From: Biomaibacter acetigenes
GTDB lineage: Bacteria > Bacillota > Thermosediminibacteria > Thermosediminibacterales > Tepidanaerobacteraceae
DNA length: 64,000 bases
Direction of reading: 5' to 3'
NCBI RefSeq assembly: GCF_003691585.1
Contig: NZ_CP033169.1
Coordinates: 620,001-684,000, forward strand
Shown: piece after piece, positions 1-64,000 of the stretch
How positions within the stretch are numbered: position 1 is the first letter of the stretch
How the letters are laid out: the number at the start of each line of letters is the position of its first letter
Program-made: the position numbers and the translations under genes
The notes under the pieces: model-generated
The model's database searches: none
Seen by the model: the letters and a program-made list of their open reading frames with translations, nothing else
Told to the model about the DNA's origin: nothing

Positions 1-901
1 GCCATATATATTGAAGATAATCAGGTGAATGGGGTCTTGGCCGATATAATGGGGGAGTTTTTAAATGAAGGGATTATAAAAAGGAATTTTACCTCAACTC
101 AAGAAGTGCTGAAAGTCATGTTTGAACTGATAGATCATCTTATTTCTAAGGTCAAAAGTCAGGAAGATATTAAGGCTATAGGAGTTGGGGTTCCGGGCGT
201 TGTAAGGAAAGACGGTACTATTTTTAATATATTCAGCATTCCGGAGTGGGAAGGCATAAATTTAAAAGAAATTCTTGAGGCGAGGTATAACAAGCCAATT
301 TTTTTAGAAAACGATGTTAATTTGACTGCGGTAGGAATATATCATGACAGATTAGCAAGAAATATAAGAATATAGCGTACCTGTACTTTGGAAAGGGAAT
401 CGGGTCAGGCATTATTATCGATAATAAGCTCTATCGAGGCGCTAATTGTTTTGCCGGTGAAATAAGCAATTTAATCATGAACATAGACGATAATTTTGAG
501 GACAAAGAAAGATATACACTGTTAATTGAAAGTCAGATCTCAAAATTAATAAGAACTATAATGAAAAACAAAGGTATTAGCGATACTTCTGAATTAAAGG
601 AAATACTTGAGAACATCGATGATAATGATGCTGACTTACTGCAACTGGTAAATTATATATCATATGTAATGAACAACGTTATCTGCATTTTAGATCCTGA
701 GATGGTTATTCTCAGGGGGATTATATTGGCAAAAAATTCTTTTCCAGGGTGAAAAAGAATGTAATCAAGCTGAATAATATTGAAAATCATACAAAGATAA
801 TATTACTTGAGGAATCGGATGCAGGTATTAAAGGTACTATTAACCTTTGCCTTTCACAGATCAATCCAAACTATTTGTTGGTAATCAACAGGGGTATCTA
901 G
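1..901 (+). pseudogene. ROK-family protein (NagC/XylR type), partial and frameshifted
   Basis: The reading frame is open from the window edge, so the N-terminus lies outside. Residues such as GVGVPGVV and LENDVNLTA are typical of the ROK sugar-kinase/repressor fold. The frame stops at 373-375, resumes one frame back (YFGKGIGSGIII, then GEISNL), stops again at 750-752 after an A6 run at 731-736, and resumes to a stop at 899-901. Both breaks are explained by one missing base. The position ahead of a sugar ABC operon suggests it was, or is, the local repressor. Either a decayed gene or two homopolymer sequencing errors. Confidence 0.72.
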
Positions 902-1024
902 AATTCCCTGGTAATAGAGTATGGGAGAAGAATCTGGACTTTTTTAAAAGAGGGGGTGTTATTGAATAAAAGATGTATTACTTCCCAGGATTTTAAATTA
1001 AAGGAAAGGTGAGGAGTGTAGAAA

Positions 1025-2314
1025 ATGTCAAAATTAAAAAAATCAATAAGTTTAATCATTGTTTTAATGTTGGTTCTGACAATGGTTGCAGGTTGTGCCG
1101 GTAAAAACAACAATACCGAAGCTTCTAAACCAAAAGAGGAAATAGTAATAAGGCACTGGCAACACCATCATGAAGCCCGAACACCGGTCGTAAAGGAGCT
1201 TGCTGAAGAATTTGATAAAAATCACCCTGGAATTAAGGTGGAGGTTGAGGCAATTCCATACGACAGCTATTTTGATAAATTGACAACCTCATTATCCTCT
1301 AAGACGGCAGCGGATGTATTTCAGATTTCCGCCCTTCAGGCTCAGGAAATGATCCAGGGTGGATATCTACAGCCTATGCCAGAAAAAGTAATGAGTCCGG
1401 AGGAAATAAAAAATACTTTTCTTGACTGGACTATTTCCCAGGCAGAAAAAGACGGAAAATATTATGGTCTTCCTACGGATGTCCAGACGCTTGTATTGTT
1501 TATAAACAACGACCTTTACAAAAAAGCAGGGTATGATCCGAAAAATCCTCCAAAAGATTGGGATGAATTTTTGACGCAGGCGAAAAAAGGAACTATTGTT
1601 GATTCCCAGGGCAAACTCCAGCAGGCAGGTCTTGACACAAGATATAAATGGGCGGTTTATACACTGTTTATGTATCAAATGCTGGACGGTAAAGTTGTAG
1701 ACCTTGCAAACAAAAAAGTGAATTATGATTCGCCTCAGGGTCTGGAAGCATGGAACTATATAAAGAAATTAATGGTTGATGAAAAGATTGACTCACCATC
1801 GTTTATGACAGGCCAGTTTAAATTCGAGTTAGGGAAAGCCATGTTTTACATAAACCATCCCGTAACGGTTGGCAGGATAAAGAAAATGGCTCCAGACCTT
1901 AATTACACCATAGCATTAGTCCCGGGACCCAAGGGTCATGAGCCGATAACAATAGGCCATAACTGGCTGTATGTTGTAAATAAAGATTCGAAAAATAGTG
2001 AAGCTGCATGGGAATGGGTAAAGTTTATGGCATCAAAAGAGGCCCAGCTTAAGTTTATCGAGAAAGCTGGCGATTTACCCTCAATGAAATCACTTTTAGA
2101 GCAGGATAGTTTATTCCCGGATGATAATGCAAAAGTTGTGAGAGAATCGCTGAAAAATGCTGTTCCCACTCAAGAATTGGGGGAAGATGATGTAAACAAC
2201 ATAAGAGATGAAATATGGACAAAAATTGTATTGCAGCAGTCTTCTGTAGAGGATGCTGTAAAACATGGAGCTGAAGCTGAAAACGCTTTGATTAACAAGA
2301 AGTTAAGCAAGTAA
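1025..2314 (+). CDS. sugar ABC transporter substrate-binding lipoprotein
   Basis: Extracytoplasmic solute-binding protein (family 1, SBP_bac_1/8 type), 429 residues, expected to capture a sugar or oligosaccharide and deliver it to the membrane permeases encoded next. A basic N-terminus, a hydrophobic segment and a lipobox with Cys24 (VAGC) indicate a lipid-anchored protein. The mature part shows family features such as GLPTDVQTLVLFINNDLYKKAG and a C-terminal helical region. The ATG at 1025 follows a GAGGAG-like site. It heads an operon with two permeases, an amidohydrolase, a glycosidase and a ROK kinase; no ATPase gene is present, so a shared MsmX-type ATPase is likely. Confidence 0.93.
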   Translation: MSKLKKSISLIIVLMLVLTMVAGCAGKNNNTEASKPKEEIVIRHWQHHHEARTPVVKELAEEFDKNHPGIKVEVEAIPYDSYFDKLTTSLSSKTAADVFQISALQAQEMIQGGYLQPMPEKVMSPEEIKNTFLDWTISQAEKDGKYYGLPTDVQTLVLFINNDLYKKAGYDPKNPPKDWDEFLTQAKKGTIVDSQGKLQQAGLDTRYKWAVYTLFMYQMLDGKVVDLANKKVNYDSPQGLEAWNYIKKLMVDEKIDSPSFMTGQFKFELGKAMFYINHPVTVGRIKKMAPDLNYTIALVPGPKGHEPITIGHNWLYVVNKDSKNSEAAWEWVKFMASKEAQLKFIEKAGDLPSMKSLLEQDSLFPDDNAKVVRESLKNAVPTQELGEDDVNNIRDEIWTKIVLQQSSVEDAVKHGAEAENALINKKLSK

Positions 2315-2315
2315 A

Positions 2316-2343
2316 GATAGGCAGGTTTTGCAACCTGCCTATC
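2316..2343 (+). promoter_or_regulatory. intercistronic stem-loop after binding-protein gene
   Basis: A perfect 12-bp inverted repeat (GATAGGCAGGTT, 4-nt loop, AACCTGCCTATC) lies directly after the binding-protein stop and before the permease. There is no T-run, so it is more likely a 3'-end stabilising or partial-termination hairpin that raises binding-protein mRNA over permease mRNA than a full terminator. Confidence 0.7.
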
Positions 2344-2373
2344 CTCTAAGTATAATCAGAAAGGAAGTTTAAG

Positions 2374-3297
2374 GTGTTCATAGGGAGAAGAAGGCTATCT
2401 CAAGAACAAAAGCTGGCATTGGTAGGAGCATTTTTCGTTATGCCGGCTATGATTTTGTTCTTCATTACCGTCTTTGTACCTTTGATTCAGGCATTTTATA
2501 TGAGCTTATTTGACTGGTCGACAATAAGAGATGTAAAGAACTTTGTATTATTTAAAAATTATATCAACATGTTTCATGATCCTAAATTCATTAAATCCGT
2601 CACCGTTACAGTATCCTGGACTGCCGTAGTAGTGCCGACAATAACATTTATTTCACTTTTGCTGGCCATTATTTTAAACATGAAAAGTTTGAGATTTAAA
2701 GGATTATTTCGGACTATATACTTTATTCCGGTCGTTACGAATATGGTTGCTTCTTCTTTTGTATGGAAATGGCTTTTCGAGCCTACAAATGGTGTGATAA
2801 ATTATTTCCTGAGCCTGCTAAATCTCCCACAGCCGGGTTGGCTGGCAGATCCTAAATGGGCGCTTCCGGCAATGATGGTAGTTGGAGTATGGAAACAGAT
2901 AGGGTTCGCCATGGTAATATTTCTTGCCGGCCTTCAGACAATACCAAAGGATATATTTGAGGCCGCTTACATTGATGGAGCGTCCGGCTGGACCATATTG
3001 AGAAAAATTACGATACCTTTATTAAATCCAACAATAGTATTTACGACGGTAATGCTTGTTATAAATGCATTTAGAGTGTTTACTATTCCGTATGTGATGA
3101 GCGCGGGAGGGTTTTCTTACGGCGTTCCCGGAGGACCTCTAGATAGTACAAGGGTGTTTGTAATACACATTTATGATTATGGGTTTAAGCAATTTGATCT
3201 TGGCTACGCATCGGCAAACGCTTTCTTCTTGCTTGCAGTTATTCTGATAGTAACGGTTTTGCAAATCAAAATACTTCAGAAACCATTTGAATATTAA
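2374..3297 (+). CDS. sugar ABC transporter permease (MalF type)
   Basis: Inner-membrane permease of the MalF/UgpA type, 307 residues with about six hydrophobic segments. The cytoplasmic EAA loop that docks the ATPase is visible as EAAYIDGASGW followed by ITIPLLNP. A GTG start at 2374 follows AGGAAG with suitable spacing. It is co-transcribed with the binding protein upstream and the second permease downstream, so the two should form the heterodimeric channel. Substrate cannot be read from sequence; the neighbouring glycosidase and ROK kinase point to an oligosaccharide. Confidence 0.92.
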   Translation: MFIGRRRLSQEQKLALVGAFFVMPAMILFFITVFVPLIQAFYMSLFDWSTIRDVKNFVLFKNYINMFHDPKFIKSVTVTVSWTAVVVPTITFISLLLAIILNMKSLRFKGLFRTIYFIPVVTNMVASSFVWKWLFEPTNGVINYFLSLLNLPQPGWLADPKWALPAMMVVGVWKQIGFAMVIFLAGLQTIPKDIFEAAYIDGASGWTILRKITIPLLNPTIVFTTVMLVINAFRVFTIPYVMSAGGFSYGVPGGPLDSTRVFVIHIYDYGFKQFDLGYASANAFFLLAVILIVTVLQIKILQKPFEY

Positions 3298-3320
3298 AAT
3301 TTTAATCAGGAGGTAGAGCA

Positions 3321-4155
3321 ATGGATACAAAGCACACTAATCCACTGCTACTTGCAATTGCATATACTGTACTGATTGTCGGTTCTCTGTGGATGTTGTT
3401 GCCCTTAGTATGGATGACATCCGCAGCCTTCAAACCCATGTCGGAAATAATTCAGGTTCCGCCAACATGGATACCAAAACATTTCACTCTGGACAATATC
3501 AAGCAGGTATTTGAGCAGCTTCCCTTCGCACGATACTTTTTAAATAGTGTAATAACTACGACAGTTATTGTATTTAGCGTGTTATTGACAAGTGCTATGG
3601 CTGGATATGGGTTTTCCAAGTTCAACTTTCCCGGCAAAAAGATATTGTTTTTTCTTATCCTATCGAGTTTGATGATTCCTTTTCAGGTTAGAATGATTCC
3701 TTTATATCAAATGGCTCAAAAGATGGATATAATCAACAGTTATTTGGGTGTGGTATTTTCCGTGGCTTTTTGATGCGATGGGAGTTTTCATGATGAATCA
3801 ATTTATGTTGACAATTCCAAAAGAACTTATAGAAGCGGCTAGAATCGATGGAGCTTCAGAAATAGGAATATTTTTTAAGATTGTTCTTCCTCAGATGGGG
3901 TCGGCTATTTCAGCCCTCGCTATTTTTACCTTTTCATGGAGCTGGGAAGAGTTTTTGTGGCCTCTGATCATAACCAATTCGGACCGGGTCAGGACTCTGC
4001 CGGTCGGCCTTCAATACTTTTCAGAGCAATACGGCGTAAATATTCACTGGCAGATGTCTGGTGCGTTTGTAGCTATATTGCCGGTATTGATAATGTTTTT
4101 CATATTGCAAAAGCAGTTTGTAGAAGGAATAGCCCTGACTGGTATGAAAGGTTGA
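3321..4155 (+). pseudogene. sugar ABC transporter permease (MalG type), frameshifted
   Basis: Second permease of the pair. The first part (3321-3773) has MalG-type N-terminal membrane segments and reaches NSYLGVVF. The remainder, in the next frame, contains PWLFDAMGVFMMNQF and the EAA loop EAARIDGASEIG, ending at 4155. Removing one T from the TTTT run at about 3752-3757 restores a continuous protein of about 277 residues, a normal family length. The rest of the sequence is well conserved, so a recent mutation or a consensus error is more likely than long decay. Confidence 0.85.
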
Positions 4156-4177
4156 TAAATTGAAGGGAGGCAAAGAA

Positions 4178-5137
4178 ATGCGCGCATACATGGAAATTGA
4201 CTTACCCGAATGGAAGGTGGTAGATTTTCATTGCCATTTTCCGATAATCAACGATGATTGGCTAAAACCATATAAAGACCGGTATATAAAAGAATTTGGG
4301 AAGGAAAACTGGGATTACATACAAATTTCGGCCGCATCTCTAAACAGTCAATGGCGAAAGGCCTGGTGCTTTCCAGAGCCTGAGGAGCCGGCTGTCGATT
4401 TTGAAATGCAGGCCAAAAGATGGGCTGATGAAGTTGAAAACAATAACCTGGAAAGGGTAGTATTTACCACCTGTGGCGGCAATGAACTGGCAGTAAAGCT
4501 GACAAAGCTTTATCCTGATAAATTCGTAGCCTTCGCCCATCACGCTCCAGATGAGGAAAACGCTGCTCAAAAATTAGAAGCCGCTATAAAAGATGGATTG
4601 AAAGGGTATAAGATAATGGGGCCTGTGGTAAAAACGCCTCTATGTGATAAAAAGCTATATCCTGTATGGGAGGTTGCCTCAAAGTATGAAATCCCGATTT
4701 TAATACATTTTGGAATTTTAGGCGGTGGCGGCGGAGTGGGAAGTGCCGAAAATATAAATCCCATTGTTATTCACGATGTGGCAAAAGCATTTCCAAAATT
4801 GAAAATAGTAATACCCCATTTCGGATGTGGATATACCCGTGAATTATTGCAGCTTATGTGGGCGTGCCCAAATACGTATGTTGACACATCAGGTAACAAT
4901 GAATGGATGAGATGGATGCCATATGAACTTAATTTAAACATCCTGTTTAAAAAATTTTATGAAACTGTAGGGCCCGGGAGAATTATTTACGGTAGTGATT
5001 CGGAATGGTTTCCCCGCGGCTATACAATAAGGTACTTTCTGGACCAGATAAGAGCGGCAAGGCAAGTATCAATACCTGAAGATGATATTAGAAAAATATT
5101 CAGAGAAAATGCGGTCGATTTATTAAGGTTAAAATAG
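4178..5137 (+). CDS. amidohydrolase_2-type metal-dependent hydrolase
   Basis: TIM-barrel metallohydrolase of the amidohydrolase family 2 type, about 319 residues. Visible metal-site elements are the N-terminal HxH in VVDFHCHF, a His in ILIHFG, a His in IVIPHFGCG and the C-terminal Asp in IIYGSDSEWF. ATG 4178 is chosen over an upstream TTG at 4160 because AGGGAGG sits at the right distance. Family members hydrolyse or decarboxylate small ring or ester substrates; the sugar operon suggests a sugar-derived lactone or acyl substrate, which is inference. Confidence 0.85.
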   Translation: MRAYMEIDLPEWKVVDFHCHFPIINDDWLKPYKDRYIKEFGKENWDYIQISAASLNSQWRKAWCFPEPEEPAVDFEMQAKRWADEVENNNLERVVFTTCGGNELAVKLTKLYPDKFVAFAHHAPDEENAAQKLEAAIKDGLKGYKIMGPVVKTPLCDKKLYPVWEVASKYEIPILIHFGILGGGGGVGSAENINPIVIHDVAKAFPKLKIVIPHFGCGYTRELLQLMWACPNTYVDTSGNNEWMRWMPYELNLNILFKKFYETVGPGRIIYGSDSEWFPRGYTIRYFLDQIRAARQVSIPEDDIRKIFRENAVDLLRLK

Positions 5138-5187
5138 TGTTTTAATGAATAATATGCAGAATTAATAATTAAAAGGTGGTTAGAATA

Positions 5188-6980
5188 ATGCAAAAGATTT
5201 TAACTATTCCTGAGGCTGAAAAGGAATACGATGAGTATTTAGCCACGGGAAACGAGTTTGTATCCATTCCTTCCATTACTAAAGAAGGCAAAGTAGAAGT
5301 TGCAAATGTGATTTTGGATAAAACTAACAGTCTGATAGATTTTAGAGGAAATAATTTAATTGAACCGATTATAAGTGTTGACAATGGGATAATTAACTTA
5401 AAGCCTATTCGGTACCGGTATGAGAATAGCTGGATACCAGTTTTTAATTATGATGGTGCAAAGATGAAAGTGACGATCAGGATAATAACACCTAAGGGTT
5501 ATAAAGGATTTGTTTATGAAATAACAGTCAAAAATATCACAAGCAGCGATATTTATATTGAGTGTGGCGTGCAAGGTATATGGGAGGAGAGCGCATCAAC
5601 AGTATTCCATACTCAGAAAATATGTGCAACTAAAGATATATTCCTGCACACCTGGACAAATTCGATAATGTTTGAGTTAAAAGATATGACTGTGCTGGCA
5701 GCCATGGCAATTTCAGGGGATGATGACCCGGACTTATACTATGATAAAGAACATATGAGGTATAAGGTTTCCAATAAAAAGAAATTAAATGGGCATGAAG
5801 AAAAAACGTTTTATTATTATTATTCAGTTAATATGGAACAGGACGGAGCCGGCACCATAAATATAGATTTAAGAAGGCGTGGAGGATATAATCTATATGA
5901 AATTGAGACAAGATGGCTGCAGGAACATAGGGTAAAATTAGAAAATAAGCTGCTTGAAGACAGGGTAAATAGAAATATTTTCTTCTCTTATTTTTATTCT
6001 GTAGCATACACATTGGATACAGAGGAACAGGTGCTTTTAACTTCAAAAAGCCATAAATATTATGTCAGTGCTGCATTTTGGGGAAGGGATTCTCTATTGT
6101 GGAGTTTTCCTGCGGTTTGTTTAATAGATAAAAATGAAGCGAGAAAAATTTTGTTAACCTGTTTTTCGCGATATTTAAGAAATGCGGGAATACATAGCCT
6201 TTATATCAATGGAAGCGTTCTATATCCCGGGTTTGAACTGGACGAACTAGCAGCGTATGTCATTGCACTCGATGAGTACATCGAGTGGACCGGAGATAAT
6301 GAAATAATGAACATAAAAAAATAAGGCAGGGCTTATTATATATTTTAGATGTGCTCCACAAATGGTATTCACCTGAATGCGGATTATATAGAACAGAGCT
6401 TGACCCTTCAGATGACCCGGTTACTTATCCATATTTAATCTACGATAATGTGCTGGTATGGAAAGCATTATCTTTTTTATTTAAATATGGATATGCATCC
6501 AAAGAACATATAGATAACCTTGAGACATCTATAAAAAAATATGGAATTGTAGAAGGTCCTTTTGGCAAGATGTATGCCTGGTCTACTGATTGCAATGGAA
6601 ATTATGAGATATATGATGATCCTCCTGGCAGCCTGGCATTAATTTCCTATTATGGGTTTTGCAGTAGTAATGATGATGTTTATATCAATACAGTAAGGTG
6701 GATTTATTCACCGGAGAATAAATATTATTTCAAAACTGAAAAATTTGATGGTACTGGATGTATTCATACACCTTTCCCATGGTTAATGAGTATATGCAAT
6801 TATCTTCTGGTTTACAAAGATGACAAGAAAATAAAAATGATTGAGAACCTGGAGCTAGACAACGGTTTTGCATGTGAAAGCTTTGACGGAGAAACTGGTA
6901 TCGTTAAGACAGGTAATGCGTTTGCCACCTGCGCCGGTTTTTTTGGATATACATTAGCAAAAGTGCTGAGCATAAAATAA
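5188..6980 (+). pseudogene. glycosidase of (alpha/alpha)6 debranching-enzyme type, interrupted at an A7 run
   Basis: The first part (5188-6324) has an N-terminal beta-rich domain and then the (alpha/alpha)6 start with AAFWGRDSLLWSFPAV. The rest continues in the -1 frame (RQGLLYILDVLHKWY) to 6980 with DDPPGSLALISYYGF and GNAFATCAGFFGYTLAKV. The frames meet at A7, 6315-6321, in phase A-AAA-AAA and followed at once by TAA. One extra A, or a -1 slip, restores a protein of about 597 residues. It would cleave glycosidic bonds of an imported oligosaccharide; no signal peptide is seen, so it is cytoplasmic. GH family is uncertain. ATG 5188 follows AAGGTGG. Confidence 0.72.
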
Positions 6981-7014
6981 GAATCGATATAACAAATAGT
7001 CTAAGGGGAGTCTT

Positions 7015-7968
7015 ATGATAAAAAGATATATAGTTGGAATAGATCTTGGAGGTACAAAAATTTCGGGAGCAATAGCAAACCAAAAAGGTGAAATATTGCA
7101 TTGTATGACGGTAAAAACCCTTGCTTATGAAGGCGTAAATGCTATTCTTGACAGAATTAAGATGATCATTCAGGCTCTTATCGATCATGTTGGAATTAGT
7201 TATGGTGATATAATCGGAATAGGCATAGGAAGCCCTGGCCCTCTGGATTCTAAGAAAGGCATAGTAATCAATTCCCCCAACCTGCCCGGATTCAATAATG
7301 TACCTGTAGTATCTATAATTGAAAATGAATTTAATGTCAACACATATCTAGACAATGATGCGAATGCGGCCGCTTTAGGCGAACTATTATTTGGAGCTGG
7401 AAGGGGATGTAATAATTTTATTTATATAACAGTCAGTACAGGTATAGGCTGCGGTATTGTGGTTAATGGAGAAATATATTACGGAAAAAGCGGAAATGCG
7501 GGTGAAATTGGAGATACAGTTATTGCGACACTTTTAAAAGATAGTGAAATTGCCCACAGAACCCTGGAAGAACTGGCTTCAGGTACGGCCATAGCGAAAA
7601 TAGCCAGGGAAAAGATAGCCAGCGGGAGAGAAAGCATTTTAAAAAACTATCAAGATATAACATCAAAAGAAGTTTTTAAGGCTGCAGGCAAGAGAGACAA
7701 ACTTGCTCTAGAAGTGTTGGACTTTTGTTTTAGTTATTTAGGGATAGGGATTGCAAATGCAATAACCCTATTCGATCCAGAGAAAGTAATCATAGGTGGT
7801 GGCGTATCTAAAGGCGGCCCAATATTTTTTGACAAAGTTAAAGAAAAGGTCAGTAGATTATGCTTTAAGGTGAGGTCCAACGAAGTTGAAATTGTACCTG
7901 CGGGATTAAATTCACATTCAGGTGTTATAGGTGCAATTGGAATAGTGCTCATTAATGTAAAGAAATAA
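7015..7968 (+). CDS. ROK-family sugar kinase lacking the zinc motif
   Basis: Cytoplasmic ROK kinase, 317 residues, expected to phosphorylate a hexose or amino sugar released by the upstream glycosidase. The N-terminal phosphate-binding motif (GIDLGGTKISGA), the catalytic-Asp region (YLDNDANAAALGE) and a C-terminal IIGGGVSKGG are clear. The usual ExGH followed by CxCGxxGC is absent: the segment reads GEIGDTVIATLLKDSE and goes straight to LEELASGTAIAK. The protein may have a different sugar specificity, or may be a zinc-free ROK relative. It ends the sugar operon. Confidence 0.88.
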   Translation: MIKRYIVGIDLGGTKISGAIANQKGEILHCMTVKTLAYEGVNAILDRIKMIIQALIDHVGISYGDIIGIGIGSPGPLDSKKGIVINSPNLPGFNNVPVVSIIENEFNVNTYLDNDANAAALGELLFGAGRGCNNFIYITVSTGIGCGIVVNGEIYYGKSGNAGEIGDTVIATLLKDSEIAHRTLEELASGTAIAKIAREKIASGRESILKNYQDITSKEVFKAAGKRDKLALEVLDFCFSYLGIGIANAITLFDPEKVIIGGGVSKGGPIFFDKVKEKVSRLCFKVRSNEVEIVPAGLNSHSGVIGAIGIVLINVKK

Positions 7969-8307
7969 GCTGATGTTATTTAGTTTCCATTGAAAAACAA
8001 CCCCCTTAAACCCTCAAAAAACCTGCATCTTCACTTTCCAGAATATGGACATTTGTGGTATAATATAGCTAGAAGGAGAGGGATGAAGAATGCTGATAAT
8101 AAAGAACAAAGACTTCAACCTAGCCAGCAAGTTAGCAAAACTTATGGCCCAAACCTGCTGAAAAATGGCAGGGTAAGGAAAATAAATGGGTGAAGATTGA
8201 ATTATCAAGTATGTTGACATAAAACTTTAGGTATTGCCACTAACTACGAGAGGTTTCGGCCGTGAAATTAATCACAAATAAAGCCTTGTTTTTATAACGT
8301 CGGCGGG
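7969..8307 (+). other. non-coding or remnant stretch between ROK kinase and glycosidase fragment
   Basis: No intact gene is supported. A TGG-TATAAT extended -10 box at about 8056-8066 and a purine-rich GAAGGAGAG lead to a short frame beginning at 8091 (MLIIKNKDFNLASKLAKLMAQTC) that stops after 23 codons. This looks like the promoter and first codons of a lost gene whose remainder has been deleted. I cannot assign the lost gene. Confidence 0.35.
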
Positions 8308-8490
8308 TTGCCGGAAGAAACTATACTATATTCCGGTCTTTACATTGCTTTTGAGGGATTTGAAGTTGAAACAAAAATTTACCTAGAAAGGGATAGCGGT
8401 GAAGCGAGAACCGGAACCGGTTTTGCAACGGGAGCGGGTTATCTGGCCTTTGCGCTTTACAAAGTTTTTATAGAAGGTGAAAACAAATGA
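8308..8490 (+). pseudogene. C-terminal fragment of a second debranching-type glycosidase
   Basis: Only about 60 codons remain. The end of the frame (GTGFATGAGYLAFALYKV) matches in pattern the C-terminus of the glycosidase that ends at 6980 (GNAFATCAGFFGYTLAKV), so this is the tail of a paralogous glycosidase whose first 500 or so residues are missing. The frame ends over the start of the downstream nitrilase-like gene, suggesting the intact ancestor was translationally coupled to it. Confidence 0.6.
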
Positions 8491-9239
8491 TACAGGCGGC
8501 GGCTCTACAACTAAAGCTTGAAAGCAAGAAAAAATATGTTGAGGACTTAGCGAGATTTACGGATGGATTAAAAGTGGATCTTTTAGTGCTTCCCCCGCTG
8601 GCAGGGCTTTTGTTTGAAAACAGCCGGGAATACTTAAATTTTCATCAGAATTTTAGTAAAAACGGTGAATTTGTTCTGGTTCCCGGCAGCTTCAGGGAGG
8701 ACAGCTATCACAGTGCGGTGATAATCCATAGGGGAGATGTCATCCATATCCAGTGTCAGACACACCTCTCAAGAAGGGACGAAAAGGAAGGGCTAATTAG
8801 GGGAAATGATCTGGATGTAGTTGATACTCCAATTGGAAAAATGGGTATCCTTATCGGAAACGACTGTTTTCACCCTCAGACTGGAAGAATTCTGGGACTT
8901 TCGGGGGCGGATGTGGTGGCATGCCTATATTCCATGGACGGGGATTATAACCGGTGGCTTCAGATTTCGGGCATCTGGCAGCAAGTTCAGCAGAATCAGT
9001 TTTTTGCCGTCGAATGTGCGGCAAACGGAGTGATTAACGGCAGGCGATATAGCGGGAGAAGCATTATTCACAATCCAATTTGGGAAGGTTCCAACGGGAT
9101 TTTAGCTGAAATGCCTGAAGACAAGGAAGGCATTTTGGTATCTGTTCTTGACTTTGAAAAGAGAAACAACATAAAGCAAAGTTATCCTTTGTTTAAGTAT
9201 TTAAATAGGGAACTTTACAAAAAAGAGTGGGGATATTAA
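8487..9239 (+). CDS. nitrilase-superfamily protein without catalytic residues
   Basis: A 250-residue carbon-nitrogen hydrolase fold is recognisable (HNSAV-like SAVIIHRGD, a THL segment, then VDTPIGKMGILIG and GADVV). In active members a Glu follows the LVxP strand, a Lys precedes xHL and a Cys follows GI-I; here these positions read LVLPPLAG, QCQTHL and ILIGND, so Glu, Lys and Cys appear replaced by Pro, Gln and Gly. It is probably a pseudoenzyme. Its stop overlaps the start of an apparently active nitrilase, which suggests a structural or regulatory partner role. ATG 8487 follows AGAAGGTG. Confidence 0.78.
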   Translation: MIQAAALQLKLESKKKYVEDLARFTDGLKVDLLVLPPLAGLLFENSREYLNFHQNFSKNGEFVLVPGSFREDSYHSAVIIHRGDVIHIQCQTHLSRRDEKEGLIRGNDLDVVDTPIGKMGILIGNDCFHPQTGRILGLSGADVVACLYSMDGDYNRWLQISGIWQQVQQNQFFAVECAANGVINGRRYSGRSIIHNPIWEGSNGILAEMPEDKEGILVSVLDFEKRNNIKQSYPLFKYLNRELYKKEWGY

Positions 9240-10255
9240 TGGGGTTATACGATTTTGCGGCGAAGATTTTTCTGTCATACAGGTTCCGCATGGCGCCTTT
9301 AAAAAAACACATTTCTGGGATGAAACCGGCGGTTTACAACAAGTCAAAAACACCTCTCAAAGTAGCGGCCATTCAGGTGGAATTCATATTGCACAAAACA
9401 TCGATAGAGTACTTCGAGCATATGAAAAGCCTGGCCGAAACAGCCATCCGGGAGGGGGCCGTATTTGTAGCCTACCCAGAAAACATTCACCTCCCACTTT
9501 ATGGCTTGCTGCCAGGCATAGAAAAAAGCTTCTTGGGCGACTCCTCGACAAACAAAAACGGGGGTAATATAAGAGATGCTTTCATGATGGTAGGGCCTTA
9601 TTTGAAAGGGGTATATTTTGAAACATTTTCAGCTATTGCAAGACTTTACGGTATTTATGTCATGGGGGGAAGCATCACGGTGCCTGAAGAAGGGGAACTT
9701 TACAATATCGCTTACCTGTTTGGCCCTGACGGAAAACAGATCGGAAGCCAGAAAAAGCTTCATATAACACCTGATGAGGAAACTTTCGGACTAAAACCCG
9801 GCAGCGAGTTGAAAATATATGACCTCCCTTTCGGAAAAGTGGCGTTTCCGGTATGTATGGATGCAACTTATTACGAGACTTTTGAACTCGCAAGAAAAAA
9901 AGGCGCCGACATGGTAGTAATCCCCATAGGTAACATGGAAGAATATGAATTTTACAGGGCTCTTAGAGGCATATGGCCCAGGGTGCAGGAAAGCAGGGTA
10001 ATCGGAATAAAAAGCGCACTGGTGGGCAGGGTTGCACAGTTTAATTTCACGGGAAGGGCGGGGATTTTTGCGCCCATAGATTTGACACCAAACAGGGATG
10101 GTATTTTAAAAATATCGGAAAACCACTACGGAGATGAGGTGATAACGGCTGAAGTAGACATTGAGACTCTTCGAAGATACAGAGAACAGGATGAGCTTCT
10201 ATGGGACCGGAATGAAGTTCTGTATAGAAAGTATTTTAGTAAATTGTATGTATGA
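9239..10255 (+). CDS. nitrilase-superfamily carbon-nitrogen hydrolase
   Basis: About 338 residues. The complete Glu-Lys-Cys set is visible: Glu81 in FVAYPEN, Lys173 in QKKLHI and Cys206 in VAFPVCMDATYYE (numbering from ATG 9239). The family hydrolyses nitriles, amides or N-carbamoyl compounds in the cytoplasm through a thioester intermediate. The ATG overlaps the stop of the preceding degenerate nitrilase (TAATG); GTG 9227 is an alternative start in the same frame. An N-terminal extension of about 40 residues precedes the core. Substrate unknown; the coupled sister gene suggests a two-subunit assembly. Confidence 0.85.
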   Translation: MGLYDFAAKIFLSYRFRMAPLKKHISGMKPAVYNKSKTPLKVAAIQVEFILHKTSIEYFEHMKSLAETAIREGAVFVAYPENIHLPLYGLLPGIEKSFLGDSSTNKNGGNIRDAFMMVGPYLKGVYFETFSAIARLYGIYVMGGSITVPEEGELYNIAYLFGPDGKQIGSQKKLHITPDEETFGLKPGSELKIYDLPFGKVAFPVCMDATYYETFELARKKGADMVVIPIGNMEEYEFYRALRGIWPRVQESRVIGIKSALVGRVAQFNFTGRAGIFAPIDLTPNRDGILKISENHYGDEVITAEVDIETLRRYREQDELLWDRNEVLYRKYFSKLYV

Positions 10256-10274
10256 TTTGTAACTTAAAAAAACC

Positions 10275-10299
10275 GAAAGCTTACAGCTTTCCTTTTCTT
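10275..10299 (+). terminator. weak rho-independent terminator
   Basis: A short stem (GAAAGC, 5-nt loop, GCTTTC) followed by CTTTTCTT lies just after the nitrilase gene. The stem is only six base pairs, so termination is probably partial. Confidence 0.4.
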
Positions 10300-10356
10300 G
10301 GCCGGGAGGCATTTTTAAAAGTTGATAGTTTGGAATAAAAAAGAAGGAGGTATGTT

Positions 10357-11688
10357 ATGAAATTTAAAAAGTATTTCATGTACCCTGTTGCATATTTGGG
10401 CATCAGCGTTCTCATGCAGTCATTGGTATCATGGTATTCATACTTTTATGCCCCACCAGAGGATAATCCTTACAACCTTAGGCCTTTGACGCCTATAGCC
10501 TTGGTGGGGATCGCAATGATAATCGGCAGGGTTGTCGATGCGGTATCCGACCCGCTGGTGGCTTACTGGAGCGACAATTCCCGGAGCCGGCTTGGTAGGA
10601 GAAAGCCTTTTTTGATATTCGGAGCCTTTCCATTAGGTTTAAGTTATGTTTTGCTTTGGTTTCCCCCGCATAACTTTGAAAGCCAGATAAATTTTATATA
10701 CCTGACCGTTATCCTTTCATTTTATTTCATTTTCTTTACTATTTATGTGGCCCCTTACCTGGCTTTGCTGCCTGAAATATCCAAAGAACCAGATGAAAGG
10801 GCCGCCATATCTACATATCAATCGGTATTTAATACGCTGGGGCTTTTGATACAGGGCATCGCCTGCCCTGTAATCATTGCAAAATACGGAATTCGAGCTA
10901 TGGGTATAATCCTCGGTCTCGTATCCTTAGCGACTCTCGTTATGCCTTTTTCCATAAGGGAAGAGAAGGTCCGGCGGCTTGAAAAACAATTCGGCTTTCG
11001 GGAAAGTTTTATTATGACTGTTCGCAACAGGCATTTCATATATTACGAATCTTCCGTTTTATTTTACTGGTTTGCCATAAATACGTTGACCATTGCCCTT
11101 CCGTATATGGCTTCCGTCCATATGAAGCTTGACGGTTTTGAAACCGCGATTTTGCAGGGTCTATTATTTGTGACCGCAATCGCCATTTCACCATTGATGC
11201 TCATGTGGATCAGACGTTACGGCAAAAAAAAGGTATATAACATATCGATGACAGCATTGATGCTGCTTTTGTTTGTATTGTATTTTGCCGGAAAACCTTA
11301 TCTTTTCTTTAATCAAAAGTGGTTTCACTTTTTAATCGTGGGCCTTGCGGGCATGCCTCTGGCCGCTGTGTTTATCATCCCCAATGCGATAATAGCCGAC
11401 ATTACCGATATTGACGAAATGACAGGAGGCCAGAGAAGAGAAGCCATGTTTTTCGGAGTGCAGGGGTTCTTTATAAAAGCCGTAATTGGGCTGTCATCTT
11501 TATTTACTACAGGGGTTCTTTTCAAATATCTGGGATATAATCCGGGAGATTCCCTAGGTATATCCATGGCACCTGTTGTTGCGGGGGTATGTATCCTGCT
11601 CGGTCTTTATATATTCAAAAACTATACCGTTGAGGAACACGAATTAAAGCAAAGATATACTGAATATGTTATGAGACAACGAACGTAA
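10357..11688 (+). CDS. MFS glycoside-pentoside-hexuronide (GPH, MelB-like) symporter
   Basis: Polytopic membrane protein, 443 residues, about twelve hydrophobic segments. The hallmark GPH loop between helices 2 and 3 is present (ADAVSDPLVAYWSD-type pattern, then SRSRLGRRKPFLIFG), and PYLALLPEIS and MTGGQRREAMFFG match conserved GPH regions. The family couples sodium or proton entry to uptake of sugars, glycosides or uronides. ATG 10357 follows AGGAGG. It sits after the nitrilase pair and before an M19 fragment, with its own ribosome site, so it could serve either the sugar locus or the nitrilase substrate. Confidence 0.9.
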   Translation: MKFKKYFMYPVAYLGISVLMQSLVSWYSYFYAPPEDNPYNLRPLTPIALVGIAMIIGRVVDAVSDPLVAYWSDNSRSRLGRRKPFLIFGAFPLGLSYVLLWFPPHNFESQINFIYLTVILSFYFIFFTIYVAPYLALLPEISKEPDERAAISTYQSVFNTLGLLIQGIACPVIIAKYGIRAMGIILGLVSLATLVMPFSIREEKVRRLEKQFGFRESFIMTVRNRHFIYYESSVLFYWFAINTLTIALPYMASVHMKLDGFETAILQGLLFVTAIAISPLMLMWIRRYGKKKVYNISMTALMLLLFVLYFAGKPYLFFNQKWFHFLIVGLAGMPLAAVFIIPNAIIADITDIDEMTGGQRREAMFFGVQGFFIKAVIGLSSLFTTGVLFKYLGYNPGDSLGISMAPVVAGVCILLGLYIFKNYTVEEHELKQRYTEYVMRQRT

Positions 11689-11689
11689 G

Positions 11690-11980
11690 AAGTTCCGCAG
11701 AGGACATAGATAAGGCTTTACGGGAAGACAGGATTGCCGCATTACTCAGCTTTGAAGGTGAAGAAGCCCTGCAGGGGGGGATTTGGAAATGTTGAGAATT
11801 TACCACGAACTTAGCGTAAGGTTGCTTACGTTGATGTGGAACAACAGAAACGCCATAGCCGATAGAGCAATGGATTGCAGGAGCGGTGAAAGGCTTTCGG
11901 ATTTTGGAGTTGAGGTAGTAAAGGAAATGAATAGATTGGGCATGATGGTCTCTATCCCACGCAAGTTATTTTATACCTGA
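11690..11980 (+). pseudogene. fragment of a membrane (renal-type, M19) dipeptidase
   Basis: Directly after the symporter, SAEDIDKALREDRIAALLSFEGEEALQGG is followed, after a one-base shift in a G7 run at 11774-11780, by LEMLRIYHELSVRLLTL, WNNRNAIAD and a LSDFGVEVVKEMNRLGM stretch. This is the middle of an M19 dipeptidase. The N-terminal metal-binding part and the C-terminal half are absent, so the gene is a true fragment regardless of the shift. Confidence 0.75.
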
Positions 11981-12018
11981 ATCCGTGACAAATAATAACA
12001 AAAAACAGTTGTACAACC

Positions 12019-12031
12019 CACATTTCGCACC
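12019..12031 (+). repeat. 13-bp motif shared with 34623-34635
   Basis: CACATTTCGCACC occurs here and, in the same orientation, at 34623-34635. In both places a minus-strand transposase-like remnant lies to the right. This fits the end sequence of one insertion-sequence type, seen twice as debris. Confidence 0.4.
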
Positions 12032-12034
12032 CTT

Positions 12035-12410
12035 CCATATACTGGATCAACATTTTTTACTAAAACGACAAAAATCTCATTCAATGAGATAATGAGAGTA
12101 TTTCCTAATAGAAGTATAAATCTCCGGTGTTAAACCGACTAAAGAAAGTATCCTCTCCAGAGGTTCCTCGTTGGGAGTTTCGGGAAGAATACGTCATTCC
12201 TTTCCACCTTCAATATAGCCTATGGTATGTATAGGCTTTAAGAGCTCAAGAATCCTGTTACCGGTAGGTTTTTCGGTTTTAACTTTACCTGCTACAGTGA
12301 TATATTCTCCTTGAGCTTCCAGAGCATTGCGCACACACCGCATTTTGCAAGTCTTCTTAAAAAATTTTGGCCAAAAAAGTTTCTATTATGTTGGTTTAAT
12401 CCTTATTAAG
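12035..12410 (-). pseudogene. transposase-like remnant, minus strand
   Basis: Read on the minus strand, a broken frame gives MRCVRNALEAQGEYITVAG, then NRILELLKPIHTIGYIEGG, a stop, and LERILSLVGLTPEIYTS. This resembles the C-terminal part of a DDE transposase (IS4/IS1634-like), but I cannot fix the family. The sequence is interrupted by stops and has no start. It fills the otherwise gene-free stretch before the Wadjet locus. Confidence 0.35.
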
Positions 12411-12520
12411 ATTTCCATGTTATACCATTAACTGCATAAGTCCTGTATATCAATTAAACAAACATGGGGCAACGGCTTGCTGAGCGACCTGCAATTTTTA
12501 ATAGCTCTATTGCTTTCTTA

Positions 12521-12529
12521 TGATATAAT
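12521..12529 (+). promoter_or_regulatory. extended -10 promoter of the Wadjet operon
   Basis: TGA-TATAAT (TATAAT at 12524-12529) forms an extended -10 element 41 bp upstream of the chosen jetA start. No strong -35 box is seen. It is AT-rich sequence directly before the GC-rich Wadjet genes. Confidence 0.5.
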
Positions 12530-12569
12530 TAGCATGAAGAATACCTTTCAACTTTATAAGGTGAATACT

Positions 12570-14129
12570 ATGTCGGAACAAAAATCAGCAGAATTTGAAA
12601 ATTTGATAGATGAAAAGCTGGACCTCATAACCGAGCAGGATTTTTTCAGGCTCATCGAGCCTATGAAGGATATCATCATGCTGGCGGGAGTCATGAGCGC
12701 CATGACCGCCGAGCGGTTCTGGGACAACCCCCGGTACGCCTACGATACCTTCAGGGTCTTTGACATTCTGCTCCGGGGGACCTTTTACGACGAGGAGGCC
12801 GTCCAGGGCGAAAAAGAGATGGTTTACAGGTTTGAGCGGGTGTACGGCGAGCCTGCATCCATTGATATTCCCCGCCTCATCCGCCTTTGCCGAAAAAACA
12901 ACTGGGTGACCGATGCCGCCCAGCCGCCCCTGCGCCTCACCACCACAGGAAAGCGTATGGTGGAGCAGCTTTTCCGGCTGGCCAATGACGCCCTGGCCTA
13001 CCATTCCCGACCACCCCTCCTCAAAGAGATTTACCAGGCCCGGCGGGATCTTCAGCTGGCAAAAGCCTATGAAGACGTGGGGATAGGCAGGCACGACACT
13101 ATAGCCAGCGTCCTTTCCAACCTGGAAAACGCCATAGCCGACCTCAAGTACCAGAGGGAAAAGTACATCCAGGACAGGAAAGCCATAGAGAAATATCACG
13201 CGGTCATGAGCCTGCTGGAAATGCTCGAAGCAGAGCTGGAAGCTCGATTTAAGGCGCTGGAAGGCATAATCGACCGGCGCCTGGAAAAGCAGCATAACAG
13301 GAGCACTCTGGTTTTTTACCGGCTGCTCACCGAGTTGTCGCTGCTTTTAGGAGAAAATGCCTATACTTCTCAGGCGGACCTGGGCCGGCGGGTGGTGCGG
13401 GTGGACCGGGACAGGTTTTTAAAGTACCTGGTGGATTCTTTCAGCGGCAGCCTCCCCGGACTGGCGCTGACGCCCCTGGAGGTTCTGGGTTATATGGAGC
13501 AGGGTGTGTATGATGAAATCGGCGATGAGGAATTGGCGGGAAAAGAATCGGAAGGCGAGCAGGCAGGCCTGTGGTTGCCCTTTTCTTTGCCCCTCTGCCT
13601 TTACGAGGAGGACATTTCCTGGGGGGCTTCCGTTATTAATGAATGGATAGAAAACTGGGAAGAGCCCCGGGAAGACGGAGCATTCCAACTGGAAGTGGCT
13701 TATAAAAAAGCGAAGGCGGTCACCACCGGGGAGCTTTCTGCCATTATAGGTTATACATCGTCTATAACCGACGAGCTAGCCACCGACACCGGGCCCCTGG
13801 TGGAAGCCATAAGGCAAAATCCGGCGCGGCCCATGCACGAAATACTGGAAAAGGTGGCGCCGGAGTGGGGTGATGCGGTCAGGAACATGATGGTGCTGGG
13901 CTTTCTGATAAACGAACAGGAGGTAAAAACAATTATGGCCGAAAAGACGGCAGTTTCTGAAAACAATTCACCCCAAGACTCCAGCGATGTCGGTGACGGG
14001 CAAAACCGCAAAACTTACTTAAAGAGAAACTGGCGTTTAAAATATCCCGGCGACAGGGTGAGGCTGGTGAAGGCCACCGCCGCCCTGGGGCGCCATCTGG
14101 AGGCAAAGAGCGTTTATGGAAGGACTTAG
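12570..14129 (+). CDS. jetA: Wadjet defence protein JetA (MukF-like kleisin)
   Basis: About 519 residues. The call rests on order and fold: a long helical protein, then a small winged-helix protein, then an SMC-like ATPase, then a Toprim nuclease, which is the Wadjet arrangement. JetA is the kleisin that bridges the SMC heads. The N-terminal part (LTTTGKRMVEQLFRLAN) has winged-helix character, and the middle is helical. ATG 12570 is chosen over the frame's first ATG at 12477 because AAGGTG precedes it and the TATAAT promoter lies between. It overlaps jetB by 14 bp. GC content is clearly higher than in flanking genes. Confidence 0.82.
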   Translation: MSEQKSAEFENLIDEKLDLITEQDFFRLIEPMKDIIMLAGVMSAMTAERFWDNPRYAYDTFRVFDILLRGTFYDEEAVQGEKEMVYRFERVYGEPASIDIPRLIRLCRKNNWVTDAAQPPLRLTTTGKRMVEQLFRLANDALAYHSRPPLLKEIYQARRDLQLAKAYEDVGIGRHDTIASVLSNLENAIADLKYQREKYIQDRKAIEKYHAVMSLLEMLEAELEARFKALEGIIDRRLEKQHNRSTLVFYRLLTELSLLLGENAYTSQADLGRRVVRVDRDRFLKYLVDSFSGSLPGLALTPLEVLGYMEQGVYDEIGDEELAGKESEGEQAGLWLPFSLPLCLYEEDISWGASVINEWIENWEEPREDGAFQLEVAYKKAKAVTTGELSAIIGYTSSITDELATDTGPLVEAIRQNPARPMHEILEKVAPEWGDAVRNMMVLGFLINEQEVKTIMAEKTAVSENNSPQDSSDVGDGQNRKTYLKRNWRLKYPGDRVRLVKATAALGRHLEAKSVYGRT

Positions 14130-14757
14130 CTACCTCAATACCGTCGAATCCCAGGCCCTGTCCGAAATCCTCATATCGAGCAAAAGCCTTACCGGCGTTG
14201 CAAAAGACCGGGTCAAAAAAATCCTGCGCACCCGGGACGATGAGGCTTTTTACATGTTTGTGAGAAAGGTGAACGATATTTTTCGGGGTGCTTTAAAAGT
14301 GGTTTACGATGAGGAAAAGGACAGGTGCCTCGCCATGGCCAGGGCCAACAGGAAATTTGTCCAGGAGGTGCTGGAAGACAGGCATGTGGCGCTGCTCATG
14401 TTCATGTATTACATGGGCATGACCTCCAGAACCGGCAGGATTACATTTGAGGAAGTTCACTCCTATTTTCAAAGGTCATCTCTTTACGCCGAGAGAAAAC
14501 TGCTTTCGGCCCTGGACCATCTGGTGAAATTCGGCTTTTTGCGTGAAGGGGAGGAATCTGACGGTGATGAGAAAAAGCGCGTATACTACCTGACCGAAGC
14601 CGCAAGGCACGTGTTTCCGGAAAATTTTCTAAAAAGGGTCCTCAGTGAATCCCAGGGCGGCGAAGTGTCTTTCGAGCAGGTGAGGGACTTCTTTAACATC
14701 GGAAAAGATGCGCCCGGAGAGGACGAGGGCGGCGAAACGCAAATAACGCTGGTCTAA
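14116..14757 (+). CDS. jetB: Wadjet defence protein JetB (MukE-like)
   Basis: 213 residues, starting inside the end of jetA (14-bp overlap, so translation is coupled). The protein is mainly helical with a winged-helix look in the middle (RITFEEVHSYF, then KLLSALDHLVKFGFLREG and YYLTEAARHVF), as expected for the KITE-type subunit that binds the kleisin in MukBEF/JetABC complexes. It has no catalytic motif. Assignment depends mainly on context between JetA and the SMC-like JetC. Confidence 0.82.
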   Translation: MEGLSYLNTVESQALSEILISSKSLTGVAKDRVKKILRTRDDEAFYMFVRKVNDIFRGALKVVYDEEKDRCLAMARANRKFVQEVLEDRHVALLMFMYYMGMTSRTGRITFEEVHSYFQRSSLYAERKLLSALDHLVKFGFLREGEESDGDEKKRVYYLTEAARHVFPENFLKRVLSESQGGEVSFEQVRDFFNIGKDAPGEDEGGETQITLV

Positions 14758-14768
14758 GGGAGGTTGTC

Positions 14769-17700
14769 ATGTACCCCGTTAAATTAAAGATTTACGGCAT
14801 CAGAGACTTTATCCCCACCGAGATCGACCTGGGCGGGGAGAAAGACCATGTGCTCATTGGGGGCAAGAACGGCTCCGGCAAGTCTACCCTGGTCTACGCG
14901 ACCTCTTTTGCCCTGGTGAGCGGTAGGGTTTCCATAGACGGTCTGCGCTCCAAGCTCATAAAAAGGAATGAACACTGGCATGCGAGGGTGAGCGTGCTCT
15001 TTCATAACCCTCCCGGCCCGGCCCGGAAAGACGCCCCTGAATATGTGGAGCTTTCGGCGGAGGTCAGGTCCCGCACAGGCACCGAGAGCCGTCAGGTCAT
15101 ATACAGCATGGCCGGGGGAGAAGCAGAGGACAGGCTGGAACCCATCAGGAGGTTTCAGAGCAGGCAGGAGGCCTGGGAATACTACAAAAGGGTATTTGAC
15201 ATTGATGCCGAAGGTTACTTCATGTTCTGGTACCAGGGCTCCATAACGGAATTTGCCAACATATCCGATGCCGCCCGTTTTGAGAGGGTGGCCCAGATGT
15301 TCGGCATCGACAGGATAAAGGAAGAGTGGGAAGAGGCCAGGAGGGCCATGGAAGAGGCGGAGGATGACTTCAACAAAGCCAGGAATTTTGCCCTGATTCA
15401 GCAGCAGCGCCTCCGGCACTACGAGAAAAACAAAAACGAACTGGAGAGCCGCGACAGGCTCAGGGCCGAAGGTCTCCTGCTCTATGACGCCTGCTATGGG
15501 GAAATAAAAAAAATCCTGGAAAAGGAACTTCAAGACCTGAACAAAAAAATTTATGATATCGAGGGATCACTGAAGGACCAGACCGCAAAATATGAAGAGG
15601 TGTCGAGAAATCTGCGCGACCTTGAAAGAGAGCTGGCCGGGCAGCAGGTGCTTTTAAAAAACGCCCAGGACGAATTTGCTTCGCTGAGCGGTGAACATAC
15701 GGCTCTGAGGCGAAAAATCGAGCAATCCGAGCAGGAAAAGCAGCAATTGGAAATCAGGGTAAAAGACGTCAGGAATAAGCTGAAATACATCCGCAGGTCA
15801 AAAGAAGAACTCCAGGAGGAAAAAGGCCGCCTCAAGGCCGACCTGCAGCATCTTCAGAGCCAGATAGACGAAGCACGAGAGCAGCTGGAGAAGCTCGAAA
15901 TCGAAAAAGAGGCGGTAAACCGGGATATCGGCAGAGTGGATGATAGACTTTGCAGGGTCAATGAAAAAATTGAAGAGTACAGGGAGCTTGACTCAAAACT
16001 TGCGCCGTTGGCCTCGCTTTCCGCAGAGGAAGCCCGGTTAAAGTCTCGGAAGGAACAGGATACTTTAAAGATAATCATCCTTGAAGACGAAATCCAGTCC
16101 CTCAAGGCAAAACAGGCTTTTCTTGAAAGCAGGAAATCTCCGGTTTTAATAAAACAGGCCGAAATCATGGACAGATTAAGGGCAAAAGGCGTGACCTGTG
16201 CGGCTTTTGGGGAATTGTTCCGGGTAAAAGATACAAACTCCTTCGATATTGTGGAAGAAATGCTCTCACCGCTGAAGCATACCGTTTTCGCCTGGCATTT
16301 ACCCGATGATGTAGCGGTGGAGGCGCCTTTTTATGTGGTAGACCTTTCGAGGATCGAAAAAGGGCCCGGCGGGTTTGTGCAAAACGGTGAAGCGCCAGGG
16401 GAAGCCGGAAGCTTTTTGCCGCTCATGGAGTTCCTGGAGTTTTCCGAAAAGGCAAAGGAGTCCTGCAGCGGCGAATTTCTCGAAAAGGTGCGGCGGTGGA
16501 CCTCGGGTATAGCGGTGGATACCGCGGCGGCCGGCAAAAAGGACGACGCCCGTGCAAAGCCCGGCAGCCTCGAATTCCTCGGCGGCCTGGTGCTCCACAA
16601 GTCGATGCTCTGGGACAGATTTGGCGTAAGAGGCCCTTATGACAGGAGCCCCGCCATCGGCGAAGAGGCTTACAGGAAGGCCCGGGAAGAAGTGGAAAAG
16701 GCAATACTGGAAAAGATCGGGGAACTCAAGGAATTAAAAAGGCTGGAAAAAATGTGTGAAGACGCTTTAATCGGGCTGCAGCAGAACATCGCAAAAAGGA
16801 GGGAAGTGGACCAGAATCTGCCGCTCTTGCTGGAGGAGCGGGGGAAATTGTCCAATGAACTCACGTTTATGGAAAATCGCCTGAAGGAGAAGAGCCAGGC
16901 CATTGAAGAGCTGAGGAAAGTCGATGAAGACCTGAAGAAGCAGGTAACCATAAAGGAAAATATGTTGAAACAGGTGGAAGGCGAACTTTCGGTATATGCC
17001 GAGTATGACAGGGAATACGCCTCCATAAAGAGGATAGAGGAACTGGAGGCTTTTATCGCCGAAAGCCAGGCTCAAAAATCCGCCCTGGACCTGAGGCTCA
17101 AGGCCCTTCAGGACGCGATGGAAGACGCCCGCAGGAACATCAGGCAGATAGACGGCAGCAGGAATGAGGCCGCATCCAGCATGGATTTTCTGGAAAAAAG
17201 GATGAACGCTCTGGAGGAAGAAAAAAAGCGGTTGCAGGATAAAAAAAACACCGTCGAGATAGAAATGGAAGAAAGGGAAAAAGAATACCTGCAAATAAGG
17301 GCCCAGTACCATCAGGTCATCGAGGACCTGAAGAGTACGGGCAGGTGGCTTCCCGTGAAGCTGGAGGAAAAAGAGAAAAACCGGTTCAACCTCGACAGGA
17401 AACTGAACGAAGCGAAAGACAAGCTGGAAGAAGCCAGACTCAGGGTGGTGGACGAGGATGCCCGGCAGAAATATGAAGATTACCTGGCGGAGTATAACAT
17501 GGCCAAAAAAGAGATGGACGAGTCGGAGCTGAGGTTCAATGCCCTGAAAAGGAAGGAAGAACAAAAGCGCGCCGAGTACGACAAAGCGGTGTATTACCGC
17601 TGGCAGAGGACCAACCAGAGGTTTTCAGACTTCATGCAGAGGCTTCACATGGTGGGAAATATTGTCTCCGTGCCGCCGGATGAGGAAGGGAAAAACAGGG

Positions 17701-18119
17701 GATACAGATGGGAACTGCACGTGGCCACGAAAGCGGGGCACAGGCCCGAAAAGATCTTTCCAGAGAGCGGCAGGATTGTGGGCGAGGGAATTTCCGGAGG
17801 GGAAAGGGCGGCGGTATCCCTGGTATTTGCCCTGGCACTTTTAAGCGATATAGAAGACAGGCCTCCCTTTTACGTGCTGGACGAGTTTGACAGCGCCCTG
17901 GACGAGGAGAGAAAACACGAGATCTTTGATTTATACCGGGAGGTGCTGGACCGCAAGCTCATCATCGTATCCCCCAAAGTCCACGGCGATCAGTATCTCA
18001 ACCGCTTTTCCAAATTCCTGTGCGTCGTGGCCAATCCCGGCGTGCTGCCCAACCAGACCGTAAGCGAGGTGTATGAAGTCACAAGGGAAGGTTATAAAGA
18101 AGCAGAACTGGAGGAATAA
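14769..18119 (+). CDS. jetC: Wadjet SMC-like ATPase JetC (MukB-like)
   Basis: 1116 residues. A Walker A motif (GGKNGSGKST) is at residues 31-40. Long heptad-rich coiled coil follows, with a break around residues 470-640 that probably forms the hinge, then coiled coil again. The C-terminal head has the signature SGGER at about 1009-1013 and Walker B FYVLDE at about 1034-1039 with a D-loop SALDE. In characterised Wadjet systems JetABC extrudes DNA loops and detects small circular plasmids, which JetD then cuts. ATG 14769 follows AGGGAGG. Confidence 0.95.
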   Translation: MYPVKLKIYGIRDFIPTEIDLGGEKDHVLIGGKNGSGKSTLVYATSFALVSGRVSIDGLRSKLIKRNEHWHARVSVLFHNPPGPARKDAPEYVELSAEVRSRTGTESRQVIYSMAGGEAEDRLEPIRRFQSRQEAWEYYKRVFDIDAEGYFMFWYQGSITEFANISDAARFERVAQMFGIDRIKEEWEEARRAMEEAEDDFNKARNFALIQQQRLRHYEKNKNELESRDRLRAEGLLLYDACYGEIKKILEKELQDLNKKIYDIEGSLKDQTAKYEEVSRNLRDLERELAGQQVLLKNAQDEFASLSGEHTALRRKIEQSEQEKQQLEIRVKDVRNKLKYIRRSKEELQEEKGRLKADLQHLQSQIDEAREQLEKLEIEKEAVNRDIGRVDDRLCRVNEKIEEYRELDSKLAPLASLSAEEARLKSRKEQDTLKIIILEDEIQSLKAKQAFLESRKSPVLIKQAEIMDRLRAKGVTCAAFGELFRVKDTNSFDIVEEMLSPLKHTVFAWHLPDDVAVEAPFYVVDLSRIEKGPGGFVQNGEAPGEAGSFLPLMEFLEFSEKAKESCSGEFLEKVRRWTSGIAVDTAAAGKKDDARAKPGSLEFLGGLVLHKSMLWDRFGVRGPYDRSPAIGEEAYRKAREEVEKAILEKIGELKELKRLEKMCEDALIGLQQNIAKRREVDQNLPLLLEERGKLSNELTFMENRLKEKSQAIEELRKVDEDLKKQVTIKENMLKQVEGELSVYAEYDREYASIKRIEELEAFIAESQAQKSALDLRLKALQDAMEDARRNIRQIDGSRNEAASSMDFLEKRMNALEEEKKRLQDKKNTVEIEMEEREKEYLQIRAQYHQVIEDLKSTGRWLPVKLEEKEKNRFNLDRKLNEAKDKLEEARLRVVDEDARQKYEDYLAEYNMAKKEMDESELRFNALKRKEEQKRAEYDKAVYYRWQRTNQRFSDFMQRLHMVGNIVSVPPDEEGKNRGYRWELHVATKAGHRPEKIFPESGRIVGEGISGGERAAVSLVFALALLSDIEDRPPFYVLDEFDSALDEERKHEIFDLYREVLDRKLIIVSPKVHGDQYLNRFSKFLCVVANPGVLPNQTVSEVYEVTREGYKEAELEE

Positions 18120-18127
18120 CCTCGGAT

Positions 18128-19555
18128 TTAATAAATCTGAAAAACCCTGTCCCAGTCGTTGGGTCCGCCGAGAAGGCTTTCCTGTTCCCGGTTTAAGAGG
18201 TCGGGCCTCGCTTTTATTTTTTCCGTAAATTTTTCATAATCAAGACAGGAAAGGTTATGACCTTCGATAAAGACCACCCGAGCCCCGGGGAAAAGATGGT
18301 GGAGCTCCTCCACAAAGGAAATTCCCGGCGAATCGCTGTCGGTCCAGATGTAGCACGGGATATGGGGGGCGGCCCTTTGCAGCAATTTCAAGATTCTGTG
18401 GTGGGAAAGCCGGAGTCTGCCGTCGATGCCCACCACAAAAGATTCAGGGCTTTTCTTAAACCACCCGGTCTTATACATTTTAATGAGTAGCGCCCGATTT
18501 TCGGTGAGGATTATCCTTCCGGCAGGGGTGGATAAGCTTTTCAATTCTTCCACTTCAAAATTGGTAATGGCGTGCAGGGAATCTAAAGATAAGGTCCGGA
18601 ATTGTCCATTTGATGGATTTTCCTGCGGCAAATCGCATTCCTGTCCAATACACCGGTTTTGGCTTTCGGCGCAAAATGTGAGTTCAATCTTTCCCAGGAT
18701 ATATACGGGGTACAGGCTGCCGCGGGAGGTGAGCCCCAGGTCTTCAAGGGGCATTCCACATATTTCCTGGATCAGGTCGAGAAGTTTTTCCCTGTCTCTG
18801 TCAAACATCTTGGAACCGCCTATAGCCTGCTGCGCCTGTGCACCCAGCTCTTTCCACTCAAAGCCTTCCGGCGACCTCCCTGCCACTTTCAGTACTGAGA
18901 GCAGGAACTCCACCGCCAGGCGAAACTTGTCGTTGGTCCTGTCCCATCTAAAAGTCCAGGGCAAGGACTCGGTGAGCCGTACGCTGCGAAAATCCTTCTG
19001 TGCGGGTTCCCCGTTTTCCACGACGCTTTCATGAAGCTCTGCTATTTCTGTCAACTTGTTTTCCAAAAACCGCTTTATGGCCTGGAGCGCTTCGACTTTT
19101 GCGTCGCCTGTCAGGGCAGGCCCCGCTCCGGACTTCTGCGTCGGGGCGCTTTCCCCGGACGGCCCGTATGATTCCGGGGTTTTGACCTCAATGTCTTTGA
19201 AGGCATTTATGATGGAGTCCAGCCATTTTCGATTTTCTCCGGCGAGTTTAAATGCGGCCTCCCGGATAATCGTGTCGAGCGGCTCCATGGGACCGTAGGA
19301 AATCGAGTGAATGGACTTTTCATCGCTTTTAAGGCGGATGAACCTTCCAACCAGGCCGCAGTCCATAACGAGACCGGAGAGCAAGTCCGGGTCGCGGGAA
19401 AGCTTCGCCGACCATTTTTTGCAAAAATCATACCAGCCCTGTTCTGTTACGGCATTTCCAGCTGAAAAAAAATCGCTCAGGGCCTGGAGAAAATCGCGCG
19501 GGAGGCTTTTTGCCTCCTGAAAAGAGGCGTCCCGGAACTCCAGAATGCCAGCCAT
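18128..19555 (-). CDS. jetD: Wadjet nuclease JetD (Toprim domain)
   Basis: 475 residues on the minus strand, ending 9 bp from the jetC stop. The C-terminal Toprim fold is visible: conserved Glu at about 352 (TENRALLIK) and the acidic motif WTDSDSPG at about 404-411, matching the DxD of topoisomerase VI-like nucleases of the JetD family. JetD makes the plasmid cut. Start is uncertain: ATG 19555 has a weak AAGGCGG site, but a different frame from ATG 19670, with a better AAGGGG site, carries a plausible N-terminus (FPGWVRLLKDWIPAEK) that would need a +1 shift near 19550-19570. Convergent orientation is unusual. Confidence 0.85.
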   Translation of the reverse strand: MAGILEFRDASFQEAKSLPRDFLQALSDFFSAGNAVTEQGWYDFCKKWSAKLSRDPDLLSGLVMDCGLVGRFIRLKSDEKSIHSISYGPMEPLDTIIREAAFKLAGENRKWLDSIINAFKDIEVKTPESYGPSGESAPTQKSGAGPALTGDAKVEALQAIKRFLENKLTEIAELHESVVENGEPAQKDFRSVRLTESLPWTFRWDRTNDKFRLAVEFLLSVLKVAGRSPEGFEWKELGAQAQQAIGGSKMFDRDREKLLDLIQEICGMPLEDLGLTSRGSLYPVYILGKIELTFCAESQNRCIGQECDLPQENPSNGQFRTLSLDSLHAITNFEVEELKSLSTPAGRIILTENRALLIKMYKTGWFKKSPESFVVGIDGRLRLSHHRILKLLQRAAPHIPCYIWTDSDSPGISFVEELHHLFPGARVVFIEGHNLSCLDYEKFTEKIKARPDLLNREQESLLGGPNDWDRVFQIY

Positions 19556-19670
19556 TCTTTGCCGCCTTTTGCTTGCCGAGGTAAACCGGCCATTCCCACT
19601 TTCCTATGGAAAAGCGGGGCTTTTCCGCCGGTATCCAGTCTTTTAACAGCCTTACCCATCCGGGAAACAT

Positions 19671-20347
19671 GTAAATTACCCCTTTTTGTAAAATGCCAGT
19701 TTAAATATAAATGATAAATGTTTTTGTGGATTATCTAAAAACATTATATCACAGCGCGAAAGAATTTTAAAATCCAGCTTATTACAAAAAAATGCTGGTT
19801 GTTATTCTTATCTTATTTAAGAGAGTTTTTAATTATTATTGAAAACAGGATGATATGATTTGAAAATAAATTTTTACAGCATTTTTTAGATAACAATTTT
19901 TTATTACCACTACTTACAGGGGTTGTCGCCAGAGTGGAAACGCCATAGTAAAATTGGTTCCCACTTTAATGGGTACCGCCGCTGAAAAATTGACCCGCCC
20001 ACAGAATATGCGACAGATAAGCCAGGTCAAATGAACCTGCAGTATTTGGGGAAGTTTACTAATTATTCAAAAGAATTTGATGGCTTTGAACGGCACCTGG
20101 CAACGAATTATTCTGGTTGTTGCGAAATTCAGGAAAGAAGTTAATCCACCGTTTATGGCTTATGAACTATAATATCGAGGTCGCAAGGGAACAGGTGGTC
20201 AATGGTATCCTCCAATTCTTTTATGGATACCCGGGGTTTGTCTGCTATTTCTGAAGTTGCTCCATTCAGAAAATATATTTCGTTTCTTCTGTGACAATGA
20301 TAAAATAACAAACAGATAGGAATTCGTTTAAATAAGGTGGAATGGAT
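19671..20347. other. AT-rich intergenic region with probable mobile-element debris
   Basis: About 680 bp without a supported gene. 19680-19915 is very AT-rich. From about 19920 to 20290 composition shifts: a patch beginning GTTGTCGCCAGAGTGG resembles IS21-type element ends, and the minus strand at about 20155-20265 holds a short open tail (SIKELEDTIDHLFPCD) ending in a stop at 20153. Neither end is intact. The last part contains the leader of the PucR gene. Confidence 0.3.
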
Positions 20348-21994
20348 ATGGGCATTACAGTGCAAGAAGCACTTCGAATAGGGGAATTGAAAAATGCGAA
20401 GGTAATAGCAGGGGAAAAGGGCCTTGATAGAATTGTAAATTATGTAATCACGATGGATGTTCCTGATGCTGCTAAGTGGATCAGAGGAAATGAACTTTTG
20501 CTTACAGCGGCATATGTTTTTATGAATAATCCTGATATGGAGAAAACCTTCGTTTATGATTTGGTCGAAAGAAATTGCTCTGCTCTTGCCATAAAACCCG
20601 GAAGATTTATTGACAAAATTCCACCGCAGATAATAGAGCCCGCAAATGAAAAAAATTTTCCAATTATTGAACTGCCGGTATATGTAGCCTGGCATGATAT
20701 AGTAAATCCTATCATGCTGGAAATATTGAACAAAGAAGCAGGCATTATAAAGCGTTCCTTTGAAATACACGATGAGCTCATGAAGGTTGCGCTGCAGGGT
20801 GGAGATCTGGCGGCTGTTGCCGGCACTCTTTCCTATCTTTTAAACTGCAATGTTTTTATAGAAGACGAAAGTTTTAATCTTTTATCCTTCTCAAACTGCC
20901 GTGGTGCCTGCGATGCATTAAGCCTGGAGATAATAAAAAACGGCAGGATTCCTCTTGACGTGATTGAAGAGATGGATAAAAAAGGAATATTTAATAAGAT
21001 AAAAACATTTAAAAAGCCCGTGAGGGTGAATATAAGGAGTAAAAACAACTGTTATACAAGAGTAATAGCGCCCATTATAATTAAAGGCGAAATATGCGGT
21101 TATATCACTTTGATTGAAAACGACTCGCGATTTGGCGATTTTGATTTGATAGCCGCCGAACAGGCGGCAACAATCGCCGCACTTGAAATCATGAAAAAGC
21201 AGGCGGTAAAGCAGGCAGAAGGGAAAGTGAAAAGAGAATTTTTTGAAAATATCCTTGCGGGAAATATAAAGGATGCCTCACAGATAAAAAGCCGGCTGAA
21301 ATATTATGGCGTGAATTTTAAAGGGGATATTGCCGTGATAGTCATCCATATGAATTATGAAAGCGCTTTAAAAGCGGAAGAAGAAGATTTCAAGGGCTTT
21401 GAAAGTGTAATGGCGCCGCTTTCGCATGTGATATTGAGAAAAGGTGAAGATATAATAATAATTTGCAGTTTCTCCGACGTTAGGACCATCGGAAAATACG
21501 ATGAAATAAATATTCTGTGCAAAAACATTTCAAAAAGTCTGGGAGGCATAAAAGAGATAAGATTTGGTATCAGCGATTTTCATGACGATGTAGCAAAAAT
21601 ATCTGAAGGATACATTGAGGCCAAAAGATCCCTGGAACTTGCGGATATGTTAAAAAATGGTACCGGCAGCATAGTGTTTTATAAAGATGTATGGATATAT
21701 GATTTTATTTTAAGCTGTAAGGAAAACGAAAATCTTAAAAAATTCTGCGATAGAAGACTTCTCAAACTCATCGAATACGATTCAAAAAACAAAGAGGAAA
21801 ATTTGCTAAACACCCTGAGAGTTTATCTTGATTGCACAGGCAAACATAATATGGCCGCCGAAAAGCTTTTTATCCACCGGAATACCTTAAATTACAGGTT
21901 AAACAAGATAAGAGAGATACTCGACTGCGACCTGAACGACCCTTCCACCAGGTTGAGGCTCGAGATTGGTTTAAAAATAGCTAACTTATTATAA
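20348..21994 (+). CDS. PucR-family transcriptional regulator A
   Basis: About 548 residues with the full PucR/CdaR layout: an N-terminal PucR domain (MGITVQEALRIGELKNAKVIAG), a central GAF/GGDEF-like region, and a C-terminal helix-turn-helix (AAEKLFIHRNTLNYRLNKIREIL region at residues about 503-527). ATG 20348 is chosen over ATG 20342 because AAGGTGG ends at 20340. It stands upstream of cluster A and has a paralogue at the right end of cluster B (62456-63592, minus strand) whose N-terminus begins almost identically. PucR proteins usually activate nitrogen-compound catabolism in response to substrate. Confidence 0.92.
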   Translation: MGITVQEALRIGELKNAKVIAGEKGLDRIVNYVITMDVPDAAKWIRGNELLLTAAYVFMNNPDMEKTFVYDLVERNCSALAIKPGRFIDKIPPQIIEPANEKNFPIIELPVYVAWHDIVNPIMLEILNKEAGIIKRSFEIHDELMKVALQGGDLAAVAGTLSYLLNCNVFIEDESFNLLSFSNCRGACDALSLEIIKNGRIPLDVIEEMDKKGIFNKIKTFKKPVRVNIRSKNNCYTRVIAPIIIKGEICGYITLIENDSRFGDFDLIAAEQAATIAALEIMKKQAVKQAEGKVKREFFENILAGNIKDASQIKSRLKYYGVNFKGDIAVIVIHMNYESALKAEEEDFKGFESVMAPLSHVILRKGEDIIIICSFSDVRTIGKYDEINILCKNISKSLGGIKEIRFGISDFHDDVAKISEGYIEAKRSLELADMLKNGTGSIVFYKDVWIYDFILSCKENENLKKFCDRRLLKLIEYDSKNKEENLLNTLRVYLDCTGKHNMAAEKLFIHRNTLNYRLNKIREILDCDLNDPSTRLRLEIGLKIANLL

Positions 21995-22007
21995 TACTTA
22001 TTATAAT
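21984..22007 (+). repeat. two tandem copies of a 12-bp unit
   Basis: ACTTATTATAAT is repeated head to tail over the PucR stop codon. The unit differs at one base from the half-site of the palindrome at 38337-38361. It may be a regulator site or chance in AT-rich DNA. Confidence 0.35.
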
Positions 22008-22069
22008 AAAAGAATCTTTGATTCTTAATCCTGGGGTATAAATTTATTCAAGATTTTATTTGAAAAATT

Positions 22070-22116
22070 ACAGCTTCTTTATTGGGCATTTTGCACAATT
22101 AAGAAGCTGTTTTTTA
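22070..22116 (+). terminator. rho-independent terminator after PucR A
   Basis: ACAGCTTCTT and AAGAAGCTGT pair around a 21-nt loop and are followed by TTTTTT. It separates the PucR gene from the racemase gene, so cluster A is transcribed from its own promoter. Confidence 0.8.
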
Positions 22117-22215
22117 TTATTAATGCAATAGGTTAAACATATTTTATTGTGTTAAAATTAAAAATAACAGTATGGTAGCAATATTATAAAAATTGTACGA
22201 CAAAGGAGGGATTTG

Positions 22216-22902
22216 ATGATATTAGATATAATTGTGCCCGTATCTACCGATATATGGAACAAAGAGGTGGAATTGGAAGCCGAAAAAATAAAAAGCCCGG
22301 GCATACAGGTGAGGGTAACGTCATTAACAAAAGGCCCTGTATCGATAGAGTCGGAATATGATGAAGCATTCGCAAGCCCCTGTGTCATTTCACAAGCGGA
22401 AGAGTTAGAAATGAATGGTTCAAATGGCGTAGTAATATACTGTTTTGGAGAACCTGGCTTGCATGCATGTAAGGAAAAACTGAGTGTACCTGTGGTGGGA
22501 CTAAGGGAAGCGGCCGTATCCATGGCGAAAATTTTGGGTGACAGGATTGGCGTTATCTCCACTATAAAAAGTGCTGTCCCAAGGCATGTTAGAGCTTTAA
22601 AACATGAGGTACATAAAGTGGTGGCTGTGGATATGCCCGTTCTGGATTTTGTAAATGTTCGCGAACTGGAAAAGCGAATAGAAATGAAAATTCAGGAACT
22701 AATAAATTATGGCTGCGATGTCATAGTTTTGGGATGCGGGTCAATGTTAAATATAGATATAAAAAGGATGCAAAACGAATACGGCATACCCATCGTTATC
22801 CCGCTCGATGCTGCTGTAGCCGTCTGTGAGTATTTGATGAAAAATAATTTAAAACAGAGCAAGCTGACCTATCCTTTTCCGCCGGTTAAGGAAATCAAAT
22901 GA
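22216..22902 (+). CDS. Asp/Glu/hydantoin racemase-family protein
   Basis: 228 residues, two-domain racemase fold. The two catalytic-type cysteines are in VVIYCFGEPG and VIVLGCGSML. The family includes hydantoin, allantoin, aspartate and glutamate racemases and isomerases that use a Cys pair for proton transfer. The second motif reads GCGSM instead of the usual GCTGM, as in the protein at 49039. ATG 22216 follows AGGAGGG. It is first in cluster A, after PucR and its terminator. Substrate cannot be told. Confidence 0.85.
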   Translation: MILDIIVPVSTDIWNKEVELEAEKIKSPGIQVRVTSLTKGPVSIESEYDEAFASPCVISQAEELEMNGSNGVVIYCFGEPGLHACKEKLSVPVVGLREAAVSMAKILGDRIGVISTIKSAVPRHVRALKHEVHKVVAVDMPVLDFVNVRELEKRIEMKIQELINYGCDVIVLGCGSMLNIDIKRMQNEYGIPIVIPLDAAVAVCEYLMKNNLKQSKLTYPFPPVKEIK

Positions 22903-23030
22903 TTATCAAATTATTTTGATATGCAAAATGCATAAAATAGTCAGGAAATTTGTTATAAATGCATAATGAAATACAAGTATACAATATGATAAAATTAAGA
23001 ATCAAAACGCAATACTAAAGGAGCGATATC

Positions 23031-24428
23031 GTGGAGGGAATTCTGAATTTAAAAATCGACGAATATTTTGATGATATAATAAAGAATCTTCAAGAATTTA
23101 TAAATATTCCAAGCGTTTTAGATGAAGAAAAGACGGATGAAAGCTTTCCCTTCGGGCCCAAAATAGATGAAGCTCTTAGATGGATATTAAAAAAAGGCAA
23201 TGAGATGGGGTTAAAATCAAAAAATGTAGATAGTTATGCAGGATATATTGAGATAGGTAACGGCCCTGAGATGGTAGGGATTTTGGGCCATATAGATGTA
23301 GTCCCGGCGGGGGCAGGCTGGTCAGTGGATCCTTTCGAAGGGCAGATTAAAGAAGGTAAACTGTATGGCAGGGGCTCCGTAGACGATAAGGGACCTATTA
23401 TGGCTGTACTGTACGCGTTGAAGGCAATAGAGGATTCCCGTCTGCCGGTTTCAAAGAGAGCGCGCCTCATTATAGGAACCGACGAGGAGACCGGTGCAAG
23501 ATGCATAAAGTATTACCTTGAAAAGGAAGAGCCGCCTATATGCGGTTTTTCTCCAGATGCAGAATTTCCCATAATACATGCAGAAAAGGGCATTTTGCGC
23601 TTTGAATTGACAAAAAGCTTCGACGAGGGCCCAAGACCCGGGGCGAATCTAAAAAGAATACGGGGCGGAACCCGTGTGAATGTGGTACCCGACTATGCGG
23701 AAGCTGTAATAGAAGGTGTGGATGATGAGAAAATAGAATCTAAAATTAGAGAACAGGGGCTTGCAGGCAAAATATATATAGAGAAGTCGCTGGAAGGTGT
23801 CATTTTAAAAGCAAAAGGTATTTCGGCCCATGCTAGTTACCCGGGGGACGGGGAAAACGCCATTCAAATACTCCTGAATTTCCTAACACTGATTGATTTT
23901 GGCGGTAAAGAGGCAAAAACTTTCATTGATGCGGTAGCCGGTAAATTAAAAATGGAGTCAGATGGAAAAACTCTTGGAATATCCTGCAGCGACGACATTT
24001 CGGGAGCTCTAACAATAAATCTGGGCGTAGTGGATTTTGATGAAAAACGGGGAAGCCTTAAGTTTGACATAAGGTATCCTGTAACGGTAGACGGAAACGA
24101 TATAATTGCAAATCTCAAAAAAGCTTTCGATGATTTGGGGGCGGAATTTTTGATAAACCAGCACAAATTGCCTCTATACGTCGAGCCGGAAACCGAATTT
24201 ATAAAAAAACTGCAGGGCGTATATAAAGAGATGACCGGTGACGAACCAAAGCTCCTGTCAATAGGAGGGGGCACATACTGCAGGTATATAAAAAATACTG
24301 TTTCCTTCGGTCCGGTTTTCCCCGGACAAAAAGAACTGGCTCATCAGAAGGATGAATATATTGCTCTTGAAGATCTGAGGAAAATAGGGAAGATTTATGC
24401 TCAGGCAATTTATGAGTTAATAAAATAA
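23031..24428 (+). CDS. M20 family dipeptidase (PepV type)
   Basis: 465 residues, GTG start at 23031 after AAAGGAGCG. Dizinc peptidase motifs are in order: GILGHIDVVPAG, GRGSVDDKGP, the catalytic Glu in GTDEETG, a metal Asp in GFSPDAEFP, and a C-terminal His in KELAHQKDEY. A lid domain lies between. PepV-type enzymes cleave dipeptides, including those with beta-Ala or D-residues, in the cytoplasm. Its place between a racemase and NicX/M29-like genes, upstream of an OPT transporter, supports peptide breakdown by cluster A. Confidence 0.9.
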   Translation: MEGILNLKIDEYFDDIIKNLQEFINIPSVLDEEKTDESFPFGPKIDEALRWILKKGNEMGLKSKNVDSYAGYIEIGNGPEMVGILGHIDVVPAGAGWSVDPFEGQIKEGKLYGRGSVDDKGPIMAVLYALKAIEDSRLPVSKRARLIIGTDEETGARCIKYYLEKEEPPICGFSPDAEFPIIHAEKGILRFELTKSFDEGPRPGANLKRIRGGTRVNVVPDYAEAVIEGVDDEKIESKIREQGLAGKIYIEKSLEGVILKAKGISAHASYPGDGENAIQILLNFLTLIDFGGKEAKTFIDAVAGKLKMESDGKTLGISCSDDISGALTINLGVVDFDEKRGSLKFDIRYPVTVDGNDIIANLKKAFDDLGAEFLINQHKLPLYVEPETEFIKKLQGVYKEMTGDEPKLLSIGGGTYCRYIKNTVSFGPVFPGQKELAHQKDEYIALEDLRKIGKIYAQAIYELIK

Positions 24429-24492
24429 AAATCAGTTTGATTTTAAGACTTTCTGTTAAAAAACTTTTATTCTTAAGAAAGGATGATTCACT

Positions 24493-25555
24493 GTGGAGTT
24501 GAACATCGGAATAGAACCGGCAAAAGAATATTTGAGCTTCGAACTTGCAAAAGGTGCTCTAAAACTGGTGAAAGACGTAATGCTGGTTAAGGAAGGAGAG
24601 AATGTTGTTATAACCGCCGATTCTTCCACTGATCGAAGAGTAGTTGAGGCTACGGCCAATGCAGTTTACAGCATAGGAGCGATGCCGACCGTAATATATT
24701 ATCCCACTGCACCCAATGCGTGTATTGAACCTCCTGCACCTGTGGGAAGAGCAGTTGCGAAAGCAGATGTCTGGATAGAATACACTTATTCTTATGTCAT
24801 GCACTCGCCCTCCTGGAAAAGATCTCTGGAAAACGGTTGCAGGTATATATGTCTTACCGGTATGGATGTGGAAATGCTGGTGAAGACGAACTAGAGTTGA
24901 TTATGACCTGCTTATTGAGTTGGGAGAGTTGTTGAAAGATACGATTCAATCTGCGGATGAAATAATAGTTAAAAGTGATAATGGTACTTACCTGACAGCC
25001 CACAATCATGGAAGGAGGGTGCGCCATTCAGGGCAGAAGGCCACTCAAAAAGGCTATCCCATCATGCTGGGCGGCCAGATAAGCTGGTGTCCGGTAGAGA
25101 GCACCATTAACGGGACACTGGTCTTTGATGGAGCTCTGTGGCCGCCGCTGGAGCTGGGGTTACTCAAGAATCCGGTCAAACTGAAATTAAAAGAAGGTCG
25201 GGTGGTAAGCATAGACGGAGATGTGGAAGCGAAGATCTTTGAAAACTGGCTGAAATCGATGAATGACCCGAATATGTACAGGCTTGCACACTATTCTCTG
25301 GGCTTCAACCCCGGTGTGACAAGACCCACCGGTAGAATTGTAGAAGACGAGAGGGTATTTGGCTGCATGGAATTCGGCATCGGCAGCCAGGGAGCATCAA
25401 TCATGGGAGAATGCTGGTCGGCCGCATCTCATTCGGACGGTATTTTATTGAAACCCACGATTATTTTGGACGGCAAGGTTTTTGAAGAAAACGGCATATA
25501 TCAGCTGCCGGAAGCAAGGGAGATATGCAGGAGATTAAATGTGGCAGGGTATTGA
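24493..25555 (+). pseudogene. NicX/M29-like enzyme, frameshifted
   Basis: The first part (24493-24894, GTG start) ends at MDVEMLVKTN. The rest resumes in another frame with RVDYDLLIELGELL and runs to 25555. Comparison with the next gene, which reads VNTIGRVNYSKMLELG here, shows that a few bases are missing at about 24888-24895. The C-terminal part keeps the motif set LAHYSLGFNPG and SHSDGI. The downstream gene is a full-length close paralogue, so loss of this copy may be tolerated. It could be functional only if the break is a sequence error. Confidence 0.82.
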
Positions 25556-25679
25556 TGTAATCTCGAAATTTTTTCTTACGTAATTAAAAATGTTTATGAT
25601 TTTAGTGCGACGATTAATATGGGAATGTATTTTCAAAGTCATATTTTATCTTGCTATGTATGAAAGGAAGGTAATATTT

Positions 25680-26735
25680 ATGGAATTAAATATAGGCATT
25701 GAAACAAGGGATGAATTTTTATCCTTAGAACTTGCAAAAAGTGCAAGAAAATTAGTGGAAGGCATAATGTTAGTAAAAGAGGGTGAAGAGGTAGTAATTA
25801 CAGGAGATACTTCTTCGGATAGGCGAGTTATAGAAGAAGTGGCCAAGGCAGCATACGCTGCAGGAGCCGTACCTACGGTAATATGGTATGATACCAGGCC
25901 CACCGCTGTGATGGAACCTCCCAGGGTAGTTGCGGGAGCCGTAAAAAATGCGGACGTCTGGATAGAGTTTTCGTACGCATATATACTTCATACCCAGGCC
26001 TGGAGACGTTCTTTGGACGAAGGCTGCCGTTATATCTGCCTGACCGGGATGGATGCTTTAATGATGGTGAATACTATCGGCAGGGTCAATTATTCTAAAA
26101 TGCTGGAGTTAGGTGAAAAATTGCGGCAATTAGCCGAAAATGCCGATGAGGTGATAATTCAAAGCCCGGCGGGAACAGATTTAAAAGCTTACAATAGAGG
26201 CAGAAAGGTAAGACAATCTGGTAAGCTGGCAGATACTAAAGGCGAACCCATAATGCTTGGCGGTCAGGTATCATGGTGCCCGGTTGAGGATACTATTAAT
26301 GGAAAGCTCGTATTCGACGGCGCTTTATGGCCCCCTGCTGAATTGGGTCTATTGCGTTCACCGATTGAGCTTACTCTTGAAAACGGAGTTGTTAAAAATA
26401 TCGAAGGAGGGGCGGAAGCGACAATATTTAAAAGATGGCTGGCAGCCTTTAATGACCCGACTATGTATTGGCTTGCCCATTATTCTCTGGGATTCAATCC
26501 AGGCGTAACTAAACCCACCGGGAGGATCGTCGAAGACGAAAGGGTATTCGGGTGCATTGAAATGGGTCTGGGAAGCCAGGGACCTCAGATAAAGGGCAAG
26601 ACATGGAAAAGCGCTTCCCACACCGACGGAATAGTGTTAAATCCAACGATAATTTTTGATGGAGAAGTCATAGAAAAAGAAGGCAAATATGTTCATCCGG
26701 AGCTAGTAAAACTTTGCAGTGAACTGGGAATATAA
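25680..26735 (+). CDS. NicX/M29-like metalloenzyme (annotated elsewhere as leucyl aminopeptidase)
   Basis: 351 residues from ATG 25680, which follows GGAAGG; the frame is open further upstream but without a ribosome site. The N-terminal half is a Rossmann-like domain (VKEGEEVVITGDTSSDRR), and the C-terminal half carries IVEDERVFGCIEMGLGS. A His in LAHYSLGFNPG and His/Asp in SHTDGI form a possible His...HxD metal site, as in NicX-type Fe(II) enzymes, whereas M29 aminopeptidases usually have Glu at the first place. The reaction is therefore uncertain. It is a paralogue of the preceding frameshifted gene and of 58526-59569. Confidence 0.82.
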   Translation: MELNIGIETRDEFLSLELAKSARKLVEGIMLVKEGEEVVITGDTSSDRRVIEEVAKAAYAAGAVPTVIWYDTRPTAVMEPPRVVAGAVKNADVWIEFSYAYILHTQAWRRSLDEGCRYICLTGMDALMMVNTIGRVNYSKMLELGEKLRQLAENADEVIIQSPAGTDLKAYNRGRKVRQSGKLADTKGEPIMLGGQVSWCPVEDTINGKLVFDGALWPPAELGLLRSPIELTLENGVVKNIEGGAEATIFKRWLAAFNDPTMYWLAHYSLGFNPGVTKPTGRIVEDERVFGCIEMGLGSQGPQIKGKTWKSASHTDGIVLNPTIIFDGEVIEKEGKYVHPELVKLCSELGI

Positions 26736-26839
26736 TTAAGAATATTAACAATGGCTATATCCTTTTGGAGGTGATGTTGTATGCATTGAGCAAATACCAA
26801 TAAAAATACCTGAAACATTATGAAAAGGAGGCACAACGC

Positions 26840-28426
26840 ATGGATTTACCGGAAAACAGAACTGTAGTCAGTGTGGAAGAAAATGATCCAATAATTGAAA
26901 AATATCTAAAGATGCCACACCCCAGGACATTCGAACCCGGAACTCTTATAGTAATTCTGGCTACATCTGTTCTGGGCGCAATAGTAGGATTGGAGCTCAT
27001 AGTAAGACTGGGAATTACTGCAAACACATCGATAATCGGGGCTCTAGTAGCTGTTCTTATTGGTTTGATACCGGGAAAACAATTTTCAGGTTTTAAAAAC
27101 ATCCACCGCCAGAACCTGGTGGAAACATCCATTTCTGCTGCTACTTTTGGGGCGGGCAATGCACTTTTGCTTTCCATGGGGACAATCTGGCTCATGGGCA
27201 AAATGAACATAGTGATGCCTATGTTTGTGGGAGCAATCATAGGAATGCTCATTGATATAACGATGATGTACTGGTTATTCGATACGCCTGCTTTTCCCGC
27301 CAATGAAGCATGGCCTCCCGGAATAGCCACCAGCGAAACCATTTTGGCTGCAGCGGAAGGTGGAAAGAGGGCTTTAATACTCGTAGGAGCTGGTATTGTA
27401 GGAGCTGTAGGCCAGTCCCTGAAAATACCTATGGATGTGGTAGGTGTAGCCTGGATCGGAAATATTTGGGCATTATTGATGTTCGGCGTGGGTTTATTAA
27501 TAAGAGCTTATTCAACGGCTTTATTTGGTGTCGACATTAACAAGCTCTATATTCCTCACGGTATAATGATAGGCGCCGGGATTGTCGCTTTAGTACAGAT
27601 CACACTAATAATTAAAGGAAAGAGGCTGACAAAACAAACCAAAAAAGACGAGGGAAAATCGGAATCAGCATATACCCCGACCAGAAGTTCCCAGGATATA
27701 ATGAACGCATTGCGAAACGGTTTCATACTTTATATTGCTGGCGGGCTGATACTGGCTATTATTGGCGGGGTATATTCAGATATGAGCGCACCGATGCTCA
27801 TATGGTGGATAATTTTTGCAGCTATAGCAGCCCTTGTTTCCGAGCTGATGGTTGGCATTTCGGCGATGCACGCGGGATGGTTCCCAGGTTTTGCCACAGC
27901 GCTGATATTCCTTGTATTGGGCATGTTGATGGGATTTCCGCCACTGGCTTTGGGAATTCTTGTCGGATATACTGCATGTACAGGCCCTGCTTTTGCCGAT
28001 ATGGGATACGATTTGAAGACCGGCTGGCTTTTAAGAGGAAAAGCTAAAGACAAAAACTATGAATTGTTTGGAAGGAGCCAGCAGTATTTTGCTGAAATTC
28101 TCGGTGCTGTAGTGGCCATATTCATGGTTGCCATAAGTTACCAGAGGTATTTTAACCAGGATTTATTCCCGCCAGTAGACAGAGTTTTTGCCGCCACGAT
28201 AAAAGCGGGAGCTCAACCATGGATATGGAAATATTTACTCCTGTGGGGCATCGTTGGGGCAATAATTCAATATGTCGGCGGCGCCGAGCGGCAAATAGGG
28301 ATATTATTTGCTACAGGTTTACTGATATTAAACCCAAAAGCCGGCTTTGCAGTGATAGTTGCTATAATCATAAGAGTATTGATTGAAAAAACATATGGCA
28401 GAAAGGCTCAAACTCCCATGTTATAG
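26840..28426 (+). CDS. OPT-family oligopeptide-type transporter
   Basis: 528 residues with 13-15 hydrophobic segments. OPT-like features include IHRQNLVETSISAATFGAGNA, FPANEAWPPGIATSE and a large second half with FADMGYDLKTGWLLRG. OPT proteins are proton-coupled importers of peptides or peptide-like and metal-chelate compounds. The frame stops at 28426, but the missing C-terminus (AAAGFIAGSTLYSFF then TSTMGIFTKKK) is encoded to 28506 in the -1 frame; one extra T near 28421 would restore it. ATG 26840 follows AAAGGAGG. This is the likely uptake system of cluster A. Confidence 0.88.
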   Translation: MDLPENRTVVSVEENDPIIEKYLKMPHPRTFEPGTLIVILATSVLGAIVGLELIVRLGITANTSIIGALVAVLIGLIPGKQFSGFKNIHRQNLVETSISAATFGAGNALLLSMGTIWLMGKMNIVMPMFVGAIIGMLIDITMMYWLFDTPAFPANEAWPPGIATSETILAAAEGGKRALILVGAGIVGAVGQSLKIPMDVVGVAWIGNIWALLMFGVGLLIRAYSTALFGVDINKLYIPHGIMIGAGIVALVQITLIIKGKRLTKQTKKDEGKSESAYTPTRSSQDIMNALRNGFILYIAGGLILAIIGGVYSDMSAPMLIWWIIFAAIAALVSELMVGISAMHAGWFPGFATALIFLVLGMLMGFPPLALGILVGYTACTGPAFADMGYDLKTGWLLRGKAKDKNYELFGRSQQYFAEILGAVVAIFMVAISYQRYFNQDLFPPVDRVFAATIKAGAQPWIWKYLLLWGIVGAIIQYVGGAERQIGILFATGLLILNPKAGFAVIVAIIIRVLIEKTYGRKAQTPML

Positions 28427-28533
28427 CAGCAGCCGGGTTTATTGCGGGTTCAACCCTCTATAGTTTCTTTACCAGTACAATGGGGATATTTACAAAGAAA
28501 AAATAACTAGAAGAAATAAATTTTGTTAATGGG

Positions 28534-28565
28534 GAAAACCGATGATAATCATCGGTTTTCTCTTC
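28534..28565 (+). terminator. terminator after the OPT gene
   Basis: GAAAACCGATGA and TCATCGGTTTTC pair perfectly around a 3-nt loop and are followed by a T-rich stretch. It may cause partial termination between the transporter and the downstream enzymes. Confidence 0.65.
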
Positions 28566-28610
28566 AAAAATATTTTTTATCTAAACCTTCAATGTGGGGA
28601 GGTAGCTAAA

Positions 28611-29258
28611 ATGAAAGAAATAAAAGTCGGCCTCATAAGAGTAGTTACTACGACAAATGAAAAAGTCCTTAATGCACATGCCAGCCTGCTCACTAGCCGG
28701 TTTAAAAATCTGGATATCGAAACAAAGTGCATTCCAAACCAGCCGGAAGGAATTCATGATGCCGAAACGGAGAAAATTGCGGTGCCCAAAATTATAAACC
28801 TTGCAAAAGATTTTGAAAGCAAAGGTGCCGATGTGGTTTTTATCAGTTGCGCTGCGGACCCGGGAGTGGAGGAATGCCGTAGGCTTTTGAACATTCCTGT
28901 GATAGGGGCTGGTTCCGCCTGCGCCATCATGGCCCAGAGCCTTGGAAACAAAGTAGGTGTGCTTGGCATAACCGAAGAAGCTCCGGAGGTTATGGTAAAA
29001 ATTTTAAAGGAAAAATTCGTTTGCAGCATTAAACCGGAGGGTGTAAATACCACTCTGGACCTATTTAAGGAGGAAGGCAGGGCAAATGCGTTGAAAGCGG
29101 CCGGCATGTTAAAAGAAAAAGGCTGCGACACCATAGCACTGGCCTGCACGGGCATGTCTACTATAAATGTACATGAGGATATAAGGGAAAATATAAAAAT
29201 ACGTGTAATAGATCCGGTGCTGGCTGCGGGGGTTATAATGTCTTACCTTCAATTTTAA
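28611..29258 (+). CDS. Asp/Glu/hydantoin racemase-family protein
   Basis: 215 residues from ATG 28611, which follows GGGAGG. Cysteines lie in VVFISCAADPG and in ALACTGMSTI, both at the usual catalytic places, and VLGITEEAPEVM matches the hinge region. It is more diverged from the other racemases of the window (which share CFxDP) and could act on a different substrate. It starts the run racemase, DUF917, DUF1177, M29-like, AroM, with short gaps that suggest one transcript. Confidence 0.86.
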   Translation: MKEIKVGLIRVVTTTNEKVLNAHASLLTSRFKNLDIETKCIPNQPEGIHDAETEKIAVPKIINLAKDFESKGADVVFISCAADPGVEECRRLLNIPVIGAGSACAIMAQSLGNKVGVLGITEEAPEVMVKILKEKFVCSIKPEGVNTTLDLFKEEGRANALKAAGMLKEKGCDTIALACTGMSTINVHEDIRENIKIRVIDPVLAAGVIMSYLQF

Positions 29259-29275
29259 GGGAAGGGAGAGCAACG

Positions 29276-30352
29276 ATGAGCAGATTGAAATTAACCGCCG
29301 AAATTGTTGATGCCGCCGTCCTCGGAGGATGCGTGCTGGGAGGCGGCGGTGGAGGCTCTATGGATGAGGGAAGAAAAATGGCTCTGCTGGCCGTTAACCT
29401 ATCATCTCCTGAGCTAATAGACATTGAGGACATAGATGAAAATTCCATATTGATTAACGTGGCTGCCGTAGGGGCGCCTTCCGCCAGGGATGCTTATGCT
29501 GAACCGGTGCATTACCTTCGGGCGGTGGAACTGGTAAATAAGGTGTCCGATATAAAAGTTGGAGGAATAATTACGAATGAGGCAGGGGGCCTTGCTACTG
29601 TGAATGGATGGCTGCAGGCGGCAATGCTGGGCATCCCCGTGGTAGACGCCCCATGTAATGGCCGGGCTCATCCTACAGGCATAATGGGTGCCATGGGTTT
29701 ACATAAAAATAAAGATTACAAATCAATTCAGGCAGCTGTTGGAGGCAGTAAAGAAAAGGCGACTTTTACAGAAGTCGTGGCCATGGGCTCGGTGGAAAAA
29801 GCATCTGCTGTTGTAAGGGCTGCCGCTGTCCAGGCCGGCGGTCTGGTATCAGTGGCCAGAAATCCGGTCTCATGCCGATATGCAAAAGACAATGCTGCTC
29901 TTGGAGCCATAAAACAGGCTATAAATTTAGGCCAAGAAATGATAAAAGCCATAGAAAGAGGCTCAAAAGCGGTCATAAATACGGCATGTGATTATCTAAA
30001 AGGTGAGTTGATAGTTTCCGGCACCATAGAAAAAGTTTATCTGGAATCAACAGGTGGCTTTGATGTAGGGAAGGTTATCTTAGAAAAAGATTATGAAATT
30101 ACATTCTGGAACGAATATATGACTTTGGAAAAATCGGGAGAGCGGCTTGCTACTTTCCCCGACCTTATAATGACACTGGATGCAGACACCGGAATTCCGG
30201 TCACTTCAGCCGAAATAAGAGAACGCCAGAAAATCGCCGTATTAAAGGCGGAAAAAGAGAAAATAAAATTAGGTGCAGGATTGCACGATCCTGAGCTTTT
30301 TTATGCATGTGAAAAAGCGGTAGGCAAAAAAATAATAGATTACGTCTTTTAG
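29276..30352 (+). CDS. DUF917 family protein (S-methyl thiohydantoin desulfurase-like)
   Basis: 358 residues, with the N-terminal glycine-rich signature VLGGCVLGGGGGGSMDEGRK and the family segment PVVDAPCNGRAHPTG. DUF917 was renamed after an S-methyl thiohydantoin desulfurase, and family members often stand beside hydantoinase-type genes. It lies 17 bp after a racemase-family gene and before DUF1177, so it probably acts on a ring intermediate of the same pathway; that is inference. It is clearly diverged from the two DUF917 proteins of cluster B (GCTILxTGGGG type). Confidence 0.86.
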   Translation: MSRLKLTAEIVDAAVLGGCVLGGGGGGSMDEGRKMALLAVNLSSPELIDIEDIDENSILINVAAVGAPSARDAYAEPVHYLRAVELVNKVSDIKVGGIITNEAGGLATVNGWLQAAMLGIPVVDAPCNGRAHPTGIMGAMGLHKNKDYKSIQAAVGGSKEKATFTEVVAMGSVEKASAVVRAAAVQAGGLVSVARNPVSCRYAKDNAALGAIKQAINLGQEMIKAIERGSKAVINTACDYLKGELIVSGTIEKVYLESTGGFDVGKVILEKDYEITFWNEYMTLEKSGERLATFPDLIMTLDADTGIPVTSAEIRERQKIAVLKAEKEKIKLGAGLHDPELFYACEKAVGKKIIDYVF

Positions 30353-30374
30353 GACGAAAAATGGAGGGATACTA

Positions 30375-31310
30375 ATGTTAAAACAGGTCCTGGAAATAAT
30401 AGATATTTTAGATGATGCCAGGGTAAATGGGCAAAAAGTCAAGGAGTTTTTATCAAAAAGAGGTCTTGATGACATTCTTGTAGAAGAAGTAAAGGGTGAA
30501 GTTGGCAAGACCGACTTTGTAAAAATAGTAGTTAAAGGTACCCGAGGGAAGCTCTCCGGTGGAGATGCACCGACGCTAGGGATCATAGGCAGGCTTGGCG
30601 GAATAGGTGCCCGGCCTGAAATGATAGGATATGTTTCGGACGGCGATGGGGCCGCTGCGGCCCTTTCGGTGGCGCTGAAATTGGCCGACATGAATTCTAA
30701 AGGAGATTTTCTCGATGGCGATGTAATCATTGCCACTCACATTTGCCCCGATGCGCCCACGGAGCCCCACGACCCCGTGCCGTTTATGGGTTCGCCGGTG
30801 GATATGCAGATGATGAATAAAATGGAAGTAGACCCCCGAATGGATGCCATTCTCTCCATTGATACAACAAAAGGCAACAGGATTGTCAACCAGAGGGGAT
30901 TTGCCATTACTCCGACTATTAAAGACGGTTATATACTTAAAATAAGCGATTCGCTTCTCGATATCATGCAGATAGTAACAGGAAAACTGCCGGTAGTTTT
31001 ACCAATAACGATGCAGGACATAACTCCATATGGCAATGGGATTTTTCATATAAACAGTTTGGTCCAGCCCTGCACTGCTACAACGAGCCCGGTGGTAGGG
31101 GTGGCCATAACTGCCGAAACGGCGGTGCCCGGATGTGCCACGGGAGCTTCCCATGAAGTAGATATAGAGCTTGCTGCAAGGTTTGCCCTGGAAGTCGCCA
31201 AAAACTTTGGCAGGAAGATATGCAAGTTTTACGATGAAAAAGAGTGGGAGATCATTACGAGACTATACGGTTCCATGGAACACCTAAAAACTCTGGAAGG
31301 AAAGAGATAA
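30375..31310 (+). CDS. DUF1177 family protein
   Basis: 311 residues, ATG after GGAGGG. Typical family segments include DAPTLGIIGRLGGIGARPEMIG, VIIATHICPDAPTEPHDPVPFMGSP and CATGASHEVDIE. The family has no established activity. Histidine and acidic residues in THICPDAPTEPHDP could bind metal and a Cys/His-containing stretch lies near the C-terminus. It is embedded between DUF917 and an M29-like enzyme with a 1-bp gap to the latter, so it is very likely part of one pathway. Confidence 0.85.
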   Translation: MLKQVLEIIDILDDARVNGQKVKEFLSKRGLDDILVEEVKGEVGKTDFVKIVVKGTRGKLSGGDAPTLGIIGRLGGIGARPEMIGYVSDGDGAAAALSVALKLADMNSKGDFLDGDVIIATHICPDAPTEPHDPVPFMGSPVDMQMMNKMEVDPRMDAILSIDTTKGNRIVNQRGFAITPTIKDGYILKISDSLLDIMQIVTGKLPVVLPITMQDITPYGNGIFHINSLVQPCTATTSPVVGVAITAETAVPGCATGASHEVDIELAARFALEVAKNFGRKICKFYDEKEWEIITRLYGSMEHLKTLEGKR

Positions 31311-31311
31311 G

Positions 31312-32259
31312 ATGAGTGAACTGGTAAGTATATCAAAAAAATTGCTTCTCGATTGCCTGGGGGCAAAACCCGGAGAAAAATACCTGGTACTGACCGATGA
31401 GCATAAAGAAGAACTGGCAGAGCATCTTTATGAAGCGGGAAAGGAATTAGGACTGACTTCCATGCTTTTTAAGATACCAGCCCTTTCAAAATCCGGTGAA
31501 GAACCGCCGAAAGCGGCGGCAGAGGCAATGAAAAATTCCGATGTGGTTATATGTATAACAGAGCATTCGTTAACCCATACCAGAGCTAAAAAAGATGCCG
31601 CTGCGGCGGGGGCAAGAATAGCCACCATGCCGGGGATTACAAAAGAGATGTTTCTGAGAGGCGCCATTACGGCGGACTACAGTGAAGTTGAAAAGTTGAC
31701 CAAAAAAATTGCTGAAATTTTAACTCTTGGAAGCAGTGTTGTCATAGAGAAAGACGGTTATAGGCTGGAGATGAGCATTGAAGGAAGAAAAGGTATTGAG
31801 AGCACCGGCAGGTATCTGGAAAAAGGTCAATCGGGGAATTTGCCGTCAGGAGAAGCATATATTGCACCTGTTGAAGGTTCGGCTGACGGAAAAATTTTAG
31901 TTGATGGAAGTATTGTGGGCCTGGGAATGTTGAAGTCGCCCATTTTGCTTGAAATCAGAAAAGGGTTATTATTTGACGCCCAGGGAGACGGCGCAAAAGA
32001 ATGGCTGGAAATGCTGGGGAGTTCCAATACCGCCAGAAATGTAGCGGAGTTTGGAATCGGGACAAATCCAAATGCCATATTGTCCGGAAATATATTGGAA
32101 GATGAAAAGATTTTGGGTACAATCCATGTGGCCTTTGGAAGCAACAATACATTTGGTGGTAAAGTCAGTGCGGGTGTGCACATGGATGCCGTAGTTCTGG
32201 AACCGACGGTTTATGTAGATAACCGGTTAATAATGGATAAAGGCAGGCTGGTTATATGA
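31312..32259 (+). CDS. M29-like aminopeptidase family protein
   Basis: 315 residues, ATG one base after the DUF1177 stop. It has the two-domain layout of M29-like proteins. Its metal-site pattern differs from the other copies: Glu in VAEFGIGTNPNA replaces the His of LAHYSLGFNPG, with the conserved ILEDEKILGTIHVAFG and a VHMDAV His/Asp. That set fits a true M29-type peptidase better than NicX. It may release an amino acid from a peptide or act on a related amide. A small stem-loop (ACCTGG/CCAGGT) follows the gene at about 32284-32299. Confidence 0.84.
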   Translation: MSELVSISKKLLLDCLGAKPGEKYLVLTDEHKEELAEHLYEAGKELGLTSMLFKIPALSKSGEEPPKAAAEAMKNSDVVICITEHSLTHTRAKKDAAAAGARIATMPGITKEMFLRGAITADYSEVEKLTKKIAEILTLGSSVVIEKDGYRLEMSIEGRKGIESTGRYLEKGQSGNLPSGEAYIAPVEGSADGKILVDGSIVGLGMLKSPILLEIRKGLLFDAQGDGAKEWLEMLGSSNTARNVAEFGIGTNPNAILSGNILEDEKILGTIHVAFGSNNTFGGKVSAGVHMDAVVLEPTVYVDNRLIMDKGRLVI

Positions 32260-32376
32260 GGGCACAACTTAAAAGAGTGCACACCTGGCTCTCCAGGTTG
32301 TACCTATCATTTATCGTGTTTTTATTCTCATAAAAATAAAATAAAGATATAATTGAAATGTATGAGGTGAATAATA

Positions 32377-33042
32377 ATGAAAAAGTTAGGTCTTTTAACC
32401 ATAGGCCAGGCTCCAAGGGTAGATCTCGTTCCGGAAATCAAAACAGTTCTGGGAGAAGATGTAGAAATCATTGAAAGAGGGGCTCTTGACGGACTCACAC
32501 TAAAAGAAGTAGAAGCCCTTTATCCCGGGCAGGATGACGAGGTCCTGGTTACCCGTATGGCCGATGATACTGAGGTAAAAGTGGCAGAAAGAGAAATCTT
32601 TCCCAGATTGAAAAATCAAATAAAAAAATTGGAGCTGGAAGGAATAAATACAATATTTCTGGCATGTACGGGGGAATTTCCCCCTTTTGATTCTGCTTCT
32701 CTTATCGTCCGACCTCAGAAAGTATTGCACCACGTGGTAAGTTCTGTGGCCGAAGGCCTGACGCTGGGAGTAATCATACCGGATGAACGTCAAGCAGTTT
32801 CGGCAATAAAGCGGTGGTCTACGGCGGCGGCAAAGGTGATTGTAGAACCGGGATCGCCTTACAAAGGGATAGGGAATGTAGAAAAAGCTGCAAAGTTACT
32901 GGCAAACTCAGGAGTTGATATTGTTGTTATGGACTGCATGGGATATACACTGCGGATGAAAGATGTAGTGTTGCGGCATGTTAAAAAACCAGTAATTCTG
33001 GCCCGTTCTATTGCAGCCAAAGTGGTAAGCGAATTATTGTAA
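32377..33042 (+). CDS. AroM family protein
   Basis: 221 residues, ATG after GAGGTG. The AroM pattern is clear: LGLLTIGQAPRVDLVPEI at the N-terminus, ERGALDGLT, and FLACTGEFPPF. A second Cys in VVMDCMGYTLRM matches the second catalytic position of Asp/Glu racemases, to whose superfamily AroM belongs. The function of AroM is unknown. A TATAAT-like box at about 32348 suggests its own promoter, but gene order ties it to the DUF917/DUF1177/OPT set. Confidence 0.88.
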   Translation: MKKLGLLTIGQAPRVDLVPEIKTVLGEDVEIIERGALDGLTLKEVEALYPGQDDEVLVTRMADDTEVKVAEREIFPRLKNQIKKLELEGINTIFLACTGEFPPFDSASLIVRPQKVLHHVVSSVAEGLTLGVIIPDERQAVSAIKRWSTAAAKVIVEPGSPYKGIGNVEKAAKLLANSGVDIVVMDCMGYTLRMKDVVLRHVKKPVILARSIAAKVVSELL

Positions 33043-33163
33043 TTAAGCTTTATTTATACAGCTTTTATATCAATTCCTGTTTTAACAACTTCCGATTTAA
33101 GTTATGCTACAATTTTTTATAATATCTTGAGAAACAAAAAATGATCGTTAGCGGAGGATAAAT

Positions 33164-34597
33164 ATGAAAGAGGAGCTCAAACAGATTTCCAGAAATTGCT
33201 ATATGCTTACAAATAAAGACAGTTGGGTAGAGATACATATTTATCTAAACCGTTCACTTTTTGAAGGTTTTGGAGAGGAAGAATCCATTCACCAACTTTA
33301 TAATGCTTCCCTCTTGCCGGGAGTCGTAAGCCCCGTCGTCGGGATGCCGGACATTCATACGGGGTACGGCCTGCCAATAGGGGGTGTAATGGCCACCGAT
33401 TACAAAAATGGTGTGGTGTCGGCAGGGGCTGTGGGAATGGATATAAACTGCGGGGTAAGGCTTCTTACCACAAAGATCTTAGCCGATGAAATGGATAAAA
33501 ATAAGCTGACAAAAATTCTTGATGCCATTTCACGAAGGGTGCCTTCCGGTGTGGGAAAATCCAGCGTGTTAAAACATCTGAGGAAACCGCCTTTAGAAGC
33601 GATTGCTTCAGAAGGGGCGGGGTATTTTATTAAAATGGGCTTTGGGAGGAAAGAGGATATAGAACGGATAGAGGATGGAGGATGTATAAAGGGGGCCGAC
33701 CCTTCCTGCGTCCCGGCCGCAGCCCGGAATAGGTCAGACCAGCTTGCGACCATAGGCGGGGGCAACCATTTTATTGAGATCGGCAAGGTGAGCAAGGTGT
33801 TTGACGAGGAAACAGCCTCCAAATTCGGCCTCTACCCCAAGCACCTTTATGTTTTAATACACACCGGCAGCCGCGGCTTCGGCCACCAGATCTGTACGGA
33901 ATTTTCCCGCATCATGTGGGAGCACGCCGAAAAAAACGGTGCCAGGGCGCCCGTCAAGGGGCTTGCATGTGCACCGATTTTTTCCGAGGACGGCCAGAAT
34001 TACTTAAAAGCCATGGCCTGTGCGGCCAATTATGCCTTTTCCAACAGGCAGCTCATCACCCATTTTGTCCGGGAGGCTTTCGTTGAGGCCCTGAAAAAGT
34101 CTGAAGCAGACATGGACCTTAACATACTCTACGATGTGGCACATAATATTGCCAAAAAAGAAAAGTACGGTGATAAATGGCTGCTGGTGCACCGAAAAGG
34201 CGCCACCAGAGCTCTGCCGGCGGGACACGGGGATAATCCTTTGCATTTCCTCAAAACCGGGCACCCGGCCATTATTCCGGGGAGCATGGGAACGGCATCC
34301 TATGTGGTAATCGGAACTCCGGAAATTGAAAGGACTTTCTGTTCTGTCAACCACGGAGCGGGAAGGGTTATGTCTCGAAAGAAGGCAAGGAGTGAATTTA
34401 CAAAGGAGGATCTCCTGGAACAGGTGAAAAATGTAGTTATAACATCAAAGGATTTAGATGCGCTTTTGGACGAAGCGCCGATGGCGTATAAAGACATAGA
34501 CGAAGTGGTTTTTACTCTGGTAGAAGCCGGGCTTACAAAACCCGTAGTGAAGCTGAGACCCATGGCAGTTTTAAAGGGAGAGGGAGAAGAAGCATAG
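33164..34597 (+). CDS. rtcB: RNA-splicing ligase RtcB
   Basis: 477 residues. Family signatures in order: VVGMPDIHTGYGLPIGGVMAT, the metal-binding Asp and Cys in VGMDINCGVRLL, ATIGGGNHFIEI, LIHTGSRGFGHQI, CAANYAFSNRQLI, and the C-terminal VHRKGATRA and NHGAGRVMSR segments; the His of the latter type accepts GMP. RtcB joins 2',3'-cyclic-phosphate or 3'-phosphate RNA ends to 5'-OH ends and is used in RNA repair. ATG 33164 follows GCGGAGG. It stands alone with no archease gene beside it and is not obviously part of cluster A. Confidence 0.95.
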   Translation: MKEELKQISRNCYMLTNKDSWVEIHIYLNRSLFEGFGEEESIHQLYNASLLPGVVSPVVGMPDIHTGYGLPIGGVMATDYKNGVVSAGAVGMDINCGVRLLTTKILADEMDKNKLTKILDAISRRVPSGVGKSSVLKHLRKPPLEAIASEGAGYFIKMGFGRKEDIERIEDGGCIKGADPSCVPAAARNRSDQLATIGGGNHFIEIGKVSKVFDEETASKFGLYPKHLYVLIHTGSRGFGHQICTEFSRIMWEHAEKNGARAPVKGLACAPIFSEDGQNYLKAMACAANYAFSNRQLITHFVREAFVEALKKSEADMDLNILYDVAHNIAKKEKYGDKWLLVHRKGATRALPAGHGDNPLHFLKTGHPAIIPGSMGTASYVVIGTPEIERTFCSVNHGAGRVMSRKKARSEFTKEDLLEQVKNVVITSKDLDALLDEAPMAYKDIDEVVFTLVEAGLTKPVVKLRPMAVLKGEGEEA

Positions 34598-34622
34598 CTA
34601 AGGGAATACCAGTAAAAAAACT

Positions 34623-34635
34623 CACATTTCGCACC
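34623..34635 (+). repeat. 13-bp motif shared with 12019-12031
   Basis: CACATTTCGCACC, same orientation as the copy at 12019. It lies left of minus-strand transposase debris at 35036-35212, as the other copy does, and probably marks one end of a decayed insertion sequence. Confidence 0.4.
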
Positions 34636-34692
34636 TATAAAAATTCTTCTTAACTATTTTTTATGCAGCTTTTTTATTTTTTTAAATAAATA

Positions 34693-35039
34693 ATGGGAAA
34701 CATATCCAATAGATTAACCATATATGCCATAAACGCACTGTTTAAAAAGGACTTTCGCGAAGACACAAAGGTTGAACAACTAAAACAAAATATATAAGAT
34801 TAGATAAAACCTCTGCCATTGCCGATACAGTACTAATAGAAATTGATGCAAAAGAAACTAAATACCACGTAGAATTTCAGACCTTAAATGACAAGACCAT
34901 AGTAGTCCGCATGATAGATTATGGATTTAGAATAGCCATAGATAACCTGGACTATAACAAAATTCAAACAGACGAAGAAATGACAATAGAATTCCCTTCC
35001 CAAACCGTCATATTCTATGTAGCAAAGTATAGGTCTTAA
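34693..35039 (+). pseudogene. Rpn/PD-(D/E)XK nuclease-like remnant
   Basis: MGNISNRLTIYAINALFKKDF opens the frame, which stops after KQNI; the next frame gives SAIADTVLIEIDAKETKYHVEFQ and VVRMIDYGFRIAIDN, ending at 35039. The EIDAKETKYHVEFQ region resembles the catalytic core of Rpn-type recombination-promoting nuclease/transposase proteins. The fragment lacks the C-terminal half. Confidence 0.6.
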
Positions 35040-35212
35040 ACAGTCTTTACCGTCTTTTATATCAAGGTTAGTTAAAAGCATAAGCCCTTTTCTGGCATAC
35101 CCTATGACAAACTTTTGGGAGTTGTTTTCAAAATAATTAAAGAACAGTACATTATACATACCCCTATCCATGGTGTAAATGCCCTTGGTCCCGTATTGCT
35201 TTTTTGAAAAAA
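35036..35212 (-). pseudogene. DDE transposase fragment (IS4-like)
   Basis: On the minus strand the sequence reads KQYGTKGIYTMDRGMYNVL, then FVIGYARKGLMLLTNLDI, the pattern around the second catalytic Asp (DRG) of IS4-like transposases. Only about 58 codons remain; both ends are lost and the upstream end abuts the DUF2294 leader. Confidence 0.5.
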
Positions 35213-35271
35213 ACATGTTATTATTAAAATCGATTAAATTAGTATTTAGAGGGATAAATGAGGTATCACAA

Positions 35272-35634
35272 ATGACTAAAGGGCAGGTTGAAGCGAAAAT
35301 AAGCGAGGCAATAAGTAAATTTGAAATAGAGTTTATGGGAAGAGGTCCAAAACAAATAAGGACCATAATTATTCAAGACCTCATAATAGTAAGGCTAAAA
35401 GGGTTTTTAAGCCAGTCGGAACAAAAACTGGCTGAGAGTAGTCAGGGTATAGAATTAATAAAGAAACTACGAGCTACACTATTTGAAAATGCAAGAGAGT
35501 ATCTTGAAACTCTGATTAAAGAAGTAATTGACGTTAATATAATAAGTACTCATTCTGATGTAAGTACAAAAACAGGTGAAAAGATAATTGTAATAACTGT
35601 TGATGAAAATTTAGAGGAAAAATTTAATAAATAA
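35272..35634 (+). CDS. DUF2294 (MpsC-like) domain protein
   Basis: About 120 residues from ATG 35272 (GAGGT upstream). MTKGQVEAKISEAISKFE, then GRGPKQIRTIIIQDLIIVRL and AREYLETLIKEVIDVNI are typical of the DUF2294/MpsC family, sometimes found with sodium-dependent membrane-potential systems. The function is not established. It is a small, stand-alone, cytoplasmic-looking protein followed by a strong terminator. The start is chosen downstream of a longer open frame because the earlier codons belong to transposase debris. Confidence 0.82.
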   Translation: MTKGQVEAKISEAISKFEIEFMGRGPKQIRTIIIQDLIIVRLKGFLSQSEQKLAESSQGIELIKKLRATLFENAREYLETLIKEVIDVNIISTHSDVSTKTGEKIIVITVDENLEEKFNK

Positions 35635-35679
35635 CTTTGGAAGACCAAGCGAAGGGTTGTAAATACCAGTCGTAGTGTA

Positions 35680-35728
35680 AGCCAATATTTATTAACTTGA
35701 ATCAAGTTAGTAAATATTGGCTTTTTTG
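35680..35728 (+). terminator. strong rho-independent terminator
   Basis: AGCCAATATTTA-TAACTTG pairs with CAAGTTA-TAAATATTGGCT, nearly 20 bp of stem with one mismatch and a short loop, followed by TTTTTT. It ends the DUF2294 transcript and isolates the DUF4914 gene. Confidence 0.88.
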
Positions 35729-35842
35729 TTTAGCTGCTTTTTCATAATATTATTCAGAAGGCTGAATACGATTGTAAAAAACCAGTCGCAGTTATAGAAA
35801 ACATAAGTGCATATAAAAAGAAAGATAAGGAAGTGGGTTAAA

Positions 35843-37729
35843 ATGGAAAAGGAATTATTGGAGAAGTTTATACTAACTGAAGAGTTAAAAGATATATTAA
35901 ATAATAAGGACAAGAAGGTGGTAGTGCCGGATAGCAGGGGTGAATTATTAAAACTTGCATTGGGCAATGATGAAGAATGTAACGTTTTTGAGGTTGCTTA
36001 CGATATACCAGGTAATGGTAGAGTTGTTGAGGCGACTGTTGCACGCTGTAAAAATGGTGCTGCGGTAAATTATACGGATATATACATGAGAAGAAGAGAC
36101 CCGGACTGTATGGTCGTTGCTGATAAAGGAGAAACTGATAAGCCAAGATACCGTGATAGATATGGAGAGGACTTTTCTTCCTTAAGACAAATAACTTTTG
36201 AGTGGCTCAAGCAACAAGACCTTATAGTTATGCCGTTTATGGCAGGAGGAGAAGAACTTGGATATCCTGCTCTTCTTGTTGCACCTGATAATGCAGGTTT
36301 TTTTGCTGCTGGACTTGCAGATTTACAAGGATTTATTCCCAAACACAGGATTCCAGACGGATTTAAACCAAAAACCATTATATATCTTGCACCTCCGTTC
36401 AGACACACGCATTTTGATGGTAAGCAGGTAGTTGTCCATAACAGGCTAAATGATGTACACGAACTTTTTTCGTACAATCTGTACCCGGGACCGAGCGCTA
36501 AAAAAGGAATTTATGGGGTGCTGCTAAACATCGGTGAATCGGAGGGATGGGTAACTGTCCATGCTTCAACGGTAAGAGTTATAACACCGTATGAGAATAT
36601 TATAACGATCATGCACGAAGGTGCCAGCGGCGGCGGAAAAAGTGAAATGATTGAGCAATTACACAAAGAACCGGACGGGAGAATACTGGTTGGGAAAAAT
36701 TTAAAAACTGGCGAAAAGCTATTTCTTGAATTAAAAGAGACGTGTGAGCTTCAACCTGTAACTGATGATATGGCATTGTGCCATCCTTCTTTGCAAAATG
36801 GCAATAAAAAACTGGTCGTTAAGGATGCAGAACAGGGATGGTTTTTGAGAATAAATCATATTACAAAATATGGTACTGACCCTTATTACGAGAAGCTTAC
36901 CATTCACCCGAAAGAACCTTTAATATTTTTAAATCTTGACGGCGTACCCGGCTCAACATGCCTGATTTGGGAACATACTATGGATGAACCGGGGAAACCC
37001 TGTCCTAATCCAAGGGTTATAATGCCGAGGCGATTTATCCCTGACGTAGTTGATGAACCTGTAGAAATTGATGTAAGAAGTTTTGGGGTCAGGACTCCTC
37101 CATGCACAAAAGAAAAGCCAACTTACGGCATTTTAGGATTGTTTCATATCCTGCCGCCTGCCCTTGCGTGGTTGTGGCGGTTAGTAGCACCAAGGGGACA
37201 TGATAACCCGAGTATCACAGACACTGTTGGAATGAGCAGTGAAGGTGTTGGTTCTTATTGGCCGTTTGCAACCGGAAAAATGGTTGACCAGGCAAATCTT
37301 TTATTAAGGCAGGTTATCCACACAACTAATACAAGGTATATACTTGTTCCAAATCAGCATATTGGAGCTTATAAAGTTGGATTTATGCCGCAATGGATTG
37401 CAAGGGAATATCTGGCACGGCGCGGAAGTGCCAGATTCAAGCCGGAACAGTTAGTTGAATCAAGGTGTGCGCTTTTAGGATATTCGTTAGAAACCATTAA
37501 GGTAGATGGAACGTATTTACCTAAAGGCTTTTTAGAGGTTAATCATCAACCGGAGGTAGGTAATGAAGGTTATGATGCCGGAGCAAAAATATTAAATAAT
37601 TTTTTCAAAAGAGAGCTTGCAAAATTTGTGTCACCTGACTTAGACCCATTAGGCAAAAAAATTATTGAATGCTGCATTTGCGACGGTACACTTAAAGATT
37701 ATTTGGAACTTATTCCCATGAAATTGTAG
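35843..37729 (+). CDS. DUF4914 family protein (PEP carboxykinase-like fold)
   Basis: About 628 residues from ATG 35843. A P-loop like that of ATP-type PEP carboxykinases is visible in MHEGASGGGKSEMIEQL, about residue 270, and further family-typical stretches are PGSTCLIWEHTMDEPG and ITDTVGMSSEGVGSYWPFATG. The family is widespread in Firmicutes and has no proven reaction; ATP-dependent phosphotransfer or decarboxylation is an inference from the fold. The gene is isolated by a terminator upstream and purine-gene debris downstream. Confidence 0.86.
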   Translation: MEKELLEKFILTEELKDILNNKDKKVVVPDSRGELLKLALGNDEECNVFEVAYDIPGNGRVVEATVARCKNGAAVNYTDIYMRRRDPDCMVVADKGETDKPRYRDRYGEDFSSLRQITFEWLKQQDLIVMPFMAGGEELGYPALLVAPDNAGFFAAGLADLQGFIPKHRIPDGFKPKTIIYLAPPFRHTHFDGKQVVVHNRLNDVHELFSYNLYPGPSAKKGIYGVLLNIGESEGWVTVHASTVRVITPYENIITIMHEGASGGGKSEMIEQLHKEPDGRILVGKNLKTGEKLFLELKETCELQPVTDDMALCHPSLQNGNKKLVVKDAEQGWFLRINHITKYGTDPYYEKLTIHPKEPLIFLNLDGVPGSTCLIWEHTMDEPGKPCPNPRVIMPRRFIPDVVDEPVEIDVRSFGVRTPPCTKEKPTYGILGLFHILPPALAWLWRLVAPRGHDNPSITDTVGMSSEGVGSYWPFATGKMVDQANLLLRQVIHTTNTRYILVPNQHIGAYKVGFMPQWIAREYLARRGSARFKPEQLVESRCALLGYSLETIKVDGTYLPKGFLEVNHQPEVGNEGYDAGAKILNNFFKRELAKFVSPDLDPLGKKIIECCICDGTLKDYLELIPMKL

Positions 37730-37784
37730 ATTAAGTTGAAAAGACTGAAAAGTAGCATATATAACAATTGCATAATAAAAAAAC

Positions 37785-38041
37785 GTGAAATGCAGGACTT
37801 GTAGCAAGGAATACCAGTTCAGAATGGGAGAAGGAACTAAAAGCTTTTTGACTGATGTCATTACCTTTGAGTTTGAACATATAGACGCTGATATATTATG
37901 TGATTTAGAGTCGGAGGGGTACGCTGTGTATCCCTCTGGCAAAACATTAAAAAAATTAAAGATAAATATGAACAAAAATCGTTATTGTCAGATGCCGACG
38001 ATATGGTGCATGGTAAATATACCTTTGAAAGAGGGGAGTGA
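37785..38041 (+). pseudogene. purK fragment
   Basis: The stretch SFLTDVITFEFEHIDADIL followed by GYAVYPSGKTLKK is the DVxTxEFEH and PSxxTL region of N5-carboxyaminoimidazole ribonucleotide synthase (PurK). After an A7 run near 37947-37954 the frame must slip -1 to continue as IKDKYEQKSLLSDA, ending at 38041. The ATP-grasp body is missing. It directly precedes a purE fragment, in the usual neighbourhood of these two genes. Confidence 0.6.
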
Positions 38042-38047
38042 AATATA

Positions 38048-38221
38048 ATGGATTGTGAAAATAAAATCAGATGTTTGTCTAATAAAGTGGGAATAATAAT
38101 GGGAAGCGATTCGGATTTTCCTGTTATGAAGGAAGCTGCTAAAATACTTAAAGAATTTGGGATTGATTATGAGATAAATATTGTGTCGGCACACAGGACG
38201 CCGGATAATATGTATAATTAA
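38048..38221 (+). pseudogene. purE fragment (N-terminal third)
   Basis: 57 codons: [18 protein letters not shown] and [12 protein letters not shown] are unmistakable for N5-CAIR mutase (PurE, normally about 160 residues). The frame then ends at TAA and the remaining two thirds, including the C-terminal active-site parts, are absent. A good GGGGAG ribosome site is still present. Together with the purK fragment this is debris of a purine operon; intact copies presumably lie elsewhere. Confidence 0.8.
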
Positions 38222-38307
38222 ATAAGAAAAATAATAAGAAAGAAATGCTTTCAAAAGATTTTTTAAGAATTTGGTGGAATGAATGGATTTTTAAAGTTTT
38301 AAAAATG

Positions 38308-38336
38308 TTGCAATGATAGGGATAGTAGCGTATAAT
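38308..38336 (+). promoter_or_regulatory. sigma-A promoter of the second sugar locus
   Basis: TTGCAA at 38308-38313 and a perfect TATAAT at 38331-38336 are separated by 17 bp. The binding-protein ATG lies 42 bp downstream of the -10 box. Confidence 0.85.
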
Positions 38337-38361
38337 ACTTATTATAAGACTTATAATAAGT
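38337..38361 (+). promoter_or_regulatory. palindromic operator candidate
   Basis: A perfect 25-bp palindrome, ACTTATTATAAG-A-CTTATAATAAGT, begins at the base after the -10 box and spans the expected transcription start. Its position is ideal for repression. The most likely ligand-responsive regulator is the ROK protein encoded at 41554-42723 in the same operon. Confidence 0.75.
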
Positions 38362-38378
38362 TTGAGAGGAGGACAATA

Positions 38379-39695
38379 ATGAAAAGACATAAGGGGTTAG
38401 TTCTGTTTGTGGTTGTATTGCTGGCTGTAAGTGCACTGCTCGCCGGCTGCGGTGGGAATTCCGCTAAAAATCAGGGCGGCTCGGATGCGAAAAATGAGTC
38501 GCAGCCCGTCACCATCAATGTTCTTTCCAGCGATGATTTTGCGGGGTTCAGGAAAAGTGTTATTCCGGAATTTGAAGCAAAATATCCCAACATCAAAGTG
38601 AATTTTATGTCGGTAGGCTATGATTCGCTGCATCAAAAGGAAGTTACCGCTCTGGAATCCGGCGGAGATACATACGACGTGATAGATGTGGATTGTATCT
38701 GGACTCCGGAGTATGTGACCAAAGGCTATATTATCCCGGTGAATGACAGGATAACCCAGGAAATGAAAGATGACATAGTGCCTGCAGCGCTGGATATTCT
38801 CAAATATAAAGACAATTATTACGGTCTTCCCATGTTCAATGATGTGCTGTTCTTTTACTATAATGAAGATCTGTTGAAGCAGGCCGGTATAAATGAACCT
38901 CCGAAAACCTGGGATGAGTTGATACAGCAGACGAACTTGATGAAGCAAAAAGGGCTGATCGATTACGGCATGGTATGGGGATGGGCCCAGGCGGAAGGAT
39001 TGATCTGCTATTATACGGCGCTGGCGCACAGCTTTGGTGGAGATCTGGTAGACAGTTCCGGCAAACCTGCAGTCAATACGCCGCAAAATGTCAAGGCGCT
39101 GCAATTCATGGTGGATTCCATCGCCAACAAGGTTGTGGACCCTGCCTCTATAACTTACGACGACAGGCAAATGTTGAACGTTTTCAGCCAGGGCAGGGTA
39201 CCGTTCGGCATGAACTGGTCTTTTGCCTGGAGCGTGTTTAATGACAGCAATCAATCAAAAGTTGTGAACAAAATAAAAGTGGGTCTTGCACCGGCCGGGA
39301 CTCCCGAAGTAAAAAGCGCCACATGCGCCGGATCCATGGGTCTTGCCGTAACGTCCACATCGAAACATGCGGACGAAGCATGGAAATTCATAGAGTTTCT
39401 TGCCGGCAAGGACATACAAAAGAAACAGGCAATAACCGCTGGAGCACTCCCCATATGGAAATCCCTGTATGAGGATAAAGAGCTTCAGGAACAGCACCCT
39501 GCTTTGAAGGAAATGTCGGCTCAATTGGATACGGCTTACAACAGGCCGTCAATAGTCTGGTACAACGAGTTTTCCAATGCTCTTCAGGTCGAGATACAGA
39601 ACGCCTTGAATAAATCAAAAACACCACAGCAGGCACTTGATGACGCTCAGAAAAAAATCGATGAGATAATGAATAATTACGGCGGAAAATATTAA
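38379..39695 (+). CDS. sugar ABC transporter substrate-binding lipoprotein
   Basis: 438 residues from ATG 38379, which follows AGGAGG. A hydrophobic N-terminus ends in a lipobox with Cys24 (LLAGC), and the mature protein shows SBP_bac_1-type segments such as YYGLPMFNDVLFFYYNEDLLKQAG. It would bind a sugar outside the membrane and hand it to the two permeases that follow. It is preceded by a strong promoter and a palindromic operator, and followed by a hairpin that probably raises its expression above that of the permeases. Confidence 0.93.
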   Translation: MKRHKGLVLFVVVLLAVSALLAGCGGNSAKNQGGSDAKNESQPVTINVLSSDDFAGFRKSVIPEFEAKYPNIKVNFMSVGYDSLHQKEVTALESGGDTYDVIDVDCIWTPEYVTKGYIIPVNDRITQEMKDDIVPAALDILKYKDNYYGLPMFNDVLFFYYNEDLLKQAGINEPPKTWDELIQQTNLMKQKGLIDYGMVWGWAQAEGLICYYTALAHSFGGDLVDSSGKPAVNTPQNVKALQFMVDSIANKVVDPASITYDDRQMLNVFSQGRVPFGMNWSFAWSVFNDSNQSKVVNKIKVGLAPAGTPEVKSATCAGSMGLAVTSTSKHADEAWKFIEFLAGKDIQKKQAITAGALPIWKSLYEDKELQEQHPALKEMSAQLDTAYNRPSIVWYNEFSNALQVEIQNALNKSKTPQQALDDAQKKIDEIMNNYGGKY

Positions 39696-39702
39696 AAAAC
39701 AG

Positions 39703-39729
39703 GGGCCGGATTTTAATAAAGTCCGGCCC
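39703..39729 (+). promoter_or_regulatory. intercistronic stem-loop after binding-protein gene
   Basis: GGGCCGGA and TCCGGCCC pair around an 11-nt AT-rich loop between binding-protein and permease genes. It has no T-run on this strand. The position matches the hairpins at 2316 and 53446. Confidence 0.7.
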
Positions 39730-39760
39730 TTAAAAAAAGCTTGTAAAGCGGGGTATTACG

Positions 39761-40639
39761 TTGAGAGCAAAAACCTATCGGGAAAATAAAACGGCATATT
39801 TTTTCATATTGCCTGCTATGCTGTTCATAATCGGAATTATAATTTTTCCGCTTTTATATTCCGTGTATATCAGTTTTTTTGATTTTAATATTTTTACCAA
39901 ACATCCGCCCTTCATCGGTTTAAAGAACTATATAGATATTTTCAAAAGCGACTACTTCTGGTACTCCATAGGCAGGACCGCTTATTTTACCGTGATATCT
40001 GTGGGGTTGGAACTTGTTCTCGGATTCCTTGTGGCGTTGCTGTTAAACCAGGAGTTTAAAGGCCGAAGCCTTGCCAGAACGCTTCTGATATTGCCGTGGG
40101 CTCTGCCTACCGTTGTCAACGGGGTTCTGTGGACCTGGATATATGACCCCAATTACGGAGCATTGAATGCTCTTTTGAAAAGTCTTGGCATAATATCCCA
40201 GTATAAAAACTGGCTCGGCACTGCTTTTAGCGCCATGAACGCCGTCATTGTGGCCGATGTATGGAAAAACACCTCCTTTATTGCAATGGTTCTCCTTGCT
40301 GCCATGCAGAACATTCCAAAAGACTATTACGAAGCGGCCATAATCGATGGAGCAAGCAGGTTGAAGAACGTCTTTTACATTACTTTGCCGCTTTTACGGC
40401 CTGCAATTCTGGTGGCCGTCGTCATTCGAACGATGGAAGCCTTTAAAGTGTTTGATATCATATACATCATGACAAAGGGCGGTCCGGCCAACGGCACTCA
40501 GGTCATATCATATTACACTTACATTAACTCCTTTCAATATTCAAAATACGGCTATGGAGCTGCCCTATCCTATATTGTATCCCTGGTGATACTCATATTT
40601 GCACTGTTCTATATAAAGATTCTGTATAAAAAATCCTGA
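39761..40639 (+). CDS. sugar ABC transporter permease (MalF type)
   Basis: 292 residues with about six membrane segments. The EAA loop reads EAAIIDGASRLKNVF and continues with ITLPLLRP. The start is a TTG at 39761 with only a weak GCGGGG ribosome site, so lower expression than the binding protein is expected. It forms a channel with the permease encoded at 40662. No ATPase gene is in the operon; a general MsmX/UgpC-type ATPase elsewhere is probably used, as in the first sugar locus. Confidence 0.92.
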   Translation: MRAKTYRENKTAYFFILPAMLFIIGIIIFPLLYSVYISFFDFNIFTKHPPFIGLKNYIDIFKSDYFWYSIGRTAYFTVISVGLELVLGFLVALLLNQEFKGRSLARTLLILPWALPTVVNGVLWTWIYDPNYGALNALLKSLGIISQYKNWLGTAFSAMNAVIVADVWKNTSFIAMVLLAAMQNIPKDYYEAAIIDGASRLKNVFYITLPLLRPAILVAVVIRTMEAFKVFDIIYIMTKGGPANGTQVISYYTYINSFQYSKYGYGAALSYIVSLVILIFALFYIKILYKKS

Positions 40640-40661
40640 AGCGTCAAAAGGACGGTGGCTT

Positions 40662-41519
40662 ATGAAAAGAAAACCGCTGGATGAGTTTTTTTTATACTTT
40701 TTTGTGTTTTTGTTTGCATTGATAATCCTCGCCCCCTTTTACTGGCTTGTAGTATCGGCATTTTCATCAAAGGCCGAACTTCTGTCGGTTCCTATACACT
40801 GGTTTCCAGAGAAAATCTATCTTGGAAATATCACAAAGATATTTCAGGGGGGGCTTAATATAAGCGGTGGAGAAGTTCCACCTTTTGGGACGGCCGTTAA
40901 AAACAGCATTATAGTTGCCGGAGTCACTACTCTGATTTGCATAACCGTAGGCAGCCTTGCGGCTTATGCTTTTGGCAGAATGAGTTTTTTCCTTTCAAAC
41001 CAGCTTTTTATTGCCATCATTGCATTAAGAATGCTGCCGGAAATAGTTACGGTAGTCCCGCTATATATAATAATGAAGAAATTGGGTTTAAACAATACGC
41101 TCCTTGGATTGATCCTGGTATATACTTCTTTTACCCTTCCTTTTGTCATCTGGATGATGGAAAGCTATTTTGAAGCAATACCGGTTGAATTGGAAGATGC
41201 GGCCTCCATAGACGGTTTGAGCAGATTGGGCATTTTCTTCAAAATCATTATGCCTCTTTCCCTGCCGGGATTGATTACAACGGCAATTTTTACGCTGCTT
41301 ACGGCATGGGACGAGTTCCTGTTTGCGCTGATTATGACATCTACATATCAGGCAAAAACATTGACTGTGGCAATTTCAGAGTTTACTACAAGGCACATGA
41401 TCGATTACGGGCTCATGATGACGGGCGGGCTGCTTTCGGCTTTACCTCCGCTGCTCGTTGCACTGGCGCTGCAAAAATATATTGTAAGCGGCCTCACATC
41501 GGGGGCCATAAAAGGATGA
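40662..41519 (+). CDS. sugar ABC transporter permease (MalG type)
   Basis: 285 residues, six hydrophobic segments, and an EAA loop with a small variation (LEDAASIDGLSRLGIF then IIMPLSLPG). The C-terminus VSGLTSGAIKG is typical of MalG-type permeases. ATG 40662 follows GGACGGTGG. It lies 22 bp after its partner permease, and 34 bp before the ROK regulator, so all are in one transcript. Confidence 0.93.
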   Translation: MKRKPLDEFFLYFFVFLFALIILAPFYWLVVSAFSSKAELLSVPIHWFPEKIYLGNITKIFQGGLNISGGEVPPFGTAVKNSIIVAGVTTLICITVGSLAAYAFGRMSFFLSNQLFIAIIALRMLPEIVTVVPLYIIMKKLGLNNTLLGLILVYTSFTLPFVIWMMESYFEAIPVELEDAASIDGLSRLGIFFKIIMPLSLPGLITTAIFTLLTAWDEFLFALIMTSTYQAKTLTVAISEFTTRHMIDYGLMMTGGLLSALPPLLVALALQKYIVSGLTSGAIKG

Positions 41520-41553
41520 CGGCTTATCAACGAATCGGTAAGGAGAAAGTGAT

Positions 41554-42723
41554 ATGACATTTAGCATAAAAAATACTCTTGAATTGAGAAAAGCCAATAC
41601 AAAACTTGTAATAAATCGTTTCAGGCAGCAGCCTTTTGAGACGAAAAAAGGAATAGCTGAGAGTCTGAATCTGAGTTTTGCCACCGCTTCAAATATTTGT
41701 AATTATTTATTGGAAAGAAATATCATTGAAACGGATAAGATGCTTGAGTCGGAAGGGGGAAGAGTCCCCACTGCTTTCAGGATAAAAAACGATTCCTGGC
41801 TTTCCATCGGGATAGATTTGACGGTAAGCGGTCATGTGTCTGTGGGAGCAATTAATCTAAAAAATGACATCATTTTTACCAGAAAGGTTTTATATGATAA
41901 AAAAAGCGATATAAATGCTATTCTTAATATGGTCCGGAATGTGGTGGAAGAAGTAAAGCATAAATATCCCGTTTCTATAATTCCAGGGATAGGCGTTGCA
42001 ATTCCCGGCATATACGACAAAAAGAGCGGTAAAGTTTTGAACTCGACCATCCCTCTTTTTGAAGAAGTTGAGCTCAAAGAAGAAGCCGGTAAAATTTTTG
42101 GGTTTAATTGCCATATCGAGAATGAATCCAACCTGCTGGCTAAAGCCGCCCAGCAGATTAATCATGGCCGCGGCGAAAGCAATTCGGATTTAATTTATAT
42201 ATTTGTAGGCGAAGGTCTTGGCGTTGGAATAATTTCGAACGACAGATTATTGACCGGAAGCAGGGGGATGGGTGCGGAAATAGGCCACATGCCTCTGGGA
42301 GACAGAAAATTTAAATGCGGCTGCGGCAATGAAGGTTGCATTGAGCAGGAGCTGAGCTTCAAGGGTTTTTTAAGGTATTTTTATGGAGAAAGGGAAGAAT
42401 TTACGCAGGAGGATTGGGCGCGTTTTGTATGCGAAGTAAAAGCCGGAAATAAAAGAGCGCTGGAAGTAGTGGAGCATGAGGGTATGCTGCTCGGAAAGGT
42501 TATATCTATTCTGGCAAACATATTCGACCCTTCTATCGTCTATATCGGGGGCATTATTGATGATATATATGATTATATATATCCTTTCGCCAATTCCGAG
42601 ATGAAGAAGAGAACATTGATGAACAATTATAGAAATATAGAGATTGCCAGAACCATTGACAAAAACAATTTAATTTTTATAGGGTGCAATCAGCTTGTTT
42701 TTGAAAACTGGGATATCGACTGA
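41554..42723 (+). CDS. ROK-family transcriptional regulator (NagC/XylR type)
   Basis: 389 residues. An N-terminal winged helix (FETKKGIAESLNLSFATASNICNYLLERNII) precedes a ROK domain with IGIDLTVSGHVSVGAI, the ExGH motif in GAEIGHMPLGD and a full zinc motif in CGCGNEGCIEQE. Such proteins bind operator DNA and respond to a sugar or sugar phosphate. The palindrome at 38337-38361 is the likely operator, making the operon autoregulated. A close relative in fragment form lies at 1-901 beside the first sugar locus. Confidence 0.92.
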   Translation: MTFSIKNTLELRKANTKLVINRFRQQPFETKKGIAESLNLSFATASNICNYLLERNIIETDKMLESEGGRVPTAFRIKNDSWLSIGIDLTVSGHVSVGAINLKNDIIFTRKVLYDKKSDINAILNMVRNVVEEVKHKYPVSIIPGIGVAIPGIYDKKSGKVLNSTIPLFEEVELKEEAGKIFGFNCHIENESNLLAKAAQQINHGRGESNSDLIYIFVGEGLGVGIISNDRLLTGSRGMGAEIGHMPLGDRKFKCGCGNEGCIEQELSFKGFLRYFYGEREEFTQEDWARFVCEVKAGNKRALEVVEHEGMLLGKVISILANIFDPSIVYIGGIIDDIYDYIYPFANSEMKKRTLMNNYRNIEIARTIDKNNLIFIGCNQLVFENWDID

Positions 42724-42731
42724 TTTATATT

Positions 42732-42787
42732 GGGGACGTTCCTCCGCCTCCCCCGGCTGACTGCCCTGGAAAAGGAGGTGCGTCCCC
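42732..42787 (+). promoter_or_regulatory. long intercistronic stem-loop
   Basis: GGGGACG and CGTCCCC, with inner CCTCC and GGAGG, close a large hairpin between the ROK regulator and the PfkB kinase. Its GC content is far above the neighbours, and the pattern resembles small mobile repeat elements of Firmicutes. It may reduce read-through or be a REP-like insertion. Confidence 0.55.
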
Positions 42788-42809
42788 TAACATTAAAAAG
42801 GAGGAGTAT

Positions 42810-43907
42810 ATGCCGTATACAAAAGTTGAAATAATCGAATCAATTGAACAAAATAAAAATAAGCTTGGCCATAGAAAAATTACGGTGGGATTTGACGGAT
42901 ATGTCGACGAAATTGTAAGGCCGGTGAAGCTCAAGGAAAACAATGAAACAATTTTTTTCAAGACGATTGAAGAATTTGCCCAAAAAATTTTAGCTTCCGC
43001 AAAAAGCGCCTGTGATATAGAAATAATATCCCAGGCTGTCAAGATCGGCGGCAATGCGCCGATTATGGCCAATGCGCTGAGCACTTTGGGTGTCAGAACC
43101 TTTGCCGTCGGAGCCTTTGGATATCCCGAAGTGGAAGATTGTTTCAAACAACTTGACAGCGGCATAAAGATATATTCAATGGCAAATCCGGGATATTCGA
43201 CCGCATTTGAGTTTCAGGACGGCAAAATAATGTTTGGAAAAAATGAGAACCTTAATGAGGTTACCTGGGACCGTATAAAAAATATTCTAGGAAAAGACTT
43301 ATTAAAAAAATTAATCTCGGATAGTTTTATTCTGGCAGTAACCAACTGGAGTTCTTTATACGGATTGAACGATATACTGAAAGGCATAATATCCGAGCTT
43401 AGCGGTATTGTATCAGACGGCGGCCGTTTGTCAAAATATGTTTTTTTTGACATCGCCGATCCGTCCCGGAGAAGCACGGATGATATTGTTGAAAGCTTAA
43501 ATCTGATGGCCGGTTTCAAAAAATATTTTAAGACTGTATTTTCATTCAATGAAAATGAAGCAAGGATAATAAATCGATGCTTTTTTGAGGATAGCGGAGA
43601 CATGGTTAAAATTGCCGAAAATATATTCGATGTCTTAAAACCTGATTTGCTGGTGATTCATCCGAACAAATACGCATTGTTGTTCGATGATAAAAACATT
43701 ATAAAAGTTGATGATTTCAATGTGGAAAATCCTGTGATTTCGACAGGAGGAGGAGATAATTTCAATGCCGGTTTTTGCGCCGGTTTGATCATGGCCCTTC
43801 CGCCGGAGAAATGTGTGTATATCGGCCGGGCGTGTGCTTCCTTTTATATCAAAAATGGCAGCAGTCCGTCCCTTAAGCAATTGATTGAGTATATTAAAAA
43901 CAAATGA
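42810..43907 (+). CDS. PfkB-family carbohydrate kinase
   Basis: 365 residues, longer than most ribokinase-type members (about 300). The anion-hole/catalytic region near the C-terminus reads VISTGGGDNFNAGFCAG, with the catalytic Asp in GGGD, and IGGNAPIMANALSTLGVRTFAVGAFG is the N-terminal glycine pair region. It phosphorylates a sugar or sugar derivative in the cytoplasm. With the SIS enzyme next to it, a kinase plus deglycase or isomerase pair is plausible. ATG 42810 follows AAAGGAGG. Confidence 0.88.
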   Translation: MPYTKVEIIESIEQNKNKLGHRKITVGFDGYVDEIVRPVKLKENNETIFFKTIEEFAQKILASAKSACDIEIISQAVKIGGNAPIMANALSTLGVRTFAVGAFGYPEVEDCFKQLDSGIKIYSMANPGYSTAFEFQDGKIMFGKNENLNEVTWDRIKNILGKDLLKKLISDSFILAVTNWSSLYGLNDILKGIISELSGIVSDGGRLSKYVFFDIADPSRRSTDDIVESLNLMAGFKKYFKTVFSFNENEARIINRCFFEDSGDMVKIAENIFDVLKPDLLVIHPNKYALLFDDKNIIKVDDFNVENPVISTGGGDNFNAGFCAGLIMALPPEKCVYIGRACASFYIKNGSSPSLKQLIEYIKNK

Positions 43908-43920
43908 AAGGTGAATGAAA

Positions 43921-44961
43921 ATGAACGAATATTTGAGAGATGTATTAAACCAGTCTAAAGATATTGCAAAGGCAGTAAATTATTACTTCAATGAAGAAAA
44001 TATTGAAAAGCTCACTCGGATTCAAAATTTGATTTTTGATAATGTGATTTTCACCGGTATGGGAAGTTCACATTATTGCGCCTGCAGCGCTTCGACATAT
44101 TTGAACAATAATGGAGTAAAAAGCCGTGTCATATCGGCCGGCGAACTGCTGCATTATGAGTACAATTCCATTGGTAAAAGTACTCTGGTTATTGCGATAT
44201 CGCAATCGGGCGAAAGTGCCGAAATTGTCCGATTAATTGACAGGATAGGAAAAAACGTAAAAGTCGTCGGAATAACAAACAATGAGAAAAGCCCCCTTGC
44301 GAATAGAGCAGACATTCTTTTGAATCTTAACGTAAAGCCCGAAAAGTCTGTTTCAACCCGCACATATATTTCCAGTATAATTTTATGCTTGCTGGTATCG
44401 TGCTCAATTCTCAAAAAGTTAAATGATGAAACCAGAGATTATTTTATACGCGCGGTCGAAAGCATCGATAATGCTATTAAAATGTGTGAAGAAAACAAAG
44501 ACAGATTGCTGGAGTTTTTAGACGGTGTAAATTATATTACACTTCTTGCCAGGGGCTACAATATTGGGACAGCTTATGCAGGAGCCCTGTTTATTCAGGA
44601 ACTTTCAAAGTTTCCGGCATACGGCATGGATGCGGCGGAATTCCGACACGGCCCCCTGGAAATCGTGGATGACAGTTTCAGAGGCATTATTGTGTCGCCT
44701 TCGGGATTGACTTGCGATTTAAATGTAAAATTGGCGAAAGATATTTCTAGCTATGGCGGCAGAATAATCCTCCTCTCAGATGGCGAAGAGAGTTTCGAGG
44801 AAGATAATATTATAAACATAAAAATGGACTTTTGCGATGAGCATTTAACACCCATTTTTTACATACTTCCAATTCAGTATCTTGATAATCTTATCGCCGA
44901 AAAAAAGGGTTTAAAAGTCGGAGAATTTCGATGGGGAGAAAAGGTGACGAGAGAAGAATAA
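43921..44961 (+). CDS. SIS-domain sugar-phosphate isomerase/deglycase
   Basis: 346 residues with two SIS domains. The first has VIFTGMGSSHYCACSAS and AISQSGESAEIVRLI, the second YGMDAAEFRHGPLEIV with the conserved ExxHGP of GlmS-, AgaS- and FrlB-like enzymes. Reactions in this group interconvert or deglycate amino-sugar or fructosamine phosphates. ATG 43921 fits AAAGGTG better than ATG 43915. Together with the PfkB kinase and the ABC transporter this would suit an Amadori compound or amino sugar, but substrate is not proven. Confidence 0.88.
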   Translation: MNEYLRDVLNQSKDIAKAVNYYFNEENIEKLTRIQNLIFDNVIFTGMGSSHYCACSASTYLNNNGVKSRVISAGELLHYEYNSIGKSTLVIAISQSGESAEIVRLIDRIGKNVKVVGITNNEKSPLANRADILLNLNVKPEKSVSTRTYISSIILCLLVSCSILKKLNDETRDYFIRAVESIDNAIKMCEENKDRLLEFLDGVNYITLLARGYNIGTAYAGALFIQELSKFPAYGMDAAEFRHGPLEIVDDSFRGIIVSPSGLTCDLNVKLAKDISSYGGRIILLSDGEESFEEDNIINIKMDFCDEHLTPIFYILPIQYLDNLIAEKKGLKVGEFRWGEKVTREE

Positions 44962-45094
44962 GCACAAAAAACCGACAAACACTAACGTCGAAAAAACAGG
45001 GCATTTGAATTGCATTAAGATCATTTTTTACATCTCCGGCAGGAATTGCCGAGTATATGTAGAATATAAATATAGAAAAAATGAATATTGAGGA

Positions 45095-45182
45095 TGCTAG
45101 GGGAGCTTCATATGAGGCTGAGAGGGGATTAAATTTCCGACCCTTGAACCTGTCAGGATAATACCTGCGTAGGAAAGCGTAA
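45095..45182 (+). ncRNA. TPP riboswitch (THI element)
   Basis: Conserved THI-box blocks are in order: GGGGAGC with GGCTGAGAGG, ACCCTTGAACCTG, and CAGGATAATACCTGCGTAGG. It lies about 80 bp upstream of thiD. Binding of thiamine pyrophosphate would lower expression of thiDE. Confidence 0.95.
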
Positions 45183-45219
45183 TAGTGCCTTACACAGGAC
45201 ACTTTTATTTTTTAAATTC

Positions 45220-45239
45220 GCCCACCTATTCAGGTGGGC
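45220..45239 (+). promoter_or_regulatory. expression-platform hairpin of the TPP riboswitch
   Basis: GCCCACCT and AGGTGGGC form a perfect 8-bp stem with a 4-nt loop, followed by TTAAATTTT and then the thiD ribosome site GGAGGTGG. The stem can act as the regulated terminator. The ACCT half is also complementary to the ribosome site just after it. Confidence 0.65.
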
Positions 45240-45260
45240 TTAAATTTTGGAGGTGGTATA

Positions 45261-46118
45261 ATGAAACTGGCGCTTACAATTGCCGGTTCCGACTCCGGCG
45301 GAGGAGCAGGCATACAGGCAGATTTAAAGACCTTTTCAGCCCACGGGGTATTCGGCATGAGCGTCATCACATCGGTGACAGCCCAGAATACCATGGGCGT
45401 GCTTGGAATAGAGGATATAAGTCCTGAAATGGTCCTGCTCCAGATGAAGGCTGTCTTTGAGGACCTCTATCCCGATGCTGTAAAGATCGGCATGGTCTCC
45501 AACGGGGAGATAATAAGGGCTATTACAGAGGGGCTTAAAAAATACGAGCCCGAAGGGGTGGTTTTAGACCCGGTTATGATATCAAAGAGCGGGAGCCATC
45601 TATTAAAACCTGAAGCCATGGAGGCTTTAAAGAAAGAACTCATACCTTTGAGTCTTGTGGTTACACCAAACCTCATGGAAGCAGAGGCATTAAGCGGTAT
45701 AAAGATTAAAGGCAAAGAGTGCATGAGGGATGCTGCGAAAAGGATACTGGCTCTGGGAGCCAAAACAGTAGTGATTAAAGGTGGTCATCTTGCAGGAGAT
45801 GCTTTGGATATTTTCTACGATGGAAAAGATTTTTACGAAATGGCATCAGAAAGGATAGTAACCCAAAATACCCATGGCACCGGATGCACTTTTTCTTCTG
45901 CCATTGCAGCCAACCTGGCCCTGGGATATACCCTTTTAGAGTCCGTAAAGAGGGCTAAGGAATACATTACCGGGGCTATAAGATATTCACTGGATATTGG
46001 GCATGGCGTTGGCCCCACCAATCATTTCTGGAATTGTCGGAAATATTCTTCAGCGCACTGTCCGGCAAATAATGTAAGGGGGCATATGTATGGATTTAAG
46101 ACTTTATGCGGTCACTGA
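45261..46118 (+). CDS. thiD: hydroxymethylpyrimidine (phosphate) kinase ThiD
   Basis: 285 residues from ATG 45261 (GGAGGTGG upstream). ThiD phosphorylates HMP and HMP-P to HMP-PP for thiamine synthesis. Signatures are [37 protein letters not shown] and the C-terminal [17 protein letters not shown] with the catalytic Cys/Asp-type region. The usual end (GVGPTNHFW) is followed by about 32 extra residues that overlap the start of thiE by 29 bp; this tail looks like frame run-on rather than a domain. Confidence 0.94.
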
Positions 46119-46722
46119 CCGCTCATATTTAGATGGTATAGACCTCATCGATGCCGTAGAGCAGGCGGTAAGAGGAGGTATTACCATCATACAATTAAGG
46201 GAAAAGGAAATTTCCAGCAGAGAATTTTACGAGTTGGCGCTCAGGGTCAAGAAGGTCACCAGACGCAAGAATATTCCTCTCATAATTAACGACAGGGTGG
46301 ACATAGCTCTGGCTGTGGATGCCGATGGGGTGCATATAGGACAGGAAGACCTTCCGGCCGAGGTGGTACGGAGGCTTATCGGACCGGGTAAAATACTTGG
46401 GGTATCAGCAGGAACCGTTGAGGAAGCCATAAAGGCTCAGAAGGATGGAGCGGACTACCTCGGCGTAGGAGCGGCATATCCTACACCAACCAAGCCTGAG
46501 TCTTGCGCCATAGGTATCGAAGGGATAAAGAAAATCAAAGAGGCCATCGGCATCCCCGTGGTGGCTATTGGCGGGATAACGCGGGAAAATGCCTATGAGG
46601 TTATGTTAAAGACAGGTGTAGACGGTATTTCTTCCGTATCTGCCGTATTTGCCGGAGATGTTGAGGAAAACTCCAGGCAGCTATTAGAGAGCATAAATAA
46701 GGCCATAGCTGATAGGTCGTAA
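46090..46722 (+). CDS. thiE: thiamine-phosphate synthase ThiE
   Basis: 210 residues, TIM barrel. It joins HMP-PP and HET-P to form thiamine phosphate. Motifs: ITIIQLREKE, PLIINDRVDIALAVDADGVHIGQEDLP, GVGAAYPTPTK, and VVAIGGI. ATG 46090 follows AAGGGGG inside the thiD tail, so the two genes are translationally linked. No thiM or thiC is in the window. Expression is under the upstream TPP riboswitch. Confidence 0.95.
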   Translation: MDLRLYAVTDRSYLDGIDLIDAVEQAVRGGITIIQLREKEISSREFYELALRVKKVTRRKNIPLIINDRVDIALAVDADGVHIGQEDLPAEVVRRLIGPGKILGVSAGTVEEAIKAQKDGADYLGVGAAYPTPTKPESCAIGIEGIKKIKEAIGIPVVAIGGITRENAYEVMLKTGVDGISSVSAVFAGDVEENSRQLLESINKAIADRS

Positions 46723-46762
46723 CTGTTTTTTCAAAGTTAGAGTTTTTGACGGTCAAATAAAG

Positions 46763-46789
46763 GCGGGAGCATTGCAGCTCCTGCTTTTT
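46763..46789 (+). terminator. terminator of the thiDE operon
   Basis: GCGGGAGC pairs with GCTCCTGC (one G-T pair) around a 6-nt loop and is followed by TTTTT. Confidence 0.85.
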
Positions 46790-47097
46790 AAATTGAATCG
46801 AGACTTTGTCAAATCAAACTCTTATTATAATTATTTACAATTTAACATATTAATTAGTTAATTAAAGAAAATTAAAAATATAGCAAAAAAATGCTGTCTT
46901 TTAAGGGAATTTTAAGAAGGAAAATAACTAAAGAAATTGAATATATATAAACAAAAGCAAAAGTAACAAATAATCAATACTTTTAAAGAAAAAAATTAAG
47001 GGAAACTACTAACAGTTTCCCTTAATTAACTAATTGGGGGTCTTTAGGGCATTAAAGAATTAGATTTAAAAAGCGGTTTAGGAGGCGTATTGTTTAA
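46790..47097. other. AT-rich intergenic region with a perfect hairpin
   Basis: No gene is seen. 46994-47027 is a perfect inverted repeat (AATTAAGGGAAACT, 6-nt loop, AGTTTCCCTTAATT) without a T-run on the plus strand, about 70 bp ahead of the ammonia-lyase start. It may regulate that gene or terminate transcription. The remaining sequence is plain AT-rich DNA with no clear promoter. Confidence 0.5.
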
Positions 47098-48636
47098 ATG
47101 GTAATAATAAATGGAGAAAATTTAACTATTGAAGATGTTGCAAGAATAGCAGTTAAAGGCGAAGCGGTGGGACTTTCGCCCGGATCCATTGAAAGAATCA
47201 ATCGTTCACGAGAATACGTGGAAGGCATTATAAAAAAAGGGGAAATTGTATATGGCGTTACAACAGGATTTGGTAAATTTTGCAATGTAATCATCTCTTC
47301 TGAAGACACCAGGAAGCTGCAGATAAACCTGATAAGAAGCCATTCGGTAGGTGTTGGGGAATATTTTCCCGAAGAAATAGTAAGAGCGATGATGCTTCTT
47401 AGGATTAATGCACTTGCAAAAGGGTATTCTGGAATAAGGCTCTCAACCATAGAGACTTTAATTGATATGTTAAACAAGGGAGTTACGCCGCTGGTGCCCT
47501 GCCAAGGGTCTCTGGGAGCCAGCGGGGATCTTGTTCCCCTTGCGCATATAGCCCTGGTAATGATGGGTGAAGGCGAGGCTGTCTTTAATAGCAAAATATT
47601 GCCCGGGAAAATTGCTCTTGAACTGGCGGGCATCAAACCCGTTGTCTTGGAGGCAAAGGAGGGACTTGCTCTTATAAATGGCACCCAAGCTATGTCGGCG
47701 GTAGGAAGCCTTGCACTTGCCGGGGCGCAAAATTTATCCAAGGTGGCCGACATCAGCGGAGTGTTGAGTTTTGAAGCGTTAAACGGCATTATTGACGCTT
47801 TTGATGAAAAAGTACAAGCGATAAGGCCTCACCCGGGCCAAAATTCATGTGCCAGGAATTTTATGATTTTGCTCGAAGGGAGCAGACTTATAACCCGACA
47901 GGGGCAGCTAAAAGTACAGGATGCCTATGCATTAAGGTGTATGCCTCAGGTACACGGCGCAATAAAAGATGCCATCAAACATATAAGAAAGGTCCTCGAA
48001 ATAGAGATAAATTCTGCTACGGATAATCCTTTAATTTTTTCAAATGAAGAAAAGGTAATTTCTGGAGGTAATTTCCATGGAGAACCTGTAGCAATAAACA
48101 TGGATTATCTGAGCATAGCCGTTTCGGAATTAGCAAATATCTCGGAGCGCCGTATAGAACGACTGGTAAACCCATATCTTAATGAAGGTTTGCCGCCATT
48201 TTTAATTGAAAATGGTGGGTTAAATTCAGGACTCATGATAAGCCAGTATACGGCTGCGGCCATTGTATCGGAAAACAAGACACTGTCGGCGCCTGCCAGT
48301 GTCGACTCTATTCCTTCTTCGGCAAACCAGGAAGACCATGTTAGTATGGGTACCATTGCGGCCCGCAAGGCGATGAAAGTAGTTGAAAATACCGTAAATG
48401 TATTGGCCATCGAGCTTTTATGTGCTGCTCAGGCAATGGATTTTAGGATTCAAAAGACAGGTCTTGACAAAGCTCTTGGAAAAGGGACATTAGCGGCTTA
48501 TGAAGCCGTGAGGGAAAAAGTGCCAACAATTGTTGCAGACAGGCCGCTGAGTGATGATGTCAGAATTCTTGCGGGACTTATTAAAAGCGGTGAACTGGTT
48601 AGACGGGTTGAAAAGGTGGTGGGAACGCTGGAGTAA
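47098..48636 (+). CDS. hutH: histidine ammonia-lyase
   Basis: 512 residues, normal family length. Histidine is deaminated to urocanate by the MIO cofactor, which forms from Ala-Ser-Gly 141-143 in GSLGASGDLVPLAH. The catalytic Tyr is in VYGVTTGFG (about residue 52), and Ser-His at 81-82 in LIRSHSVGVGE is the selectivity feature of histidine rather than phenylalanine lyases. No hutU, hutI or hutG is beside it. ATG 47098 has AGGAGG about 12 bp upstream. Its place at the head of cluster B suggests an imidazole step, which is inference. Confidence 0.92.
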   Translation: MVIINGENLTIEDVARIAVKGEAVGLSPGSIERINRSREYVEGIIKKGEIVYGVTTGFGKFCNVIISSEDTRKLQINLIRSHSVGVGEYFPEEIVRAMMLLRINALAKGYSGIRLSTIETLIDMLNKGVTPLVPCQGSLGASGDLVPLAHIALVMMGEGEAVFNSKILPGKIALELAGIKPVVLEAKEGLALINGTQAMSAVGSLALAGAQNLSKVADISGVLSFEALNGIIDAFDEKVQAIRPHPGQNSCARNFMILLEGSRLITRQGQLKVQDAYALRCMPQVHGAIKDAIKHIRKVLEIEINSATDNPLIFSNEEKVISGGNFHGEPVAINMDYLSIAVSELANISERRIERLVNPYLNEGLPPFLIENGGLNSGLMISQYTAAAIVSENKTLSAPASVDSIPSSANQEDHVSMGTIAARKAMKVVENTVNVLAIELLCAAQAMDFRIQKTGLDKALGKGTLAAYEAVREKVPTIVADRPLSDDVRILAGLIKSGELVRRVEKVVGTLE

Positions 48637-48697
48637 TTTAAATGTCCGTTGACAAACAACAAGTTTATGTTTATTTTTGAATGAGGGAGGAATAAAA

Positions 48698-49037
48698 ATG
48701 GCAAGACTTTACGAGTATGAACTGGCAAAATCCGCCGACATATTGATGAGGGAGATGTTTAACCATAGTAATCACGGCGGACACCGAGTCCGATGAACGC
48801 GTTGGCGCAAAACTCACCGGAAATGTTCTGGAAGACGAGAGGGTCTGGGGTTCTACTGAATGGGGCCTCGGCTACTTGAGCCCGATAGACGCTCCACCCG
48901 ATGGGATAAAGGCCAAATCCCACTGTGACGGAATCTGCATGAATTCCACTGTCTGGCTGGATGAGGTAAAGATCCTGGATAACGGCATAGTTGTCCATCC
49001 GGAACTCGCATCTATGATAAGAAAGCTGGGGAGATAA
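48698..49037 (+). pseudogene. internally deleted copy of the NicX/M29-like gene at 58526
   Basis: The first about 67 bases and the last about 230 bases are almost identical to the start and end of the gene at 58526-59569. About 17 bases are missing after GAGATGTTTAA, and about 690 bases are missing after GATGAACGCG. The copy therefore has no metal-site His but keeps SHCDGI. Its intact end supplies the leader of the racemase at 49039. The high identity shows a recent duplication followed by deletion. Confidence 0.93.
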
Positions 49038-49038
49038 T

Positions 49039-49749
49039 ATGAAAAAGATAAAGGTGATTGTGCCGGTAACAACCTCTTTATGGAATGATTCAATTCGGCA
49101 GGTTTTTGAAAGATACAAAAACTTGGATACAGTAATAGAGATTACCAATTTGAATGCTGGTTCCGAAGCTATAGAGCAGCACTATGATGAAGTATGGTCG
49201 GAACTTCCGACACTTAAAGAGGCTGAAAAAGCTCAAGATCAGGGTTATGACGGTGTAATAATTTACTGTTTTAACGACCCGGCAGTAAGAGCGGCAAAGG
49301 AGAAGTTAAACATTCCGGTAGTTGGATTAATGGAAGCGGCAATCAACTTTGCCTTGATGCTTGGAAGAAAGTTTTCTATAATAACAACGACTAAAAGAGG
49401 AATTGCAGCAACAGAAGATCATTTGAGAATGTATGATTTTTATGAAAGGTGTGCTTCAATAAGGGCTGTAAACATGGAAGTCCTTGATTTAAATGACAGA
49501 TGCAGGCTAGAAGAAGCGGCTTTAATTGCCAGCAAAGATGCGGTTGAAGTCGATGGTGCTGATGTTCTTATTTTCGGTTGCGGAAGTATGTTAGGTATAA
49601 GTGAAAATATTTACCGGAGTTTAGGGGTACCTGTTATAGAACCCGGAGTTGCTGCGTTAAAATTATGCGAGGACTTTATAGAAATGAAAACACATCACAG
49701 CAAGAAGGCCTTTCCATTTCCTGATAAAAAAATTAGACACACAAGTTAA
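49039..49749 (+). CDS. Asp/Glu/hydantoin racemase-family protein
   Basis: 236 residues. Catalytic-type cysteines are in GVIIYCFNDPAV and DVLIFGCGSMLG. It resembles the first racemase of cluster A (22216), which has the same GCGSM second motif and the same KLTYPFP-like ending (KKAFPFPDKK), so these two form a subgroup. The ATG is two bases after the stop of the deleted NicX/M29-like copy. It lies in a row of racemase genes in cluster B. Confidence 0.87.
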   Translation: MKKIKVIVPVTTSLWNDSIRQVFERYKNLDTVIEITNLNAGSEAIEQHYDEVWSELPTLKEAEKAQDQGYDGVIIYCFNDPAVRAAKEKLNIPVVGLMEAAINFALMLGRKFSIITTTKRGIAATEDHLRMYDFYERCASIRAVNMEVLDLNDRCRLEEAALIASKDAVEVDGADVLIFGCGSMLGISENIYRSLGVPVIEPGVAALKLCEDFIEMKTHHSKKAFPFPDKKIRHTS

Positions 49750-49765
49750 GAAGGTGGTGGCCAGA

Positions 49766-50482
49766 ATGAAAAAAAAGATACTTGTAATAAACCCAGTGGC
49801 AACAAGTGAATGGAATGAGTCGGATGCCGAATACCTGAGAAAGGCGGCCTCAAGCGACACATTAGTAGAGTTAGTCAATATCGAAAGGGGACCTACCACA
49901 ATTGAATCTTTTTACGATGAAAATTTTGCGATACCTGCCATACTGGAAGTAGTCAAAGAAAATAAAAACTCCTTCGATGGCATAATGATAAACTGTTTTG
50001 CTGACCCAGGAATTAATGGAGCTAAAGAAATCTGCAATATACCTGTTACGGGTCCTGGCGAAAGTTCGATGTTAATGGCAACATTGCTTGGGAATAAATT
50101 TTCTGTAGTTTCTGTCAAGAAAAACGTTGTTCCCATGTTTGAAATAAAAGCCAGGGCCATTGGCTTAACAAAGAAGCTGGCATCAATAGAATATATAAAT
50201 ATATCTGTTAGTGAATTGGAAAGAGATAGAACAAAAACAGTAAATGAGGTAGTTAAATCCATTGAAAAAGCAGTTAAAGAAAAATGTGCAGAAGTAATAA
50301 TTTTAGGCTGTACTGGCATGTTGTCATTATACACAGAAGTGGTAAGAAGAGTAAATGTTCCAGTTATTGAGCCTGCTGCTACTGCTTTGAAAACGTTAGA
50401 AATGCTAATTGATTTAAGACTTAATCATAGCAAGATAGGTTTATATACTTACCCGGTATTTGATAAAATAAAAGGCTATTAA
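49766..50482 (+). CDS. Asp/Glu/hydantoin racemase-family protein
   Basis: 238 residues from ATG 49766 (AAGGTGGTGG upstream; the frame opens earlier at 49754). Cysteines lie in GIMINCFADPGI and VIILGCTGMLS, the complete usual pattern. The sequence is close to the racemase at 60718 (same INCFADP, GCTGM and LKHSKIGLY-type end), so these two form a second subgroup. It follows the preceding racemase by 16 bp and must share its transcript. Confidence 0.88.
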   Translation: MKKKILVINPVATSEWNESDAEYLRKAASSDTLVELVNIERGPTTIESFYDENFAIPAILEVVKENKNSFDGIMINCFADPGINGAKEICNIPVTGPGESSMLMATLLGNKFSVVSVKKNVVPMFEIKARAIGLTKKLASIEYINISVSELERDRTKTVNEVVKSIEKAVKEKCAEVIILGCTGMLSLYTEVVRRVNVPVIEPAATALKTLEMLIDLRLNHSKIGLYTYPVFDKIKGY

Positions 50483-50504
50483 TTTAAAGACAGGGAGGCA
50501 CATT

Positions 50505-50664
50505 ATGAAAAAATTCTCGTAATCAATCCGATAACGACAGGATGGGTATGTGGTTTCCATAGAAGGTGGGGGAAGAGTAGGCGAGGAATTTTGTGATACC
50601 TTTGCCAACACTTTATCTGGATGAAAATATAATTATAGAAAAGGGCCAATTAGTGAAGAATTAA
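50505..50664 (+). pseudogene. fused remnants: racemase start and M29-like end
   Basis: A good GGGAGG site and ATG 50505 lead into codons that, with one shift, read KKILVINPITTG, the start of a racemase of this family. From 50593 another frame reads VIPLPTLYLDENIIIEKGQLV to a stop at 50664, which matches the C-terminal end of an M29-like protein (compare EPTVYVDNRLIMDKGRLV at 32259). The middle is lost, so a deletion has joined two genes. Confidence 0.6.
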
Positions 50665-50693
50665 TCGGTGAAAAGAAGTTTAGGAGTGGTATT

Positions 50694-51419
50694 ATGCGCA
50701 AAATAATATATATTGATCCTGTTGGACCGGATGGCGCTTGTTCCGAAATTACAAAATATCTTGATTGTGTAAAAAGCAAAGATACTAAATTAGAATTTAC
50801 ATGTTTAGAAAAAGGGCCAAAACATTTGGAATATAGATATTATAGTGCGTTAATATTGCCTGATTTATTAGACCTTATAAAGAAATTGGAAGAAAAAGAA
50901 TATGATGCTGCGATAATTGGATGTTTTTATGATCCTGGCTTATATGAAGCAAAAGAAATACTAGAGCGTATGGTTGTTATAGCACCGGCAGAAGCTTCAT
51001 TACATATAGCAGCAACGTTAAGTTATAAGTTTTCTATTTTAGTTGGAAGAAGAAAATGGATACCACAAATGATGGAAAACGTTATAAAATATGGTTTTAA
51101 AGATAGACTTGCTTCATTTAAATGCCTTGATTTTGCTGTTGATGAGTTCCATAAAGATGAAAAAGTTACTCTTGATAGAATGATAAAAAAAGCTAATGAA
51201 GCTATAGAATATGACGGTGCTGAAGCCATAATTTTAGGCTGTACGATGAATTTTGGATTTTACAAGGAACTACAAAAGTTTATTAAAGTACCTGTGATAG
51301 ATCCGACTATAGCTGCTGTTAAATATGCTGAATTTTTGATAGATATAAGAGATTTAATGGGGTGGTATACTTCTAAAAAATTTGCTTTTGAAACACCGTA
51401 TGATCTAAAAATGGTGTGA
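50694..51419 (+). CDS. diverged Asp/Glu/hydantoin racemase-family protein
   Basis: 241 residues. The first Cys is in AAIIGCFYDPGL. The second lies in AIILGCTMNFGF, where the normal GCTGM has become GCTMNF, so the second active-site loop differs. The N-terminus (KIIYIDPVGPDGACSE) also departs from the INPxxT pattern. Base composition is more AT-rich than in its neighbours. It may act on another substrate or be weakly active. No gene follows for 404 bp. Confidence 0.82.
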   Translation: MRKIIYIDPVGPDGACSEITKYLDCVKSKDTKLEFTCLEKGPKHLEYRYYSALILPDLLDLIKKLEEKEYDAAIIGCFYDPGLYEAKEILERMVVIAPAEASLHIAATLSYKFSILVGRRKWIPQMMENVIKYGFKDRLASFKCLDFAVDEFHKDEKVTLDRMIKKANEAIEYDGAEAIILGCTMNFGFYKELQKFIKVPVIDPTIAAVKYAEFLIDIRDLMGWYTSKKFAFETPYDLKMV

Positions 51420-51823
51420 AGTAAATTATCAATATTTGGTTCTGGTGTAGAAAGTCACTTCCGGTGGTTGTGACGGCCTGGCGCCTGACCGTTCAGCCAG
51501 ACGTAAAGCTCGCCTCACGCTTTGCAGGGTCCGCAATCATTATTATAATCGAAGCAATTTGTAATAAATACAAATAAAAGGATATATATTTTTATAATTT
51601 ACAAAGGAATTATCTTGTGTTTATCGAATATAAAATAAAATTTATAATAATAAGGCGATTTAATTTTAAGTTATAATTGCTTTAATAAGTTAAAAATTTT
51701 AAACATATAGAGTGTTCTACGACGTTATAAGCTAAAAAACAGGTATAAGGAGGGGTGTAAAAAGATTAACAGGCATATGATAATTGGGATATTATCAATT
51801 TTAATAACGTAGGAGGGAATGCC
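51420..51823. other. intergenic region before the peptide ABC operon
   Basis: A GC-richer patch (about 51460-51535, with GGCGCC and several short inverted repeats) is followed by AT-rich DNA. I do not recognise it; it is not a gene. Near the right end AAGGAGGGG at about 51747 has no usable start codon behind it, and a 12-codon frame (51778-51813, MIIGILSILIT) precedes the true start of the binding-protein gene. It could be a leader peptide, with little support. Confidence 0.35.
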
Positions 51824-53434
51824 TTGAGAAACTTAATTATCTCTAAAAAGCTTGTTTTTCTAATTACTGTTCTTTTAGTTATCAGTATAACTCTCGCAGG
51901 GTGTGGTGGGCAGAACGATTCAAACGCATCAGGGCAAAAACAATCTAATGCCCCTATGCAAATTGCCTTCTTTGTCTGGACCAGTACTCCAATTACGGAC
52001 TTTGACCCAAGCGTTGAGTTTTCAAACGGTGTTGTTACTCTTAACAATATCTATGAAACACTTTTGAGATATGACCCGCTGGAAAAGAAATTCAAACCCG
52101 TGCTGGCCACGGATTATAATAAGAGTGAAGACGGTTTGACCTGGAATTTTCATATCAGGAAGGGTGTCAAATTCCACGACGGCACGGATTTAAATGCTGA
52201 AGCTGTAAAATTTTCAATTGAAAGGACTATAAAGCTTGGGAAAGGAGCTTCATTCATTTGGGATCCGGTGAAAGAGATAAATGTAAAAGATGAATATACT
52301 GTCGAATTCAAACTCAAATATCCGGCGCCCATGGATTTAATCGCATCATCGGCATATGGGGCTTTCATCATGTCACCCACTGCGGTGAAGTCAAATCCCG
52401 AAGGATGGCTGACCCAGGGACATGAAGCGGGCACCGGTCCTTACAAGCTTGAAAGCTTTCAGATGGGCCAGGAGGTGGTCCTGACAAAATTTGACGATTA
52501 CTGGGGAGGATGGGAAGGTAAACATTTTGACAAGGCAATAATCAAAAAAGTCCCCGAGACTGCAACCCGCCGCCAGATGCTGGAAAAGGGGGAAGTGGAC
52601 GTTACAAGGGACCTTCCATATGAAGATGTAGAAGCCTTGAAGAATAACCAAAATGTTGTTGTAGAGACAGGTCCGTCTTTTGAAAATCTGTTAATGCTGT
52701 TTAACACCGATAAGAAACCTCTGGACAACAAACTTGTAAGGCAGGCGTTATCGTATGCCTTTCCGTATGATGATGTGGTTAAATATGCAATGGGTGGTTA
52801 TGCAACTCAGGCTAGAGGTGCGGTCCCCTATGGCCTCTGGGGGCACGGAGAAAACCTGTTCCAGTATAAATATGATTTGGAGAAAGCAAAAGAATTATTG
52901 AAACAGGCCGGCTATCCCAACGGCGGTTTCAAGTTGCTGCTAACTTATGTAGCAGGGGACGAAGCCGAAAAGAAGACAGCGGAACTTTATAAATCCGAAC
53001 TTTCAAAACTAAATATAGAGTTGGAAATCAGAGCAATGCCCTGGGAGTCCCAGTGGGAAATGGCAAGAGATAAGGATCCTAACAAGCGCCAGGACATATT
53101 TACTTTTTACTGGTGGCCGGATGTCCCAGGCCCTTATACCTATCTTTACAACTTGTTCCACAGCCAGGATGAAATTGTGTTTAACCTGGCCTATTGGGAA
53201 AACAGGGAATTTGACAATCTGGTTGATGAGGGTTCGAGACAAAGCGGCATTGACATGACGAAAGCGGAAGAACTGTTTATCAAGGCGCAGGAAATACTCG
53301 TTGAAGAAGCCCCCGCAATCTTTATATATGACAAGCAGTATATAAAAATTTTCAATAAGTCATTAAAAGGTTACAAAGATAATCCCGCTTATCCAAACGT
53401 AGTGTTCTTCTATGAAACCTATCGCGAAAAATAA
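51824..53434 (+). CDS. peptide ABC transporter substrate-binding lipoprotein (SBP_bac_5)
   Basis: 536 residues, a normal Opp/Dpp-type binding protein. The TTG start at 51824 follows TAGGAGGG. A hydrophobic leader ends in a lipobox with Cys27 (TLAGC). Family segments include LTWNFHIRKGVKFHDGTDLNAEAVKFS and AGTGPYKLESF. It captures peptides or peptide-like compounds outside the membrane. It heads a five-gene transporter operon that continues directly into DUF917 and NicX/M29-like genes, so the imported compound is probably their substrate. Confidence 0.94.
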   Translation: MRNLIISKKLVFLITVLLVISITLAGCGGQNDSNASGQKQSNAPMQIAFFVWTSTPITDFDPSVEFSNGVVTLNNIYETLLRYDPLEKKFKPVLATDYNKSEDGLTWNFHIRKGVKFHDGTDLNAEAVKFSIERTIKLGKGASFIWDPVKEINVKDEYTVEFKLKYPAPMDLIASSAYGAFIMSPTAVKSNPEGWLTQGHEAGTGPYKLESFQMGQEVVLTKFDDYWGGWEGKHFDKAIIKKVPETATRRQMLEKGEVDVTRDLPYEDVEALKNNQNVVVETGPSFENLLMLFNTDKKPLDNKLVRQALSYAFPYDDVVKYAMGGYATQARGAVPYGLWGHGENLFQYKYDLEKAKELLKQAGYPNGGFKLLLTYVAGDEAEKKTAELYKSELSKLNIELEIRAMPWESQWEMARDKDPNKRQDIFTFYWWPDVPGPYTYLYNLFHSQDEIVFNLAYWENREFDNLVDEGSRQSGIDMTKAEELFIKAQEILVEEAPAIFIYDKQYIKIFNKSLKGYKDNPAYPNVVFFYETYREK

Positions 53435-53445
53435 GTTTTGAAAAA

Positions 53446-53477
53446 ATAGCAGGGGCTGAAATTTTAACCCCTGCTAT
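53446..53477 (+). promoter_or_regulatory. intercistronic stem-loop after binding-protein gene
   Basis: ATAGCAGGGG and CCCCTGCTAT pair perfectly around a 12-nt AT-rich loop, directly between binding-protein and permease genes. It is the third such hairpin in the window and probably sets the ratio of binding protein to permease. Confidence 0.72.
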
Positions 53478-53498
53478 AAACTTCAGGGGGATGAAACA

Positions 53499-54509
53499 TT
53501 GAAGACTTTTATTGCAAAACGATTGCTACTGGGTATTCTGGTATTGTTTGGAGTCATATTAATTACTTTTACACTTACAAGAGTCATACCTTCCAATCCC
53601 GCCGCCCAATGGGTAGGGCCAAGAGCCACGGCGGAACAGATAAAGGCAGCGAGGATAGAACTGGGCCTGGACAAACCTTTATACATTCAGTTTGGAAGGT
53701 ATTTACAGAATTTACTGAAGGGCAACCTTGGTTATTCATTAAAATCCCATCAACCTGTGATAAATGAATTAAAGACGTATATACCCGCCACAATGGAGCT
53801 TGTCCTCCTATCTACAATCGGAGCAATCTTTATCGGTCTGCCGCTAGGGGTAATGTCCGCAAAGAGAAAAGACGAATGGGTTGACCACATCTGCAGATTT
53901 TTTTCCGTAGGGGCGGTATCCCTCCCAACATTCTGGATAGGCATATTTCTTCAACTTGTTTTTTACAGATGGCTGGGCATACTGCCGATGGGCGACCAGC
54001 TGAGCATGAACATAAAACTGATGTACAACATCCCCAAAATAACCGGATTTTTAACTTTAGACAGCTTAATTACAGGGAATTTTATAGTCTTTAAAGATGC
54101 GTTGACCCACCTTGTCCTTCCAGGCATAACAATAGCGCTGTATCCCATAGGGTTGGTGGCCCGCATGACACGGTCGGCACTGCTGGAGATATTAAACGAA
54201 GACTATATAAGAGCGGCAAGGTCTTACGGCCTGCCGGAGCGCATGGTCTTGTGGTCATATGCCCTTAAAAATTCTTTGGGGCCCACAGTCACAGTAGTAA
54301 CCCTATCAATAGGTTACACACTGGTAAACACATTTCTGGTGGAATCCATATTCAGCTGGCCGGGCATAGGGAACTATGTGGCAACAGCCGTAATAAGCCT
54401 GGACTATCCGGCAATAATGGGAGTTACAATATTTTCCGCCTGCGCTTATGTCATATTGAATTTAATCGCAGACATAATCATCGCCATGGACCCGCGCGTT
54501 CGGATATAG
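53499..54509 (+). CDS. peptide ABC transporter permease (DppB/OppB type)
   Basis: 336 residues, six membrane segments. The N-terminal segment (LLGILVLFGVILITFTLTRVIPSNPA) is typical of DppB. The EAA-like loop reads EDYIRAARSYGLPE, and the C-terminus has VESIFSWPGIGNYVATAVISLDYPAIMG. A TTG start at 53499 follows AGGGGG. It pairs with the permease at 54523 to form the channel. Confidence 0.95.
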   Translation: MKTFIAKRLLLGILVLFGVILITFTLTRVIPSNPAAQWVGPRATAEQIKAARIELGLDKPLYIQFGRYLQNLLKGNLGYSLKSHQPVINELKTYIPATMELVLLSTIGAIFIGLPLGVMSAKRKDEWVDHICRFFSVGAVSLPTFWIGIFLQLVFYRWLGILPMGDQLSMNIKLMYNIPKITGFLTLDSLITGNFIVFKDALTHLVLPGITIALYPIGLVARMTRSALLEILNEDYIRAARSYGLPERMVLWSYALKNSLGPTVTVVTLSIGYTLVNTFLVESIFSWPGIGNYVATAVISLDYPAIMGVTIFSACAYVILNLIADIIIAMDPRVRI

Positions 54510-54522
54510 GAAGGTGGTTAAA

Positions 54523-55416
54523 ATGTTTGGCAAAATGTTTTCACCGGAGGTATTTAAGCCTCGAATAAGGGAATTGAAATTATCTATCTATCTTTTAAAT
54601 AAAAACAAATTAACCCGGCTGTCCATGATAACTGTTTTGCTTTTGATTGCCCTTGCTATTTTAGCACCCTTTATTGCTCCGTACCCGTCACATATATACG
54701 GTATTGCAAATCCCCAGGACAAGCTGTTGCCCCCGTCGGCAAAATACATTTTTGGCACCGACGAACTGGGAAGAGATGTATTCAGCCGCGTTCTGTATGG
54801 AACCAGGATATCCCTCCAGACGGCTATACTGGCAGTAGGTCTGGCGCTCCTGATAGGCATTCCACTGGGAGCCATAGCAGGTGCTACCGGGGGATATGTG
54901 GATGAAATAATCATGAGGATAACCGACATATTTTTGAGTTTCCCTCCACTTCTTCTCGCAATAGCCATCGCTGCATTTCTTGGTCCAAATTTACAGAACG
55001 CAATGCTGGCCATAGCCATTTCATGGTGGCCGTGGTATACAAGATTGGTAAGAGGGCAGGCGGTTTCCATAAGGGAGCGGCAGTTTGTAAAGGCGGCAAA
55101 GGCAATAGGGACGCCTCATTTTAAAATAGTATTCGGCCATATAGTGCCCAACTGCATTGCACCGGTAATAGTTCAGGCTTCAATGGATTTAGGTGGAGTC
55201 ATATTGACTGCGGCTTCCTTAAGCTTTCTTGGTTTAGGCGCTCAGCCTCCCACTCCCGAATGGGGTTTGATGGTAAGCACAAGCCGAAACTATTTTTTGA
55301 ACGCATGGTGGTACAGCTTTTTCCCCGGCATTGCCATATTCATTACAGTTCTGGCTTTTAACCTTTTAGGTGACGGTCTGAGGGAAATAATGGACCCGAA
55401 GACAAGAAAGTATTGA
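54523..55416 (+). CDS. peptide ABC transporter permease (DppC/OppC type)
   Basis: About 297 residues from ATG 54523 (AGGAAGG upstream; GTG 54514 is less likely). DppC features: FGTDELGRDVFSRVLYGTRISL, the EAA-like RERQFVKAAKAIGTPHFKIV, and LSFLGLGAQPPTPEWGLMVS. It is the partner of the preceding permease and lies 13 bp after it. Confidence 0.95.
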   Translation: MFGKMFSPEVFKPRIRELKLSIYLLNKNKLTRLSMITVLLLIALAILAPFIAPYPSHIYGIANPQDKLLPPSAKYIFGTDELGRDVFSRVLYGTRISLQTAILAVGLALLIGIPLGAIAGATGGYVDEIIMRITDIFLSFPPLLLAIAIAAFLGPNLQNAMLAIAISWWPWYTRLVRGQAVSIRERQFVKAAKAIGTPHFKIVFGHIVPNCIAPVIVQASMDLGGVILTAASLSFLGLGAQPPTPEWGLMVSTSRNYFLNAWWYSFFPGIAIFITVLAFNLLGDGLREIMDPKTRKY

Positions 55417-55428
55417 GGAGTGGGATAG

Positions 55429-56424
55429 ATGGACAATTACTTTGAAATAAAAGACCTGAAGGTCGGCTTTAAAACCTTTGAGGGCATCAAAAAAGTGCTG
55501 GATTTGGAATTCTTAAGTATTTGCAAAGGAGAAACCTTTGGCCTGGTGGGAGAAAGCGGTTCGGGCAAGAGCGTACTTGCACTGACTATCCTGGGGCTTT
55601 TGCCGATCCCGCCCGGCATTATTGAAAGCGGCCAAATACTTTATGGCGGTGAAGACCTGCTGAAAAAAAGAGAAGAAGAAATGAGAAAAATCCGAGGCAA
55701 AAAAATATCCATGATTTTTCAAGACCCCATGTCGACTTTGAACCCGGTTTTTACCGTAGGTGAGCAGATTATCAGAGTTATTCGCAACAATGAAGGAATA
55801 AACAGGAAGCAGGCTGAGAAAAAAGCCCTTGAAATGATAGAACTTGTCAAACTGCCCGACGCAAAAAACATACTGATGAAATACCCGCATGAGCTCAGCG
55901 GTGGGCAGAGGCAGAGGATAATAATAGCCATTGCCCTTTCATGCGGGGCAGAATTCATTATTGCAGACGAGCCCACAAGAAACCTGGATGTTACTATTCA
56001 GGCAGGCATTCTTAAACTAATGTCCGAATTAAAAAAAGAATTGAATATCACAGTACTTTTCATAGCCAACAATCTAGGTCTTGTATCAGCCGTGTGCAAC
56101 AGAGTGGGCATACTGCATGAAGGCAGGATTGTTGAAACCGGGACAGTAAAGGAAGTAATAAAAGACCCGAAGCATCCTTACACGGTGACCCTCTTAAAGG
56201 CCATACCCAGAAACAGGGAAGAAAAAATCGATTTAAGCAGGATTTTGGTTAGAAGAGAACACGGGCAGGAAACCAACGGTTGCCGCTATTATGACAGATG
56301 TCCGGAAAGATTCGAGGAATGCAACAAATCCAATCCCTCCCTGACACCTGTTGACGGCAGCCATCTGGTAGCTTGCTTAAAGGCTTTCGAGAGGAGTGGA
56401 ATTAATGAGCAAACCGCTTCTTGA
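55429..56424 (+). CDS. peptide ABC transporter ATPase (DppD/OppD type) with altered switch loop
   Basis: 331 residues. Walker A is GESGSGKSV, the signature is LSGGQRQR, and Walker B is FIIADEPTRNLDV. The H-loop, normally THDL, reads IANNLGLV at about 56062-56085, so the switch His is Asn; the D-loop RNLDV also differs from the usual TALDV. This would make one composite ATP site weak. The C-terminal oligopeptide-transporter domain (CRYYDRCPERFEEC) is present, with the iron-sulfur-type Cys pattern. The end overlaps the next ATPase gene by 20 bp. Confidence 0.92.
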   Translation: MDNYFEIKDLKVGFKTFEGIKKVLDLEFLSICKGETFGLVGESGSGKSVLALTILGLLPIPPGIIESGQILYGGEDLLKKREEEMRKIRGKKISMIFQDPMSTLNPVFTVGEQIIRVIRNNEGINRKQAEKKALEMIELVKLPDAKNILMKYPHELSGGQRQRIIIAIALSCGAEFIIADEPTRNLDVTIQAGILKLMSELKKELNITVLFIANNLGLVSAVCNRVGILHEGRIVETGTVKEVIKDPKHPYTVTLLKAIPRNREEKIDLSRILVRREHGQETNGCRYYDRCPERFEECNKSNPSLTPVDGSHLVACLKAFERSGINEQTAS

Positions 56425-57379
56425 AGTAAAACAGCTAAAAAAATACTTTCCCGTAAAGGCGGGTTTTTTTTCAAGACCTGTAGCATGGGTAAAAGCGGTG
56501 GACGGTGTCACATTAAACATAAAAAGTGGAGAAGTGCTTGGCCTTGTCGGCGAATCCGGGTGCGGGAAGACCACGCTGGTAAATGTCATTCTAAAGCTTG
56601 AAGATCCGACTTCGGGCCGGGTTATATTCGAAGGCAAAGACTTATTCAATTTAAGACAGGAAGACCTGAGAGAGACCAGAAAAGATGTACAGATAGTATT
56701 TCAGGACCCTTTCTGGTCGTTGAACCCACGACTTCTCATAAGAGACATCATAGGCGAACCTATAAACGTACACCTTAAATTGAGCCCCGGTGAACTTGTA
56801 AAAAAAGTGGAGGAACTACTGGAACTTGTGGGGCTCCCAAAGGAAGGAGTATACAAATATCCGCACGAGTTCAGCGGCGGGCAGAGGCAGAGGATAGCCA
56901 TTGCCAGAGCTCTGGCGGTAAGACCGAAGCTTGTAGTCCTGGACGAACCCACATCGGCTATAGATGTACTTTCACAGGCTCAGATATTGATGCTGTTAAA
57001 AGACCTCAAAGAAAAAATGGGTCTGACATACATCCTGATATCCCATGACCTGAGTGTAGTAAACTATATGGCCGACAGGATTGCGGTCATGTATCTCGGG
57101 AAAATCGTGGAATACGGGCCGGCAGAAAAGGTATTTGCAAATCCGGCGCACCCTTACACAAAAGCCCTATTTATGGCCATTCCGGATCCGGAGACAGAAG
57201 GCCTTGAATCGATAATGACGCTGGAAGGAAATGTCCCCAGCGCCATAAATCCTCCGGCGGGCTGCCGCTTCCATACCCGCTGTCCGCTGGCAGGAGAAAT
57301 CTGCAGCAAGAAGGAGCCGCCGATTGTGAAACTGGATGATGAGCATGAGGCGTCATGCTTTTTACTGGAAAAATCATAG
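56405..57379 (+). CDS. peptide ABC transporter ATPase (DppF/OppF type)
   Basis: 324 residues from ATG 56405 (GAGAGGAG upstream). Walker A GESGCGKTTL, signature FSGGQRQR, Walker B LVVLDEPTSAIDV, and an intact switch loop LISHDLSVV. A C-terminal Cys-containing domain (CRFHTRCPLAGEIC) follows. It is the second ATPase of the heterodimer, and it has the complete set of catalytic residues, unlike its partner. It is the last transporter gene; DUF917 starts 21 bp later. Confidence 0.95.
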   Translation: MSKPLLEVKQLKKYFPVKAGFFSRPVAWVKAVDGVTLNIKSGEVLGLVGESGCGKTTLVNVILKLEDPTSGRVIFEGKDLFNLRQEDLRETRKDVQIVFQDPFWSLNPRLLIRDIIGEPINVHLKLSPGELVKKVEELLELVGLPKEGVYKYPHEFSGGQRQRIAIARALAVRPKLVVLDEPTSAIDVLSQAQILMLLKDLKEKMGLTYILISHDLSVVNYMADRIAVMYLGKIVEYGPAEKVFANPAHPYTKALFMAIPDPETEGLESIMTLEGNVPSAINPPAGCRFHTRCPLAGEICSKKEPPIVKLDDEHEASCFLLEKS

Positions 57380-57399
57380 ATAACCTGGAGGTGGAACTT

Positions 57400-58506
57400 T
57401 TGAAAAAATTGACTTATGAAGATGTGAGAGATGTTCTGGTGGGGTGCACAATACTCAGTACCGGCGGAGGGGGTGACCTGCAAAAAGGGCTGAAGCTTGC
57501 TGAAGAAGATTTTAAAAACAATCTGGAATACAGACTCGTTTCACTGGATGAAATAGATGATGAAGACTTATTTGCCTGCCCCTATTTTTGCGGTTCCATC
57601 GGTCCTAAAAAGGAAGAGGACAGTTACAGTAAATACCGTAAAATTGAAGAGCTTGAAACAACAGTGGCCGTCCAAGCTTTAGAGAGGTTTTACGGCAGCA
57701 AAATCGCCGGGGTTGTATCCATAGAATACGGCGGCATGAATACAGCCGTAGCTATGTCCACCGGAGCAAGGCTTAAAAAATTCATAGTGGATGCTGACGC
57801 GGCTGGGAGGGCTGTACCCGACCTTCAGTTTTCCACTTTCTATGTAACAAAAAAGCCCATATATCCCCTGGCTGTGGCCAATAACATAGGGGACGTGGCA
57901 GTGTTTGAAAAGGTGGCGGACGATTTCAGGGCCGAAGACCTTGTAAGGGCTTTATCCGTAGTCAGCGGAGGCATGATCGGAATGGCTGACCATCCATGCC
58001 GGGGGAAGGATTTAAAAAAATCCGTAATACCCAATGCCCTTTCATACGCTGCTGAGGTGGGAAGAGCTCAGAGGATAGCCCTTGAAAAAGGCAAGGACCC
58101 GGTGGAGGAAATAATAGCAGCAGGCGACGGGTTTTACCTTTTTAAGGGCGTTGTCAAAAAGGATACTGAATGGAAGATAGAGGGCGGTTTTACCTTTGGG
58201 ACGATAGATATTGAGGGTATTGAGAAATACAGAGGACTATCTCTCAGGATCTGGTTTAAAAACGAGAATGTTATTTGCTGGCTTGATGATGAAGTCCTGG
58301 TTACCGTTCCCGACCTCATATGCGTCGTAGAGGCAGAGTCCGGGTATCCAATTACCAACCCTTACTGCAAGAAGGATTTTAAGGTATCGGTTCTCGGATT
58401 TAAGGCACCCGACATGTGGAGGTCAGAAAATGGCCTGTCTGTACTGAACCCCAGTTTTTTTGGATTTAATGTTGATTATATTCCCATAGAGAAAAAATTA
58501 AAATGA
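57400..58506 (+). CDS. DUF917 family protein (S-methyl thiohydantoin desulfurase-like)
   Basis: 368 residues from TTG 57400, which follows GGAGGTGG; an upstream ATG at 57355 in the dppF end lacks a site. The N-terminal signature is VLVGCTILSTGGGGDLQKGL. ADAAGRAVPDLQFSTF and MADHPCRGKDLKKSVIP are typical family stretches. It has a paralogue two genes on (59593), and both flank the NicX/M29-like gene. A heteromeric enzyme or two related steps are possible. Direct link to the peptide transporter operon implies that its substrate is imported. Confidence 0.88.
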   Translation: MKKLTYEDVRDVLVGCTILSTGGGGDLQKGLKLAEEDFKNNLEYRLVSLDEIDDEDLFACPYFCGSIGPKKEEDSYSKYRKIEELETTVAVQALERFYGSKIAGVVSIEYGGMNTAVAMSTGARLKKFIVDADAAGRAVPDLQFSTFYVTKKPIYPLAVANNIGDVAVFEKVADDFRAEDLVRALSVVSGGMIGMADHPCRGKDLKKSVIPNALSYAAEVGRAQRIALEKGKDPVEEIIAAGDGFYLFKGVVKKDTEWKIEGGFTFGTIDIEGIEKYRGLSLRIWFKNENVICWLDDEVLVTVPDLICVVEAESGYPITNPYCKKDFKVSVLGFKAPDMWRSENGLSVLNPSFFGFNVDYIPIEKKLK

Positions 58507-58525
58507 TTTCCAGGAGGGATTTACT

Positions 58526-59569
58526 ATGGCAAGACTTTACGAGTATGAACTGGCAAAATCCGCCGACATATTGATGAGGGAGATGTTTAAATTAAAACCG
58601 GGAGAGACTATAGTAATCACGGCGGACACCGAGTCCGATGAACGCGTGGTAAATGCTGCCGCTGCCGCTGCCTTTGCACTGGGAGCAAAACCCATGGTGA
58701 TATGGCTTGCATCTCCACACGGCGTAGGCAAGGCCGCCGATCCCATGCTCCCCGTAAATGCCCTGACGGCCGCTTTATGCGAAGCGGACGCCTGGGTGGA
58801 ATTCAACAACGAATGGCTGCTTTATTCGACACCGTTTGAAATTGCCATGGAAAAAAATAAAAAACTCAGATACCTGTGCCTTGTTGGTATGGATGTAGAC
58901 ATGATGGTCAGGGTAATCGGCAGGGTGGACCAGCCGACCCTATCCGAATTTTTGCATAAGGCAACTGAATTGACGGTAAAGGCCAGACACGTGCGAATTA
59001 CAACTCCTGCAGGCACCGACCTGGAGTTTGACAATGAGCCGCAGTATAAATTTACATGCGACGACGGAGATGCTTCAGAGCCGGGTATGCACATGCTGGC
59101 TGGCCAGATATGCTGGATACCCAGGTTCGAGACCATAAGCGGGACCCTTGTGTTTGACGGCACTCTGTCCCCGCCCTGCGGTCATCTGAAACAACCCATA
59201 GTGATGAAGATTGAGAAAGGCAGGGTGGTTGATATAAAAGGCGGCGATCAGGCTATTGAATTTAAGGCCTGGCTTGAAAGCTTCAATGACCCCAATATGT
59301 TCAGATTGGCCCACGTATGCTACGGATTTAATCCCGGCGCAAAACTCACCGGAAATGTTCTGGAAGACGAGAGGGTCTGGGGTTCTACTGAATGGGGCCT
59401 CGGCTACTTGAGCCCGATAGACGCTCCACCCGAGGGGATAAAGGCCAAATCCCACTGTGACGGAATCTGCATGAATTCCACCGTCTGGCTGGATGAGGTA
59501 AAGATCCTGGATAACGGCATAGTTGTCCATCCGGAACTTACATCTATGGTAAGAAAGCTGGGGAAATGA
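58526..59569 (+). CDS. NicX/M29-like metalloenzyme
   Basis: 347 residues, ATG after CCAGGAGGG. Two-domain layout with LKPGETIVITADTESDERVV at the front. The metal-site set is LAHVCYGFNPGA (His), VLEDERVWGSTEWGLG (acidic) and SHCDGI (His, Asp), that is the His...HxD type also seen at 25680 and in the frameshifted copy at 24493. It is the intact parent, or sister, of the deleted copy at 48698. It lies between two DUF917 genes. Aminopeptidase, amidase or NicX-like ring-opening activity are all possible. Confidence 0.86.
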   Translation: MARLYEYELAKSADILMREMFKLKPGETIVITADTESDERVVNAAAAAAFALGAKPMVIWLASPHGVGKAADPMLPVNALTAALCEADAWVEFNNEWLLYSTPFEIAMEKNKKLRYLCLVGMDVDMMVRVIGRVDQPTLSEFLHKATELTVKARHVRITTPAGTDLEFDNEPQYKFTCDDGDASEPGMHMLAGQICWIPRFETISGTLVFDGTLSPPCGHLKQPIVMKIEKGRVVDIKGGDQAIEFKAWLESFNDPNMFRLAHVCYGFNPGAKLTGNVLEDERVWGSTEWGLGYLSPIDAPPEGIKAKSHCDGICMNSTVWLDEVKILDNGIVVHPELTSMVRKLGK

Positions 59570-59592
59570 TATGAAAAAGGAGGAAGCAATTT

Positions 59593-60699
59593 ATGCAAAA
59601 ACTGACAAGACAGGACTTATATGACATACTTTACGGGTGTACCATTCTTGGTACCGGCGGAGGCGGGAAACTGGAGCAAGGGCTTTCCCTGGTCGACCGG
59701 GCCCTGGGTGCCGGCAATGAATTTATTTTAGCTGATCTCAATGAAATACCAGATGACGCTCTTATTGCATGTCCGTACTATTGTGGCTCCATATCACCAA
59801 TCACACCTGAGCAGGAGGCGAAGTACGCCGCTCTGCCGCACATAGATGAAGAGCCCGCATTAAGGGCCTTCAGGATACTGGAGGAATACGAGGGCAAAAA
59901 GTTTTACGGTGCGATTTCTACAGAACTGGGCGGCTCAAATACCGCCGTGGCCTTTTACGTGGCGGCCATGATGGGCATTTACATAATAGATGCGGACCCT
60001 GCAGGCCGTTCGGTCCCCGAACTGCAACACTCCACCTTTTTTATCAACAATCTGCAGATAACACCAATGGCTGTGGCCAACGAATTTGGAGATACAATCA
60101 TTGTGAAGGATGTGGTAGACGATTTCCGGGCCGAGGCTCTTGTCAGGGCGATGGCGGTGGCGAGCAAGAACCATGTTGGAGTCGCCGACCACCTGACTAC
60201 GGCGAGAAAACTTAAGAAAGCCGTGATTCCCGGAGCCATTTCCTACGCTTTAAAGATAGGCAGGGCATACAGACAGGCAAAAGAGGACAACAAAGACCTG
60301 GCGGCAGAGCTTGCAAAGGCCGGAAGCGGCTATGTAATCTTCAGGGGAATCGTAAGGGATTTGAAATGGCAAGACAAAGACGGATTTACCATCGGGGATA
60401 CGTTTATTGAAGGCGACAGAGAATTCGAGGGATCGGATTACAGGATATGGTTTAAAAACGAGAACATCATCTCATGGAAAAACGGCAAGATTGATGTAAC
60501 CGTTCCCGACCTTATATGCATTGTCTCCGACGACACGAAACAACCTGTTACAAACCCGAATTTTGAACCCGGGCTAAGGGTCTCCGTGATCGGGTTACCC
60601 GCACCAAAAGAGTGGAGGACCTCCGAGGGCCTCAAGGTCTTCGGGCCAAAGCATTTTGGGTATGATATCGAGTATGTGCCCATCGAAAAAAAGTTTTAA
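59593..60699 (+). CDS. DUF917 family protein (S-methyl thiohydantoin desulfurase-like)
   Basis: 368 residues, ATG after AAAGGAGG. Signature ILYGCTILGTGGGGKLEQGL, then ADPAGRSVPELQHSTF and a VADHLTTARKLKKAVIP stretch, where the sister at 57400 has VPDLQFSTF and DHPCRGKDLKKSVIP. The two are clear paralogues with the same length, and their order (DUF917, NicX/M29-like, DUF917) suggests a duplicated gene with partner subunits or serial reactions. The Cys in DHPCRGKD of the sister is absent here, one visible difference. Confidence 0.88.
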   Translation: MQKLTRQDLYDILYGCTILGTGGGGKLEQGLSLVDRALGAGNEFILADLNEIPDDALIACPYYCGSISPITPEQEAKYAALPHIDEEPALRAFRILEEYEGKKFYGAISTELGGSNTAVAFYVAAMMGIYIIDADPAGRSVPELQHSTFFINNLQITPMAVANEFGDTIIVKDVVDDFRAEALVRAMAVASKNHVGVADHLTTARKLKKAVIPGAISYALKIGRAYRQAKEDNKDLAAELAKAGSGYVIFRGIVRDLKWQDKDGFTIGDTFIEGDREFEGSDYRIWFKNENIISWKNGKIDVTVPDLICIVSDDTKQPVTNPNFEPGLRVSVIGLPAPKEWRTSEGLKVFGPKHFGYDIEYVPIEKKF

Positions 60700-60717
60700 A
60701 ACGGGAGGCTTAACAGC

Positions 60718-61431
60718 ATGAAGAAAATCCTGGTAATAAGCCCTATCACTACCGTGCATTTTAGTGGGATGACAAAGGAATATCTTGAGGGTATAAGAAG
60801 TCCGGGCACTGAAGTGGAATATGTAAATATAAAAAAGGGGCCGGCGTCGATTGAGACCTTTTACGATGAAGCCTATGCACTCCCCGAAATATTGAGAATA
60901 GTGGATGAATATAATACAAAATGCGATGCCATAATGATTAACTGCTTTGCGGACCCAGCCGTAAACGCCGCCAGGGAACTTGCCGACATCCCCGTCGTAG
61001 GCCCGGCTGAAGCATCCATGGCCCTTGCCCTCATGCTTGGTCACAAATTTGCCGTCATCTCCACTTTGAGGAATTCCGGGCCATGGATAGAGCTTCAAGC
61101 CAGGACCTACGGGATAGAGAACCGGATGGCGGCGGCAATAGGGATAGATATACCGGTGCTAGAACTTAAGACAGACTTAAAAAAGACCGCTGCATACCTC
61201 ATAGATGCTGCAAAAGAGCTTATAGAATCGAAAGGGGCCGAAGTAATAGTCCTGGGGTGCACCGGTATGGCGCCTGTTGCCGATATGATCAGGAAAGAAT
61301 TAAACGTCCCCGTAGTTGAGCCCATGGCTGCAGCCTTCAAAATGGCTGAAATGATGGCTGATCTAAGGCTAAAGCACTCAAAGATCGGACTGTACATGAC
61401 TCCAGATAAAGGGAAGATAAGCGGTTATTAA
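60718..61431 (+). CDS. Asp/Glu/hydantoin racemase-family protein
   Basis: 237 residues, ATG after GGGAGG. Both cysteines are in the standard places (AIMINCFADPAV and VIVLGCTGMAPV). It ends in LKHSKIGLYMTPDKGKISGY, very like the protein at 49766, which ends in LNHSKIGLYTYP. It is the only racemase directly linked to the two DUF917 genes and the peptide transporter, so it is the best candidate for the racemase of that pathway. The intergenic gap is 18 bp. Confidence 0.9.
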   Translation: MKKILVISPITTVHFSGMTKEYLEGIRSPGTEVEYVNIKKGPASIETFYDEAYALPEILRIVDEYNTKCDAIMINCFADPAVNAARELADIPVVGPAEASMALALMLGHKFAVISTLRNSGPWIELQARTYGIENRMAAAIGIDIPVLELKTDLKKTAAYLIDAAKELIESKGAEVIVLGCTGMAPVADMIRKELNVPVVEPMAAAFKMAEMMADLRLKHSKIGLYMTPDKGKISGY

Positions 61432-61445
61432 TCGGAGGGAACTGA

Positions 61446-62297
61446 ATGATCTTGCAGATTTCATTAACGGTGCCCGAGACGAAAGCAGTAATTGCCAGGG
61501 CTTCTGCGTCACTGCCGGAAGTCAGGAAAGCTCTGGACGGCGGCCGTATTTTCCTGAAAGGCGGCACAACGGTTTCCATGCTTGCGGAAGAACTTGCAGG
61601 CATGAAACTTGGTATTTGCGGCAGGATCTCTCCTCTTGGCGCTAAGGGGCCCAAATACGTGCAGCTTGACGCCCCTCACAGCATAGTGATAGAAAACGGC
61701 CAGGTGAAAAGCGTGGATGATACAGAAGAAGAAGAGGTATTAAAATTAAAAAAAGACGATGTATTTGTTATAGGGGCCAATGCCATAGATATTCACGGAA
61801 ATGCGGCCATGATGGCGGGAAGCTCTTTGGGGGGCCCTCCGGGCAGGATATTAGGGGGCCTGATGGCTGAAGGGGTCAACATATTGATACTGGCAGGACT
61901 CGAAAAACTGATTCCGGTTGACATAAGTCACGCCGTAAAAGCATGCGGCCGAAAAAAGATCGACCTGGCCTTTGGAATGGCCGTGGGGCTTATCCCCGTT
62001 TTTGGAAAACTTATTACAGAACAGACCGCTATGGAAATATTCGCTGATGTAAGATGCACGGTTATAGGGAAGGGCGGAATCTGCGGAGCCGAAGGAGCCA
62101 CAACAATGGTAGTGGAGGGCGAAAAAAGGGAAATAAAAAAGATTTATGACCTTGTGAAAAACATAAAGGGTGTGTCAACCAGCGGCTCGGAGAAAAGCCT
62201 AAAGGAATGTATTAAAGCCGGATACGGATGCAGTGATGACCTGGCGTGCATATATAAAAATCCCATAACTCCCGGTTTTTGGGATGATGAAAAATGA
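61446..62297 (+). CDS. unrecognised conserved-looking protein, last gene of cluster B
   Basis: 283 residues, ATG after GGAGGG, 14 bp after the racemase stop. I cannot name the family. The N-terminal half contains IFLKGGTTVSMLAEELAGM and ISPLGAKGPKYV, which recalls the glycine-rich sugar- or CoA-binding loops of the NagB/RpiA/CoA-transferase fold. A highly ordered middle follows (VIGANAIDIHGNAAMMAG, SLGGPPGRILGGL). Four Cys lie toward the C-terminus (DVRCTVIGKGGICGAEG, ECIKAGYGCSDDLAC). There is no signal peptide or membrane segment. The tight operon position says it belongs to the DUF917 pathway. Confidence 0.75.
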   Translation: MILQISLTVPETKAVIARASASLPEVRKALDGGRIFLKGGTTVSMLAEELAGMKLGICGRISPLGAKGPKYVQLDAPHSIVIENGQVKSVDDTEEEEVLKLKKDDVFVIGANAIDIHGNAAMMAGSSLGGPPGRILGGLMAEGVNILILAGLEKLIPVDISHAVKACGRKKIDLAFGMAVGLIPVFGKLITEQTAMEIFADVRCTVIGKGGICGAEGATTMVVEGEKREIKKIYDLVKNIKGVSTSGSEKSLKECIKAGYGCSDDLACIYKNPITPGFWDDEK

Positions 62298-62378
62298 TTG
62301 TTGAGATTGTATAATCTAGCAGTAGTTTACGAATTACTGAAAAAAATTACATTAAAGAATTAATGTATGTTAGTGTTT

Positions 62379-62408
62379 ATCCGAAACATCGAAGTTTCGG
62401 ATTCTTTT
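62379..62408. terminator. bidirectional terminator between cluster B and PucR B
   Basis: ATCCGAAAC and GTTTCGGAT pair around a 6-nt loop. The plus strand continues with TCTTTT. It separates the last gene of cluster B from the convergent PucR gene. Confidence 0.75.
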
Positions 62409-62455
62409 ATATTGCGGTCCGGCCGATTGCAGAAGATACAAAAAATAGCAATGTA

Positions 62456-63592
62456 TTATCTACAAAGTTTGTGGATCTTGACCGCTATGGAGATCTGTTC
62501 ATAAAAACCGCCGACCATATGTTCCATATGAAGTATTTCCTTGATTTTTTCGATGCGATATCTTATGGTATTGACATGAAGAAAAAGGGCTTTTGCCGTT
62601 CGGGCGATGTCGCCGTCATTTTCCACGTAAGAAATCATAGTCTCCAGAAGCCTGGTGCGGTATTTCCGGTCATATTCCTTTACGGGGTTTATGATTTCGC
62701 TCATATAATTTTTAAGTTCCGGTTCATTCTTCAAAAGCATCAAAAGTCTGTAAATCCCCAGGTCTCTGTAAAAAACGATATTTTTATCTTCCATGGCTCG
62801 GGCCGCATCGCATGCCAGCAAGGCTTCTTTAATGCACATGTTTATTTCAGAAAGAGCTTCATGCAAAGTGCTGATCCCAAGCCTGTATTTTCCGCCGATG
62901 CCTTCAACCGCTTTTATGATCGCATCTATGCGCAGATCGATACCTTTCTTTGATTCGTTTCCGAAGCTCATCAGGACAAGGACACCGCTTTTATATTTGA
63001 GCAATGACCAGTGATCTGGAAGATCAGTGCGGTTTTTTAATTTCCTTAATATATCTTCAGCAGAAAATACCACATTTTCATAAAAGGCGGCCACAATTTT
63101 TTCCTTGAACCTGGCATTTATTTTTTTTGCGGTTTCATATATTTCTCTTGCAGTTTTCCCCGGCAAAAGCATTGTATCCACATGCATTTCATTTATAATG
63201 TCGTCTTTGCTCTGAATGATAGCATCCATCACATTCGTGATTATTTCGGCATAAGGCACAACATTGGGAAGAATCATTACCGGAAAGCATGCTTTGTCGG
63301 CAAGTCGTTTAACGGACTCAGAAAGGTCGGAAAGGTACATGTCTATAACGCACAGCCCGCTGCATCCGCAGTCTACCAGAGCTTGTATCATGGAAAGCTG
63401 AGCGTCGACATCTTCTTTCAGGGCGAAAAAAGCGGTAATAAAAAAATCTCCCTCAGTGAATAATTCGGGGGACTCGGGACATTCTATGACGCTCACTCTT
63501 TTTATGAACCTGTCAAGCCCCTTTTCGCCGGCTATTAATTTAGCCCTGTCAAGCCCTTTCAATTTTAAAGCTTCTTTAACGGTTATTCCCAT
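62456..63592 (-). CDS. PucR-family transcriptional regulator B
   Basis: 378 residues from the ATG ending at 63592 (minus strand), which follows GAGGTG; a longer start at 63613 is less likely. The N-terminal PucR domain begins MGITVKEALKLKGLDRAKLIAGEKGLDR, nearly as in PucR A, and the C-terminal helix-turn-helix contains ARTAKALFLHVNTIRYRIEKIKEIL. It is about 170 residues shorter than PucR A, with a reduced central sensor part. It is convergent to cluster B and is the likely local regulator. Confidence 0.92.
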   Translation of the reverse strand: MGITVKEALKLKGLDRAKLIAGEKGLDRFIKRVSVIECPESPELFTEGDFFITAFFALKEDVDAQLSMIQALVDCGCSGLCVIDMYLSDLSESVKRLADKACFPVMILPNVVPYAEIITNVMDAIIQSKDDIINEMHVDTMLLPGKTAREIYETAKKINARFKEKIVAAFYENVVFSAEDILRKLKNRTDLPDHWSLLKYKSGVLVLMSFGNESKKGIDLRIDAIIKAVEGIGGKYRLGISTLHEALSEINMCIKEALLACDAARAMEDKNIVFYRDLGIYRLLMLLKNEPELKNYMSEIINPVKEYDRKYRTRLLETMISYVENDGDIARTAKALFLHVNTIRYRIEKIKEILHMEHMVGGFYEQISIAVKIHKLCR

Positions 63593-63695
63593 GATGTTCA
63601 CCTCGCCGGACAATTTAAATTTAATAATAATTCTAGAAAAACAATAAAAATCCTGCAGGTTGTTGCAGGAAAATCTGACAATTGTGTGGATAGGA

Positions 63696-63754
63696 AAACC
63701 CGCTTATTAGCGGGTTTCAGACTGTCGACAAAGTAGCTGTCGACAGTCTTTTTT
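63696..63754 (+). terminator. two adjacent stem-loops ahead of the IS1182-type transposase
   Basis: AAACCCGC/GCGGGTTT (63696-63717) is followed directly by AGACTGTCGAC/GTCGACAGTCT (63719-63749) with a T-run. Insertion sequences often carry such structures near the left end to block outside transcription. The exact element boundary and terminal repeat cannot be set, because the right end is outside the window. Confidence 0.65.
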
Positions 63755-63826
63755 GTAAAAAGGGTATAAAAATGATCATTTTTATAGTAAAATTAAAGAA
63801 ATAAAAACATACGGTGGGGCGATGAA

Positions 63827-64000
63827 ATGTTAACGAAGAAAAGACGAGAAATAATAGAGCAGATAGAATTAGTAAGCATTGATAGCTTAGTACCTAAAGA
63901 CCATCTCCTCAGGACAATAGAAGAAAGCATCAACTTTAACTTCATATATAACGAAGTAAAAGACCTATACAGCGAAAATACAGGCAGACCCAGCATTGAT
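63827..64000 (+). mobile_element. IS1182-type transposase, N-terminal part, cut by window edge
   Basis: ATG 63827 follows GGTGGGG. The 58 codons in view read KRREIIEQIELVSIDSLVPKDHLLRTIEE and then DLYSENTGRPSID, the usual start of IS1182-family DDE transposases (VPxDHLLRxI and YSxxxGRPSIDP). The frame is open at the edge, so intactness cannot be judged. Confidence 0.88.

Follow-up and report, generated by a model that had tools for sequence, protein, structure and literature searches.

The window, a 64,000-nucleotide stretch of DNA, carries at positions 20342–33042 a run of forward-strand genes in the order PucR, RaceA, PepV, M29b (broken), M29b, and then OPT, RaceB, DUF917, DUF1177, M29c and AroM. 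An identical gene order, with all genes intact, is found in a genome of the same genus (G299, locus L144). The features are:

20342–21994, + strand: PucR-type regulator (PF07905, 110 bits, plus HTH_30)
22213–22902, + strand: RaceA, Asp/Glu/hydantoin racemase family (PF01177, 3e-30; same place in G299)
23031–24428, + strand: PepV-type M20 dipeptidase (NCBIfam PRK07318, dipeptidase PepV, 539 bits, cut-off 435)
24493–25555, + strand: M29b copy 1, frame broken at about 24890–24920 (both pieces match the M29b model)
25680–26735, + strand: M29b copy 2, reading frame open from 25590 (M29b model, 406 bits; ligands H, E, E, H, D)
26840–28426, + strand: OPT-family importer (23 of 24 family members match PF03169)
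28530–28580, + strand: conserved hairpin resembling a terminator or attenuator (-20.8 kcal/mol, z -6.7)
28611–29258, + strand: RaceB, two-cysteine member of the Asp/Glu/hydantoin racemase family, reading frame open from 28542 (PF01177, 6e-29)
29276–30352, + strand: DUF917, ring hydrolase-like protein of S-Me-THD type (PF06032 and PF20906, S-Me-THD_N/C)
30375–31310, + strand: DUF1177, predicted MH-clan (M28/M42/M20-like) fold (PF06675, 463 bits)
31312–32259, + strand: M29c, M29-type metallopeptidase-like protein (PF02073, 36.2 bits, cut-off 27)
32260–32376, + strand: C-terminal remnant of a lost gene of family c15, GHNLKECTPGSPGCTYHLSCFY (17.0 bits to the c15 model)
32377–33042, + strand: AroM, two-cysteine member of the racemase superfamily (PF07302, 250 bits, cut-off 23.8)

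A preliminary description of the stretch from OPT to AroM had reported six genes in the same direction with short gaps, DUF1177 and the M29-like gene being one base apart, and all six open reading frames are confirmed at these coordinates on the forward strand, including the one-base spacing of DUF1177 and M29c. Its account of one importer joined to racemase, ring-type and amide-cleaving enzymes is likewise a fair reading of the family matches. The block is not self-contained as had been proposed, because it is preceded, both in the window and in G299, by PucR, another racemase, PepV and a pair of M29-like genes; PucR is likely the controller of the operon. The transporter copy in the window gives no Pfam match even at E 10 and no PDB match, and it is 41–60% identical to its aligned family members, 23 of 24 of which match PF03169 (best 2.9e-43). 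On these sequence matches of its relatives it is assigned to OPT.

The OPT reading frame is broken near its 3' end, with the C-terminal segment AAGFIAGSTLYSFF (about 25 codons) running on in another frame to about 28508, and therefore part of the gap at 28426–28611 is OPT sequence. The OPT homologue in G299 is intact (557 amino acids), as is the G299 counterpart of M29b copy 1 (354 amino acids, L144:5210–6274). The two frame breaks could mean that this copy of the operon is decaying. For the terminator between OPT and the racemase suggested earlier there is a real terminator-like hairpin, listed above, which is retained in G299 with a changed loop, and its conservation within the 28426–28611 gap makes partial termination plausible. 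It is a putative partial terminator that would balance importer against enzyme levels, and it may split the operon transcript.

The gap of 118 bp before AroM is real, but it is not a plain spacer. The stretch 32260–32376 scores 17.0 bits against the c15 model, compared with 3.7 bits for the best of 200 shuffles, and the corresponding remnant in G299 is longer (28.8 bits). An intact c15 gene lies between DUF1177 and AroM at five loci (L139, L147, L150, L170 and L172), and an intact homologue is present within the window at 61446–62297, in a second cluster. Taken together, the remnant in the window and the intact genes between DUF1177 and AroM elsewhere indicate that the unit originally contained an additional gene. 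The c15 family itself is only weakly placed as ISOCOT-like (best E 2e-3; model pLDDT 66). A promoter-like match before AroM at 32325–32353 was rejected, as it is absent in G299 and the scan returned 39 matches against 30 expected.

Conservation of the gene set was assessed in 299 evenly drawn Bacillota genomes, with a threshold of E below 1e-50 for true AroM. DUF1177 is present in 33 of these genomes and AroM in 28. Far from being rarely found together, which the preliminary description had named as the result that would speak against it, the two families coincide in 24 of the 28 AroM genomes (Fisher 4e-24), and in 21 of those 24 they are within about 2 kb of each other. At the 33 DUF1177 loci the neighbours are AroM (21), Asp/Glu-type racemase (19), PucR (19), DUF917 (16) and M29-like proteins (14), together with OPT (12), Opp permease (8), c15 (6) and cyclodipeptide oxidase subunit B (2). 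None of these families was seen in a small set of 14 control regions taken from these genomes, save general ABC ATPases and one M20 protein.

A second set comprised 80 named loci from species genomes, the best matches to the DUF1177 of the window; it is biased because it was chosen in this way, and the 33-locus sample is the fair test. AroM lies within 6 kb on the same strand at 53 of the 80 loci, and all six genes are present at 19 (14 Bacillota, 2 Spirochaetes, 2 Synergistetes and 1 Thermococcus). AroM adjoins DUF1177 in all 11 taxon groups sampled, Bathyarchaeota contributing just 1 of 9. The proposal of a conserved pathway block thus holds: these six genes form the centre of a genuine operon, uncharacterised and widely distributed in bacteria and archaea. 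The composition of the unit varies. DUF917 is missing at about half of the DUF1177 loci, one locus (L163) has DUF1177 alone within a Liv-type importer operon, and two (L155, L158) have it without any module genes, so that DUF1177 is not tied to one substrate.

OPT and Opp permeases never co-occur at the 33 DUF1177 loci (P 0.015), and an Opp peptide importer often replaces OPT where the latter is missing. M20/PepV dipeptidases are recurrent neighbours, and the Serratia and Brenneria loci include an S51 dipeptidase. This exchange of OPT and Opp, together with the M20, PepV and S51 dipeptidases, points to peptide-like substrates. An NCS1-type permease is accompanied by a CN-hydrolase at L092 and L104 and occurs without it at L091 and L093, and EamA exporters are found at four loci.

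The same families recur elsewhere in this genome, where six copies of DUF917 are spread over four clusters, each adjoined by racemases. The importers of these clusters are OPT, Opp and Liv, and, as read from the sequence, probably also an NCS1-like one. Further features of the window are:

47098–48636: histidine ammonia-lyase gene
49039–62297, + strand: second cluster of the same toolkit, with four racemases, an Opp importer, two DUF917 genes, M29b and c15 (HMM, Pfam)
62456–63613, - strand: PucR beside the second cluster, on the opposite strand

The DUF917 family is now represented in Pfam by S-Me-THD_N/C (PF06032/PF20906). The operon DUF917 shares full-length homology with thiohydantoin and S-methyl thiohydantoin desulfurases, scoring 326 and 284 bits against the two models (NF058529, NF058532), whereas the window's two further DUF917 genes reach 75–86 bits. 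The equivalog cut-offs are 440 and 450 bits; operon-type DUF917 proteins tested gave 250–326 bits with both models and none reached them, and the operon is without other thiohydantoin-pathway enzymes. At least three of the enzyme families had been described as having no proven reaction, which is too strong for DUF917 given this full-length homology, even though its scores stay below the cut-offs. No hydantoinase or N-carbamoylase occurs among the Pfam and NCBIfam matches of the operon, which therefore differs from a classical hydantoin utilisation operon. The open literature yielded no usable paper on diketopiperazine hydrolases or thiohydantoin desulfurase.

A further link to ring chemistry is provided by cyclodipeptide oxidase (CDO), found in 9 of the 299 Bacillota genomes. 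All sampled CDO loci have M29, DUF917, racemase, AroM or peptide-importer neighbours. At L134 the order is PucR, M29b, OPT, RaceB, DUF917, DUF1177, AroM, oxidase A and oxidase B, in Blautia (L056) a fused oxidase directly follows the module, so that full or partial modules adjoin CDO genes at these two loci, and CDO genes lie near modules at L084 and L135. A published study reports that CDO clusters lacking a cyclodipeptide synthase show enrichment of PF01177, DUF917 and AroM and of OPT and Opp importers, and it proposes purine or secondary metabolism for them (PMC11055893, Nat Commun 2024). Such clusters, as presented there, share hydantoin-type racemase, DUF917, AroM, OPT/Opp and peptidases with the operon, and L134 and L056 unite the six-gene set with CDO genes. 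They differ in that the window and the genome have no CDO, and the passages of that study consulted hold no mention of DUF1177. As CDOA/CDOB (PF19585) gave no match in this genome, the direct cyclodipeptide link is through relatives only. The CDO neighbourhoods and the closeness of DUF917 to thiohydantoin desulfurases nevertheless make a ring substrate likely on sequence grounds, probably of diketopiperazine or hydantoin type.

The name AroM dates from the 1980s, but the family has had no function attached to it, according to a reference cited in PMC11055893. It exceeds its family cut-off, and its residues C97 and C187, of the catalytic type, are invariant in alignment with hydantoin-type racemases, placing it in the racemase superfamily. 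The nearest solved relatives are hydantoin-type racemases, the best one for the racemases being 2eq5.

M29b and M29c show profile similarity to NicX (2,5-dihydroxypyridine dioxygenase, 8e-21) and to PepS (6e-10), which belongs with AmpS and AmpT to the M29 aminopeptidases. The ligands of M29c aligned to AmpS, E246, E265, H272, H290 and D292 (E, E, H, H, D), are kept in 15 of 15 sequences, and these five positions, along with 36.2 bits against a cut-off of 27, place it with the M29 metallopeptidases. While M29c thus has the peptidase-type E and H, in M29b the H and E are swapped at the first and third ligand positions (6 of 6), which puts H at the position of H265 in NicX. A pyridine dioxygenase route dependent on oxygen, suggested by the NicX relative, was dropped, because the ligands of M29c are those of a peptidase and anaerobes are numerous among the relatives; such a role is unlikely if the host is anaerobic.

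DUF1177 has no sequence relative among solved structures, and the open literature searched assigns it no function, with one incidental mention among 5.4 million open papers. Its AlphaFold2 model (pLDDT 83.8) resembles the M28/M42/M20 metallo-aminopeptidases of the MH clan, with Z 16–17.6 over 220–260 residues (TET M42 aminopeptidase 17.6, Aeromonas aminopeptidase 17.0, M20 16.9) and a Foldseek E of 1e-8 to MH-clan metallo-enzymes. Profile–profile comparison with M42 gave no link, so the predicted fold is the basis on which DUF1177 is placed, as a prediction, in the MH clan. Residues D89/D91, D163, H132, D215 and H225 are invariant, and H260 is replaced by Q in 5 of 27. The order of the motifs and the predicted strands suggest that D163 and the bridging Asp (D89/D91) are kept. 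By the same reasoning the HxD motif of MH-clan peptidases is seemingly absent, its position apparently reading R73-L-G75, with the EE position near H122 and the active-site loops at low pLDDT. With ligand positions partly kept and partly altered, DUF1177 may act as a metal-dependent hydrolase whose site has been rewired; alternatively, its metal catalysis may have been lost.

The reading we prefer, with about even confidence, is that 20342–33042 is a PucR-controlled catabolic operon for imported small peptide-derived cyclic amides, most likely of diketopiperazine or hydantoin type. Gene content, conservation of the unit, importer swapping and the intact AroM cysteines and M29c metal-ligand positions are observed, and the MH-clan fold of DUF1177 is predicted. 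What the operon acts on, in which order its steps run and which reactions DUF917, AroM and DUF1177 catalyse is inferred. OPT would bring the compound into the cell, where RaceA, RaceB and AroM would invert alpha-carbons by a two-cysteine mechanism. DUF917 would open the ring, DUF1177, M29c and PepV would hydrolyse the remaining amide or dipeptide, and the released amino acids would be fermented. More tentatively, and with considerable doubt, the module could represent a dedicated prokaryotic cyclic-dipeptide catabolism across bacteria and archaea, in which DUF1177 would be an MH-clan amidase of a new kind whose metal site is rewired, AroM would be an epimerase of the same substrate, and the peptide importers would be interchangeable.

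The Opp and OPT importers, the PepV, M20 and S51 dipeptidases and the full M29 ligand set of M29c would also suit linear dipeptides or isopeptides that carry D-amino acids or otherwise uncommon residues, such as might come from peptidoglycan or aged protein, with no ring involved. The racemases would then fix stereochemistry, and M29c, DUF1177 and PepV would be plain dipeptidases. The absence of DUF917 from about half of the DUF1177 loci fits this account, but the relatives of DUF917 are ring enzymes, and some loci have CDO and NCS1-type permeases, and we regard it as a possible yet rather doubtful explanation. Somewhat unlikelier still is a five-membered hydantoin or thiohydantoin ring, in an operon akin to thiohydantoin or ergothioneine breakdown. 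The desulfurase scores of operon-type DUF917 speak for it, as do the hydantoin-type racemases, the NCS1 permeases with CN-hydrolase and the histidine ammonia-lyase gene in the window. Against this, every DUF917 tested falls short of the equivalog cut-offs, the operon has no urocanase-like or hydantoinase/carbamoylase gene, and the commonest transporters are dipeptide importers.

A role in the biosynthesis of some modified cyclic peptide would be in keeping with the secondary metabolism listed as one option for such clusters in PMC11055893, and with the EamA exporters. It is nonetheless highly improbable, as neither the block nor the neighbour clusters that recur beside it contain a peptide-bond-forming enzyme, and importers and hydrolases predominate.

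For the preferred catabolic reading, the significance is that three poorly understood families are joined in one assayable pathway, in an operon, recurrent in many phyla, that encodes an importer along with racemases, peptidases and a ring hydrolase. Should cyclic dipeptides prove to be the substrates, the operon would supply the genes by which a common class of peptide by-products is degraded in anaerobes and in gut microbes, Blautia being one example.

Toolkit genes such as those for racemases, DUF917 and importers are not confined to the main operon: a further cluster is present in the window and two additional ones lie elsewhere in the same genome, at 2.97 and 3.09 Mb. The cluster in the window comprises the following:

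49039-62297: second toolkit cluster, identified by HMM matches, in which a full set of Opp importer genes accompanies four racemase genes, two DUF917 genes, M29b and c15
62456-63613 (- strand): PucR of this cluster

At 48804-48998 lies a probable gene remnant, a fragment whose match to the M29-like model is limited to the final 60 positions. The c15 protein (61446-62297), whose family is also represented by a gene remnant before AroM in the main operon, has no match in Pfam or NCBIfam. Its family conserves three cysteines at the C-terminal end, has a predicted fold weakly resembling ISOCOT, and adjoins DUF1177 in 6 of the 33 loci sampled from Bacillota genomes.

DUF1177 of L163 sits within a Liv-type branched-chain importer operon (6145-10534) lacking AroM and adjoins an aldehyde ferredoxin oxidoreductase gene. 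An archaeal module locus (L051:13753-15678) also has a gamma-glutamyltranspeptidase gene between AroM and OPT. Other genes of the window include:

12477-19555: Wadjet-type jetABCD set, matching type III models JetA3, B3, C3 and D3, JetD being on the opposite strand
35807-37729: DUF4914 protein of 640 aa, full-length model match of 1116 bits

Within the main operon the frames of M29b copy 1 (24890-24920) and OPT (28410-28430) are broken, both being unbroken in the same-genus genome, and two more genes of the window appear split (3321-4155 and 5176-6980); either sequencing indels or decay would account for these. In A05DMB13, a close relative represented by a low-coverage MAG, the counterpart of 26745-29987 (OPT, RaceB and most of DUF917) is missing at a junction sharing ca. 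9 bases (L032:9613-9621), reflecting either a real deletion or misassembly. Operon identity to the same-genus locus L144 is only 74–81%, whereas the sequence at 38205-39446 is 93% identical between the two genomes; either the operon has diverged rapidly or it has been exchanged.
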